Origin: Nepenthes gracilis
Taxonomy: Eukaryota; Streptophyta; Magnoliopsida; Caryophyllales; Nepenthaceae
Direction: 5' to 3'
Length of the DNA stretch: 64,000 nt
NCBI GenBank assembly: GCA_033239525.1
Contig: BSYO01000014.1
Span: forward strand, 5,622,536 to 5,686,535
Both the position numbers and the translations under genes were made by a program. The notes under the pieces were generated by a model. It ran no database searches, was not told where the DNA came from, and was given only the letters and a program-made list of their open reading frames with translations. The first letter of the stretch is position 1; every line of letters begins with the position of its first letter. Positions 1 through 64,000 of the stretch are shown piece by piece.

Positions 1-15
1 CGGAAGCCCAGGAAG

Positions 16-280
16 GCCAGTCAACGTTCCTGACGGCCCACCAAGGAGATAGGCACAGAAACTGAAAGGCCCAAGGATGGTCAACGTTGGCGTTGACCGT
101 CCCGGCGGCCAACTGGCTCAAAAACGGTCAACTCGGCGTTGACCGGTTTGTTGGGCCACCAGAGGCTTTGCAACAGAGATGGGCCTGTTCCATTATGGCC
201 CACGGCCCATCAGATGGTCGCCCACCGCTCTCCACGAAGGCGGCCGACACCCTGATGGTCAACTCAGACGTTGACCGTCC
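16..280 (+). promoter_or_regulatory. Cluster of W-box-like TTGAC cores in the LTR
   Basis: GGTCAAC and GTTGACC words occur as inverted pairs near 78-100, 126-143 and 258-278, plus GTCAACG near 19. TTGAC(C/T) is the known core bound by plant WRKY factors. The same cluster is present in the 3' LTR. Binding is inferred from motif density only. Confidence 0.5.
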
Positions 281-724
281 ACTTCTTACGCACTGGGCCC
301 TAAAATAGGCCCTTCTACAGAAATGGGCCTGACTCGCCTCAGGCCCATAGCCCAAATGAAGGCCACCAACGGACGCCTTTCACGCTCAGCCCAGCCCAAG
401 AGTTCTAGGGCATAGACCCACGATGGAGGAGGGCGACGAAAACCTGCAACGCATTTAATGCGGTCGCCGGAGACACGCAAAAGAGGTGGAAAGGCTAGCC
501 ACCAGGGGCATGGCTGGCACGACACCAACGCCACCTGCTTCCATCTGCAGGTGGCCAACCACTCCCCGCAGAGGGAGGAGTCAGGCTTGACAAACGACAC
601 TCCGCAACGTGCCGATCACGGCAACTGGGCAGCCGGCGTGACCAGCGGTCCACGACAGTGACCAACGGAGCAATGGCCCAAGCAGCGACCACCTTGGTGC
701 CCAAGAATCCAACATGGTGAGGCG

Positions 725-730
725 TATAAG
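725..730 (+). promoter_or_regulatory. Candidate TATA box of the 5' LTR
   Basis: TATAAG lies in a conserved LTR block just upstream of a C-rich stretch; the same hexamer is at 10902-10907 in the 3' LTR. The position fits an LTR U3/R boundary, but no transcript start can be seen. Confidence 0.45.
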
Positions 731-1235
731 AACCCTCACGCCCCACTGAGAAAGGGGAGCTTTTCTGAGATCCTTCCAAGCATCTTACATTCTTCACTTC
801 TCTTTGAATCAAGAACTAAAAAGACAAATCCTATTGACCGCTTCCTTTGAGTGAACTCCCGACCTTGCGCACGAGCTCGATCCTGGCCCGAGTTCTCAGG
901 CACGATCGAACTTCAAGGCAACGAACGGGTCGCTATACACGTTCTCTGCCTTCCCACCATCCAGATACGAGGAAGGGCCCGCTCCTTACTGACATCTGGA
1001 ACCAAATACTCCTCTCTCTTCTCTCTTCTCTCATTGCTCTTTCTATCCTTCAGTTCCTTCAATTGAAGGCTGTTTATTGACTTGAGCGTCGGAGTGTTTT
1101 CGGTGGGATTAATTCCCGCCGTGAACGCTGATCTCTTGTTTGCTTTAGTGGTGTGCAGGGTTCGCACTCGGTGAACGAAGCTGGATCAGCTCATCCAAGA
1201 ATCCCGGTCGTCAAGTCGGATCAGTGCACGCATCA

Positions 1236-1254
1236 TTGGCGCCTGTCGGGAATC
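1236..1254 (+). other. Primer binding site (tRNA not assigned)
   Basis: TTGGCGCCTGTCGGGAA begins directly after the terminal CA of the 5' LTR. TGGCGCC at this position is a common start for plant Ty3/gypsy primer-binding sites complementary to a tRNA 3' end. I cannot name the tRNA. Confidence 0.7.
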
Positions 1255-1317
1255 GCTTACAAAAAGCCTACCACAAAAAAATCCGCACTAACTCTCTGTC
1301 ACCTTCTCGCTTCTACA

Positions 1318-3032
1318 ATGGTGAACACGAGAGCACAAAGCTAGCGATCCAGCTAGGGGAGATCGTCGGCCCGACCGGGACCATCTTTGCTAATGTCCCG
1401 GTCAACGAGGCCACAGTGGGAGTCCGCCACCTTATTTTCGACAACCGGGTGGAGCGGATGCAAGGCTACAATCGCCTGCTCCAACTGCTCTGTGCACAGA
1501 AGGAGCAACAACTGCCGGTGGCTCCACCTGCCGTCATCCCCGCTCCCGCCACCAAAAAAGGTGGCCAGAGGAAGAAGAAGCCGGCCAAGAGGCCTGCGAA
1601 AGCCGGGAACAATCCGGCTCCGGCGTCCTCCCGCGCTCCTGGCCAGAACAGGCCAACAGAACGCTCCGGGAGTACGTCTCCTACAGAGAGCCCAGAAAGG
1701 AGAAATCCTCGATATTCTCGGGCAAAGGACCATCACGCAGTCCAGGAGCGAGCCTCCGGGACTGCCAGATCCACTGGTGGCAGCAGTCGACCGACTGCTG
1801 AACCCGCCGGGGACAAGACGGAGTTGAGGAATTTCCTCAACTCCAAGAGATCAGCCAACGCCACTCGTGCCGACCCACGAGTGGATCAAATCTGGAACCG
1901 CGTGTTCCAGAACGACGAGGGCACCATCGACTTGGACAGGTCGCCTTTCACTGCAGAAATCTTAAGCCGTCCTCTACCGTCCAAGTTCAAAATGCCGTCC
2001 CTTGACTTATATGATGGGGGCAGTGATCCGGTTGACCACCTGGATCACTTCCACACCCATCTAAATCTACAAGGGCTAGAGGACTCGGCAATGTGCCGTT
2101 GCTTTCCACTCACCCTGAAGGGAGATGCCAGAATCTGGTTTCACCATCTCCCTTCAGGCACGATCAGCAGCTTCCGTGAACTCACGGACCTCTTCCTGGC
2201 CCAGTACGCGTCAAGCCGGCGGGAAGAAAAACAGCCGTGGCACCTCTCCCACATAAAACAGAAACCGGGAGAGAACCCACGACGCTTCCTGGATCGCTTC
2301 GTGGCTGAGGCCAGGAGGATTCCCAGGATCACTGAGGAGATGAAGTTGGGCAGCTTCATCTCGGTGCTGACTTATGGCGACTTTTTCAAGCACCTTGCCC
2401 ACAAAAATCCTCAAACTTTCCGCTAGGCGGAATCCATCACCAGGGCCTACGCAGCAGCGGAGGAGGCCAATGAGGCAAAACGTCCTGAGAGGGCGGACCA
2501 GCCTCGGCCGTTCCCTGGTGATGGGAAAAGAAAATACAGTGGCGGGGAACACTCCCGCCAGAAACAACGACGGACTGGGCCCCCAGAACGCAGAGACTAC
2601 GGGCCCACCACCTTCACGCCCTTGACAGACACACGCTCCAATGTTCTAATGCAGATTCGCGGAGAAAAATTTTTGAAGTGGCCAAAGACGCTGAAGAAGG
2701 ACTCGGAAATCGGGTCTAAATCAGTAATCTTCCACCGCTCTGTCGGCCATTCAATCAAGAAGGCAAAAGCGCTGCAGAAGGAAATTGAGGACTTGATCCA
2801 CAGAGGACACCTCACCCGGTTTGTCAAGGGGCCTGGACAGAACTCAGGAGCGGCCAACGAAGAAGGGCAGGAGCGAACGCCTCCCGAAACAGATTGCGGC
2901 GGGGTGGTCAACATGATCAACGCCCGACTGCTAGGGGCCCGGGATGACAACAAGGGGCAGCAGGTGGGAGGAAGAAGCAACGCACGTAAGACAACATCAT
3001 TAGCTTTAGTGATTGTGACTCGAACCATATAA
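1318..3032 (+). pseudogene. gag: Degenerate gag with gag-pol linker
   Basis: The best start is the ATG at 1318 (MVNTRAQS), a typical gag opening for this group, but it meets TAG at 1342. A frameshift there is needed to enter the long frame, which is open to TAG at 2424. That frame holds a basic Pro/Ala/Lys-rich region and then a retrotransposon gag domain at about 1980-2420 (motifs DARIWFHHLP, KQKPGENPRRFLDRF). After TAG the same frame continues (SITRAYAAAEEANEAKRP) through an Arg-rich region into a linker with KEIEDLIHRGHLTRFVK, typical of the Tat gag-to-protease segment, until 3032. Capsid protein in function; here non-functional without readthrough and a frame repair. Confidence 0.88.
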
Positions 3033-3059
3033 TCTCCCCATGTTGACCCCTTGTAATCT

Positions 3060-3200
3060 GGCACTCGTTTGGATGGTACGTCGGACTACCGGTGAAGCGA
3101 GTCTTTGTCGATAATGGAAGCTCTAAACATTTGCTTTACTTGGGACGCGTTCTTTAGACTAGGCCTAAGAAAAATCAACTAAAACCTGCCAAGGACCTTT
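3060..3200 (+). pseudogene. Remnant aspartic protease
   Basis: At 3101-3124 the sequence reads VFVDNGSS, matching the catalytic D-T/N-G motif of the retroviral-type protease in plant Ty3/gypsy elements (VLVDNGSS-like). Stops and frame changes lie on both sides (for example TAA at 3030 and TAG at 3087), so no intact protease remains. It would cleave the Gag-Pol precursor. Confidence 0.7.
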
Positions 3201-3392
3201 ATACGGCCTTGACAATGAACCAGTGCCCGTTCAAGGGACAATCCAAGCGGAGGTCACCCAGGCACTTACCCAAAAAACAAGTCGCATGCTAACCTTCCTA
3301 GTGGTTGACTTTGCCCTTTGTTTACAACGCCATATTGGGCGTGCCGTGCCTAACAGGCGTTTGGGGCAATCACGTCAATTCCACATCTTAAA

Positions 3393-4450
3393 ATGAAATT
3401 CCCAACGCCCCACGGCGTCGGAGAAGTTCTGGGAGATCAGGTCATTGGGCGGACCTGCTACATGGCCCAGATTGCCCCTGGCGGCAGAACTGACATGGCG
3501 GGAGAACTCGATCACCGAGACGAGATCACCTTGCAACAAGCGCAGCCCGGTGAAGCCACGGATCTAGTCCCACTGGACCGGGGGGAACCGGACAAGTGCG
3601 TCCAGGTTGGCGGCTCACTCACCAGGCCACTGCGCGACGAATTGATCGCGTCTTTACGAAGAAACGCAGACCTTTTTGCCTGGACTCCGCGGACATGCAG
3701 GATTTGGTGAAGTGATGGTCCAAATTGGGCCTCGATCCGGATCGAAAGTCGGTCGGGTAAACGGAGGAGGAACCACTCCGTCCCGAAAAACTAATCGCCA
3801 TCCGAGAGGAGGTGAAGAAATTGCTGGACGCAAGCTTCATTAGGGACGTCCAATACCCGGACTAGCTCTCAAACGTCGTCCTAGTTAAGAAGAGCAACGG
3901 AAATTGGCGAATGTGCGTCGATTTTACCGACGTCAACAAGGCTTGTCCAAAAGACAGCTTTCCCTTGCCCCGGATTGACCTGTTGGTTGACTCCACGGCA
4001 GGGCATGAGCTGCTAAGCTTCATGGACGCTTATTCGGGCTACAACCAGATCAGAATGAGTCCAGAGGACGAGGAGCATACCTCATTCATGACGGACCAGG
4101 GCACCTATTGCTATAAGGTCATGCCCCCGGGTTAAAGAACGCTTTGGAGCCACTTATCGGCGCCTAGTGAACAAGATGTTCAAAAGCAAATCGGTCGCAA
4201 CATGGAGGTCACGTCGACGACATGCTCGTCAAGAGCGAGTCACGGGCGACCACGCACGTGACTGGAGGAGTCATTTGGGGTGCTCGCCTTGGCACCAAAT
4301 GAAGTTAAATCCGGCCAAGTGTGTTTTCGGCGTAACCTCGGGAAGTTCTTGGGTTTCATCGTCTCTCGGCGGGATCGAGGCAAACCGAGAAAAGATTAAG
4401 GCCCCGGGCCGACATGGCTCCCGAGAAGCGTAAAAGACGCCCGATTATTT
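3393..4450 (+). pseudogene. Degenerate reverse transcriptase
   Basis: 3393-3500 encodes the pre-RT linker ([15 protein letters not shown]). RT fingers and palm follow at about 3780-4135 (WRMCVDFTDVNKACPKDSFPLPRID, cut here to its core words, then SFMDAYSGYNQI), and the catalytic box is HVDDMLVKS near 4205-4232, in place of the usual Y-x-D-D. Stops at about 3710, 3865 and 4133 and several frame changes break it. The enzyme copies element RNA into cDNA in family members; this copy cannot. Gene order (RT before two RNases H and integrase) is as in Tat elements. Confidence 0.88.
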
Positions 4451-4589
4451 CGACGGCTTTGGCCGCTGTCCGCTTCTCGCGAAGTCGGGGACAAATACCA
4501 GCCCTTCTTTAAAGCCTTGAGAGGAACAAAGTCTAACGGATTCCGATGGACGGTTGATTTGCTGCACCGCCTTCGATGAGTTGAAGCGG

Positions 4590-5440
4590 TATCTCGCCAG
4601 CCCACCGTTGTTGGCGTCACCCAAAGACGGAGAGGAGGCTGTACCTTTACTTGGCAGTGTCGGAGGCATCCCTCAGCTCCGTCCTCGTGCGCCAGGAGTC
4701 CGACATCCAACAACCTGTCTACTACGTGAGCAAAACACTGACCGGCCCGGAAACTCGCTACCCGCGCGCTGAAAAAATGGCGCTGGCCCTTATCGCAGCA
4801 GCGAAAATTGAGGCCATATTTTTCAGCGCATCGCATAGTGGTCCTTACGGGCCAGCCACCGAAAGGCATCCTCCAAAGCCCGACGTTTGGGCGATTGGTA
4901 AGTGGGCGATTGAATTGGCGAGTTCGACATCGAGTTCGAGCCCCGGACACGCCATAAAGGCCTGAGCTCGCTGACTTCATCGTCGAGACCACAACCCCAA
5001 TCCAAGAAGAACAGCCCAACGAAAACAGCCCGGCGGGGGCCCTGAATGGCGCCCCACGTGGGCCGGATCGTCCACAGGCAGTGGCAATGGGGCAGGGTAA
5101 TCCCCGACTGACCCCCGATGGATACGAGATCAAGTACTCCCTAAAACATGATTTCCCCGACCAACAACGCCGCTGGGAGTAAGAAGCCCTACTAGCTGGC
5201 TTGCGATAGGCAAGGAGTGCTCGCCAAGAGGTTGGCGATCCACGGCTGACTCGAAGTAATCGTCAACAGTGTCAATGGGGCTTGAGGCAAACAACCCTTC
5301 CCTGGCCAGGTACCTGGCAAAGGCAAAGGAGGCTATCCAGGGCTTCGACAAGCTGACCCTGGTTCACGTTCCTCGAACAGAAAATTGGAAGGCAGACCGG
5401 CTGGCTAGAGCAGCTGCTGCCCAGAACCCAGAACAGTATT
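4590..5440 (+). pseudogene. RNase H followed by second (archaeal-type) RNase H
   Basis: The first RNase H reads AVSEASLSSVLVRQE, then PVYYVSKTL and RYPRAEKMALAL at about 4651-4810. About 300 bp further on, fragments IKYSLKHDFP, EALLAGL and LARYLAKAKEAIQGF match the additional RNase H known from plant Tat elements, ending in VPRTENWKADRLARAAAA near 5370-5420. The domains are split over different frames, with stops around 5180. The second RNase H is the main reason for placing the element in the Tat lineage. Confidence 0.82.
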
Positions 5441-6735
5441 CGAGGGACATGCGGGAGGTCCTGAACACTCCTAGCGTAGAGAAACAGGAGGCCATGCAGA
5501 TTTCGGAGACGGAAAACTGGATGACTCCTTACCTTAGATACCTGGCCGACGGATCACTTCCGGAGGACGCTGAAAAGGCCAAGCAGATTAAAAAGACAGC
5601 CGGCTGGTACACGGTAGTTGATGGGCGGCTATATCGCCGCGGATACTCAACTCCGTATCTCCCGTATCTATCCCCGAGGAGGCAGACTACGCGCCGGGCG
5701 AAGTTCTCCTTGGGATGTGGATCGCACGTAGAGGCGGGAAGAACCTCGGCCTTCAAAGTCATGCGGCGGGGCTACTGCGGCCCTCAATGAAAAAGGACGT
5801 GCTTGAGTTTGTAAAGAAATGTGAAAGCCGCCGACTTCATGGCAACCTCCACCACCCGGCCGTCCGCGGACAAGTCCCTTCGTGCCCGTGGCCCTTCGCT
5901 TGATGGGGGCTTGACATTCTCGGCCCATTTCCGTTGCCACTGGACAAAGGAAATTCGTCATATGGGCATCGACTACTTCACTAAATGGGTCGAGGCTGCC
6001 CTTTCATAAAAATCACCGAACACAATGCTCTGGGAATTCCTTCGCGGGGCATTGTCTCTGCAGATAACGGCGTCCGTCAGGTCGTGGTGACCGGCAAGGA
6101 CCCGATTTGGGAAACGCTTCACCAAGTATTGTGCCGGCCTTGGAATCAATTTGGTCCACACTCGTAGCATACCCCGTGCCAACGGGGTGGAGGTCACAAA
6201 CCGTACGCTACTCCACGGGTTAAAAACTAGATTGGAGGACGCCGGGGCTCTTGGTGGACGAGCTCCCGGCCGTCCTATGGTCTTATTGCACGACCCGAAA
6301 GAATCAACACGCGAGACACCCTTCAGCCTACATTCATGGGATCAAGCGGTAATCCCGGTCGAAATCGGGCTTCCAAGTCTCGGTGGAGTTCTTGACCACG
6401 GACCAACTCCCGAAAATCGGGAGCACTTGGACTTGTTGGAGGAAGCTGTGTGACGCGGCTAGAGTACTGCAGGTAAGATAGCATACCAAGACCGAGTTGC
6501 CCGGTACTACAATAAGAAAGTGAAGGCCCGGCGGTTCAACGTTGGGGACTTGGTCCTGCGAAGCATCGAGGCCACAGGCAAGCTGGCCGGCCGGAACAAG
6601 CTCTCTCCCAATTTGGAAGGACCTTTTCTTGTCTCCGCCCATCCCGAACAATGGGGCATACAAGCTCCGGAACCGGGCGGGAAGTTGGTCCCACGAACGT
6701 GAACGCAACCCACCTAAAGCGTTACTACCAATAAG
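5441..6735 (+). pseudogene. Degenerate integrase
   Basis: The N-terminal part (WMTPYLRYLADG, GWYTVVDGRLYRRGYS) lies at 5515-5650. A zinc-finger-like segment with LEFVKKCE is near 5800-5825. Catalytic-core words GIDYFTKWVEAA (about 5965-6000), SADNG (near 6057-6072) and a broken TNGVEVTNRTLLHGLK region (near 6180) follow. The C-terminal part is ARRFNVGDLVLR (about 6528-6560), SPNLEGPFLV, and a final NATHLKRYY just before 6733. It is spread over all three frames. Integrase joins element cDNA to host DNA; this copy is dead. The closing motifs are typical of Tat and Retand elements. Confidence 0.85.
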
Positions 6736-6909
6736 AGGCCAGCACGTCTTTGACCCATCTATGTGCATTCACTCGCATGCTTGTTTTAATTTGACAAAAT
6801 AAGGAGTTTACTTAGCATATAGGATCCTAGGGTATATGAATTGCGTTTGCAGCGGAGTTTACCCGACCTAGGGGCGCCCCTAAGTCGGGAGGGTCTTCAC
6901 CCTCTCGTT

Positions 6910-7165
6910 AAACCCTAGTCATCTAGGTGGCCGAAAGTGGCCTGAAACCCTGGTCATCCAGGTGGCCCATAGCGGTCTTAAACCCTAGTCATCTAGGTGG
7001 CCCATGAGCGGTCTGAAACCCTGGTCATCCAGGTTGCCCATGAGCGGTCTAAAACCTCGGTCATCCAAGTGGCCCATAGCGGTCTCAAAACCTCGGTCAT
7101 CCGAGCGCCCGAGAAGCGGTCGTACTAAACCTTGGTCATCCAGTGACCCATAGCGGTCTAAAAAC
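6910..7165 (+). repeat. Tandem repeat, about seven 35-36-bp units
   Basis: Units begin with AAACC(C/T) at about 6910, 6945, 6980, 7016, 7051, 7087 and 7127 and share GGTCATCCAGGTGGCCCA and AGCGGTCT. The minus-strand reading gives a 12-residue repeat around HLDDRGF, but the units drift in length (35, 36, 40), so coding is unlikely. Such satellites downstream of pol are common in Tat-group elements. Confidence 0.85.
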
Positions 7166-7169
7166 CTTA

Positions 7170-7787
7170 GGGGCAAGAATGGCACACGCGACGACCTCTT
7201 TCGGGGAGCAAGAACGCGTCGATCAACGATTGGTCGAAGGGAGAAGCACTTCTTCTCCAACATTGGCAGCCCAAGTCTTCACTTGAACGGCGCCACCAGG
7301 CTGGTTCTTACAACCGCCTGCCTGACTTGAGGATCTCACTCCTTAAGCAGCTAGCCAACCAGGTTGGCTACCCCACGCACCAACTTTCTCTATGAAGGGA
7401 TGGCGTAATCAAACAATAACGGGAAGCGCTCCTTCTCTAACACTAACCGCCCAAGTTCCCTTGCTAAAGATCGTGAGGATGGTTAATGCGACCACCTGCC
7501 AAGCCTGGGGGCTAAGCTCCTCAGGCAACCAAGCAACAGTTGCTGACCAACCAACTTGGCCGCCCAAAACAGCAACTCACGCAAGCAACGAACACAAAGC
7601 AGTAAAAGGCAATGGACGCTAAACTAAAAGATCATCCATTTTATTGCTTACGAAGTATGGTACAATTTCCATACGGTCCAAAAAACGAAAGAGAATACAA
7701 AAGGCTACGAGGCTGGCGGACCACCCTGGCTGTCTCGGGGCTCTCCCTGCAAGTCTTCCTTGCGCAGCGCCGTGCGGTTCCTTTGAT
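7170..7787. other. Tat internal non-coding region
   Basis: There is no recognisable coding signal on either strand. The stretch separates the tandem repeat from the antisense gene remnant and includes fragments alternating CCAACCAGGTTGGCTACC-like inverted words near 7350. I see nothing else to annotate. Confidence 0.5.
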
Positions 7788-8445
7788 TTATAAGCTCCAC
7801 AGGGAAGTCAGGAACAACCAACCGCGCGACGCGACGTCCGATATTGAGCCCCTCCACAGCCGGGCGTGCAGTGCGCCCCCGACCTCGTGAAGGCTCATCC
7901 GAGTATCCAACTCGCTCTCTACGACGGCGATTCTATCCGAAAGGCGTTTGTTGTTCGTCTTAAGCCGATCTTCCTCTTCCTTTGATCGGGCGACCTCCGC
8001 CTTCAATGCAGCGATCTCTGCCTCTAAGTCCACCACGACAACCTCAAGAGCGGCTGGCTGCTCGCGTAGCTCTCCTCTCCCGAGGCGGCCGACTTTGGCA
8101 TCTAGCTTGGGCTATCTCAGCCTCCCGCTCTGCGATAATGCGATTGCGTTGTTCTATTTCCCTGAGACAACCGAGGCCACTCTTCTTGGGCCGCACAGAC
8201 CGAGCAAAGCGTGAGCTTATAAACATAAGGAAAAAATACAAGGAAGCAAAACGCAGGTTATACCTCGTAGGTCTTCCAATAGGACCTCGCAGGCTGGACT
8301 CCGAGGCCAGGACCAGCCGACGGCGGAACCGGGACGTGTCGAGGCCGGGAACATCCTCGCCTGAACATACCGCTACCTCATCCAAAATACGATCCAAAGA
8401 CTCATCGTCCTCAACGGCGTGGCGGGCTCCTCCACCGCGATCCAC
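7788..8445 (-). pseudogene. C-terminal coiled-coil part of the Tat antisense ORF
   Basis: Two minus-strand stretches in different frames read as heptad-rich helices: EIEQRNRIIAEREAEIAQAR (about 8100-8165) and EAEIAALKAEVARSKEEED (about 7960-8030) followed by NNKRLSDRIAVVESELDTR. They continue from the domain encoded at 8812-9585 in the order seen in proteins of this family (gypsy-type domain, low-complexity linker, coiled coil). Frameshifts near 8090 and a premature end break the frame. A short intron around 8185-8263 (GTATAA...AG on the minus strand) is possible, but its length does not keep the frame. Confidence 0.6.
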
Positions 8446-8811
8446 CGGAGTACTCGCGGCGGGTGTCTTCTTCTGGCTGCCCTTGGGACGGCTGCTGGAG
8501 GATCAGCCCTCGGCGGCTCCACGTATAAACCCGCAAGCCCTCGGGCGGGCGCGTCGCGAGCCGGCTCCTTCGCCGATCCCATCCAGCGGCGCCTAAAACC
8601 ACCTTCGCAGCAGTTGGGCCAAAATAACTCCGCCCGGCATCCGGCGGCCTGTCCCTCAACGGATTTCTCCGCCGGAAGTGTTGCAGGACCCCGCAAATCC
8701 CGGCAGCCACAAGGTCAATCGAGAGGAGGAAGATGAGGGCGTGGCGCTTGCCCTCGCGGCCGCTTCCTCCGAAGACACCGGGCGGATGAGCAACTTCCTC
8801 GAGTCGTCAGC
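8446..8811 (-). pseudogene. Linker of the Tat antisense ORF, frame unclear
   Basis: This GC-rich stretch lies between the antisense gypsy-type domain and its coiled coil. Minus-strand frames are Arg/Pro/Ser-rich (RRRHPP, EEPATPLRT) and no single frame is open throughout, so I treat it as a decayed low-complexity linker. Plus-strand ORFs here are shadows. Confidence 0.4.
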
Positions 8812-9585
8812 TTAGGCATTGCGAATCGCGGGTGTGGCTTCGCACCGGTGGCGGTGGGCCCCATTCAACCTTCTCGGTCTCCTCCCCGGAAACCAAGAAG
8901 TCCCTTCTAAATTCATCGGGATTCTTCTCGTCAGATGGGCCGTGGTCGACCATGCATACGCGGATCTCTCCGCCGTGATCAAGACGTCAAGGTGAACCTC
9001 TGGGACCTCGCCCCGGTCTTTCGCGATGGGGCATTCCTCTCCCACCTTCACGAAGAAGAACCGGTCCTTCCAGTTCTTCAGGGAGTCGTAAATAGCCTTG
9101 CTTATCTTGATCCCCGCACGGGGGCTGAGTGAGATCCACTCGGCCCCCTGGGTCACCTTAAATATGACCTTAAGACCGGACATCCTAAACCTCCGTTTGA
9201 GCTTCCGGGCAAAAATGCATAAAGTACAAATATACCTCACCGCGTTGGCATGAAGCTGGGCAATGGGAACCCCTAGGGCCGCTACGATCGACTCTAGCTC
9301 CTCCGGAAGGGGCAGCCGGAGCCCGCTCCTCAGGTGGGCCTCGTAGACGGTGATGTAGCCTTCCGGTGGGTGAGAGGCTATTTCATCTGCTCCCGGAACC
9401 CTCCAGGCCATCTCCTTCGGAATGTTAAATTCGACGCACAAGGCCTTAATATCACTCTCCCTTAAGACAGATGAGATTTCCGCGACGGAGGCCATGATCG
9501 GAAAGGTTCTAGGGTTTTCCTCAGAGGGTTGTCTTCGAAACGAGAATGAGGAAGACGAAAGGCTTGGAGGCGTAACTGATTTCAA
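8812..9585 (-). CDS. Antisense ORF of the Tat element, 'putative gypsy type transposon' domain
   Basis: This 257-codon frame runs opposite to gag-pol, between pol and the 3' LTR. Residues around ITVYEAHLRSGLRLPLPEEL, then a helix with LHANAVRYICTLCIFARKL and a segment WISLSPRAGIKISKAIYDSLKNWKDRFFFV (quoted in part), resemble the Pfam family 'putative gypsy type transposon' (PF04195). That family is known from plant Tat elements as an extra antisense gene of unknown function. ATG at 9585 is the longest start; ATG at 9495 (MASVAEISSVL) is more likely, because family members usually begin shortly before the LREFDI-like helix. The frame ends at 8812 without the coiled coil that should follow, so it is probably truncated. 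G-box words lie 230-320 bp upstream. It is by far the best preserved frame of an otherwise decayed element. Confidence 0.72.
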   Translation of the reverse strand: MKSVTPPSLSSSSFSFRRQPSEENPRTFPIMASVAEISSVLRESDIKALCVEFNIPKEMAWRVPGADEIASHPPEGYITVYEAHLRSGLRLPLPEELESIVAALGVPIAQLHANAVRYICTLCIFARKLKRRFRMSGLKVIFKVTQGAEWISLSPRAGIKISKAIYDSLKNWKDRFFFVKVGEECPIAKDRGEVPEVHLDVLITAERSAYAWSTTAHLTRRIPMNLEGTSWFPGRRPRRLNGAHRHRCEATPAIRNA

Positions 9586-9722
9586 ACAAAATGGAAGGAA
9601 AATTTAGGCGCCAAGCTCGCAAAGGACGCCGTCAGAATTGCCACATGTCAACTCCTCATTCGATCCAGCCAAACGACGGGACTCCCGCACGAAATCCCTC
9701 ATTAATGCTCCGTCAGAATTGC

Positions 9723-9812
9723 CACGTGTCGCCACCCCACTCGGCCCCGAGCCAGGACGGATCTCTCGCGTACAATTACCCGGATCTCCTTCCAACCAAA
9801 AGGGGACACGTG
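9723..9812 (-). promoter_or_regulatory. Two G-boxes upstream of the antisense ORF
   Basis: CACGTG occurs at 9723-9728 and 9807-9812, both in the wider palindrome-like context (A/C)CACGTG(T/C), with a CACATG variant near 9641. They lie upstream of the antisense start. G-boxes are bound by plant bZIP and bHLH factors; a promoter role here is inferred from position. Confidence 0.4.
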
Positions 9813-9861
9813 CCACTTTCTGACTGGCAGTCCGGTCAAAAGCTAGCAGAAATCATTCCTT

Positions 9862-10025
9862 GAATTGACGACGTCAACAATTTCGAACTCCGAATTGACC
9901 AGGCCAACAATTCCGGAACTCCGAATTGGCCAGACGTCAACAATGCCGAACTCCGAATTGACCGGGAAGGTCAACAATTACGGTACTTCTAATTGGCTAA
10001 AGCGGTCAACAATTCCGGTCAAACC
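9862..10025 (+). repeat. Degenerate 32-36-bp repeats with GTCAACAATT / AATTGACC
   Basis: Five units of the type GTCAACAATT...CTCCGAATTGACC start near 9873, 9904, 9936, 9970 and 10006. Each unit carries W-box cores on both strands. They lie just before the polypurine tract and may belong to the antisense promoter region. Confidence 0.75.
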
Positions 10026-10118
10026 TTCCTTCACGCTCTTGTGAGTTTCCACGGGATTCTCAAAGCAAGGGAAGACGTCCAATCATGAACATACTGGAGG
10101 TCAGAAATCTGACCAGCA

Positions 10119-10132
10119 GCATGGGGGCCTAG
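10119..10132 (+). other. Polypurine tract
   Basis: GCATGGGGGCCTAG immediately precedes the first TG of the 3' LTR. A purine-rich run here primes plus-strand synthesis in LTR elements; this one is interrupted by CCT, so it is imperfect. Confidence 0.55.
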
Positions 10133-11417
10133 TGATGGGTACACCAAAAATGGGCTGGCCCAAGAAGAAGTCAACGGAAGCCCAGGAAGGCCAGTCAACG
10201 TTCCTGACGGCCCACCAAGGAGATAGGCACAGAAACTGAAAGGCCCAAGGATGGTCAACGTTGGCGTTGACCGTCCCGGCGGCCAACTGGCTCAAAAACG
10301 GTCAACTCGGCGTTGACCGGTTTGTTGGGCCACCAGAGGCTTTGCAACAGTGATGGGCTTGTTCCATTATGGCCCACGGCCTATCAGATGGTCGCCCACC
10401 GCTCTCCACGAAGGCGACCGACACCCTGATGGTCAACTCAGACGTTGACCGTCCACTTCTTACGCACTGGGCCCTAAAATAGGCCCTTCTACAGAAATGG
10501 GCCTGACTCGCCTCAAGCCCATAGCCCAAATGAAGGCCACCAACGGACGCCTTTCACGCTCAGCCCAGCCCAAGAGTTCTAGGGCATAGACCCACGATGG
10601 AGGAGGGCGACGGAAACCTGCAACGCATTTAATGCGGTCGCCGGAGACACGCAAAAGAGGCGGAAAGGCTAGCCACCAGGGACATGGCTGGCACGACACC
10701 AACGCCACCTGCTTCCATCTGCAGGTGGCCAACCACTCCCCGCAGAGGGAGGAGTCAGGCTTGACAAACGACACCCAGCAACGTGCCGATCACGGCAAGA
10801 ATCGGGCAGCCGGGCGTGACCGGGTTCACGGCTGGTGACCAACGGCGCAATGGGCCTGGGCATGACCACCTTGGTGCCCAAGAATCCAACATGGTGAGGC
10901 GTATAAGAACCCTCACGCCCCACTGAGAAAGGGGAGCTTTTCTGAGATCCTTCCAAGCATCTTACATTCTTCACTTCTCTTTGAATCAAGAACTAAAAAG
11001 ACAAATCGTATTGATTTGCTTCCTTTTGAGTGAACTCCCAGCACTGCACGAGCTCTGATCCCCAGCAGCCGAGTTCTCAGGCACGATCGAACTTCAAGGC
11101 AACGAACGGGTCACTACACACGTTCTCTGCCTTCCCACCGTCCAGATACGAGGAAGGGCCCGCTCCTTACTGACATCTGGAACCAAATACTCCTCTCTCT
11201 TCTCTCTTCTCTCATTGCTCTTTCTATCCTTCGATTCCTTCAATTCAAGGTCATTTCATCGACAAGCGTCGGAGTGTTTTCGGTGGGATTAATTCCCCCG
11301 TGAACGCCGACCTCTTGTTTGCTTTAGTGGTGTGCGTGGTTCGCACTCGGTGAACGAAGCCGGATCGGCTCATCCAAGAATCCGAATTCGTTCGAAATCG
11401 GATCCAGGTACGCATCA
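10133..11417 (+). repeat. 3' LTR of Tat element
   Basis: Begins TGATGGG after the polypurine tract and ends CGCATCA, giving TG...CA ends and 1285 bp. It aligns with 1-1235. The sequence right after it (AATCTAAAAGATCGA) is LINE-derived: it is the reverse complement of the type of sequence found at 21265-21282. Confidence 0.92.
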
Positions 11418-12625
11418 AATCTAAAAGATCGAACATGGACAAAGTCATTACAAAAAGAAAATTAAATGCACTCCAAGAACACCAGCAGCTGGGATCATCG
11501 TGCAATACCATGCATAATCGGCACACCCACGGAGGCATTCAACATCAACCCAAACACCACATCATGGGCGTTGTACATCAAAGAATAAAGCCCAACCGGC
11601 ATCTGCAGATTTAATTACATGCAAAAGGAGATAATGAGGACGCAGCACACCGACGGCATCTCGCCTTCCATCTCGGCCAAACCGGAAGGCTGCACCCTTC
11701 CACCATCAGTTCTTGAATCGGCACACGCAGGGACGTGTCTCCACCTGCCTCGGCAATATAGCCCACGGGATCTTCAGGCCACCCGGGGCCTTTTCAGCAA
11801 CACCATGCTGCCATCTTCATCATAATGGATAGCATGGAGCCGCCTCGCAAGGTCATAGCCGCGTTGGCATCACGGCGGCTTCCTTCATCATCACCGAAGG
11901 ATTTCCATGTAAGCAATCATCGTACTTGAGAATTGCAGAACCACACTCCTTCAAAGACAAAGAAAACCGCGATCAACCAAACAGGAGGAAACCCTCATCA
12001 ATCAAATCTTCATCAGCAATTTCAGCATCAATTGCAGTCAATCGAAGGTTCCACCAAAGACCATACTCGGCAAAATCAGCCAAACTCAACCTAATGGCAT
12101 CAAATCACTTCCTCCGGCCATTCAATACAATTCCGCAATAAAAGATCATCCAAAATCATGGGAGTCCATAAACTCGGAGCGAGGACGACCATACCGGTTA
12201 CCACCAATAAAGCAGACCAATTACCTGCTCTAACCAAAGACCTCAAGAAGGATCTTACACCTCAAGAAGGATCCAAGACCATTCCAAGAAGAGTCCCGCC
12301 CACCTTGGCGGCCGTAAGGTGGTTACAGCAGAACCAAACGCTCCACGAGAAAGGACCGACATTGAATTGCTACTCCAACAAGCTTCGCTGTTGAACACTT
12401 GGAGCCCCACCACTCATCCAAGAGACCAGCTGAAGTCTTAAAGGCGAGAACCCATTAACCTCTGGCCATCAGTCTAGCATAATGAAGCACAAGAAACAGG
12501 GCCAGGTAGAACAACAATATCAAATTGCAGCATTTACTGCATCAACTCCAAACCATCAGGCCAATTGCCCATTCACAAGGAACAGCCAATGGTAACAGGG
12601 CCACGTATCCACACTACTAATACTC
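11418..12625 (-). mobile_element. Host of the Tat insertion: ORF-less LINE-derived element, minus strand
   Basis: On the minus strand, 11418-11510 matches the plus-strand element at 21195-21285 (CAGCTGCTGG, GCATTTAATTTT, AATGACTTTG, TCGATCTTTTAGATT), which lies just upstream of the conserved LINE 3' core. The Tat element therefore landed close to the 3' end of an older LINE-derived copy whose tail is beyond the left window edge. No ORF is convincing. Confidence 0.6.
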
Positions 12626-15497
12626 TTTTTTTTTTTTTTGGTAAGTAAGTGATTTGGATTGATGGGAGAAAATTTTACAAGCTGTGATTTATCCCCAAGT
12701 GTTATTCCGACTTAGGGATAAACCAAAATAGTTAGGGCATACCCCGAGCATTTTAATACAACCGATGAAACCAACTAATAGATAAAAATGCTGGTATTCA
12801 TACTACATAAGCAACCACACAAAGGCGCCTCCTAAACAAAGCAAAAGAAGACATAACATGCCATTCTAAGGCCAAAACTCGAAATCGGCACCTTCCCGGG
12901 AGCAAATACCGGACAGCATCTTCAAAACCATGGGGACAGCAGCTAGCCAACCTCGGGACAGGCAAGCTGCACCTACTAACAAGAACTACACCGGTGCAGT
13001 AGCCCGACACGAGATAATGGCAAGATAGAGCAAGCACGCAAGCCGCATGGTCGCAAAACTCAACTCACGGGATTGGAGCATTCTCACAACAATAACTTGC
13101 GTTCAACAAACTGTGAGGGACATCCGGATGCCCAAAGGCCATACCACAAACAAAAAACTATCCGGAGCCAGCAAAGATAAACCAAATCCACACAAAGAAG
13201 AAACGACAATTGGACCCAGCCAAAGACCAATCAATGCTAATGCTTCAAAGACAAGAACAAATGAAAAATGTAACGGCATCAAGTCTTTGCACGGATTCGC
13301 AGTGGAGAGTGAGGACACCAATCATCAGGACCAGGCCGTGAATCAACCAACTTGGCATTAGGATGCAAATACAGCTGCCCAAATACAAGAACTAGATCTC
13401 CAAAACAGCATAGGTGGCGAAAATGATTTCAGCCAATCCCAATGCACGCGAAGGAAAATGCGTAAGACACACACAGCAGAACCAATCCACCGAGCACCAC
13501 ACCATCAAGCTCAATACTATACCAAATTAGATACAGCACACTTCTTATTGGCTAGAACTAAACATAATTCCATAATGATAATTGCCGCCACGCTCGGTCA
13601 CAGAAACAGTAACCTTCCCCACCGCAGCCAGGAATGAATCGCCAAACACCAAGACTAAACCGCCATCGGGACATCAAAGAACACAACTCACCGCTATTAG
13701 CGGCGAAAATTTAGGGGCACCATCTCAACAAAAAGGAAAATAAGTCACCAAAAGGCATATCATCCACTACTCACCACAAATCAACATGACCCAAGCCATA
13801 ATCTCGTGGGCTCCCCAACCCATTCAATAAAAGGGGCACACGGCAATCGGAGCAAGATAGAGGACAATCAAGAACCTCAATTCCTTTGAGAAGAGACAGC
13901 ACCCACTGGACAAAGCTCAAAACAGGAAGATCATTCGTCCGAATGGAACCAAGCACAGCTCACCCTCACCGGAAATTCCAAGTCCTTAAGCACATGGGCT
14001 CCCCCAACCTAATCCGAAAATGGGAAAAAGCAGCCGAGTAAGTGAGCAACATCAATGGACATTCGGGCTGCATCACGATCTTCAAGCCGAGACAACACGC
14101 AACATAAGATGAAATTGCAAAGAAAGCAACGACATCAACTACGGGCTGAATTTGCCGAGATAAGCGCTTCAATGAACGCAACACTGTGGCACTCCTCAAC
14201 AAGAAGGAAGAAAGCAACCAATCGGAACCTCACTCAGCTACACATCCCTCGGCCCGAACATCCCACTCCGTAAAACCATGGGCTCCCCAAACCCCAACAC
14301 AAATGGGTCACACACCCAGGACAGGGCAACTTCGGAGGATGCACCCGCGTAATCAGCAAATAAAAAATGCAAAAAAAAAAAAAAAGATCGGAGACGGTAG
14401 ATTAATCCAAAGTCCTCAAACCCATTCCTCGTCGCGGCAATAGAATCAATAAAAAGCCGAGGAGGCATTTACAAAACATTGCGGCAAAACAAAAATCAGA
14501 GGATTCAAAGCCCTCAACTTCAGCCGACCACAATCTCACTCTCAGAAACACGGCCGGGTAGAGCAAGTCTTTACAGAATCGGAGGTCGGACCAAGTAGGC
14601 CAAGCAACCAACAATCCAACCAAAATCTTATAACTGGACCATGCCTTACGGTAAGAAAAAACGGTGAAAGCCATCACTTAGCTTCACGCATCAAGGAAAT
14701 GGCTTAGACCACTCCAAAATATTTTTTTTTGGTAAGTAGACCACTCCAAAATAAATCGATGATTACGCCGGGGACAGCAGACGAGTCAGGACTCCATCTT
14801 CAGCCCAGCAAATCAAGATAAAATAAAAATAGAGGTAATCACCTCACAATAGCAACTATGACAAAGCAAAACAACTCACCGCATCGTAAGGATTTTCATC
14901 GTCCCCGAACCCGCCACTCCCACTTCTTGGCACTCCAGCCCATACTTCAGCACAGATAAAAGACAGGCTCCCCCAACCCATCACACCGGAAGGAACGCAA
15001 TGCCGTGTAAAAGCCTCGTAAAACAGAGGCTCGGTCGTTCACAACGACAAAACAAACGAGCAAAGAAAGAGCGATTACAACGGAAAGGACAAAAGCAACA
15101 AGCGGATTATCGGCCGCCTCTTCAAGACACCCGCCTAATAGAGCCAATCCAGTTAGCACGGGCCCCCAACCCATCCAACCGGAGTGAACCCATGGGAAGT
15201 GGAACATCGAGGCCGGCAAGACCGTCCGTAAAGAAGAAGGAAGAAGGAATCTATCTAATCGGGGCGAGGAGGGGGCTTCGGACTACACTCACATCCTCGG
15301 GAAAGGCCAGAGGGCGCCCAACAAAGCAGACTTAAGTCCGGGAAGGAAGCAAGCGAGAGGGTGGCAGACGGGAAGCAACCGGACGGAGCAACCAGGAGAC
15401 CGGCAGAGGCCGGCTCCGGCGCCGCCCGGCCAGAGGAGGAGCGCCCCTGAGGACGCTTTCAAATTTCAAAATCGAGAAACAAAATTTGAGAATAGCG
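12626..15497 (-). mobile_element. ORF-less LINE-derived element(s) with tail I and GC-rich 5' module, minus strand
   Basis: Poly(T) at 12626-12639 followed by GGTAAGTAAGT and the 3'-core stem-loop (to about 12755) marks a minus-strand 3' end. At 15360-15480 the minus strand carries the GC-rich head (GGCCGGGCGGCGCCGGAGCC). Between them GGTTGGGGGAGCC-type words recur (near 13808, 13992, 14278, 14970 and 15163) and no ORF is plausible. I found no matching target duplication for the two outer ends, so this may be a merged pair of insertions rather than one element. Confidence 0.6.
14706..14753 (-). mobile_element. 16-bp LINE-tail micro-insertion with 16-bp TSD
   Basis: AGACCACTCCAAAATA is present at 14706-14721 and again at 14738-14753. 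Only TTTTTTTTTGGTAAGT lies between, which is the reverse complement of the LINE terminus ACTTACC plus poly(A). This is the expected product of target-primed reverse transcription that stopped after copying 7 nt of the element. Confidence 0.85.
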
Positions 15498-15957
15498 GAT
15501 CTGGAAAATAGGCATGAGAAGAAAAGATGCTCAAGGTCTTCGTCTCCTATGTTACATAGAGTGCATCTAGATGAAAGGTTTGGGATATAATGGAGGCAGT
15601 CAAGGGTATTTAGTCTGCCCTCAATAGCGAGCCAAATAGTGAATGCATGGGAAGGAATATGGGATGGTCCCCACACCAAAGGAGCCCAGATAACCTTTGG
15701 TTTGGGAGGATGGATGAGAAGGTATGCAGACTTGGACGGGAAGTTGCCATTGACTGTCCCGGTCCACCTCAAAGAGTCTTTTTGATTGCTACGAGGAGGG
15801 TTACTCGGCATATTCATGACAAGGTGGGACACCTCAGTGTCGAAAGGGTTAGTCCAGGCCCATCTGTTGTTCCTGATTGTTGCATCGACCTTGACATTCC
15901 AATGCAAACCCGAGACAAGGCGAGTACAATCGGAGCTCACCTCATTCTGGAGGTCTG
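15498..15957 (-). pseudogene. L1 ORF2 C-terminal fragment (L1-A), zf-RVT region
   Basis: The minus strand reads RTIRNNRWAW-like, SKSAYLLIHPPKP, HAFTIWLAIEGRLNTLD and CTLCNIGDEDLEHLFFSC, which is the zinc-binding reverse-transcriptase-associated C-terminal segment of plant L1 ORF2. It is closest to L1-B (27700-28120). It stops where a GC-rich LINE head begins at about 15497. The catalytic RT part is absent, so it is a dead fragment. Confidence 0.85.
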
Positions 15958-16059
15958 AGTGATTTTGCCAACTTTGGACGGAGTGACTTTGTTGATATTT
16001 TCGGAGTACCTCGATGAAGAAGCTTTGTTCTTTTTATCCGGAGTGCGCTTCTTATATCC

Positions 16060-18106
16060 TTTTTTTTTGGTAAGTAAATATTTTGGATTAATGGGAGAAA
16101 AATTACAAAATCTAAGTTTTATCTCCAAGTGTTTTGACTTGAAGATAAAACATAAACGCTAGGGCATGCCCCGAGTAAGTGGTACATCAGAAAGCCAAAG
16201 ATCTCAATGAGGACATCGTACGACATACTCAAACGAAACTAAAGTCTATACAAAAAACAAGCTCAAAATCAGAAGACTAGATCAGCCTAACAGTCGTCAT
16301 CACAAGCCAACAGAGAACTGGAAATGCAATGACATGTACAACAGATAACTGCATCTCGCAACCAACATATAACCATGGGCACACCTGTCCAACAAACTGC
16401 AGCAAGCCCCGAAACAACAAAAACCTCAGCTTAATTCAAACATCCCTGTCGCAAGAAGTTGGCAAGAAGCATTAAGAGAATACAGAGAGCAAGGAAGGTC
16501 CAACAGCATGGAAACCGGGACCCGTCAGCCAAGGAACAGCATCAAGGGCGAAATTAACAGTTCCGGCCTCGAGGCCTCACGCGGCCGGAATGAATCAAGG
16601 CAGCCAGCATCCACGCAAAAATGCCGGTCAAAGAGCAGCGAGAGAAAAAAAAATCAGCAGTTCCAGCACCGATTCCAGGAACAGATGTAAAGGCAACTTG
16701 CAATATTTGCTGTGAAATAGTGCATCACAAAAATTTATCATCCACCCAGAGAATTAAACCCAGCACAGCAGTGGAACCCAATCTGACCCGGCAACCAAGC
16801 AAGGGGAAACTGCCAACATCAGCAGATCAGGATGCCAACAGCCCATACCTCAGCATCACCGAGACAACTCCAACCGCAGCACCCAAAACCCCAACAGCAG
16901 CAAATTCCCCCAGCCACAACCGAAAGCCTCGTGGATCGAGATCAGCACCATTGAGTCAACAAGGCGGCCATGGAATCCCACAGACCAGAAGTCCACCATT
17001 CTACTAAAAACTGTGAGCATTACAAACCAAGCTTCAAGGAAGCATACAGGCCACATCAGTATTGATAGCCTGCACCAGCAATACCATCTCCATCCATCTA
17101 CCAGCATCAAGCTTCGGACAGCATACTTACTAAAAAAAAAAAAAGCTTCAGACAGCATGCCATCATGAGAGAGCAAGCAGGACAGCAACTTCATTTACTT
17201 CCAGAAGCAACCGCACCCACCCAAAAGCACATTCAGCCAATCAGCCGTGTTCAAGGCCCTCAGGAATACAAACTTTCCAAGTCACACCAAACAGAACCGC
17301 GTCCCAGCATTCCAGCAACTAGAAAAAATCACCATTACACATCCGCGAATAAATTGTGCTTCTCATGAGAAAATTTCAAGAACACAGAAAATATGCAAAT
17401 CAGCAACAAACTGTGCACATTTAGAGAAGCCACAGCACCAGCAGCGTGGCCAAAATAGCACGATACACAGCCCAACTGCAACTCGGAACGATGGACCACA
17501 GCACCAAGCCAACAAGCAGGCGGTACAAACCCTGCAAAAACCATGTCCATCAATCGTGCAAGCAACCATGGGCTTCACAGTCTATACTTCAACCTTAGGA
17601 AGTAAATTTGCCAGATCAGTGTCAGTAATTGCAGGCAAACCCAGCACAGAATCAAACCCCAGCCAATAGCAATATATATCCGATCCAAGCCTTCTGCTGC
17701 ATCACTCCTCAGTCAATCATTCATGATCAGCCCATCATTCAGCATAAGAACGCCTCAGGCAGAGACAACATCGGTTCAGAAGGTTCCAGTAGCACATCGA
17801 CTTGAACACCGAATATCAAACCCGAAGGCTCCAGAGCAGCCATCAACACCAGTTTTAAATCAAGCAAGAAAGAAAGCCATGGATCAGAATACTCGGCTTA
17901 TAACTTCAAGTGTGCTGGAGACCAGACACATCCCAATCGGCTGGAGATAGCATATAGACAACAGCAACTAACCCCACACCACTCCACCAAAGTCAGACTG
18001 CCCCAGTAGCAGCCACTTAATTCCCCATTCAGCCACAGCAGCAACCAACCGACAGCAGCCACACTACTCAGAAATCTGATCACAATCAGATTTAGCAACC
18101 AGCACT
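16060..18106 (-). mobile_element. LINE-derived element, tail I, with 12-bp TSD
   Basis: CTTCTTATATCC at 16048-16059 and 18107-18118 flanks the insertion. Poly(T), GGTAAGTAAAT and the stem-loop core (about 16060-16190) give a minus-strand 3' end. The 5' end at 18106 lacks the GC-rich head, so this copy is 5'-truncated. No ORF is convincing. Confidence 0.82.
17110..17158 (+). mobile_element. 19-bp LINE-tail micro-insertion with 15-bp TSD
   Basis: AGCTTCGGACAGCAT (17110-17124) and AGCTTCAGACAGCAT (17144-17158) differ at one base and enclose ACTTACT followed by a run of 12 A. The enclosed bases match the LINE terminus (ACTTACC plus poly(A), one change). Confidence 0.8.
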
Positions 18107-18221
18107 CTTCTTATATCCGGAGTACCTTTATGTCCTCTTTATGGACGGAATGGCCTTTTTCGCCTTGTTTCACTTGAAGACTGGAGCAGCCTTGGGTGTG
18201 GTGTGGACAGAGTTAAATAGA

Positions 18222-19887
18222 GGTTTTTTTTTTTTTTAGAAAGTAAGTATTTTGGATTATAGGAAGAAAAATATTACAGAATCTATGTTTTTACTCCAAG
18301 TATTTTGACTTGGAGTAAAAACATAAACCGCTAGGGCATACCCCGAGCATCGAATACATCAAAAAAATAAAAAAACTCCTCTAGGAGGATCAACGATCAA
18401 CAAAATCAACAAAATATGGGTCCTGACTAATAGAAGACCAAACTCATAAACCGCTACTGCCAACCCGACAGGAGCAACACAGCGAACGAACATCCATGCC
18501 AGCCATCGTAGGCTTCAAAATCAGCCAAATGCATCTTCAGCAATGCAAACTTCCATCGACCAGTTGATACAAGAACCTCAAGGGTTTATCTAGAAAGTCA
18601 GCAACATCACCGCCATCCTCTACAAACCATCAAAATCCAACAGCACCCGGGCAGCATAACCAACTACCACGTTGCACTTCCCAGCCCAAACATTTTATCA
18701 CTACTGCCAACAGCAGTCCACCCATGCAACCAACCGCATCACAGACCAAGTTCTGCCGTCCACCTAAAGCAGCCCTATAATCCCAATTTCCCTAACACCA
18801 GCAGCATCTTGCATCAGCAAACAGCAAAAAACGAACCAATAAATTCACACGGGCCAGTGCATACCCGACAGCATCAAATATAGGAGGCAGCAGCACCAAA
18901 ATTCAGCATCACAGCCCCCCCGAAAAGCGAGTATGCTAAGCACCATGGGCACCAACGCTCCCAGCTTCAGCTATAGTGTGCAGGCAGGCCAACTCTAACA
19001 ATACCAGCATACTGTCTTCATCCCCCAGCCAACAGCAGTAAAAAGCAAATGCCATTCAACTGCTGCATCAAACCTCACTCTTTCATTCATTATCAGCCCC
19101 AACATCCAGCATTAAAATGGCAGCAGAAGAGAACCGAACATCATCAGCAACCTTGCTCATTCCCAGCACTCCATAGAGAGATTGCCAGGGTAGCAACATT
19201 GAGGAGGCACAATCTACCAGCCGCAACATGGCCACAAACTCAGCTTCCTGAACCATGCCAGCCAACCTTCCATGCCAAAATGCCCACAATCAGTGATCAC
19301 AACACGAAATGCAACATCCATAAAAATCATCTACCTCAGGCTGAGACTACATCAGATCTGAAAAAACCAGGGGCACCCACATGCACAACTGCTTGAATAG
19401 CCAAGCAATATACCGAATGGTTCCAGTAGCAACCTTCAGCACCCTGGTTTTTAAATCAGCACAATCATAAAACACAGCAAGCCTTGGCATCTCACTGGAT
19501 AGATATCCATGGTTCAACATACTGCATAGTGCAAACCAGAATAAAAGCAGGAGCCATTGAACATCCGGTAGCATCAAGTATCAAATCCAATAGTATCATA
19601 AGTTTGGCAAAACCGCTTCATATAACAGCTAGTGTGCAAGAAGCCATAGACATCACAAACCCTGCTTCGGCTGGAGAGAGCATACATACCAATTCTACAT
19701 GTATCAGCATCTTATCCCACACCACACCAACAAAATCAGTCCGCCCCAGCAACACCAGCTTTATCCCCCAAACAACATCAGCAGAAACCAAACGACAGCT
19801 GCCACAATACTCAGTTATCTGTTCACTGTCAGCATTAGCATCCAGCACACCAAGGTTCCAACATTACCGCAACATAATCAGCACTTC
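18222..19887 (-). mobile_element. LINE-derived element, tail I, minus strand
   Basis: Poly(T) at 18224-18237, AGAAAGTAAGTATTTTGG and a perfect TACTCC/GGAGTA stem-loop (18280-18325) give a minus-strand 3' end. The body is CAG/CAGCA-rich on the plus strand, as in the other ORF-less copies. The 5' limit is hidden by the next tail at 19888. A partial match to AAATAGAGG near 22838 is not good enough to call a TSD. Confidence 0.6.
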
Positions 19888-21861
19888 TTTTTTTTGGTAA
19901 GTAAGTGTTTTGGATTATAGGGAGAAGAAATTACAGAATCTATATTTTTACGCCAAGTATTTTGACTTGGAGTAAAAACATAAACCGCTGGGGCATACCC
20001 CGAGCAACATATACATCAGAAAATACAAAAAAAAAACATCACTAGGAGGATACACGATCAAAATAATCAACAAAATATGAGACCAGCCTAAAAAAAAAGA
20101 CCTAACTCAAAGACCACCGCAGCCAAATCGACATGAGAAACACAGCAAACGGGAATATCAAAGCCAGCCATCAAAGCCAGCCATCAAAGACGAGAAAAAA
20201 CAGCCGGCAGCATCTGTAGCCGTGTAGAAACCAGATCTCAGATTTCAGCAACATCAGCTCCAGCAACCACAAAATAGAGACATCAAAACAAGCAGCCGGC
20301 ACATTCTAAACCAGCAAACACCAGTAGCATCCGGATAGCAGAGCCAATAACGAGATGGTGTGTCCTCTAGGGTTGCTCTGATTGTTCTCTGGCTGTGTGT
20401 CCCATTTGTTGATTGGGTTGGGGGAGCCCGTGTGTTTATGGATTGGAACCATTCGGATGAGGGCAGAGTAGCTGGCTGAGGTACTTTTTGGTTGTTAAAT
20501 TTTCTTCTTGTTGAGGGGGTGCCCTTTTGAGTTTGCTATTGTCTGGCTTTTACAGCCTGTTTGTTGCTGTTGTTGCATTGCTGACCTGTTAGTCTTCTTG
20601 CTGGGTTGGCAAGCTGAAGATGGTGCTGGTGTCAGCCCACTGTTATGGCCTTGGCTATATTGCTATCCAGATGGCGTGGGGTTGAAAATGCTCTTGGTGT
20701 GTTCGGATTGAGGTAGTTTAGTGGTACTTCCTTGATTGGTTTGCAGGATTGACTGGAGCCTTGCTGCAGTAGGGGCTGGAGCTTTGTTCATTGCTAAATA
20801 AATTGCTGCCTCTATTTGAGCAGCATCTTTTTGACCATATGAGTTTCGAGACATTGATGCTTGTGCCTTGTGGTTATTTTGTTTTGCTGCTGGTGGGCAG
20901 TGCACTGTGTTGGTTGTATCGGGATGCTGCAGCTGATCTTCTGCCCGGTGTTCACCGGTGTGTGTGCCTGGGTGTTGTGTTTGGCTGCTGATAGTGTTGG
21001 AACTTGGTGCTGGCTGGATGCTGCGCCTGTTTTTCAGAGTCTTTTTCACCTTATGGTGATGGAAAGGCCTCGGCTGGCATAAAGCTACTGCACTTTTTGC
21101 GGTCCTGCCCAGTGGTTGGCTGATGCTGAAGTACAACGACCAAGATGTGGTGCTGGGTTGAAATTGAGTGCCTCAGTGGGTGAGCGTGGTGTTGCTTGAT
21201 GACCCAGCTGCTGGAATTCTTGGGGAGCATTTAATTTTGCTTATGTATAATGACTTTGATCATTTTCGATCTTTTAGATTATTCCTCTTAGAGGTTTTTT
21301 GAAATATCCTATGATGTACTAGCTGCTCGGGGTATGCCCTAGCTTTTTATGTTTTAACTCCAAGTCAAAAAACTTGGAGTTATAACATAGATTTTGTAAA
21401 TTTATTTTCTCCCTTAAATCCAAAATACACACTTACTTACCAAAAAAAAAAAGCAGAGCCAATAACAGCTTCTCAACCCCAACTCAAACAATTTAAAGCA
21501 AGTGTTTACCCTGTACTACATTGATTCCAGCAAGACCAAGAGCTGCCCCAAGATTTCCAATGCCCCCATCACCAACAGATGGCGCCCGTAGCAACCATAT
21601 GCCTACGTAGTTTTCGCCTCGCTTCAGCAAGCAGCAACCAGCATTCTAGCTAAGTTCAGTGCTCCCCCGTCAGCATCAAGTATGTTAGGCAAACTCACAC
21701 ACCGCCTCAGGACAGCAAGGATACTAATAACTAAAGCAGCGGCTCCTGCAACATCTTGATAATACATACAGGCCAACTGAAAATGATTCTGCATCATAAC
21801 CACCCACTCCCACTATGGCAACCAAACCAGCGAATCAGACTTCAGCTTTTTTTTTTTTTGA
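19888..21861 (-). mobile_element. LINE-derived element, tail I, minus strand, interrupted at 20352
   Basis: Poly(T) at 19888-19895 with GGTAAGTAAGTG and the stem-loop core to about 20010 marks a minus-strand 3' end. The body runs to 20351, is broken by the plus-strand insertion 20352-21451, and resumes from 21467. No ORF is supported. Confidence 0.62.
20352..21451 (+). mobile_element. 5'-truncated ORF-less LINE-derived element with perfect 15-bp TSD
   Basis: AGCAGAGCCAATAAC occurs at 20337-20351 and 21452-21466. The 1100-bp insert ends with the 3' core (CTCGGGGTATGCCCT near 21330), a perfect AACTCC/GGAGTT stem-loop (21353-21385), TTACTTACC and poly(A). A GGTTGGGGGAGCCCGTG word is near 20417. 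The perfect duplication suggests one of the younger insertions here. Confidence 0.92.
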
Positions 21862-22369
21862 TGCGGGGTCCTCTGTCAGGAATGCTGATCCTTCTTCTGT
21901 TTGCAGTATTTCTGCTTTGGATCTGCAGGCGAGCAGTCCTGCCACTGATGATTGCCTAGCATGTGGGATGGTATCTTCAATGCCGGCCCAACTAATTGAT
22001 TCTGGTCCTATCCAGACTACCTTTGCGGAGTGCTCCTCAGGTTCTGTTGGAGATGTTTATGAGCCTGATGAGGCTCTTTCTGGGTCTGTGAAAGATAAGA
22101 TTGCTAATGTCGCCACTAATATTGAGCACCCTGAGTTGGTTGAAGGTGCTCAGTATGTGGCTGATCATGCTGCCGGGTCAAATGGAGTAGCTAATTCTGT
22201 GGAGTTTGGCCCTATCCCTGGGGTCGATGACTCTACTCCGAAGTCAATCAAGCGGATCACCCGCAAGTACTCCTTGGTTGAAGTTGTAGATGATTCCTTG
22301 ATTAAGGTTCCATCTGAATTTCCTGATGTCTGCTCGAACGTAGCAGCAGCAACAAAAAAGAGTCCTTAA
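21862..22369 (+). pseudogene. Fragment of LINE ORF1 C-terminal acidic region
   Basis: An open frame without its own start follows a poly(T) run and ends at 22369. Near its end STPKSIKRITRKYSL resembles ITPESISRIIQKYSL in the ORF1 of half-L1-E (about 58460-58500), both after a Glu/Asp/Val/Ala-rich linker. The DUF4283 part is missing. I read it as a remnant of a third ORF1-encoding LINE; the similarity is short, so this is tentative. Confidence 0.5.
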
Positions 22370-24118
22370 CGCTCCAACCACATCAAGTAGTGTAGTGATA
22401 TACCAATGCATTTGCATCTGAGTCACAGTGGACTTCCATAAGGCCAAAATTAAGTATCCACCTGGCTGCACCTCGTCCATCAGGATACTGATGCATTACT
22501 GCAGCAGTATGAGGATGGCATTCAACATCCATCCGGAGAGTAAGTCCAAGCCAGCGCTATTGAACCAGGGAGAAGTCCATGGACAGGAAGGCCACGACAA
22601 AATACCAAACCAATCTTCACAAAACCGTCGATACTGAAGCGGGAAAGAGTCAGCACACTGAATTTGCCAGCAGGGGCAGCATGCAGCCACATCATCCACT
22701 GCAGCATAATCAGGACAGCCCATCAAACATGGATCAGTAAATCTGCCTTTCCACCCCCACGTAAGCCGCACAGCAGCAGTCCATTGCACACCAGCAAATG
22801 GCTCCACCAGCACAGGTGGCAGCAACCACTTCAAATAGAGGCCGCACTCCAGACTAGCACCCTTTTACATCAGAATTTCCTCATCAGCAAGCAGGAGGAA
22901 GCCCCCACCGAAGCAGTAACAGTTGCACCCAATTGGCATTGCTATTCACCATTGCGTCAGAAATGCAGCAAACGAGATTCCTTCAGCACAAGGAAACAAA
23001 GAGATCGAGACAATAGAATAATCCAAAGTCCCACACTCCCATTCTGGCCACTGCAATAGCATCAATAAAAGCCAGAGGAGGCATGTACAGAACATTGCAG
23101 CAAGCCAAAAATCAGATGATTCAAAATTGTTGCAAAGCAACAAAATCAACAAACTAGCTGTATTAGCCAGACAAAAGCAATCCAGAGGACTGCAACATAA
23201 TCACCACAATAAGCAGCGAACAAACCGAATGAACTCCATCCCAATAGAAGGGAATCCAGCAACCGAACAGGTCCTCGACCATCTCTTCCGCCCACAGCCA
23301 AACAGTCCCAAAACAGATTTGTACGAGCCCCCCAACCCGTCCAAACAGGAAGGAACACATAGGCATGGGGACATCAGAGCCGGCGTCGCAGATAGCTGCT
23401 CCCGAACCAATTAACTTCAGTCCCAGATTCACCAACCAAGAAAAGGAATCCATCAGCAACAAACCGGGAGGGCAAAAATTGCCCAAACCCAGCCAGCACC
23501 AAATCGAAGATTTCACGAGGAAATCTGAACCAGGGACACTTAGACCCCACTGACTGCGCAAGGAAACCCGCCAAAATCGGAGGCAAGAAACCCGGCAGAA
23601 AATCCTGAGAGAAGCCAGGATCTACGTCTCCAAGAAAACGAGAATTGAGGCTTAGAAGAGAAGGAAACCGAAAGGGCCCCAGATAATAGGTGAGAACCAG
23701 TCGACAGAAGCTTCGACAGTTGCAATTTTGGAAACCGCAGGGACCCCAGTCAGCTCGAGCCCGGACAACTACATCTGGGCCACCGACAGGAACCTCCATC
23801 CCAACCGGAATCAGCAAAGGTTGGCCTCACTGCCGCATCCGTGGAAACAGATGTCGCCGACGAAGCCAGAAACAGCGTTCCAAAGGAGAGAAAGTGGAGA
23901 CGGGACCGTGAGGCCACCGGGCAGAACAGTCAGGAGGCCGGCCATGTCCGACCAATGACGGGAAGCAACCGGGCGGAGCAACCAGGAGACCGGCCGGGGC
24001 CGACTCCGGCGCCGCCCGCCCAGTGGTGGTGCGCCCCTGAAGATGCTTTCAAATTCCAAAATCGAGGAAGAAATTTGAAATTGTAGAGAGAAGCAAGAGC
24101 TTCTCTCTCTAGGTGGAA
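22370..24118 (-). mobile_element. ORF-less LINE-derived element with complete 5' end, minus strand
   Basis: On the minus strand the 5' end at about 24118 begins CCTAGAGAGAGAAGCTC, forms a short hairpin with GCTTCTCTCT, and continues through AAATTTC-rich sequence to the GC-rich head at about 23940-24030 (CGGCGCCGGAGTCGGCC). GGTTGGGGGG-type words are near 23335. The element abuts and truncates the chromovirus at 24132. Its 3' tail is not visible next to 22370. Confidence 0.6.
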
Positions 24119-24131
24119 ACAAAACCTGGGG

Positions 24132-24248
24132 GCTTCTGCGCACCAAATCAATCGCTCTAGTAAAGGTGCTCTGGAAGAATCACACACCGGAAGAGGCAAC
24201 TTGGGAACGAGAGGAAGAGATTCGGAACAAATACCCATATTTATTTTC
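24132..24248 (+). pseudogene. Chromovirus polyprotein C-terminus (chromodomain end)
   Basis: The frame reads LRTKSIALVKVLWKNH, PEEATWEREEEIR and KYPYLFSRG, then TAG. This is the C-terminal chromodomain end of Ty3/gypsy chromoviruses of the Del/Tekay type, which targets integration to chromatin. Everything upstream is lost to the adjoining LINE insertion. Confidence 0.85.
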
Positions 24249-24293
24249 TCGAGGTTAGTGACTTTATTTAAAATTTCGAGGACGAAATTTCTA

Positions 24294-24308
24294 TAAGTGG
24301 GGGAGATT
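24294..24308 (+). other. Polypurine tract of the chromovirus
   Basis: AAGTGGGGGAGATT sits directly before TGTAACGACCC, the LTR start, and after GAGGACGAAATTT, a signature seen just upstream of the tract in Tekay-type elements. Confidence 0.8.
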
Positions 24309-26569
24309 TGTAACGACCCAGATTTAAAACATAGAAAATTCCGGTCATTGGATCAGGTCAACACCGGTTGACCAGAAAATATAATAAGAAAATAACTTGG
24401 CGTGAAGAAGAAATCACGTTCGGTCCTGCTTGATAAAAGAAGTCCAGAATGTTCATGATAAAAGAAGTCCGAACTTCCTTAATAAAAAAATTCAGTCCGG
24501 ATTCCCTTGAAGAGAAGAGGTCCGGATTTAATGAAGAAGAAGTCCGGATTGCATTGATGAAATTATAGTCCGGATTTCTGGATTGAAAAGAAGTCCGGAT
24601 AAAACGAAGTCCGGATTTCTTTAATAAAATGAAGTCTGGATTTCCCTTGGTAAAAACACTCCGGACTTCCGAAGTAAAAAGGAGTCCGGATTTGCTTGAA
24701 AGAAGTCTAGATTCTCTTAAAAAGCACTCCGGACTTCCGAAGTAAAATGGAGTCCAGATTTGCTTGAAAGAAGTCCGGATTCTCTTAATAAAAAAACACT
24801 CCAGACTTCCGAAGTAAAAAAAAGTTCGAATTTAATAAAAGGCTGAAGTCTGGTCACAGAAAATAAGGAAGAACATTGGGAAGGAACGACCATCAATAAT
24901 TTGGTTATTTCTGAGACATATTGAAAAAACGACCCCTTTGGAAAATGTAAGATTATAAATATCACCTTTGGAAAATGTGAAGCCATAAATGATGGCCACC
25001 AAAACCTAGGGCTATAAATAAGGACTAAGAACATCAGAAAAAAAGGCACCTGAAGAAATTCTAAAGTAAAGAAAGACTGAACAGTTCAAGGCTAAGAAAA
25101 GGAATCCAGGCAAGATACTCACCCCTATTTCTAAAACTCATGTTTATTTATGTTGCTATGAAAGTATATGATATTCTGTATGAAGTATGCCTTTGCTGTT
25201 TTATGACTTATCGTTCGGAAATGCATGTTTAAAAGGAAATTCTGTTACGCATGATGTTAGATTTATTCTGTTTATGATTAATTGTTAATTATTATGAATT
25301 TTGATAAATGCATGATTAAAGTAAAGAACTTCAGCCTTAGACGGAACAAGAACTCCTGTAGATAAATTCAGATTTCTGTCGAAAAGATCTCTATCCCTTT
25401 TGAAAAGAAAGGCACTCCGTCCCTTTTAAGAAAAAGAACTTCGGACTTTGTTAAAAATGTACTCCATCCTTTATGAATCAAGAACTCCGGTTTTTGATGA
25501 TCTTTGGATTCAAGAAAGAACTCCGGCTTTGATTAAAGAAACGAAGTTCGGCTTTGAACTCCGGCAATAATAAAAGAACTCCGGCTTCAGGAGCTTCGGC
25601 CTTCCATATGAAAAGAACTTCGAAAATTTAATAAGACTCTTTCCTTTTTATTGAATAAGAGCTTCGAATTTCTTTGAAAGTTGAACTTCGGCTTTTGATA
25701 AGATGATATGGACTTCAATGAATGAAGTAAAGAACAAGACTATATGAAAACACATGGACAGCAGGTGGAATTCTTACAACTTTTGATTTATGATGATTGG
25801 CCATTAAGAAACGATCCAAGAACCGAGTTTCCATTAAGCTTGCTGTTAAAGATGGATGAAGGATATTGGAGTGACACTCGAGGATGCCTCCTGGGCCACG
25901 GGAGGGGACCTTTTGGTGGCATAAGAACTATGGACTATGGCCCCGTATGCCGGGTTAAAGGCATTTACCTCCCGCCTCGGGGAGCATAATGAGGGATACG
26001 GCTTTAGGTTGTGGGGTAGCACACAACCCGTCCTCGATGTTCTCCGCTCCCGTCCGATCCCTAAAGATGATTAGAATTTCGAACAATGTTAATAAATTTT
26101 CCAGAAACAAGATGAAAAGAATAAGAACTGAAGAAGAAATGATATGATGATTTTTCTTATGCTATGCTATATTATGAATTTATGTTTTGATTAAACTATA
26201 TGTATGCTTATGTTTTCTGCATGTGAGTATCCTGCTGGGCTTTGTAAGCTCATTCTTGCAACTTTTCAGATGACAAGCTTATGGAGGATGAAGTTGAGTA
26301 GAATCCTATGGTGTAGCTGAATGTTTAAGCTGGCCGAAGCAGATTTTTGGGAGCTTTGTTTATTTTGTTTTTGAGGAAACTTGTAAAATCTATTCCGCTG
26401 CTTATGTATGTTAGCATGTTTCCGTGATACTTTGGGATTAATGAAATTATAAATCTTTAGTATGCATCTCAGGTTCAAAAGAAGAAAAGAAAAATTTTTA
26501 TGTTCACCTATATATCTTTTTATTTATTTGACGATGGCTTTTGATCGTAATAAAGGTCGGGTCGTCACA
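24309..26569 (+). repeat. Chromovirus 3' LTR (about 2.26 kb)
   Basis: The start TGTAACGACCC and end GGGTCGTCACA are inverted repeats differing at one base, as in Del/Tekay LTRs. The 3' side abuts an L1 RT frame with no primer-binding site, so it is the downstream LTR. It includes a long region of short AGTCCGGA and ACTCCGG words. No 5-bp target duplication can be tested because the other side is missing. Confidence 0.85.
24430..25700 (+). repeat. Array of AGTCCGGA / ACTCCGG words in the chromovirus LTR
   Basis: Between 24430 and 24830 the word AGTCCGGAT and close variants recur every 20-40 nt, alternating with ACTCCGGACTTCCGAAGT. After a gap, AACTCCGG recurs between 25350 and 25620. Spacing varies, so it is a motif expansion and not a simple tandem repeat. 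Confidence 0.75.
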
Positions 26570-28431
26570 GATCTGATGAAAGCTTATGACTCTGTTCAAT
26601 GGGACTTTATCATCAATATTCTGTCCCACATGAACTTCCCTCCACAGATGGTCAATTGGATTAGCCAATGCATCACAACTCCGACGTACTCCCTCAACAT
26701 CAATGGGGAAGTGGTCGGGTTCTTCAAAGGCGGCAAGGGTCTTTGCCAAGGAGACCCTCTATCCCCGTATCTCTTTGACCTGGTTATGGAAGTTCTCAAT
26801 GGCATTATTGAGCTCAAGGCGAGGCGGGATGCCGCTTTCAAATACCACTGGAAATGCGCTGATACACAAACTGTTATGCTAGCCTTTGCTGATGATCTTC
26901 TTCTGTTCTCCCATGCTGATACTAAATCTACTCAAATTCTCGTGGAGTGCCTTGAGGAATTCCAAGCTTCCTCTGGTCTCTCTGCAAACCCAAATAAAAG
27001 TGAATTTTTAATCTATTCTAAGGACGCTTCTCTTCACAGGGATATTGCTGGTATCTTGGGGTTTAAGGAGGGCAAACTCCCAATCAGATACTTGGGTGTC
27101 CCCTTCTTACCTCCCGTCTCTCAGCCTCTGATTGAAAATCTCTCACCGACAGGATCACTAGGAGAATCACCTCCTAGAAAAATAGATGGCTCTCGTTTGG
27201 GGGGCGGTTGCAACTGATTGCCTCCATTCTTTCGTCCATTCATCTTTACTGGTCCTCCATGTTTATCTTGCCTAAGAACACTCTTAAATCAATTGAGTGC
27301 ATCCTGCGCCACTTCCTCTGGAAGGGCTCTGCTGACGGGAGAGCAAATGCTAAAGTGGCTTGGAGTGATATCTTGCTACCCTAAGTCCAAGGGGTTTGGG
27401 CCTCAAAAAACAGCCGATCGAATAAAGCCCTTAATCGCAAGCTTCTTTGGCGTCTTATCTCCAAAGACCCAAATTCGGCCTGGTCTTCTTAGATAGACAA
27501 AAATAGAATCAAGGATTGGTGCATCTGGACTCTTAAAGTCCCGGAGTCAGCCACATGGAGTTGGCGTAAGATCATGAAGCTCCGCCCCTTTATGCGAACT
27601 CACACTGTTAAGGTTATTGGGGATGGCTCTGATACTTTTCTCTGGCTAGATAACTTGCACCCTCTTGGCCCCCTGAGTGAGGTTTGCTCTGACCGAACAC
27701 GCCTAGTTTTTGGTCTTCCTTGGGATGTCAAGGTTTCTGAAATCATCAGAAATAACCAATGGGCTTGGCCTAACCATTATAATTTTGAGGTATCTCACTT
27801 AATTGATAACATGCCGAATTATTCTCCTTGCATCCACCAACAGGACTTTGTGAGATGGGTTGGGAATGTTCATGGAAAGTTCTCGACTAAATTTGCGTAT
27901 CTCCTAATCGATCCTCCGAAACCAAAAGCTAGCTGGGCTATTTTGGTTTGGGGCCCACACCATATCGCTGCTCACGCATTTACGCTATGGTTAGCTGTCA
28001 GGGTCGCCTCAATACCCTTGACCGCATCGATGGTGTTCCCCTCACATCCTCAAAATGCACACTTTGCAATACAGGAGATGAGAGCCATGATCATCTTTTT
28101 TTCTCCTGTTCATACTCCAGTGCTTTATGGGGCAAAATCCAAAGACAGTCGGGCATTCATTGGCCTTACACCGAGTGGAAGCAAAATATTTCATGGGCGG
28201 CGACTGTTTGGAGAGGGAAAAGCTTCTTGGCCCTCACAAAATGACTGTCGCTGGCTGCCACGGTCTACTACATTTGGTGGGAGCGCAATAATTGTATCTT
28301 TCAGAAGTCCCCTCCCCATGATCTCTCCCATATCTTCTCGACGATTTTCAATGTCGTGAGACTCAAATTGAAGACCGTCGTCGTGTCTGATGTGGATATT
28401 TCTGGGCTGCTGTGGATCCGTTGGGGTTTAT
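26570..28431 (+). pseudogene. L1-B ORF2: reverse transcriptase and C-terminal zinc region
   Basis: The frame enters at DLMKAYDSVQWDF, inside the RT fingers/palm. It has GFFKGGKGLCQGDPLSPYLF, the catalytic FADDLLLF near 26884-26907, and IRYLGVPF; after frameshifts near 27145 and stops near 27490 it continues with WLDNLHPLGPL, KFAYLLIDPPKP, and CTLCNTGDESHDHLFFSC (frame 27948-28244). The endonuclease and the first RT motifs are absent, cut off at the LTR junction. RT copies the element's RNA at the nicked target in intact L1s; here the YxDD-equivalent FADD is intact but the frame is not. The end is near 28431, by comparison with L1-C. Confidence 0.88.
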
Positions 28432-28679
28432 AAGAAAAAAGAGGAAAAAAGATTTGAAGTTCGGGTGGTGGCGTTGGGGTTTCTCGATTGGGACGGAGTG
28501 CGTGAGCTTCTGGATTGAAGGTGTCTATAATCCGGAGTGCTTTCTGGCTCCTTGGTTGGTCTGCTCCTTCGCATTCTGGGCGGAGTGGAGTCTTTTTAAT
28601 CAAATTTTCGGAGTAATGTAGAGTTTTTCCGGAGCTTCTTGCTGTCCTCTTGGACGGAATGGATTTATTCACTTCGAAG

Positions 28680-28815
28680 CGGTTTTGAGTCTGTTAAAGA
28701 GAAAAAAAAAAGAAAAAAAAAGAAGTAGAGAAGAAGATGAAGGAAAAAATAAATAAATAATAATAATGAATAATATAGAAAAAAGAAAATGGATGAAAAA
28801 AAAAAAGAATCCTTG
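28680..28815 (+). repeat. A-rich low-complexity tract
   Basis: Long A runs with AGAAG, AAATAA and AATAAT steps lie inside the L1-B 3' UTR. Probably slippage of internal A runs; no coding potential. Confidence 0.85.
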
Positions 28816-29529
28816 TGTTTTGTGACCGGAGTGGCTGCTCACGTTGGGTGTAGCTCCTTTATCAATCTGGTTATGTGTTTTGCGCTTCCCTCCGAAGTGC
28901 TTGTGTTTTCCATTCTCTAAAAAAAAAAAAAAATTTGTACTCCGGAATCCGGAGTGTGAGAACTCCGGTATACGGAGTGTGTTGTATGTTATATGTTTTC
29001 CGGAGTGGGTCTGCTTTCGTTTGGAATGGCCTTCTCTGCCATCTCCGTTTGGCTTAAAAAAAAAAAAGAGGATTGTGTGTACTTCGGTTTCCGGAGTGAA
29101 AGAGCTCCGGATTTCGGGACCAGTCTCCGGAGTGGGAGAGCTCCGGTTTTCGGAGTGTAAGAACTCCGGATTCCGGAGTGTGTGTGCTCCGGCTTCCGGA
29201 GCTCATGAACTCCGGATTCCAGGCTGAATCCATTTCTGTCAGTTTTTCTCTTGGCCGGTGTGGATTGGTTCCTTTGTATCCGTAGTTTAAAAATTTATAA
29301 AAAAAAAAATGGGCTGCTGTTTTAACAGGAGCTCTTTGTCTGGAATGCTCTTCTCCGGATCCTATATGGCTCGAGTGCTCTGCACGGTGTGCCTCTTGGC
29401 CTTTTTTTGGACGGAGTGTTTCTGTTGGTAGGATTGACATGTGGTTCTCAAACTTCTTCTGTTGCTGATTTGCTTTCGTGGCTGGGCTTGGTTTTGATGT
29501 GGAACAGCTGCTGTGGCGATCTCCTCAAG

Positions 29530-31775
29530 TTCAAATCGTTCAAATTTCATTTTGAAATTTGAACGCGGTTTCTGCGGTGACCCTCCTCTGGCCGGGCGGC
29601 GCCGGAGCCGGCCACGGCCGGCCTCCTGGTTGCTCAGCCCGGTCGCCTCCCATTTCCTGATTCTAGCTCCCTACGTTTCTAGACCTCAGATCTGAAACGT
29701 CGGCGTCCTATGAATCTTCGGCCGCTGCTGCGTGCTCGTATTTGCTGATTCAGGTTGGGATGCAGGCCTTTGAGGTCTCATCTCTCTCACAAGATCGATT
29801 CCTCTTCTCCTCGGTGCAAGCCTAGGGTTGAGCTCTTGAATCGTTTCTCACATTCAGATGGGGTTGTAGGCTCCGGCCTCGCTTTTGGCTCCTTTCGGTT
29901 CATCCGCCTTTGTGGCCGACTGGGCCTTGTTTCGGATTTGGCTGTGGGCTAGTGTTAGTCAGCTCTACCCTTCTGGATTTGGTTAAGGGATCTGTTATCT
30001 GAAGCTTCTGACGGCTCCCGCAATGCTTGTTGGATCTGCTGCTTGCTAAGGTCTGTATTTCTGGCTTTGTTGCGCCTCTGCCTATGTGTTTCCCTTTTGG
30101 TGGACGGATTGGGGGATTCCGTGTCGTGCTAGTTTGGAGATATTAGGCCGAAGGTCTGAAGAGCTGGCCGTGGACCTTCGGGTTGCTAGCGATCCTTCTC
30201 GGCGGTGGGGCCTTGAGTTCTTTGCCATTTTTGAGCTCGCTTGATGGCAATCGATTTGGGTTGCCGAGGAATGTTGGGTTCTCACTAGACTGCATTTTGA
30301 TGGCTGATGCTCGCCCTGTTCTTTGGATCGGCGGGTGAACCGGCTGTGTGCTAGCTTTTACATTTTCTCCCCAATGTGTCCCCTCCGTTGAACGGGGTGG
30401 GGGTGCCTGTCTGGCACAGTTTGGGGACTTTCTCGGTTTTGGTGTGAAGAGCTGGTTGAGGTCCGTTTGGTGCCTGTGATCCCCTGAAGCAGGGCTGAGT
30501 CTACTGTTTGTCTGCCGTTTGGTAGAGCTTGCGTGGTTGGCTTCTGGTTTTAGCTAGAGCTTTATCTAAATAAACGGTCTGATGCCGTGTTCCTATGAGC
30601 CTCTGTCGATGTGTGGGATGGGTAGGGGGACGCCTATGCATTGAATTTGGTTTTTGGTTGAACTGGTCCTGGACCATTTGGTCTTTTGCTCCCTTTATTG
30701 CAGGGGAGTTCTCTATGTCGTTAGGCATTTGGTGGAGCAGGGTTTGGACTCTGCTTCGGTTGTTCCTGCCTGTATGCTGGGCTTGCCTGCTTGAGGTGAT
30801 TTGGATTATGAGAGTGCTATTTCCTGAGTGCTGAGGGTGGCGGCTGGTTGTATGTTGTGTGTGTGTTGGCTGGTGATGGTTTGTCACGGCATTTTGTGGT
30901 TGGTGCGTGCCTACCTCAAGCTAAAACTCTGTTTTTTTCGTTTCTTTGCAATTAATTTTGGGCTCTGTTCTAAGTGCGGCAGAATTTTCCTTCGACGACG
31001 GTTGTCATGGCCGTGGTCGATTCTTCTTTGTTTGTTGATTTGGGATGCTATTGATCTCGAAGCTGGTGGCGATCTTGGATTTAAAATCGGGGCGGTGGCA
31101 TGTCAGGATTTTAATCATTTTTTCTTTAGTCTTGAGGTATACACTGAGGAGGACCACTGGTCTGGTCTTCGAGGTATACACTGAGGTCCTGTTTTTATGT
31201 GCAGCCCTCTTCGTAGCTGATGCTGGAATGGCTGTTCTTGTATTCGGATTCCGGCTGCTGTGCTCTTGCGTGGGCATGGGAATGGCGGGCCGGACTTGTT
31301 GCTGATGGATTTCTCTGGTAGCTTGCTGGCAGTGTCTGCTTTGAAGTTCAATTGGCATTACTTTTGTTGATAGATGCTGAATTGATGGAAACTCCTGGAT
31401 TGTGCAGCTGATGTTGTTTGCAGCTGCCATGTGCTCCCTGCTGTTGGAAAACTAGGGTGCTTTGGGTTGCCGGCAGATTTGGTTTGATGTAGTAAGTTGC
31501 TGCGGGGTGATCGGATGTTGTTGTTCCAGTCGTCTCGGGAGTAACTAATTTTGCTTTAGCTTATGTATAATGGCAGTGTTCTTTTTTTTGTTCTTCTGTT
31601 AGATAGTTTCTCTTAGGTTTTTTTGAGGAATTCTCTGATGTACCAGTTGCTCGGGGTATGCCCTAACGTTTTATGTTCTAACTCCAAGTCAAAAAACTTG
31701 GAGTTATAACGTATTTTTTTTTGTAAATTTTTCTCCCGTTAATCCAAAATACACACTTACTTACCAAAAAAAAAA
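29530..31775 (+). mobile_element. Full-length ORF-less LINE-derived element with perfect 15-bp TSD
   Basis: GGCGATCTCCTCAAG occurs at 29515-29529 and 31776-31790. The 2246-bp insert starts with a hairpin (TTCAAATTTC / GAAATTTGAA), then the GC-rich head (CCGGGCGGCGCCGGAGCC, about 29588), and has repeated GGACGG(N)TTGGGGG-type words near 30098, 30389 and 30613. It ends with the 3' core, a near-perfect AACTCC/GGAGTT stem-loop (31677-31710) and poly(A). No ORF exceeds about 140 codons and none resembles a known protein. It sits in the L1-B 3' UTR. The best reference copy of this class in the window. Confidence 0.92.
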
Positions 31776-32209
31776 GGCGATCTCCTCAAGCATGGCAACT
31801 AGTGGTTCTGGCTTTCGGATCTCAACTGCTGATTGTCTCTCCCTGTGCTGTGCTGATACTGTATATGGACTGGTGGTTTTCTTTTGCTGCTAGTCTGCTG
31901 AACTGTTGGCAAATTTGGGCGATACAATTGTTCTTGTTGCTATTGTATTATAGCTTTTGGTGTTTTTGGGCAGAAGGGGATAGCGGATTCCTTTTGTTCG
32001 TTATTGTAGGTTTTTTCTCATATCTTGTTGGGTCTTAGAACGTTGGCCTCCTAGAGGTTTTTTTTATGATTTTTCTGATGTTCTTGATGCTCGAGGTATG
32101 CCCTAGCAGGTTATGTTTTATCCTCAAGTCAAAATTCTTGGCGATAAAATATCAATTTTGTAATTTTTTCTCCCTTTAATCCAAAATACTTACTTACCAA
32201 AAAAAAAAA

Positions 32210-35083
32210 GGCCCCAGGTCCGGATGGCTTTTCTGCCAAATTTTTCAAAGCCGCTTGGAATGATATTGGAGCCGACATTACTGAAGCTGTTCAAGACTTC
32301 TTCCTTCACGGGAAGATCTTAAAGCAGATCAATACAACCTTGCTTTGCTTAATCCCGAAGATCAAATCTCCCTCCAAGGTCTCTGACTTCCACCCCATCG
32401 CATGCTGTAATGTCATTTATAAGATCATTTCCAAGATCATCGCCACCCGCCTCCAACCCACGCTCCCCTTCCTTGTTGGCAAATGCCAAACTGCTTTCAT
32501 TTCTGATTGAAATATTGGTCGGAGTGGAGTTGCGTAAGATGAGGCCGGAGTGGCTTTGCATCCGGAGTACCTGTTTTGGTAATTGGCCGGAGTGGCCGTG
32601 AGTTAGTTGAATCCGGAGTGCATTTTCCGGAGTGCAATTTTCTGGAGTGCAATTTTTCGGAGTGCAATTTGCTGGAGTGCATTTTTCCGGAGTGCATTTT
32701 GCCGGAGTGCATTTCTGCCGGAGTATAACTTTCTGGAGTGCATATTTGCCGGAGTGCAATTTGCCGGAATGCTTTTTTGCTGGAGTGCATTTTGCCTGTT
32801 CTGTTCCTTTGCCGAGAATGCGCAAGATCGCTTTATCATTTTTCACGCGTCGATCTAATCGACTGATTATGTGTCCGAACATATATTAGATAGATTTCAT
32901 ATTCTGTTGAGTCTGTCGTATGCTGTCCTCCTAGAGGTTTTTTATGTATTCTCTGATGTACAAGTGGCTCGGGGCATGCCCTAGCGTTTATGTTTTATCT
33001 CCAAGTCAAAACACTTGGAGATAAAGCATAGCTTTTGTAATTTTTCTCCCTTTAATCCAAAATACTTACTTACCAAAAAAATCTTCTGATAGAAATATTG
33101 GAGATAATATTCTGCTGGCTCAGGACTTACTCCACAAATACCACCTCAATAAGGGGGCCCCTCGTTGTGCAATAAAAGTTGACCTGATGAAGGCCTTTGA
33201 TTCCATCCACTGGGACTTCATTCTAGCTGTCCTTGAGCTGATGAATTTTCCTCCCCCAATGGTCAATTGGATCAAGGAATGCATCACCACCACCACGTCA
33301 CCATTAATCTGAATGGTGCGTCCGTGGGTTTTTTTCGAGGGGCCAAAGGGCTTAGACAGGGTGACCCCCTCTCTCCCTACCTTTTTGTGTTAGGGATGGA
33401 AGTCCTGAATGGCATTCTGAATAGAATGGCTAGGACTAATCCTGATTTGAAGTTCCACTAGAAATATGATAGCTCCCGTATTGTGATGCTTGGCTTTGCT
33501 GATGATGTTCTTCTTTTCTCCAAAGCAGACTGTAAATCCATTCAGGCAATTCATGAGAGTCTCAACATTTTCAGTTGTCTGTCTGGCCTCACTCCCAACC
33601 CGGATAAGAGTGAGGTTTTTTGCTGCTCTGTTAGGGAGGATTCCATTCAACGCATCGTTGACATTCTCGGATTCAAGAGAGGCACTCTTCCTGTCAGGTA
33701 TCTCGGTGTCCCCCTTATCACTACGAAGCTTACCCGCTCTGACTGCAAGCCTCTCCTTGACCGTATTCATCTTTGGATTTCGTCTTGAAAGAATCATTGG
33801 CTCTCTTTTGCTGGAAGGTTGCAGCTTATTTCTTCCATCCTCTCCACTATCCACAACTATTGGGCTTCTATGTTCATCCTCCCCAAATCTATCTTGAATA
33901 GCATAAATAAGTCCCTTCACTCCTTCCTGTGGCATCGCTCCCTAGATGGTAGATACTCTGCTAAAGTTGCCTAGAAGGACGTTTGCTCCCCTAAAGGAGA
34001 AGGGGGTCTGGGCTTTAAAAACCTAGTAGCATCCAACAAAGCCCTTCTATGCCGTCACTTCTGGAGGATCATCAGCAAAGATCCAGAATCCATTTGGGTT
34101 TCTTGGTGTTATCTCCACCGTATCAAAGATCGTTGCATTTGGACCATCAAAATTCCAGACATAGCCCCTTGGAGCTGGAAAAAGCTGATGAAGCTCCGAT
34201 CTGCTCTCCGCCCCAAGATCCGTTTTCGTATTGGTGATGGAACAGACACGTTCCTCTGGCTGGATCATTGGCACCCGCTGGGACCTCTTTGTGATCAAAC
34301 CGATGAGAGGATCAGGCGTATTACCGGATTACCCCTGAATGCAAAAGTAAAGGACATCATCTTTAACGGAGACTGGAGATGGCCAAACCAGTTTGACTCG
34401 GAGGTAGCGGATATTGCGGATCGTATGCCTCCCTACCTCCCTGATCTCTCCCGCAAGGATATGGCCCTTTGGACTGCAGACCACTGGAAATTTCACTGCC
34501 AAATCCGCTTATAGAATTTTCCATGCACCTAATGACGTGGTGGAGTGGTCTGGTCTGGTCTTGTTTGGAACCCTCTGTTCATTCCTGCTCAGGCCTTTCT
34601 CCTTTGGTTAGCTATTCGCCATAGGCTCAACACTCTGGATAGGGTTAGTCGGTGCCTTCACATCTCTCCGAATTGTGTTCTTCGTTCTAATGACAGGGAA
34701 AGTCATAGCCACCTTTTCTTTAACTGTCCTTTCTCCTCGGCTGTCTGGCGCCTCAAGTGCATTCAAGCTGGCCTTAACTAGCCTTATCCACACTGGTACT
34801 CCAATGTCTTGTAGGCTGCCAACCATTGGAAGGGAAAATGCCTCAAAGCCTGCTCCTACCGCCTCATCTATGCCGCCTCAGTCTACTACATCTGGAGGGA
34901 GAGAAATCAACGTGTCTTCAAGAACACCGCGTGTAATGAAGCCCAGCTGGCCCACCAGATTACTGCTGCTATTCGAGGCAAGCTGGAGTTCTCTCATGTT
35001 GAGGTTGCCCGTAGAAACAGAACGGTTCTGATGAGATGGAGCATCCCCCTTGCGGTCCTGAACGTGGACTCCGATCCCTGACA
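32210..35083 (+). pseudogene. L1-C ORF2: reverse transcriptase and C-terminal region
   Basis: The frame starts with APGPDGFSAKFFKAAW and runs to GKCQTAF, is interrupted by the insertion 32519-33083, and resumes with GDNILLAQDLLHKYHLNKG. It then has KVDLMKAFDSIHWDF, GFFRGAKGLRQGDPLSPYLF, catalytic GFADDVLLF (33491 on), IRYLGVP-like VRYLGVPLI, WLDHWHPLGPL, FLLWLAIRHRLNTLD and HLFFNCPFS, and ends at 35083 (MRWSIPLAVLNVDSDP-stop). Frame breaks occur near 33305, 33462, 33787 and 33975. The endonuclease domain is missing on the left, where L1-B's poly(A) adjoins. RT family assignment is secure; function is lost. Confidence 0.9.
32501..33101 (+). mobile_element. 5'-truncated L1 3' UTR insertion with 18-bp TSD
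   Basis: TTCTGATTGAAATATTGG (32501-32518) and TTCTGATAGAAATATTGG (33084-33101) differ at one base. The 565-bp insert holds about a dozen CCGGAGTGC-type units of 17-19 bp (32600-32800), then tail I with a perfect ATCTCC/GGAGAT stem-loop near 32995-33030 and poly(A). It interrupts L1-C ORF2 just after the QTAF motif. Confidence 0.93.
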
Positions 35084-36278
35084 GTTGCCTTCATCCGGAG
35101 TGTTTTTTCTGTACTTTTTTAGCCGGAGCTATTTCACTTTAGGCTGGAGTGGCATGAATCCGGAGCTGCTGTTAGCGTAAAAAAAAATTCGTTTTGTCCT
35201 AGCTTTTGAGGACTCCAGATTCCGGAGTGCTTTTGCTTTTGAGAACTCCGAATCCGGAGTGTTTCTGTGCTTTTACTTTGCCGAAGCAAAAAAAAAAAAA
35301 AAGAGGTTTTGTCCTTGCTTTTGAGGACTCCGAAATTCGGAGTGCTTTTTTGTTCGCTTCTTTCGCCGGAGCTGTTTTCTCTTCTTGTTCGGTGCACCTT
35401 TTTGAACCCGGGGATGTGAGGTCGGTTGCCTTGGGTCTTTTTTTGCCGGAGCTGCCTTTCTTGGCTAGTATAAAAAAAAAAACACTTTGTCCTTGCTTTT
35501 GAGGACTCCGGGATCCGGAGTGCTTTTTGTTCGCTTCTTTGCCGTAGTGGCCTTTGTGCCCGTTTTTTGTGTAGATTAAATCCGGCCCTTTTCGAGGACT
35601 CCGGAATCCGGAGTGTTTCTTTGGTCGCTATTTAGCCGGAGTGGCCTTTGTGCCTGTAACTTCGTTGATTGAATCTGAAGCTGTTCCTCTCTAAGGCTGG
35701 AGTGGCCTGAGTGCGCTGAGGCAAAAAAAAAAAAATCAACTCTCTGTCCTGCTTTCGAGGATTTGACCAAGCGTTTGAGGTTCCAGAATCCGGTGTGTTC
35801 TTGTTCGCTTTAATGGCTTCTGTGGCCTTCTTGCCTGTTATTACAAAAATTGAGGTTGGCATTTCCCATGTCCGGATTGCGTTATGTTTCGCCAAAGTCC
35901 GGAGTGGCCATACGATTGATAAATTCCAAAGTCTGTTTATATGGATGGAGTGGCATCTGTTCCCTGTAAGGTTGGAATGGCCGTTAACGCTCAACAACTG
36001 GAGAAGGCCATTCTGCTTTTTGCTCACTTCAGGACGGAGTGGTTTTGTAGCAGAAGCCGGAGCGTCATTTGTTCATTTCCCGACTGGAATGATCTTTCTT
36101 ATCTGGAGCTTGCCGTTTTCGAAGTGCAATTCAAATGCTGAGCATGTTTTTTTGTTTTCAACGCTGATTTTGATATTGTATTCTTGTATTCAATGACATT
36201 TGTCATGGTTCAGGGTCTCCTTACTTCTATGTTCCTTTTTCCAAGTCGGCAAAACACTTGGTAATGAACATAACTGTT
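35084..36278 (+). repeat. L1-C 3' UTR with A-run repeats, CCGGAGTG motifs and tail II
   Basis: Units of the form A-run, TTTGTCC(T)TGCTTTTGAGGACT, CCGGAATCCGGAGTG recur from A runs near 35180, 35288, 35471 and 35723. Looser CCGGAGTGG words continue to about 36080. It ends with tail II: ATTTGTCATG, CTATGTTC, a CCAAGT...ACTTGG stem-loop near 36240-36262, and GAACATAA, without poly(A), probably because the next element begins here. Confidence 0.78.
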
Positions 36279-36690
36279 TGTACATGAGAGAAGAAGAATC
36301 CATGAGAGAAAGGGAGGGGAGCAAAGTGATAGAGGGAGAGAGAATAAGACAGGGAGGGTGAGAACTGAATGTTCTTCTCCCTATTCCCTATAATCAATTA
36401 CAACACTTATAATATAGTCTATGACAAAAATCGGTTATAGCAAAATAAAGAAAAATGAATTAACAACTAAGGAAAGAAAACATAATCTAAAAACAATTAA
36501 CAGAATAATAATTGATAGAAAATGGTAGTATAAAATGTATTAAAAATAATCCTAGAATTTTTAGGAAGGTCAGGTTAGTCGAGCAATTCGTTGAGTTATC
36601 AGCAGATTAGTTGACTGAACTGCTGGGCTTGATGGACTTAAGCTTGCTGCTTATGGACTAGCCTCAGTTGGGGTGAGTAGAGCTATTGGG
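36279..36690 (-). repeat. Probable LTR of a Ty3/gypsy element, minus strand
   Basis: On the minus strand this stretch has GTAATTGATTATAGGG, a CT-rich leader and an end near TGTACA at 36279-36284, the arrangement of an LTR 3' half. It lies next to a polyprotein remnant at 36690-36860 on the same strand. I could not fix the other LTR border. Confidence 0.4.
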
Positions 36691-36860
36691 CCTGGACCAA
36701 TGAGGCTTGTAACATTACCATTTCTATCGAAAATAACCTTATCATTAAGGTTGAAAGTTGAAAATTTCTGGCTAAAGGCAGCAGCTGATTCCCATGTAGC
36801 CTCCTCAGGAGAGTGCGACTGTCATTGTACAAGAAGTTAAGGAACAAATTTCCCATGCCC
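36690..36860 (-). pseudogene. Ty3/gypsy polyprotein C-terminus with chromodomain-like end
   Basis: The minus strand reads SHSPEEATWESAAAFSQKF then FNLNDKVIFDRNGNV. EEATWE followed by a phenylalanine-rich segment and 'L-x-D-K-V' is the usual C-terminal end of several Ty3/gypsy chromovirus polyproteins. A stop lies just upstream. Only this C-terminal piece remains. Confidence 0.6.
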
Positions 36861-37506
36861 GAGAACCTTTTGGAAACCCAAAAGCCGTGCGGAATACACC
36901 TCATGTTGGAAGCCCAATGTCTCTACAGGTAATTCAATTGACCAAACGAAAAGCAAGTGAGCTAATAGAGGCTCAAGATCAGGACAACCCATTTGAGCAT
37001 GAAAAGGTCAACGCTTCCGTTGGCCGAAAAAGCAACCAGTAGAGTTGAGGCCTAAGATGCACGCGGCCCAAACCTAGATTGATCCATGTGCTCATCCTCA
37101 AGCCACAACAATCATCTTCTCTAAATTTTCGCATCTCCAAAAAAGACAATCTTCACTATAACGGTCACCTTCAGAATCAAAGCACATCCCGGGAGGAAAG
37201 CATTAGAATCTACGCACAGTCTACTGAAAACCTTAACGGTTACAAAATACAGAAGGAATGATATCAATCTCTTTGACCGTTACAATCAGAAAGGTGCTTA
37301 TGCCTACACAAAAAAGGCAACGATCCTCAATAGAGTACGGGTATCAAGCCCCTCTGCATAAGGAAGGCATCCCGTAACTATAGCTATAAAAGGCAATGGG
37401 AGCTGACTCTTTCCTTACCCCCCAAAAAAAAAAGGAGCTAACGCTTTCAACACGCATTCTTTTGCCCACAAAAGCTGTCAAGTAATTACAATGCGAGGAC
37501 GGCTAG
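36861..37506. other. No gene; candidate TATA box and unresolved repeat
   Basis: No coding frame is convincing. TATAAAAGG at 37385-37393 is a strong TATA match, about 110-120 bp before the L1-D 5' end, and could be an L1 or LTR promoter remnant. The rest looks like decayed LTR-element sequence, but I cannot assign it. Confidence 0.35.
37399..37448 (+). mobile_element. 20-bp LINE-tail micro-insertion with 15-bp degenerate TSD
   Basis: GGAGCTGACTCTTTC (37399-37413) and GGAGCTAACGCTTTC (37434-37448) match at 13 of 15 positions. Between them lies CTTACCCCCC plus ten A, a slightly altered LINE terminus. Older than the other three of its kind. Confidence 0.6.
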
Positions 37507-37601
37507 AATCTAGAGAGAGAAGTTCTGTCTTCTCTCTTCCCTGAATTCAAATCTGTCTACTGTGCCCTGGTCGCGCCTCCCGTTTCTTCTCTCCGGCGCC
37601 C

Positions 37602-39332
37602 ATGGCGCCGGCTCTCCGCCCAATTTCCTGCTCCCCTAGTTCTGTTTCCTTCTCTCCCTCCCTCGCGAGTCCTTCTGTTAAACCTAGCGCGCCTTCTTCT
37701 CGCCCTTCCTCCCCCTCCGTTAGTGAACCTCCTTCTAATCTTTCATCTTCTCCTTCAACGTCTCCCTTTAGGGTTCCTGGTGTTCATTCTCAGGGGCCTG
37801 GTCCTTCTGATGTGATTGGGCCTGCGGGCTCTTTCCCCCCCTCGCTTCTGTTGCTGCGTCCCTCCCTGGTGAAGACGTCGCCCCCGATGTTGTCTCAAAG
37901 CTTTGCTCTGTCCCTCCGACGATCTTGGTTCAAGCTCCGTTGGCTGCACCTGAGAAGTCGGTTTCCCTGCTTCCGAAGTCGTGGGCTGTTATTGTCTCCA
38001 AGGACTCCATGGATGCGGGTACCCAACTTAAATATTTTCCCCCACCTCCCCCTATTGGCCCGGTCATGGAACTTTTCCCCCCTGCTGAGGTTATTCAGCA
38101 GGGAGAAGTTACGTGGAGGGACTCCCTTGTGGGTTATTTTTTCAAATCCCCCCTAAATTTCTTTGTGGTTAATCACATTGCCCGTAAGATTTGGGCTAAA
38201 TTTGGAATTTCACATGTCGCTGAAATGGAAAACGATTTCTTTCTTTTCCGTTTCACAAACGAAGCTCAGATGCAAGAGTGCCTGAATCATGGCCCTTGGA
38301 ATTTTGCTAGCCGTCCTTTCTTCTTAAAGAAATGGACGCCGGATATGGTCCTCTCTAAGGAGGACCATACGACATTCCCGATTTGGGTTCATCTAAAGGA
38401 TGTCCCGGTCCAATTCTGGACCCCTATGGGACTTAGCTGCATAGCCAGTGCCATAGGGATCCCCCTCCAGATGGATCCCGCTACTGCTAAACGGGACCGG
38501 TTATGGGTTGCACGAATTCGTGTTGAAGTCTCTGCAACATCCATATTGCCTGAAAAAATTAGAGTAAATCTTGGGAATCCCCGGGTGACTCCTTCGGGGT
38601 CGACGTGACGGTTGAATATCCTTGGAAACCTGGACAATGCGAATCTGGTCTGAATGGGAAGCACCATAAGAATCAGAACAAGATACCCCCAAAAATCAAA
38701 CCAAATGGGCACCAGATTCCCATGGCGCCTATTGGCAGTGCTCAGGGGGAAAAAGGTCCCTGGAGAGTTAAAAGCAATTCTCAACCTGCGGTTGTTTCTG
38801 CTGGACCTGTGCCGGAATCCAACTCCTTTGCGGCATTACAATGCCCAGAGAATGACACCCCTTCAGGCCCTTCTGATGGGGTTGGGAAAAATGTTGCCAG
38901 TGATTTAGCTGAACCTGATCTAGGCCCCACCCTGAACGGTGTGGAGAAGGATATAAGGATACTGACACCTTCTATAATGGAGCGGGAGAATTGGGGTGAG
39001 CCTCTCCTGAAAAATGATGAATCTGGCCAAGACTGCAGTAGTAGGGACATGAGAGGCATCAGTTGTGTCTCTCCTCTTCCAGAAGATGACCAGATGGGGG
39101 GGAGCCTCCAAGTTCCTCCAACTTGGGCAACCCTCCTAGCTCTAGGAGCTCTCGTCGGATGGCCGAGCGTGTCCCAAACTCTCTAAATGTGGCTGGTTGC
39201 TCCAACCACACTGTTAGCCTTCCCCATGTCCTTGCTGAAAAGGATGGCGAGACTCCTCAAGTGATGTCGCAAGCGAAAAAAACAAAGGGGCCTAAAAAGA
39301 AAAAACCCCCTTCCCCCTTACCTCATGATTAG
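37602..39332 (+). pseudogene. L1-D ORF1: DUF4283-like RNA-binding protein
   Basis: ATG at 37602 lies in CCATGGCGCC and begins a Ser/Pro-rich N-terminus. A frame change in the C run near 37833-37840 is needed to reach the main domain (37925-38580): WRDSLVGYFF, HIARKIWAKFGI, NHGPWNFASRPFFLKKW, LSKEDHTTFPIWVHLK, IASAIGIPLQMDPATAKR. This pattern is DUF4283, common in ORF1 of plant L1s. A second frame change near 38580 leads to EYPWKPGQCE, where a zinc knuckle should follow but the second cysteine is lost. The C-terminus is Lys-rich (KKTKGPKKKK) and ends PHD-stop at 39332. It would bind LINE RNA in the nucleoprotein particle. Confidence 0.85.
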
Positions 39333-39636
39333 CATCGCTTGCTGGAATATCCGTGGACTTAATGGGACAATCAAATCCCATGAAGTCGGGAACGTCATTC
39401 AGTCTTCCCGCTGTTCTATCTTTGGTCTAGTGGAGACCAGGGTCAAAGAAAATAAGGCTCCTCATATCTCTAACATGGTGATGCCTTCCTAGAAGTGGGA
39501 GATGAACTATTCGGAAAACCCTTCTGGCCGTATTTGGATTGGTTGGGATGATTCCTTTGTTGATTTAAGCATTTTATCCAAATCAGACCAATTTATGCAT
39601 TGCAGAACTGTTAATAGAATCAATGTATTATCATTC

Positions 39637-42600
39637 TTTTTTTTTTTGGTAAGTAAGAATTTTGGATTAATGGGAGAAAAAAAATTACAAGTTCTACGTT
39701 TTATCTCAAATATTATTACTTGGAGATAAAACATAAAGCGCTAGGGCATGCCCCGAGCAACTGGTACATCAGAAAAAAAAACATTAAAACAACCACAGAG
39801 ACAGAAAATGAAATTTGTCAACAATTTCACACGAACAAGTTCATGATCAGCTACTCCCAAATCGACAGGGTCGACTCAGCAAAAACAAACAACAATCATG
39901 TCATCCATCTCGGATCATCATCGGCACAGGACAACAGGGAATCGGCATCCTCTGGGTCACAGCAGATCACATCCACATCACGGTAGACAAATCACCCCCT
40001 CAGAGAAATTACATGGCAGCAGTATACCACTGTCCAGGCCATCAAAAAATCATGAAAAAAAAAAAGCAGATGAGCAACTTCAATTCCGGACGGTGCAAAC
40101 TCAGAGCAGCCACACCCACACAGGAGCAGTAACAGCACTACAAACCAATTAAAACCACAGAGGACTCAAGAACACTCCGGCAAATGCAGGGCAGAGGATC
40201 AGCATCAGCATCCAACTCGGCATGATCGGCACAGAGTACTACTAAACAGCAGCAGTACAAGATAATCACACAGCAATGGTACACATGTGATCAATCAGAT
40301 GCTCCACAATCAGAGGCAACACATCATTCAGCAATGAACATCAACCGAAATAGCCATCAGCCAATAATCCAATAAGCCACAGCATCTAGAGCAGTGGGAA
40401 CCAGCAGTCGAGTCCCATTCGAATCCACAGCTAAACACCATGGCCAGCAATTGCTTACCTCCAAAAAGAGACAGCTCGACCAGCAGCAAATTTCCAGCAA
40501 TTCCAAGCCACAGCATCTAGAACATCATTCCAGCAGCTCTAGCAAGGCTTTGCCAAAATCAGCTCCAGCACAATCATCAGAAAAACCTTGCATATCTGCA
40601 CTACTGCAGCCAGCAAACTGCATTCTGAGAATCAGGCACAGTAACCCTCAGCAGCAGAGAATTCCACCTCCAGCAGCACAGCCGAGGAACAAATCAGCAA
40701 TTCACCTCCGGCAGGATTAGCAAACCAGATAATGTAGCATAAAATTCCATTCAATCCTGCAAGATAGCACCACCACAGGCAGCGAGTCCTCCATTTCATG
40801 GGCAGCAATATTCTAGCTCCAGCATAGATCAAAGAAAAAAGGCCGCAGCGGCGTGCTTCAGCAGCATCAGACGAAGAAGCAGCACCAAGAAAACTGTAGC
40901 AACAGAATAGCCTAGTGCATAGCACCAGGTCCAGCAGCACCTGCCATCGTCAACAACATAAAAAACGGGCATAGCCACCAACCACCACTTAATGCACATA
41001 GGACACACCAGCCATACCAAGTCAAACCATAGCTGGGCAACTTCAACACAAAGAATTGCATCACACACAGCCTACAATAACAATTCTCAACCAGCTATAG
41101 ATTCCAGGAGCAGTAGCGAGAATATAGAATGATAAAAATCGGACTCCAACAACTTGCTGCAACAACCCAGCAAGGCCACCTCACGAGGCAAAAAAGCAGC
41201 ACCCATAAAACAGCTGCAACCATCATTGCAAGAGGGACAGAAGATATCCTACATCAATGTATTAGTACAATCAACCTACCACTGGTTGATGGAGATGTTC
41301 CTTTCCTTTACCTGGAATGCGCAAGAATTCGGAATGCATTGAAACCGGAGTGCATTGGACGGAGTGCTTGGGACGGAGTGATGCAGAGTCCGGAGTGGAA
41401 AATTTCCGATGTGCATTTTGTGGAGTGTAATTTTCCGAAGTGCTTTTGGCCGGAGTGCAATTTGTCAGAGTGCAATTTGCCGGAGTGCATTTTGCCTGTC
41501 CCTTTCCTTTGCTTGGAATGCACAAAGAATCCAGAGTGCATTGAATCCGGAGTGAATTGGACGGAGTGCTTGGGACGGAGTGTCGCAGAGTCCGGAGTGT
41601 TCTGGAGGCCGGAATGCACTCTTATCTGGAGGCCGGAGTGCAATGCCGTTGATGCTGATTTGCAGCAATCGAGGGAATGCAGATCAGATGTAGTGTTTGT
41701 CGCCAATTGGTGGAATGAATTGCTGGGCTGTAGTGGTTGTCCTGGTTGCTGAGACAGATTTGGATTGAGGGGTCAGGCTGTCAATCTGCTGCCTTGGTGC
41801 TCGATTCAGTACTGTTATCTCTGGTTGTCACTGGGCTGCAGTGAGGAGATGATTTCATATGTTGGTGAAATTGTCCGGAGTGCAATTAGCCGGAGTGCAT
41901 TTTGACGGAGTGAAAATTTTCGGAGTGCATTTTGTGGAGTGTAATTTTCCGAAGTGCATTTGGCCGGAGTGCAATTTGCCGGAGTGAGCGTTTGCCGGAG
42001 TGCATATTGCCTGTTCCTTTCCTTTGCCTGGAATGAGCAAGAATCCGGTGTGCATTGAAACCAGATGCATTGGACGGAGTGCTTGGGAAGGAGTGTTGCA
42101 GAGTCCGGAGTGGAAAATTTTTGGAGTGCTTTTTGCGGCGTGTAATTTTCCGAAGTGCTTTTGGCCGGAGTACAATGTGCCAGAGTCAACTTTTGCCGGA
42201 GTGCATTTTGGTTACAGGGGGTTGGAAAGCGGCGCTTTCCCTCTAGGTTGTGATGTAATATTTTTAATTTCTATAGATTTTATAGAAAGTTGGCCTCCTA
42301 GAGGTTGTTAAGTACTTTTGGATGTACTAGTTGCTCGGGGAATGCCCCAGCGGGTTATGCTTTATCCCCAAGTCAAAATACTTGGCGATAAAACATCGAA
42401 TTTATAATTTTTTCTCTCATTAATCCAAAATACTTACTTACCAAAAAAAAAACCATCAACCTACCACATCGATATGATCAGCAACAAGTTCCTCAGAATG
42501 CTACACCATTGCAATTTTGGCCACTCACTAACATTCGGCAGCATTTACACTGATCAGAATCAAGCTGAAGCCTAGGATCATCAATATCACCAGATTTAAA

Positions 42601-43306
42601 AACCTCAAGCAGAGACTACATCAGGTTCAAATCTGGCAGTACAAAATTATCATACCAGGCCGACAAAAACAACCTCTGAAGCTGCCAATCAGATCGGATC
42701 AACACATACCAGCGAGAGCATCAGTCGCCACCATTGGCAGCCCTTCATCTTTTGCTACAGTACAAGCATCAAACTCTCAATCCTCAAAGTGTTCAAAATA
42801 AAAGCCAACCGCACCAACCAGACAGGTATAGCAAACCAGAGCATCAACTCATCAGCCGGCAACTACATGTTTCAAAATAGCAGATGAACCACATACTAGC
42901 CACCCTATTGAAATCTGCATCAACTTTCTCTGATTCCTCCAGGCAGCATCAAACTCATCAACCGGCAGGAGGTAATAGCCGGCGTCTCCCAGAACCCAAG
43001 GTCGAGCATATTAAATTCATCCTGCTTCATCAGTAACAAACGTGGCAGCCAGCTACAAATCAACCATTTTCATTGGGCAACTGCTCTTCAATTTCAGAAA
43101 CAAACTACAACAACAGAACAGCATAGAGCATCCAAAAGGCAATGAGGTCCGAGAACCCCAGCATCAATGTGGTACCAAACAGATATAATTGGCTGCATCT
43201 GCATACCAATAAATGCCGATTGCAATGAAAGAGGGACAAAACACCATCTACTTCTTCTCTTTTTTTTTTTTTTTGAAAAAGTGAAAAGGGAAAGGCACCA
43301 GGAGTC
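39637..43306 (-). mobile_element. LINE-derived element in the endonuclease domain, minus strand, about 10-bp TSD
   Basis: ATCATTCTTT occurs at 39630-39639 and 43307-43316, and removing the insert restores RINVLSFFITFIYGSN across the endonuclease. Poly(T), GGTAAGTAAG and an imperfect stem-loop (39640-39770) give a minus-strand 3' end. At the other side, poly(T) at 43260-43274 with GAAAAAGTGAAAAGGG resembles the tail-III sequence at 52578, so the insert is composite. A younger plus-strand copy lies at 41283-42454. Confidence 0.8.
41270..42467 (+). mobile_element. 5'-truncated L1 3' UTR insertion with 13-bp TSD
   Basis: ATCAACCTACCAC is at 41270-41282 and 42455-42467. The insert (41283-42454) carries two blocks of CGGAGTGC motifs (41330-41660 and 41875-42210), then GGCCTCCTAGAGG (42291), the 3' core with GGGGAATGCCCC, an imperfect stem-loop and poly(A). 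A landmark CCTTTCCTTT...GGAATG recurs near 41298, 41507 and 42015, showing a higher-order unit of about 205 bp. Confidence 0.88.
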
Positions 43307-45073
43307 ATCATTCTTTATTACCTTCATTTACGGCTCCAACTCCGAGTTTCTTAGGAGAACTCTTTTGGATAACCTGCGTACCATCCACTCCCTCTCTTCA
43401 GGTAATCCTTGGGTTGTTTTGGGCGATTTCAATGCTATTCAAACACCCTCTGAAAATCTGGGGGGAAGCTAGCACGACAATAGTGCAAAGGACCTTGACT
43501 TATGCCTCACTGATTGCGATCTCCATGATCTGAGCTATGAAGGCACCTTTTTCACCTGGAATGATGGCAGAGATCCGGGTTCCCGCATCTACCGTAAACT
43601 CGACCGAGTGGTGGTTAATGGTCCCTGGCTGGCGGCTTTCAACTACAGGGCCTTTTTCCACCCTCCTCGCCTCTCGGATCACTCTCCCTGTGTGTTGTCC
43701 CCCTCCTCATCTAGTCCCCATAAATCTGGTTGCTTCCGGTTCAATAATTTCCTCGCCCAGCACCCTAGGTTCATTCCTACTGTCCAACAATATTGGAACA
43801 ATTCTATTCAGGGTGTCCCCATGTTCCGGGTTGTTTCAAATCTGAGGATCATAAAAGAGAAATTAAAGGATCTTAATCGTAGCATGGGGGACATCTCTGA
43901 AGGTGTCACTCAGACGAGAGCGGCACTTGAGGATTTCCAGAAAAAAGCCCCGTTCTCTGTCCCTCAATTCGGAGTTAATGAGAAAGAAAACCTTTTAGCT
44001 ATGTACTATAGAGCTCTAAGAACCGAACTTGATTTTCTTCAACAAAAAGCAAAAATTCGATGGCTCAGGAACGGCGATAAATGTACAAAATTTTTCTTTC
44101 AATCAATTGCTGGCAACAGAAACAAGAATCGTATCCTACCTTTAACCAAAGGAGACGGATCTGTCTCGAGTAGCCTGGAGGAAGTCCAGCATCTATTCAT
44201 TGAGCACTTTACACAGATCCTGGGTACGGGCAGAAGGAGTGGGCCATTTCCTAAAGAGTGTCTCCGGCCGTTTATTCTGCACTCCGTCCCTAATGAGCTC
44301 CAGATGGAGATGTGCAGGCCCATCAATGATGAGGAGGTCCTGTTGGCCCTTTACTCCATTGATGATAATAAAGCTCCTGGACCTGATGGGTTTTCTACCA
44401 AATTCTTTAAAGATTCCTGGAACGAAATTGGCCCTTCCATCACTGAAGCTATTCAGGACTTCTTTCACCATAGGAAGCTGTTGAAACAAATTAACACGAC
44501 CTTATTGTGCTTAATCCCAAAAATCAAATCGCCATCCAAGGTCTCTGATTTCCGGCCCATTGCGTGCTGCAATGTCTTATATAAGATCATTTCCAAGATC
44601 ATCGTCTCCCGCATTAAACCTTCACTTCCCCACCTTGTGGCAAAATGTCAAACTGCCTTTGTTCCGGGTAGGAGCATTGGTGATAACATTTTGCTTGCTC
44701 AGGAGTTGCTGCATAAATACCACCTGAATAAACGGGTCCCACGGTGTGCGATTAAAGTGGATTTGATGAAGGCATACGAATTTATCCATTGGGATTTCAT
44801 TTTGGCGGTCCTTGAACTGATGGACTTCCCCCCCATTGTGACTAAATGGATCAGTCAATGCATTACCTGAACTTCTTTCTCTTTAAGCCTCAATGGTGAG
44901 ACGGTGGGTTTTTTCCGTGGTTCCAAAGGACTTAGACAAGTGGACCCCCTTTCTCCCTATCTCTTTGTTTTAGGGATGGAAGTCCTTAATGGTATCCTTG
45001 TTAGAATGACTCAGACTAACCCGGATTTTCATTTCCACTGGAAATGTGCGGACACTAGAATTGTGATGCTTGG

Positions 45074-45140
45074 AGTAAAAACATAGATTATGTAATATTT
45101 TTCTCCCTATAATCCAAAATACTTACTTACCAAAAAAAAA
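45074..45140 (+). mobile_element. 67-bp LINE-tail insertion in the RT active-site codons
   Basis: The insert begins AGTAAAAACATAGATT, the second arm of the tail-I stem, and ends TTACTTACC plus poly(A). It separates VMLG from FADDLLLF, which are contiguous in L1-C (33485-33510). At most GG is duplicated, so the target duplication is absent or very short. Confidence 0.88.
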
Positions 45141-46252
45141 GGGTTTGCAGACGACCTCCTCCTTTTTTCCAAAGCTGATTGCAAATTTGTCCAAGCTTTA
45201 CACGAAAGTATTAATACATTCAGCTCTCTGTCTGGGCTTACTCCTAACCCGGACAAAACGCGATTTTTTGTTGCTCTGCAAGTGAGAGCACTAAGAGGGA
45301 TATCCTTGACATTCTCAGTTTTAGAATGGGCTCCCTCCCTGTCAAATACCTCGGCGTCCCACTCTTAACTACCAAACTTCTGGTTCCGAGTGCAAACCGC
45401 TTCTTGATAGAGTCCAACTTCGTATTTCTTCCTGGAAGAACCGCTGGCTCTCCTTCGCGGGTAGGCTCCAATTGATTTCCTCAATCTTATCCACAATTCA
45501 CAACTACTGGGCTTCCCTGTTCATCCTTCCTAAATCCATCTTGTAATGCATTGAAAAGTCTATTCGCACCTTCCTATGGCACGGTTCCTCTGATGATCGG
45601 TTCTCTGCAAAGGTTGCCTGGTCTGACGTGTGTTCTCCTAAAGAGGAAGGTGGGCTTGGAATCAAAAACATGACTGCTTCTAACAAAGCATTGTTGGCCC
45701 AGCATTTCTGGAGGATTGTTGCTAAGGATCCATGCTCCATCTAGGTTGCTTGGTGTCATGAACATCGTATCAAAGACCGATGCATCTGGACCATCAAAGT
45801 TCCGGACTCTGCCCCTTGGTGCTGGAAAAAGCTAATGAAATTGCGCAATACCCTGCGCACTAAAATTCGACATCAAATCGGTGACGGTGGCAACACTTTC
45901 CTTTGGCTCGACAGTTGGCATCCGCTCGGTCCACTTTGTGATAGATCTAATGAAAGAATCAGATGTATTACGGGGCTGCCTCTTGATGCTAAGGTTAAGG
46001 ATATTATCAGGAACGGTTCCTGGAGTTGGCCTAACCCTTATGCTATGGAGGTTGCTGAGATCCTGAATAATATGCCTCCTTACCTCCCGGATCCGACCCG
46101 AAAAGATGTGGTCCTTTGGACTGCTGATCAGCTAGCTAGAACCCACGCTGATTTAGAGAGAGAAACTCTCTCTTCTCTCTTCGAATTCAAATTCGAATTC
46201 GAATTCTGCCTGACGCTCCCCTCGTCTACGGCGGCGGTGCACGTCATCGGCC

Positions 46253-47893
46253 ATGGCCGTCTCCCCTGCTCCTCCTCCGGTGTCTGCCTCCCCCGTCCGT
46301 CCCCCACTCTCCGTTCCATTAAACACCGTCATGCCCTTTGTGAATCCTTCCTCGAATCTACCTTCGATTAGGACCCAGGCATCCGTTTCGTCTGCGTTCC
46401 CGAAGCCCATTCTCGACAAATCTGCCGGTGAATTTGTTTCTCCCCACTCCTGGGCCGATGTAGTAAAAAAAATCAAAGCTGGGCAAAGCTCTGAGCTGCA
46501 ATTCTTCTCTCACCATGCTTCTATGTCCTCGGATGGCGCTCTTTCTCCTCCGCCAGAGGTCATTGAACAGGGAAACGTCTTTTGGGGCCATACCTTGGTT
46601 GGCTATTTCCTTAATACACCTCCCCATTTCAAGGCTATTAAGGCAATTGCCATGAAGATATGGGCCTGATTCGGTCTCAAGCAAACCGCTGGCAACGAAG
46701 GCGGTTTCTTTTTCTTTCGCTTCCCCTCTGAAGAGATGGTGGAGAAATGCTTGCGTGCTGGTCCATGGGTGTTCTCTGGAAAAGCAATCTTCCTTAAGCG
46801 ATGGAAGCCAGGAATGGACTTGTCAAAAGAAGAACACAAGCGTTTTCCAATTTGGATTAAAATGTCGAACATACCGCTCGAACTGTGGTCTCACGATGGA
46901 CTTAGCTGGTTAGCTAGTGCGATTGGGATTCCTCTTCAGATTGATCCCAGGACTGCCCGTATGGAGAATCTTTCCTTTGCAAAGATGTGTGTTGAAGTTG
47001 GTCCTGCTTCTGCTGCAATTGCTATGGTGACAGTGGCTTATAGCTGGAAGCCAACCCGTTGTGCTCGATGCCAACAGATTGGTCATCTGGAGACAAAATG
47101 CCTGTCCAAGTCTGATCCAGGTACTTCTCATCCTAAGCCTTCAGGTTTAGCCCCTGCCGATCCTGTCCAAAGTGACAATGTTAGGCATCCTGTTTCTATT
47201 GTGGATTCTGTTTGCCAATTTGCCGTGCCTCCAACCGACGCAGTTGGTAATTCTGGCACTTACCCTGTTCTGTGGCTGAAGAAGCCTTGCCATTGGCCTT
47301 TTCGCCTTGCGCTGGGAACGTAATTGATGATTGCATCCCTCTTTCTGAGGTTCATGAAATCTTAATTCAGCCGGTTTCTCCCCCACATCCTTCTGCTGCC
47401 CCGAAGGTTGTTGAGGAACCTTGTGGCTGCAGTGGGAGTAGTCCCACCATTGTGGAGGTGATGGTCTCTCAAAACTCCCTTGGTCTGCTCCCTACTGTTT
47501 TGAGGTCTCTTGGCCTGTAAATCAGGATTCTCTCCCCTTCCAATTGATTACTGATGACAGTATCCAGCTTGAGTGTTTTCCTTCAAACTCACCTGCTGAC
47601 GATGGGTTCCAAGCTTGCCTTTTGGATGAATCCGGATGTTTGGATGATTCCCATGATAATCAGATTAAGGATTTGGCTCCTAACTCCCCTGATTCCGGGT
47701 CTGACCTTCATCCTTTGGATTTGGATGAGTACTTGCTTACCCTAGCTCTATCAAGAGGATTTCTTTGAAATATGCCTCGAATTCCTCTTCGGTAGATGAA
47801 TTGCGGGGTATGGAGTCTGATTGGAAGATTTCTAAGACAAGGAAAAAGAAAAAAGCTGCCTCTAAGAAATCCAGGGGCGCTTCTGGCTCTTAG
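46253..47893 (+). pseudogene. Half-L1-F ORF1: DUF4283-like protein with CCHC knuckle
   Basis: From ATG in CCATGG at 46253: Pro/Ser-rich N-terminus, then SWADVVKKIK, HTLVGYFLNTPPHF and IAMKIWA, where TGA (46667) replaces the Lys codon seen in L1-D and E. The frame continues with CLRAGPWVFSGKAIFLKRW, LSKEEHKRFPIWIKMSNIPLELW and ASAIGIPLQIDPRTAR, then an intact CCHC knuckle CARCQQIGHLETKC (about 47068-47103). After frame changes near 47270 and 47520 it ends ISKTRKKKKAASKKSRGASG-stop at 47893. The basic end matches E (SGRRRKAASMKNR) better than L1-D. It is the only ORF1 here with a complete knuckle. Confidence 0.85.
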
Positions 47894-48046
47894 GATCATG
47901 CTACTGGGGTATTTTTTGATTGGTCTTGCTCCTGGGACCCTGTTTCTGATATTCTGTTTTAATCTTATGTGTTGCTGCATGCTATGGCTTGGCGTGCTTT
48001 TTGGCTTGAATAAATATATATTGATGTGAATTTTGTGCTGTAGCCT

Positions 48047-48357
48047 TGCATTCTGTCTGGCTGCTGTCCAGAAGTTGATGGATGATTGCCCTTATATGGT
48101 TGTGGTGATGGAGTTGATCTGTTAAGGTGATGTTGCTGTTGGCACATTTGGCAGGTTCTCTGCTTGATGCAAAAAGGGCTTTTCAGTGGAGATGCTGGTT
48201 TTTTCTCATGGGTTACAGATTGATTCTTGGATGATTTCCTGTTGCTGAGAACTGCTGCATCCGCATGCTACTCCATTTGTTTGCTGAGCTGGCCTCTACT
48301 TCTGCTGGTGCCTTGCCTGGCTGCTGTCCAGATGTTGATGGGTGATTGCCCTTATAT
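48047..48357 (+). repeat. Pair of about 50-bp direct repeats
   Basis: CTGGCTGCTGTCCAGA(A/T)GTTGATGG(A/G)TGATTGCCCTTATAT (given here as a pattern) occurs near 48055 and 48320, about 261 bp apart, in the non-coding stretch between ORF1 and the 3' UTR tract of half-L1-F. Confidence 0.8.
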
Positions 48358-48469
48358 AATCTTGGATCTCTAACTCCTGGGATCTTCATCTTCCTCCACC
48401 ATCAGGTCTCGTGAGGGATGTTGTTGTGGTGATGGAGCTGCAGTGAGGAGATGAATTCATATGTTGGTG

Positions 48470-49277
48470 AAATTGTCCGGAGTGCAAGTAGCCGGAGTGC
48501 ATTTTGCCGGAGTGAAAATTTCCGGAGTGCATTTTGTGGTGTGTAACTTCCGAAGTGCATTTGGCCGGATTGGTTTTGCCAGAGTAAACATTTGCCGGAA
48601 TGCACTTTGCCTGTTCCTTTCCTATGCCTGGAATGCGCAAGAATCTGGAGTGGTGAAACCGGAGTGCATTGGACGGAGTCCTTGGGACGGAGTGATGCAG
48701 AGTCCGGAGAGGAAAATTTCCGGAGTGCATTTTGCGGAGTGTAAGTTTCCGAAGTGCTTTTGGCCAGAGTGCAATTTGCCGGAGTTTTGCCGGAGTGCAT
48801 TTTGCCTATTCCCTTCCTTTGCCTGGAATGCGCAAGAATCCGGAGTGCTTTGAATCCGGAGTAAATTGGACGGAGTACTTGGGACGGAGTGTCGCAGGAC
48901 GGAGTGCTTGGGACGGAGTGTTGCAGAGTCCGGAGTGGAAAATTCCGGAGTGCATTTTGCGGAGTGTAATTTTTCCGAAGTGCTTTTGGCCGGAGTGCAG
49001 TGTGCCGGAGTGAACTTTTGCCAGAGTACATTTTGGTTTCAGGGAGTTGGCAAGCGGCGCTTTCCCTCTGGATTGTGATGTTATATTTTTCAATTTCTAT
49101 AGATTTTGTAGAACGTTGGCCTCCTAGAGGCTGTTATGTACCTTTGGATGTACTAGTTGCTCGGGGTATGCCCCAGCCGGTTATGTTTTATTCCCAAGTC
49201 AGATTACTTGGCGATAAAACATCGAATTTGTAATTTTTTCTCCCTTTAATCCAAAATACTTGCTTACCAAAAAAAAA
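48470..49277 (+). repeat. CCGGAGTG higher-order repeat and tail I of half-L1-F
   Basis: Two copies of a unit of about 205 bp are marked by CCTTTCCT(A/T)TGCCTGGAATG near 48617 and 48822. Each contains about ten GGAGTG words with phrases such as GCATTGGACGGAGT and CTTGGGACGGAGTG. The same phrases occur in 41330-41580. The tail has GGCCTCCTAGAGG (49118), the core and poly(A). Confidence 0.85.
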
Positions 49278-49872
49278 GTTCTCATCAAAATCGGCATATG
49301 GGATTTTCCGTGAGCCTCACGCTGCGGTTGAGTGGGTTAGCCTTGTCTGGGGTCCCTAGTCCATCCCGTCTCACTCCTTTATCCTCTGGCTGGCTATCCG
49401 AAATAGGCTTAGCACCCTTGATAGGATTGGCAACTACCTTCACATCCCTGCGGCATGCATCCTCTGTCCCAATGGAAGGGAATGTCATGACCACCTCTTC
49501 TTTGATTGCCCTTTCTCCTCGGTTATTTGGCATCATATGCGTCATAGAGCTGGTTGTTGCTGGCCACAATCTAATTGGAATTCAAACATCTTGTGGGCTG
49601 CTAAATGTTGGTAAGGCAAAAACCTCAAAGCTTTCTCGTTTCGTCTTACTCTTGCTGCTTCTATCTACTTTATCTGGAAGGAAAGGAATCATCGCATGTT
49701 TAAGAATACGAGGGCTCTTAACGAATCCCAAATGGTTGCCCAGATTTCTACGGCAATTTGGGGGAAGCTAGAGGTGTCTCATAATGCAGTCTCTGAGCTG
49801 GACAGGCAGGTCTTGAACAGATGGAACATCCCTAATACAAGTCTGCATTCAGATGTTGTGATTCCTGATTGA

Positions 49873-50850
49873 CAGCCAGAGTGATTTCTCTTCTGATCAT
49901 GGAGGGAGTCACTCGCTGCTGGTTGTTTCCGGAGTGCCCAAGCGTCATAAGTTTGCTGTCGTCCGGAGTGCCCATGCGTCATACATTTGCTGTCGTCCGG
50001 AGTATTTGTGGCTTCTTGGAGGATGGATTGCCCAAGCATCATCCATTTGATGAAGCTAGGAGTGAGTGTGGCCTCTAGGGGGCCGGAGTGTGTCCGGTGC
50101 TCTCTTTGCCGGAGTTCGTTTCTTTCTTTTTTCCTGGTTGCCCTTTGTCTTTTTTGACAATTAGGGGGGACGGAGTGCTCTTTGTCTTTAAGGACAGAGT
50201 GCCCTCTTGGTTTTTTGAATCTGGTGCTCTCTTGGCTGGTGTTCATTTCTTCCCCCAATAAAAAATAAAAAAAAAATTAAGGCCGGAGTGCTTTTGATTC
50301 CGGTTCTCTTTTGAAAAAAAAAAGAGAAGAGGCCGGAGTGCTTTTGACTCCGGAGCTCTTTTTTGAGAAAAAAAAATTGAATCGAGGCCGGAGTGCCTTT
50401 GATTCCGGTGCTCATTTTGAAAAAAAAAAAAAGGAGAAGAGGCCGGAGTGTTTTTGACTCTGGAGCTCTTTTTTGGAAAAAAAAAAAAAGTGCTTGGCGT
50501 CTGTTAGTTCCGGTGCCCTTGTTGGCTGGAATGTCATAATGGCTTGAGCTCTCTTTTCCGGAGCTCTTTTGACGGGAGTGCTTGCTTTCATCCGGAGTTC
50601 CTTTTTTGCTGGAGTGTCTTTTGTTGGACGGAGTGAAAGCAACCTGGAGTTTGGTGGCTGAGAGGTCCGGACTCCGGAGTGCAAGGAATCCAAACTCTGG
50701 GTGAGCCGTTTTTAATCCGGAGTGCCTTCTCCCCGGTGTGATTACGTCTGATGACTGGATTGTTTTCGATGAGGACGGAGTGCTTTATATTTCGCACCTA
50801 GGACGGAATGGCCTGCTTTTGTCTTCTAAAAAGCCGGAGTCCAATCGGCT
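49873..50850 (+). repeat. L1-D 3' UTR with CCGGAGTG motifs
   Basis: CGGAGTGCCCA(A/T)GCGTCAT is repeated at about 49930 and 49966. Then GGCCGGAGTG units with A runs form a local tandem at 50281-50495, and looser motifs run to about 50850. No tail is present, so the 3' end was lost. Confidence 0.8.
50281..50495 (+). repeat. Four A-tailed repeats of about 50-55 bp
   Basis: Units begin GGCCGGAGTG at 50281, 50331, 50386 and 50441. Each reads GGCCGGAGTGCTTTTGA then CTCCGG(A/T)GCTCTTTT and an A run of 8-13. The A runs separate the units. Confidence 0.9.
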
Positions 50851-50859
50851 ACTCTCGAA

Positions 50860-52577
50860 ACGACTGATTCAACAACATCCAATCACCTCGCAGCAGCTTA
50901 CAACAGCAAGAAACAAGTGCTGCCATCAGCCTAATTGCACCCCTAGTTTTCCAACAGCAGCAAAGCAATAGGCAACAGCAGCACACCCCGAGCCCCAACG
51001 CTAGCAAAAGATCAGCAGCAGCTGCACAGTCTAGGAATTCCCAGCAGATCAGCAACCATCAGCAGGAGCATGGTATATACCAAACTTCACCCACATGCTA
51101 ATGGAAGACAACAACCCTTCCTAGAAATTCTACCATTCCACCACTAAGCAGGCCAAATAAGCAATAGTAGTAGACTCAGCCAACCAGCTACCAGAGTTCC
51201 CATCAGCAGCAGGCCAATGCAATTGCATCAGCGTCCATAGCCCCCAACACCAGCAAATGGCTCCAGCAGCAACCATTTGGCATCTTTGTTCTATATCAGT
51301 TGCATAGTCATTTCATCTCGGCAAACCATAGCAACTCACAGGACAGATGTTCACCTTGCTTCAGCGATCAGCACACAGCAATTCAGGAATTTAGCAGGGG
51401 CCAGCTCTCACCCGACAGCATCAAGTATAGTAGGCAACAACATCATACACCAGCTAGCATGCTAAATGCCATGGGCAGCAGCGATCCTTGCTTCAGCATG
51501 AGAATGCAGACAGTCCAACTCTAAATGTTTCAGCATCACAGCCCACAACCACACCATCAATGACAACCCGAACCAGCAATACAGGCTTCAGACCACAACC
51601 AACGTCAGCAAGTAGCAAAAGCCAAACATTGCTGCATCAAATCTCACTCATACACAACATTAGCTAGATGCCAAGAAGCCAAATGTCAATAACCAGCACC
51701 TCCCAGCTGAAGTGGAGATGTCATATGCTGACCCAGGCAGTTCCGCAGCAACCGACAGCAGTGCCTGCAACAAAGGTTTCAAAATCCCCGCACGTAGGCA
51801 ACCCCCTCAAACTAGCAGAAGGTAGCAATGACATAAAACAGCTGTGCATCATTTGCGCCAGCACACCAACGAGTAGTTAAGAATTCCAAACCGGCTTGCA
51901 TCAGCACCGGCCAAAGAAGCTGCAGGCTGTAGCATCATGATCAAAGCCTTCACTCCCAACCAAGCACCATATGCAAAAGCAACAGATGAAGCTAACAGTC
52001 CAGCACCACATTCAACAAATGCAGCAGAGCCACCAGCATCAAGAGCAGTTGCAATCCAGCATCAGCAAGGACCAAAGGATCCAGATCCAGCAAATCCAGC
52101 AACAGCATCCATCAAAAAAAAGTTCAAGCAGTCAAAAGTTCTTGTCCAAGAGCAGGTCCCCTGAGCATTTCGTGGGCTGAACCATTTGGCAGCTCATAGG
52201 GACATTCAGCTGTAAAGCTCTCAGAAAAAACCAAAAGCAGGAGTAGCAGCCGAGAATTGAAGCAACAACTAACGATGTCACACTAGATTTCTAGCATCAG
52301 GATAAGCAATAGCAGCCTGCAACACCAGAGCCAAGGAGCAGCATGCGTGGAAGAGCACATTCCAACCCAAACGGACTGCACGTCGGCCTTAGACCGCTGC
52401 ATACTAGGACAGTCCTCCCAGACAGCCTTCACTCCAGCTCCAATAATTCAGAATGCCAAACGCCTAGTTAAACCATCTAGAATCCACTGATGCAGAGTGC
52501 CCGAATCCATGGAACATAAAAGGTATCTGCCCAACAGATCTCAGTGATTGAAACAGCCACATCAAAATTTTCAACCT
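50860..52577 (-). mobile_element. LINE-derived ORF-less sequence, minus strand
   Basis: The plus strand is CAG-rich with CAGCAGC steps, as in the other minus-strand copies, and no ORF is plausible. No poly(T) marks the left border at 50860, so the 3' end of this copy has been lost or replaced. Confidence 0.45.
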
Positions 52578-52665
52578 ATTTTTTTTTTGGACTCCGAAAG
52601 AGAGAAAAACAGAGTCCAAGGAAAGGAAAAGTGCCGAAGGAAAGGCACCAGATAGCAAAAAAATT
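52578..52665 (-). repeat. LINE-like 3' end of a different type (tail III), minus strand
   Basis: Poly(T) at 52580-52588 is followed by GGACTCCGAAAGAG...CAGAGTCC and GTGCCGAAGGAAAGGCACC, two short hairpins in tandem. A diverged copy (poly(T), GAAAAAGTGAAAAGGG, AAAGGCACCAGG) lies at 43260-43303. It looks like the 3' terminus of another non-LTR family. Confidence 0.5.
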
Positions 52666-53017
52666 TTATTTAAATAACCAGACCTCCAGGGGACGGAAGG
52701 GACAACCCGAAGGAAGCTAAAACCAACAAAGAAAGGGGCAACCAGCGGGGTCAAACAACAAGAAATGCATCGAGGAGCCAGAACCGGCTGAGCACTTACA
52801 GTAAACCACCACGATGCACAAGCCCCAGCGTCACAAACCTCATGAGCAATAAGAGGTCCAGCAACCCCAAACAGTAGAGAAAAAAGAAATATATAAATAA
52901 AAAAATATGAAAGATCTAATTCTTTTTTGGGGAAGAAAAGGAAAATAAAAGGATATAAATATAACAATATAAACGAATATGAATATATATGTATTTGAAA
53001 GAAAAGAAAGTATAATT
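52666..53017. other. No gene; upstream body of the tail-III element
   Basis: Mixed sequence ends in an AT-rich stretch at 52880-53015 (ATATAAATATAAC steps). I see no coding signal and no repeat shared with the LINEs here. Confidence 0.4.
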
Positions 53018-53141
53018 TTTTTTTTTTTTTTGGTAAGTAATTAATTGGCGGTTGGTAAAAGCCCACGAAGTTAGTCCCCTTTCTAGAGAGAGGTGCTCTC
53101 CTCTCTCTCTAGGTTTCAAAATTTGAGCGTTTGCCCTAGCC

Positions 53142-55028
53142 TCGCCTCTCATTCTTCCCCCTTCTTTTTTGGTAAGTAAGTATTTTGGATTAATGGGAGA
53201 AAAAATATACACAAACAAAGCTTTATCTCTAAGTATTTTAACAGGGTGATAAAACATAAAAGTTAGGGCATTCCCCGAGCCGCTGAGTACAACAGAAGAC
53301 ATCAAAATGATGAAACAAGAGCAAAATCCCCTAAGGGTATGCACTCAACAAAATCGGCCAAACATGAAGTCTGTCCATTTTAGAAAAACAAGTCTTCGAC
53401 GAAGGATGTGTCAGCGCACCTCCATATCAGCGAAAAGACCACACGCAGGAAGCCATCACTGGATCGGCAACTTCGGCTGTAGCTTCATCCAACGCAGCAG
53501 CCAAATATCAAAAATAACTACTCAAATATTTGGCTAGAGAAGCCAAAAACCAGGCTGGAGCAGCAGTACCACAACTCCAAGAGTCCAAGAGATGCGCCGA
53601 CAGCAGCAGCTGTTGAATCTACAGCTTCAGCACCACTACAAGAGGCTCAGCTACAAGCAGCAAAGCCGATTGCTGCAAAATCCAACAGCAACCGGGCATC
53701 AGAGCCATTCAGAATAGCAGCAAATCACTGGGCACGAATCAGCCCCAACACCAACACAATATGCCAGTAGATTCAACAATCCAACTACTAATAAAACTGG
53801 CAGCATATACCAGGCAACAGCAGTCCAAGAGACTGCTTCACATAAAGGCTACAAGCAGAAGGGCCTCCTCCATCACAGAAGGTCTTTTTTCTGCCACCAG
53901 GAATCAGCCTTCAACAACCGTTGACAGCCAGAAGAGGCACCTTCATACTGCATCTCAGCGACATCCTATCTCAGGGCATGGTCAGACCAGCACCCGCAAA
54001 ATCAGCAAACAAAAATTACAGAATAAAGCATCAAGACAACAGATTAATCCCAAATCCCTCAATCCCATTCTGGTCTCAGCAATAGAAACGAAGAAAAAGC
54101 CAAAGGAGGCATCTACAGAACATTGCAGCAAACCTTAAATTAGTGCAATCAAAGCCCTCAACTTCAGCGACCACAATCTCATTGCAACAGCATAGGCGAA
54201 GACCAATCCAAGCCCACCGCCTCGGAAGGATTACTAGCGTCCAAACCAGCCCCTCCCAGCGCCCGGCCTCCAGCCTATAATTCCCGGACTGCAGCAAAAT
54301 GGGCTCCCAACCCATCCAACAGAAGGAAATCACGGGCAGAGAGGCTTTAGGACCGGGCATGTGATACAGTTCGTCAATGGACAGATCCAATAGAAGCACG
54401 AGGGCATTTGTTTCGGACAGCTGCTCCCGAAATCGAGGATCGCAGCATAAACCAGATAACACATAGCCAAAGCTTCCGCAAGGAAACCAGAGAAAGGGCT
54501 CTCGGCCTCAACAGCCAGAGGATAGAATCCAGGCAAATCCGGATGAGAGAAACCCTAATAAATCGAGAATCGAAGTTGAAAAGAGAAAGGAACACGAGAA
54601 GAGGCCCAGAAAGAGTAGAACTCCAAACGGAAACAGCCTCATCAGATGCGAACATGGCTACAGCAGAGACCCCGGTCAGCTCTTACCCGAATAAGCTACC
54701 CCAGGGCAACCGGCATGAGCCTTCATCCCAATCTACTTCAGCAAAACGAGCCCACATCCACGGCAAAGGCCTCAATGGATGACGGCGAAGCCAGGTCAGA
54801 GGACCGGAGACGTAGAGAGCAAGAGAAGAGAAGGAGAACGGGAGGCAACCGGACGAAGCAACCAGGAGACCGACCGTGGCCGGCTTCGGCGCCGCCCGGC
54901 CAGAGGAGGAGCGCCGCAGAAGACGTGGACAAAATTGAAAATGAAATTTGAAACGTAGAGAGAAGCGAGAGCTTGTCTCTCTAGGCGGTTCCGTTCCAGC
55001 AACGAAAATTCGCCTCTCATCCTTCCCC
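53142..55028 (-). mobile_element. ORF-less LINE-derived element in half-L1-E leader, 19-bp TSD
   Basis: TCGCCTCTCATTCTTCCCC (53142-53160) and TCGCCTCTCATCCTTCCCC (55010-55028) differ at one base. The insert (53161-55009, 1849 bp) has poly(T), GGTAAGTAAG and the 3' core on the left. On the right it has the longest 5' end of the class: AGAGAC hairpin (54958-54985), AAATTTC-rich spacer, and the GC-rich head at 54850-54915. GGTTGGGAGCCC-type words are near 54300. Confidence 0.9.
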
Positions 55029-55038
55029 ACCGGCGCCG

Positions 55039-58000
55039 ATGGCGCCGGTCCTCCACACGGGCCCCTGCTCTCCTCCAAAAGAATCCATCCCCTCCTCTCT
55101 TTCACTTCCTGGTGCTGCTTCGTCCTCGCCTTCCACTTGCTGCCTTTTACCGTCCTCGCTGGCAATCTCACATTTTTTTTTGGTAAGTAACTATTTTAGA
55201 TTAAATGGAGAAAAATAATTACAAAAAACTATGTTTTATATCCAAGTATTTTGACTTGGAAATAAAACATAAAAGCTAGGGCATACCCCGAGCGGACAGT
55301 ACATCAAAAAATACATAAAGGCCTCTAGGAGGATAACGTTTAACAGAAACCAAAATATGACATTTCCTTCATAAAAAATATGAAAAGGGTTCAGCACCAG
55401 AAGCGCCAAAAACTGAGCCAAGCAAGGCAAATTTCCTTCATCAGAGGGATCTAGCATCCGAGCCCCATCCGAAGCCGCTGCAAACTCCATCGGCCGGAGC
55501 AACAATAACCAAATTAGATGCAAAAATCTTCAGAGAGGCATCACTATCCAGCAGACGAAAACAATGGCCACGACCCAACAGCGGCCAATGCAACATCCGT
55601 ATTACACCCATCATTAAAACTGGGCCAGCAACTCACCAGCCACAGCCTCACAAAACTGGCATCAAGATGATGCCAAAGCAACCAGCAGTTCTACATTTTT
55701 GCAGGAGCAGATCCGCCAACCTCAGAAGACTCTGCAATTCAAGGCCTCCAGAGAGTAACCTCAAGATCAAGATAAGACAGGTTAAAACCCTACACACCAA
55801 ATGAGCCTACAACCTCATCAAAATTCCTCAACATATAGCAGCCTTGGTCCACAAACCGGTCGAGACAAGGCCAGCACTACAACACGAGCCAGCAAAGACA
55901 GGTGTCTCACGGCATCGAAGCTCACAGATCCCCATTACGAGACGTCTTAAAACTTCCATAATTAGGATCATAACCCCAAACCTGGCTCAACCAATCACAT
56001 AAGGATCAAAACCCCAATCCAACTAATGCATCACAAACATGAGATCCCTTTAGGAGCTCAAAAAGCAAATAAACATGTGCAAACCGGATTTGTACACACA
56101 AGAGAACGAATTTCAAAACGGCAAACAATGAAAAATAGAGAATCACCCAGGACAGTGCATGTGACTCACCCGGCGCCCAAAATTCACCTTCCAGACCGAG
56201 ATGGGCGTCGCCATAATGTCAACTCCATCCATGCCGCAGCAGACACAAGGAAACAGCAGGAAGCCCCCAATGCACCAGCAGCCCAGTTTCTACAACAGTA
56301 GAGCAGAGTGCTACGGCGACACCCATTCATGAACTAGAATTGAAACTATCACAACAAGGCTAGATAGGAACAAAATAGCCCCAGCAGCCACCTCAGCCCA
56401 GTAAACCAACCGGGACCAGGCAAATACACAACGCCAGCAAGAGTCAAACCAGGTGAAACAAGCAAAAGGAGAAACCTTGGGCAGAACAAGGCAGTTCACC
56501 AAAACAAGCAGCAAACTAAAGGATTTCCATCGCATCAGAAGGAACCCTTGCATCCAGACAGATCCCCAGCCAGCACTTCAGATCCTCAGCCTAATAGGTC
56601 CCCGCTAGAGTTGCCCGGCATCCCCCAATCCATCCAACAGGGGGAACTCACAGGCAGAGAACTTCAGACCAGCAGCGCAGACCTTCGATTGCAACGGGTC
56701 CAACGAGTAGTACGAAAGCCAAATCCAGCCAGTAACCAAAGTACAGGGAACCATGGAAACGGGCATAGATACAGGGAACCATGAAACTGGGCATAGAAGC
56801 CCAGACGACAACGAAGGCGGAAGAGCCGAAGGAACGTAGATAGAGGCTTCATCCCAATCAGAAAGGGAGATTCGACTCAGGCTCACAGCCCTAAGCTCGG
56901 ACCGAGGAGAGAGTCGATCTTGTGAGAGCATCGAGCCGCAGCCGAAACCTCAGAGTATGCAGAGCCACACCGCCGACATCTCCAACAGCTATAACGGATG
57001 AGGAGAAAGGCCATCGGGCACAACCTTCATCCCAGACTGAAAGTGGTGGAAGCAGGCAAGGCACGTAGCCGAAGACGAGAAGCAACCAGGGGGGAAATGG
57101 ACGAAGCAACCAGGAGACCGGCCGGGGCCGGCTACGGCGCTGCCCAGCCAGAGGAGGCAGAACCCTAGGAGCGCCGCAGAAGACACTGGCAATCTCACAT
57201 GCCCCTCTTCCGTTAGGGTTTCTGGTGTTCATGCTCTGCAAACTGGGTCTGCTGTTGAGGACAGGGATGCCTGTGCGCCATGCACTCCCGTATTTGATGT
57301 CGGGCCCATCCCGGCTGATTTTGTTCCTGTTCCACTGGATGAGTCCTCGAAACCGGATTCCAAGCCCTCGCAGTCATGGGCTTCCATCGTCAGCAATGAC
57401 TCCATGGATGTAGGTTCTCAGCTCAAATTTTTCCCTCCCCCGTCCCCAATTGGTCCTGACATTGAGCTTTTTCCCCCTGCTGAGGTTATTCAGCAGGGAG
57501 AAGCCTCTTGGAGGGATTCCCTTGTGGGTTATTGTTATGAATTCCCCCTTAATTTCTATGTGGTCAATCATATTGCCCGTAAGATTTGGGCTAAATTCGG
57601 AATTTCTCATGTTGCTGAGATGGAAAATGACTTCTTTCTATTCCGGTTTGCATCCGAAACTCAGATGCAAGAGTGCTTAAACCATGTCCCGTGGACCTTT
57701 GCTGGACGTCCTTTCTTCTTAAAGAAATGGTCTCCGAATTTGGTCCTTTCTAAGGAGGATCACAAATCCTTCCCGATTTGGGTTCATCTCAAGGAGGTTC
57801 CTGTCCAATTTTGGACCCCTCTGGGACTTGGCTGGATTGCCAGTGCCATTGGGAAACCCCTCCATATGGATCCTGCTACTGCCAAAAGGGATTGTTTGAG
57901 GGTTACGCGTATTCGAGTAGAAGTCTCATTGCTTGATCTGCTGATAAAATCGAGTAAGATTAGGGAATCTCCGGGAGATTCCTTGGGGTCGACGTAAAGG

Positions 58001-59120
58001 TGGATTATCCGTGGGAAACCTAGACAAATTGACTCGGGGGAAAAGGATTCACCATAAGAGTCATCTCAAGATGCCCCAAAAAGCATCTCAATCGGGTGCC
58101 AGATCCCATTGGCACCGGTGACAAGCGCGGGTGGGAAAAGGTTCGTGGAAGGCTAAAAGCAAGTCTCATTTCGAGGCTTTATCTGCTTGGACCCAAGTGC
58201 CGGAGTGCAATTCCTTTGCGACATTACAATGCCTAGAGGCGGACACCCTTTTAGAATCTTCTGCTGGGGTCTATGTGCATCATAGTGCAGAAGCTGAGGC
58301 TGATACATTAGCCGGATCAATTACTTCTGATGCTGGGGTTTCCCATGAGGCTGTTGCCCTACTTGAGGGTACCCGGGCTGCTGGCTCTCTTCCTGGACCC
58401 CTCGAGGCCCCACCTGATTCCCACGCTTCGGGTCCATTTGAGGTGGTAGATCCTGATATTACTCCTGAATCTATCTCTCGGATCATTCAGAAATACTCTC
58501 TGGATGGCTCTCCAGTTGACCTAGCTGGGACTAGCACTGTGAACAAGAAGGCTACTCTAGATGGTAGTATTCTAGATGCGGATCTGATCGTCGATCAGAC
58601 CCCTATCTCTGATTCAGATGATGAGGATCCATATGAGAAGGAACCATTGTACTTGGCTTTTCTGCAGCTCCTGGACTCAGATGGCTCTCAGCAACTATTC
58701 CATGACGCCCTTGCTGAGCATAGGAAACTTGTGACGGACTTCCTGAACAGGTGCTGGCAGGATATAACTGATGAGAAATTTAGTAAGTTCCGCTCAGCCT
58801 TTCCGTTGGATGCGGCAGATAATGGGTTTCCCAATGATGCTTATTTGTTGGCTTTCCAACTAGTTTTTATGGCTGACTCCTCTCAAGCCCATAGTGCCTC
58901 ATTCTCTCCAGAGGAGGAGAAGGTTGTTTTTGGTTTCCTGTCTTCCTTGTTGAAATCGACATCAAATTGTCCGAGTATCCAGAAATGTAATCTGATTGAA
59001 TTTTTATCTGGGCTACATGGCAATGCCTTTATGATCCCGACTGAAGAACCCTGGCGTCAGTACAAGTCTGGGAGGCGGCGTAAAGCTGCTTCCATGAAAA
59101 ATCGGACTTCTTATGCATGA
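55039..59120 (+). pseudogene. Half-L1-E ORF1: DUF4283-like protein with long acidic and C-terminal region
   Basis: ATG at 55039 (CGATGGCGCC) starts a Ser/Pro-rich N-terminus, broken at 55173 by an insertion and resuming at 57201 (VRVSGVHALQ). The DUF4283 region is at 57404-57950: FFPPPSPIGP, HIARKIWAKFGI, PWTFAGRPFFLKKW, FPIWVHLKEVPVQFW, MDPATAKR. A frame change near 57950 removes the knuckle. From 58131 the frame is open for 329 codons: an Ala/Glu/Asp-rich linker, ITPESISRIIQKYSL, an acidic SDSDDEDPYEKEP, then a helical-looking domain (HDALAEHRKLVTDFLNRCW, DEKFSKFRSAFPLD) and a basic end GRRRKAASMKNR. This C-terminal domain is not in L1-D ORF1 and I do not recognise it. Confidence 0.82.
55159..57200 (-). 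mobile_element. ORF-less LINE-derived element in half-L1-E ORF1, perfect 15-bp TSD
   Basis: CTGGCAATCTCACAT is at 55159-55173 and 57186-57200. The insert (55174-57185, 2012 bp) starts with poly(T), GGTAAGTAAC and the 3' core (stem ATTTCC/GGATAT on the element strand), and ends with the GC-rich head at about 57110-57175. CCCCCAATCCATCCAACAGG near 56622 matches the internal words of the other copies. The perfect duplication indicates recent insertion. Confidence 0.93.
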
Positions 59121-60264
59121 AAACCTGCTGATGTCGGTTTGGGTGTGGGTGATTTTGTGCCTTGAGGCAGTTTGGAGGCCTGAGTGCTTTTTTCGGAATG
59201 GCACTGCGTGATGTTTCCGGAGTGATTTTTATCTAATTGGCCGGAGTGGTTGGAGATGCCCTTGAGGCCGGAGTGGCCTTGTTCCTTCAACTTCTGGAGT
59301 TCTGTGAAAAGCTGGATGTCCGGGGGACTTTTGTCTCATTGACCGGAGTGAACGGAAATGCTCTTGTGGCCGGAGTGGCCTTGTGCCTTCAACATCCGGA
59401 GTTCTGTGAAGAGCTGGATCTGTGAAGCACTGGATACATTCTGCTGTTGATTAGGAAGATGATGTTCTACTGGGAACCGTATGCTGCATCGAAGCCCATT
59501 CGGATGCTGGTCCGCTAATTGGCTGGAGTGCCTTTTTCGTCAAAAGGCTAGAGTGCCTCAAACTAAAAGGCCGGAGTGGCCTTTACAAGATTTCGGAGTG
59601 AGTATTATACTCTCTTTGGCCAGAGTGGCCAGGCGTGAGTTGTGGTCGGAATGGCCAAGTGCCGGAGTACTGTTTTTGATAACAGGCCGGAGTGGCCTTG
59701 AATAAGAGGCAGTCGGAGTGTTTTTTTTTTTCACTAAAAGGCCGGAATGGCTTGAGTGTTTTGAGGCCGGAGTAACATTGCGTATGTTGAAGCCGGAGCA
59801 CATTTTGTTCTCGTTAAGCCGGAGTGGTGTGCGTTGCGGATGTTGAAGTGGTTTCCGGAGTGCCTATTTTCCGAAGTAAGAGGTTTCCGGAGTGCCTTAT
59901 TTCACTATGAAGCCGAAGTGGCCTGCTGTAGTTGAGGCCGGAGTGACAAGGTGTTTGCTGAAGCCGGAGTACATTTTGTACTCTTAAGCCGGAGTGCGTT
60001 GCGGATCTTTTGATACGAATTGTATTGAGATGAACTGGCCAGACGATGCTGTTATGGCGCTTTCTTCATTCACTTTGGCCGGTGGTTGTTATCTTTGCAA
60101 TGATCGAATATTATTGTATCCTTATTTTTGATGACTGATGTCATTTGTTTAGGGGACTCCCCTGTTTCTATGTTTATTTCCCAAGTTCGGCAAAACACTT
60201 GGTTAAGAACATAGATCGTTGTACATTTTCTTTAAATTTAATGCATTAATTACTTACCAAAAAA
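59121..60264 (+). repeat. Half-L1-E 3' UTR: CCGGAGTGG tract and tail II
   Basis: GGCCGGAGTGGCCTT and close variants recur from 59220 to 60000, with an early direct repeat (GTTCCTTCAACTTCTGGAGT / GTGCCTTCAACATCCGGAGT near 59281 and 59382). Tail II follows: CTATGTTTATTTCCCAAGTTCGGC, AAAACACTTGG stem partner, GAACATAGATCG, and TTACTTACC plus poly(A). Confidence 0.82.
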
Positions 60265-60320
60265 AAGTAATTAATTGCATTAAAATTAAATGATATGCAC
60301 AAACAGCTATGATCTTCACC

Positions 60321-62327
60321 AAGTGTTTTGCAGACTTGCTTCCCTCTTCCATTTTCAAATTTCATTTTGAAATTTGAATCTTGTCTTCTGCGGCGCTCAA
60401 TCTCGAGCCTCATCTGCCGGGCGGCGCCGGAGCCGGCCAAGGCCGGTCTCCTGGCTGCTTCCTCTGGCCCCTCTCCGAGGCCTTCTCTTCCTCCCGTCAG
60501 ATCCGAGTCTCAGAAACTGTCCGTGGCGGCACTAAGCCCTTTGGGGTTTCGATGATGTCCTTCTGCTCAGTCCCCGAATCTCTCGATTCGAGCCCTTGGC
60601 TGTCTGCGCGTCTAATGGCTGGTTCCCTATGGGAGTTCATCCGGTCTTCCGTCTCGTAGTAGATTGGGCTTCCTCGATTCGTTCATGGGCCGACGCCCTG
60701 TTCTTCGGGTTCCTTACGCCTGTACGTTTTCGTTTTGCTGCTGGACTTGGTCGAGTCTTTTGCCCTCCCGATGTGTTTCGGGAGGTCTTTGTAATGATGC
60801 TATTGTCGTCTCTTGTGCTTCTCGAAGGATTTGTCACGGCCCGAAGGTATGTTCTCGCTGGCTCAAGGTCCGCTCTAAAGTGTGTTTCCTCTTGTTGGAC
60901 AGGTTGGGGATGTGCGGCTCGGGCTTGGATCTACTGGACGTGGTTTTGAAGAATTTGAATGAGGACTGCTTGGTTGTAATAGATCCTTCGGATCCTCCGC
61001 TTGTCGCGTTTTTGGCGATCATGTTTGGTGATTTGCCAGGATTCTTCGCTCGGGCTATTGAGGCCGAGAGCCCCGTCTCTATTTTCCTTTCGGAATATGG
61101 AGCCGTAGCTTCATCACTGGCTATTGCTTTTGTGTTGCTTCATTTGGATTGGCCACCGACATTGTCCCGTGCCAGGTTACGTAGGCTCGCCTGTGATTTC
61201 ATTCTGTTGGAAGGGTTGGGGAGCCCATTTTCATCTAGACTGGGATTTATAGGCTGGTCTTTCAAGAGCCGGGGGTGGCATTGTTTGGTCGACGGTGATC
61301 CTTCTCGATGCGATAGATTGCTTCCTCTGGTTCGATGAGTGGAACCTGCGTTTTGAGATTGATTTTTGGCGATTTGGGACGGAGACCGATTTGGCCTTGG
61401 GCCCAATATGGATTTGTTGAGCAATCCGATTGTAAACTGAGGCCGAGTAGGAATGCTGTCTTGGCATGTTAATTGCCAATTTGGAACTTAGGTTGCTGAT
61501 TGGGCATGAGGCCGGTTTGGCTTTGAGGCTAGTTTGTCGTTGCTGACATGGCATGTCAAATGCTGTGTGGTCTTGCGATTTAGTTGCCGATTTTGATTTC
61601 CGGCTGGTTTACTCTTCTTTGGTCGATTTCAATGCTGTATTCAATGCCGATTTATTCTGTCGAATTGTGGCTAATTTCAAGTGCAGACTTGAGGCCGATT
61701 TCAATTGCCGATCTCCCTGCAAGTCTCGCGTTACTGACCATTTGCTGAGTTGGATTTGAGGATGCCGATTTGGTACTGAGGTCGATGTGGCTCTGTGGCT
61801 GGTTTGCCTCTGCTAATATGGCGGGCCATATCTTTGATTTGGGCTTGAGGTCGGTTTGGCCTTCTTGCTGGAAAAAGTTGGCCGGGTGGAACATTTGATG
61901 TTCTTTGGCCGTTGGATTTTTGATCTTGTTGCTCATGGTTGCTATTTTTGGCTGCTCTGGACAACTAATTTACCGAGTAGTAAAATTATGCATTGTAATT
62001 GGTCACTGCGTTAGAACATTACTTCGGCCGGAGTGGTGAGTGGTCTTTTTTTTCTTTGTCTCGTGGAGCGCCGTTACATCCTCGTCGAAGACTTATTTTC
62101 TAAAATGGACAGACTTCATGTTTGGCCATTTTTGTTGAGTGTATTCCCCCTAGGGGACTCTTGTTTCATCATTTTGATGTCTTCTGTTGTACTCAGTGGT
62201 TCGGGGTATGCCCTAGCTATTATGTTTTATCTCCCTGTTAAAATACTTGGAGATAAAGCATTGATTTTGTAAATTTTTTCTCCCATTAATCCAAAATTCT
62301 TACTTACCAAAAAAAAAAGTGTTTTGC
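60321..62327 (+). mobile_element. Full-length ORF-less LINE-derived element with 11-bp TSD
   Basis: AAGTGTTTTGC is at 60321-60331 and 62317-62327, both inside the tail-II sequence of L1-G. The 1985-bp insert (60332-62316) starts with CAAATTTCATTTTGAAATTTG, a hairpin shared with 29530, then the GC-rich head (60415-60470). It has GGGTTGGGGAGCCCATTTTC near 61213 and ends with the 3' core, a partial stem-loop and poly(A). The longest frame (224 codons, 60664-61338) resembles nothing I know and is not shared with 29530-31775. Confidence 0.87.
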
Positions 62328-62389
62328 CAACTTAGAAAAAGAAACATAGAAATCGGGAGTCCCCAGGACCATGACAAATGACATTAACA

Positions 62390-62435
62390 ACATGAATACA
62401 TTGTTACTTACCAAAAAAAAAACATGAATACATTG
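62390..62435 (+). mobile_element. 18-bp LINE-tail micro-insertion with perfect 14-bp TSD
   Basis: ACATGAATACATTG is at 62390-62403 and 62422-62435. Only TTACTTACC and nine A lie between. This is the clearest case of an insertion carrying just the last 9 nt of the element plus poly(A). Confidence 0.92.
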
Positions 62436-63180
62436 TCTAAAACATCGATGAGAATGCAAATCTTGCTCAGTATTTGAATCACACTCCGAAAGCAGCAACC
62501 GCCGGATAGCATCAGAAGAAGACAGTCCGTTCAGCTTAAGAATGAGGATCACATCGGTCAGCAATTGTACAAATATCACTCCGTACTCAACTACCAATCC
62601 ACTCCGTCCAATAGAGAGCATCATCCACTCCGTCCAATAGTGAGCATAAAGCAGGTCGGCCCTCTCCTATCATTGAGCAGAAAAAGACCAGACCATCCTT
62701 GCAGAGAACAAGTGGTCACATCTTCCATATAGTTAGACTTCGGACTTAATCAGCAAGTGGCCACACCGGTCTTTGGCGAATAAAAATCACTCCGGACAAG
62801 GGAGACAACATCCGCTACTTATAGCAGCAACAGGCACGAAGGCCACTCCAGCCAAATAAGCGTACAAGGACACTCCGGAATCCGGATTTCTCTAACGCTT
62901 AGCAAATTTTTTTTTTTGGGCAAAAAAACGATGAAAGAATTCCTGCAAAAACACTTCGAAAAAAAGGAGCAAAGAGGTCCGTCCTTTAGGAGCTCCAGCC
63001 TTCTAGGAGTGCTCCGTCCGAGAAGAGCATAAAGCATTCCGGCCCTTTAAAGAAGGAGAACCACTCTGGCCTTCAAGGTGAGCTCCGTCCTTAAAGAGCT
63101 CCGGAATCAACAAGGCGAAAGGACATTTAGTCTTTAAAGATAAAGGCACTACAGCCTTCAGGGATTTTTTTTTTCGGAAA
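62430..63180 (-). repeat. L1-G 3' UTR motif tract, minus strand
   Basis: CACTCCG(T/G) words recur on the plus strand (for example CCACTCCGTCCAATAG twice near 62590-62640), that is CGGAGTG on the minus strand. Orientation is opposite to the tracts on either side and agrees with tail II at 62328-62400. Confidence 0.78.
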
Positions 63181-63189
63181 AAGATAAAG

Positions 63190-63751
63190 GCTAGCATTTT
63201 GTCTTTGCTTTAGGAAACTCCGGATTACGGAGTTCTTTTCTTTTCGCCGGTGCTGTTTTTCTACTTCATGGAGGAGTGTTTTGTATCCAGAGTTTGGTTG
63301 ACTCCGGAACTATTGAGGACTCCGGAATCCAGAGTGCTCTTTTTTCTTTCTCATTTTTGAATGTTTTCTCCTCAAAAAAAAAAAAAACATTTTGACTTTG
63401 CCTTTGAGAACTCCGGATTCCGGAGTTCCTTTTCTTGGTCTTCTTTTTTTTTTGCTTGGCGGTGTTTACGTATCCGGGCCGTTGGATTGACTCGGATCCG
63501 CTGAGGACTCCGGAATCTGGAGTGCTCTCTTTTCACATTTTTGAGTGCATTCTCCCCAAAAAAAAAAAACCATTTTTCTTTTGCTTTAGGGAACTCCGGA
63601 TTCTGGAGTTCCTTTTGTCGGTGCTGTTTTCCGCTACATGGCGAAGTGTTTTGTATCCGGTGCTGATGGATTGACTCCAAAGCTGTTGAGGACTCTGGAA
63701 TCCAGAGTGTTTTTTTCCCATCTTAGAGTGCTTTCTCCTCAAAAAAAAAAA
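63190..63751 (+). repeat. Three A-tailed tandem repeats of about 185 bp with ACTCCGG palindromes
   Basis: Units begin near 63194, 63390 and 63573 (CATTTT...CTTTGC(C)TTT) and end CTC(C)TC or CTCCCC plus an A run near 63372, 63555 and 63738. Each contains a palindrome of the type GAACTCCGGATTCCGGAGTT and a second GAGGACTC(C/T)GGAATC. No coding frame is conserved. Confidence 0.85.
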
Positions 63752-64000
63752 AGGGGGGCTGGATCGTTCATCCCATTTTGAACGGAGCATCATTGTTAAA
63801 GCTTCCGGAGTGGATTTGTGCTGGATTTTTTTTAGACACCTTGGACGAAGTGGATTAGCTAGGGTGAGGTGGCTGGAGTGTTTACCTTATTTTGGTCGGA
63901 GCGTCTTTATTAGTGATTCCGGTGTGAATTTGTACTTTTTCTGGAGTGTTTTTTTTGTCGCCTTGGACGGAGTGTTTGTCTCACCTTGGACGGAGTGAAA
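63752..64000 (+). repeat. CCGGAGTG-type L1 3' UTR tract, runs off the window
   Basis: TTCCGGAGTGGA, GGTCGGAGCG, CTGGAGTG and GGACGGAGTG recur to the last base, so the tract continues to the right. Confidence 0.75.

Follow-up and report, generated by a model that had tools for sequence, protein, structure and literature searches.

HeT-A of Drosophila is a telomere-specific non-LTR element that encodes a Gag/ORF1 protein, of another type than the one considered here, and lacks reverse transcriptase (RT); the ORF1 protein of mammalian L1 is also of a type other than DUF4283. The elements that we describe below as half-L1s resemble HeT-A in being non-LTR elements with an ORF1 and no RT. Mammalian HAL1, according to the available portions of two reports, consists of ORF1 only, with a poly(A) tail, target duplications and many copies, and is said to rely on the endonuclease (EN) and RT of full LINEs (PMC5753468, PMC5322556). 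In poplar, the L1-clade LINE Celine combines a DUF4283 ORF1 with poly(A), target duplications and centromere clustering; it has both ORF1 and ORF2, and the available part of the paper calls the shorter Celine copies truncated or disrupted and does not present them as a family with ORF1 only (PMC11288735). The accessible text on maize presents ZmSINE2/3 and LINE1-1_ZM as stringent SINE/LINE pairs with a common 3' end that includes a stem-loop (PMC3747384), and that on Magnaporthe reports template-jump chimeras made from cellular transcripts during LINE reverse transcription (PMC2104539).

The locus analyzed here is a stretch of 64,000 nucleotides of Nepenthes gracilis contig BSYO01000014.1, hereafter the window. 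Like HAL1 as portrayed in those portions, its half-L1s are ORF1-only, present in many copies of common structure, and equipped with poly(A) and target duplications. They differ in that ORF1 is a DUF4283 protein with its own C-terminal motif, in their deep groups, and in that at least one type carries a 5' module from two-ORF LINEs. The HAL1 parallel drawn in the first-pass annotation thus holds for the way of working and not for membership: half-L1s work like mammalian HAL1 without belonging to it. With Celine, as described there, they have in common the DUF4283 ORF1, poly(A), duplications and clustering, here in centromere-like regions; of the features of the plant L1 clade they possess this ORF1 and lack the ORF2 with EN and RT that makes an element autonomous. 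As in the maize pairs, so far as that text goes, non-autonomous and autonomous partners have a common 3' stem-loop end, except that the partners in maize are SINEs, whereas half-L1s are about 3-4 kb long and encode ORF1. Half-L1 E is, like the Magnaporthe chimeras of that account, composed of parts of different RNAs; unlike them, it draws both parts from LINE types, and the mosaic itself has been recopied. No plant counterpart of half-L1s was found in open-licence papers. We consider it likely that half-L1 A and half-L1 E represent long-lived families of ORF1-only LINEs that replicate in that form and are moved in trans by two-ORF LINEs.

Anatomy of half-L1 A and half-L1 E

A and E were first annotated as elements that possess a DUF4283 ORF1, 3' UTR and poly(A) but lack EN and RT, and the domain and tblastn results agree with that description at the positions in Table 1. 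The DUF4283 domain lies at 46736-47323 in A (E-value 1.7e-25) and at 57404-57997 in E (E-value 1.2e-32). EN, RT and zf-RVT queries (tblastn, E-value <= 0.01) found no match in either element, and the same search detected both EN and RT in the control, L1-D. Several insertions, A among them, have broken up L1-D, and a paralogue at 34450-34520 represents the uninterrupted version of the ORF2 into which A inserted. A search for a target duplication around A found none, and one genomic relative, L022, is alignable to A from 46157 onward. ORF1 is interrupted by a stop and frameshifts in A, and by stops or frameshifts in E.

Table 1. Positions of half-L1s and associated features in the window
Feature	Position	Strand	Remarks
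Half-L1 C-terminus fragment of ORF1	21862..22369	+	TPKSIKRITRKY at 22235
L1-D	37602..49875	+	two-ORF type; ORF1 from 37602, ORF2 from about 39331
Half-L1 A	46136..49277	+	head, ORF1, 3' UTR, tail, poly(A); inside ORF2 of L1-D
A ORF1	46253..47893	+	DUF4283, CCHC-like run, acidic C-terminal region, KKAASKK end
A 3' UTR	47894..49263	+	CCGGAGTG repeats and two-hairpin tail
E target duplication, left copy	53035..53047	+	AAGTAATTAATTG
E head	53048..53163	+	
Nested element in E	53164..55010 (about)	-	no long ORFs; not part of E
E ORF1 start	55011..55173	+	ATG at 55039; between the two nested insertions
Second nested element in E	55174..57185 (about)	-	no long ORFs; CTGGCAATCTCACAT on its flanks
E, remainder of ORF1, 3' UTR, poly(A)	57186..60266	+	
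E ORF1 5' module	57186..58280	+	two-ORF type
E ORF1 C-terminal module	58270..59120	+	half-L1 type; TPESISRIIQKY at 58461
E 3' UTR, type II tail, poly(A)	59121..60266	+	
E target duplication, right copy	60265..60277	+	AAGTAATTAATTG, exact 13 bp

E spans 53048-60264, about 7.2 kb including two nested minus-strand elements, so that E proper measures about 3.4 kb. The 13-bp duplication reported around it proved exact, and because the flanks of E, joined end to end, resemble a minus-strand sibling's 3' tail, this duplication is more than a shared element end. A sibling of E elsewhere in the genome, L030, is colinear with it through the tail at 88.5% DNA identity and has a duplication of its own. 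If A and E were separate two-ORF LINEs that had each lost ORF2 after insertion, the missing duplication of A and the broken ORF1 of both would be readily accommodated; this reading is contradicted by the colinearity of L030 and by the recurrent junctions counted below, and we find it scarcely credible. As read from its sequence, E is a mosaic, of two-ORF type to about 58280 and of half-L1 type beyond. Its 5' module matches L009 at 74-90% DNA identity per 100 bp, and 57369-58270 is 78% identical to L1-D; L030 carries a two-ORF 5' module as well. This mosaic nature was absent from the first-pass annotation. The window also contains elements without long ORFs whose head and tail are similar.

Copies and junctions across the genome

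In the source genome (752.5 Mb), the A-type junction from the ORF1 stop to the 3' UTR is present at all 40 scored places (of 293 candidates). When loci are ranked by the ORF1 C-terminus alone, the first 20 include 17 with this junction and the first 41 include 29, those without it lying outside the 40 scored places. The ORF1 C-terminus of E has 139 genome matches. Forty of 171 E-type candidates were scored; 13 of them, including E, follow the UTR of E for 197 bp or more beyond the stop, and the other 27 diverge from it 8-50 bp after the stop. Fifteen of these 27 were inspected, of which 14 have in common a second UTR of at least 120 bp, and no EN was found within about 1.2 kb in any of the 15. 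The junctions are therefore neither unique to A and E nor, in the E-type loci inspected, followed by an EN, as would be expected if most relatives carried ORF2 there, and the claim that half-L1s are copied as units is supported.

The 20 DUF4283 loci whose open frames are longest comprise 10 two-ORF loci, nine ORF1-only loci and one unresolved locus. Half-L1s could still be recurrent, short-lived deletion products of two-ORF elements that possess the half-L1 C-terminus and were missed, given that just 150 of 3476 DUF4283 candidates were scored and that L022 is ambiguous: beyond a nested piece, its A-like ORF1 front continues as a two-ORF back, and it may belong to the two-ORF elements despite a front of half type. 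We regard this as very improbable, since the half-L1 motif TPxSIxRIxxKY, even loosely defined, occurs in none of 15 two-ORF intervals (against 11 of 12 ORF1-only copies), and since no EN belonging to the element lies downstream in any of the 29 loci of half type whose sequence was read for 1.1 kb or more beyond ORF1 (L030-L036, L037-L042, L043-L054, L010, L011, L012 and L017). L010, L017 and L025 have no tail of their own within the stretch read, so that "ORF1-only" there means that no EN or RT lies downstream.

Target duplications accompany E, L030, L018 (16 bp, exact), L015, L028a, L028b and L014, the last matching at 13 of 14 bp; none was found at the tails tested of L011, L012 and L032. 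A tail at 4062 in L014 had grouped with that of the two-ORF element L020, a link that was dropped when the duplication set the end of L014 at 5584. DNA duplication also contributes to copy number. C52 holds six A-type junctions at intervals of 3.09-3.10 kb, and 77 of 82 DUF4283 matches on 11 contigs fall within the densest 15% of their contig, as one might expect if copies arose mainly by DNA duplication, tandem amplification or gene conversion in centromere-like regions and not by retrotransposition. That E, L030, L018, L015, L028a and L014 differ in the duplication next to poly(A), and that copies are spread over many contigs, makes such a main origin distinctly unlikely in our estimation.

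ORF1: constraint, groups and the C-terminal module

The first-pass annotation had taken a KKAAS-like C-terminus as the common mark of these ORF1s. A does end in KKAASKK; TPxSIxRIxxKY is the better marker of half-L1s, and the C-terminal motif is also present in the fragment at 21862-22369, which fits the suggestion that it may belong with them. A CCHC-like run follows DUF4283 in A, L015, L018, L022 and L028a; in E and a number of other copies it is not clearly recognizable.

A tree separates half-L1 groups H1, H2 and H3 and two-ORF groups T1 and T2 with two label changes, a number as low as which was reached in none of 500 shuffles. A single clade of 14 half-type rows with L022 outside is rejected (p 2e-103); with L022 placed on the half side the split narrowly escapes rejection (p 0.057), and half-L1s may have had a single origin or two. 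DUF4283 of the ORF1-only copies is under purifying selection, with dN/dS of 0.09-0.22 in 10 pairs within H1, H2 and H3 (dS exceeds 1 in four pairs, and L022 enters two). Over the whole ORF1 of the near-identical pair L015/L018 dN/dS is 0.54, and over the E-type C-terminus it is 0.28-0.94. These values bear on whether ORF1 might be a passenger, the tails mobilizing half-L1s like large SINEs and the constraint on DUF4283 reflecting only 5' modules that arrive from two-ORF LINEs under selection. Import of such a module is seen in E and L030, the window elements without long ORFs imply that movement does not strictly require ORF1, and the C-terminal module is weakly constrained, with the value for L015/L018 over the whole ORF1 as given above. 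We nevertheless think a passenger role unlikely, because the constraint on DUF4283, with the limits on dS and L022 just given, is found inside half-L1 groups that stand apart from the sampled T1 and T2, and because long frames persist in ORF1-only copies, though the loci were selected for long frames.

Protein searches with the E C-terminus alone returned no match among 2805 candidates. L018 ORF1 gave one match, 37% covered and without the motif, and an alignment of eight half-L1 ORF1s gave two, the second from the same genome; few plant ORF1s were among the sequences that the database returned. The predicted structure of the E-type C-terminus has a mean pLDDT of 55, with a helical block at 126-230 mostly at 76-85 and a dip to 56, and no fold match was found (36 with E-value <= 10, best 3.2).

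Probable movement in trans and its implications

The 3' tails of half-L1s are similar to those of two-ORF LINEs; among the two-ORF tails compared, a good duplication links only that of L021 to its element, and one of 11 bp with one mismatch links that of L019. Across 59 distinct tails, 78% of cells are paired compared with 68% in shuffles (at most 72%), a figure that is not controlled for relatedness and in which the search pattern itself dictates the innermost pairs. A conserved 3' stem-loop with covariation, by which stringent-type LINE tails are recognized, is present. Given this likeness of tails and the missing EN and RT, which are features of anatomy, half-L1s are probably moved in trans by the ORF2 protein of two-ORF LINEs. 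A half-L1 would make its own ORF1 protein, which would bind half-L1 RNA. This RNA, recognized through its poly(A) and the two-hairpin tail common to both kinds of element, would be copied through target-primed reverse transcription by ORF2 protein from a two-ORF L1 present alongside. E may then owe its mosaic structure to a template jump in which copying passed from half-L1 RNA to two-ORF RNA.

One attractive possibility, which we put forward tentatively, is that of a bipartite LINE system, in which lineages that have ORF1 only, with a derived C-terminal domain, endure alongside two-ORF LINEs, need their ORF2 protein and swap 5' modules with them. ORF1 and ORF2 would then be partly separate, recombining replicons in centromere-like regions, and the derived domain might have its own task, such as recruiting foreign ORF2 protein or targeting.

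Annotated DUF4283 genes may be parts of non-autonomous elements and call for caution, an example being the Nepenthes gracilis gene model Nepgr_005312 (P0002), one stretch of which is identical in reading to the ORF1 of L015. Tests can now address whether the plant ORF1 protein is cis-acting, which function DUF4283 has and how a template is selected by ORF2 protein. The half-L1 life style would be extended from mammals to a plant with a different type of ORF1, and ORF1-only parasitism of LINEs would be a recurring solution.

ORF1-only LINEs in the window

Both half-L1s of the window, the ORF1-only LINEs A and E, carry DUF4283 in an ORF1 whose frame is disrupted. The first-pass annotation had described them as lacking endonuclease (EN) and reverse transcriptase (RT), and our searches bear this out: queries for EN, RT and zf-RVT gave no match in either element at an E-value <= 0.01, and in the same search the EN and RT queries matched the control, the two-ORF LINE L1-D. 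The target duplication it had reported around E proved to be exact, and the flanks of E joined in order resemble a minus-strand sibling's 3' tail. Both sides of A align with a paralogous ORF2 at 33492-34997. ORF-less elements constitute a third class alongside the two-ORF and ORF1-only elements.

Half-L1s and associated features (window positions, except for the genomic loci L022 and L028)
Feature	Position	Strand	Description
Half-L1 A	46136-49277		Inside ORF2 of L1-D
Half-L1 E	53048-60264		Bounded by exact 13-bp duplication
ORF-poor element nested in E	53164-55010	-	~2 kb, LINE-like head, shared 3' tail, no long ORF
Second ORF-poor element nested in E	55174-57185	-	CTGGCAATCTCACAT on both flanks; ~2 kb, head and shared tail
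ORF-less element	about 60340-62318	+	~2 kb, LINE-like head, shared 3' tail, no long ORF
CCGGAGTG repeat arrays	48470-49030, 49930-50850, 59210-60000		In 3' UTRs of two-ORF and half-L1 elements alike
L028 half-L1 pair	976-7401 (reverse complement of fetched stretch)		Head to tail, same target word GTATCCAGAATGG
L022 junction region	2530-3440		A-like half-L1 front, nested minus-strand piece, ORF1 end and ORF2 of other LINE type

Recurrence of half-L1s in the genome

The window (G000:C14:5622536-5686535) belongs to an assembly of 752.5 Mb in 133 contigs; according to a paper on N. mirabilis (PMC12244726), the published N. gracilis assembly has 176 scaffolds, 40 of them at chromosome scale. A search of the genome for DUF4283 yielded 3476 candidates; 150 were scored, and the 20 of these with the longest open frames form our census, a set skewed towards long ORF1s. 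Ten are two-ORF loci (L009, L013, L016, L019, L020, L021, L023, L024, L026, L027); L009 is internally deleted with most of EN gone, and in the nine retaining EN it begins 0.6-0.9 kb past DUF4283. Nine are ORF1-only: L011, L012, L014, L015, L018 and L028 have a tail downstream with no EN/RT in between, and L010, L017 and L025 show neither EN/RT nor a tail of their own, at which a duplication could be sought, within the stretch read. The last, L022, was counted in neither class. The ORF1 C-terminus of E has at least 139 genome matches (137 of 953 candidates scored) and that of the A type at least 178 (150 of 552).

DUF4283 hits are clustered: in the 11 contigs of known length with at least four of the 150 hits each, 77 of 82 fall in the densest 15% of their own contig, and uniform placing is disfavoured at p <= 0.0015 in eight, the exceptions being C17, C24 and C39. 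This pattern is reminiscent of Celine, a centromeric LINE of poplar. A public N. gracilis gene model, Nepgr_005312 (P0002), includes part of a half-L1 ORF1.

The first-pass annotation had asked whether the ORF1-to-UTR junctions are unique to these copies; they recur. With a query of L018 DNA spanning the ORF1 end and the UTR start, the A-type stop led into the same UTR at every one of the 40 places scored from 293 candidates; at one of these, L015, the match runs 23 bp beyond the stop and resumes after 65 missing query bases. Because this query favours copies holding both sides, we also ranked A-type copies on the ORF1 C-terminus alone. The 20 best-ranked copies include 17 with the junction and the 41 best-ranked include 29; the remaining 3 and 12, respectively, lie outside the 40 scored places. 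For the E type (40 places scored of 171 candidates, stop at query 299-301), 13 places, E included, reach query position 498 or further and 27 diverge 8-50 bp beyond the stop. Fifteen of these 27 were read, namely L031, L033, L036 and a further 12: no EN was found within about 1.2 kb of any of them (lowest tblastn E-value 0.30), and apart from L031 they match one another over at least 120 bp of a second UTR. Six A-type junctions at 98668-114811 of contig C52, regularly spaced at 3.09-3.10 kb, look like a tandem array of half-L1s.

The earlier proposal that half-L1s are copied as units is supported by duplications at E, L030, L018, L015, L014 and L028, but not for A, where, as at L011, L012 and L032, a target duplication was sought and not found. 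L030, 88.5% identical to E from ORF1 through the tail, has its own (AAATTCTTTCCTTT exact, 16/18 overall). L018, with a 628-codon open frame, sits within another LINE between exact 16-bp duplications; L015, which shares 97.5% identity with L018 across 1976 bp (head through ORF1), has a 17-bp T-rich duplication with one mismatch, and that of L014 matches at 13/14.

Modular structure and constraint of ORF1

The C-terminal part of half-L1 ORF1s carries the motif TPxSIxRIxxKY (strict form 11/12, loose form 12/12); in several, a tryptophan and a basic terminus (W...K.RRRK and similar) come after it. Neither form occurs in 15 two-ORF intervals, some of them decayed and that of L009 shortened, and this is the stronger half of the test because the motif was first derived from the same half-L1 copies.

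The E ORF1 is composite. A comparison in steps of 100 bp puts E at 74-90% identity with two-ORF L009 as far as about 58280, with no match past that point, and L1-D matches E at 78% over 915 bp ending at 58270; the E-type half-L1s L031-L036 do the reverse, matching E from about 58270-58390 onward, bar one 100-bp step of L031. The DUF4283 tree places E and L030 together (99/91) within a two-ORF group (T2, branch 100/98), and L031, L032 and L036, which have the E-type C-terminal module, fall in a half-L1 group (100/99). In L028 the two half-L1s match each other at 80.8% over 406 bp at the end of ORF1, and also in the tail; their DUF4283 domains are placed in different half-L1 groups. L022, whose A-like ORF1 front leads through the nested piece to the back of another ORF1 type and its ORF2, is possibly a mosaic in the opposite direction to E. 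Changes between half-L1 and two-ORF states number two in this tree (shuffle mean 8.8), a pattern that one or two old losses, or module exchange, would give. A single half/two-ORF split is borderline (p 0.057) if L022 is scored as half and is rejected otherwise.

DUF4283 dN/dS is 0.09-0.22 among half-L1 pairs (10 pairs, two with L022 and four with dS >1; one further pair undefined), 0.30 for E/L030, and 0.09-0.21 in six two-ORF pairs, with 1.06 in one near-identical pair. Values for whole ORF1 are 0.54 (L015/L018) and 0.52 (L017/L025), and those for the E-type C-terminus 0.28-0.94 (28 non-independent pairs from 8 copies). At the sequence level, these ratios indicate that DUF4283 is kept functional in both kinds of element and that the rest of half-L1 ORF1 drifts faster.

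Shared tails and comparison with HAL1

The last 150 bases are similar in all three classes, two-ORF, ORF1-only and ORF-less. In a tail tree built without support values, E, L030, L028a, L028b and L031 group with two-ORF L009 and L019; A, L011, L015 and L018 group with two-ORF L021, L023 and L024 and with ORF-less elements; L012 is separate and L032 is placed elsewhere. Of the two-ORF elements compared by tail, L021 alone has a good duplication that links the tail to the element; the duplication of L019 is 11 bp long with one mismatch. Hairpin arms were found by pattern in 62 of 70 full tails and not in 8, and across 59 distinct tails 78% of hairpin cells are paired, relative to 68% (maximum 72%) with partners shuffled, a few rows being misplaced by the pattern. 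These data fit a model in which the ORF2 protein of a two-ORF LINE would recognise the half-L1 tail in trans, the same principle as that proposed for stringent LINE/SINE pairs (PMC3747384).

Mammalian HAL1 is described as coding for ORF1p only, with several separate origins (PMC5753468), and human HAL1 as numbering nearly 2,100 copies with poly(A) and duplications (PMC5322556). Among open-licence papers, we found no plant half-L1.
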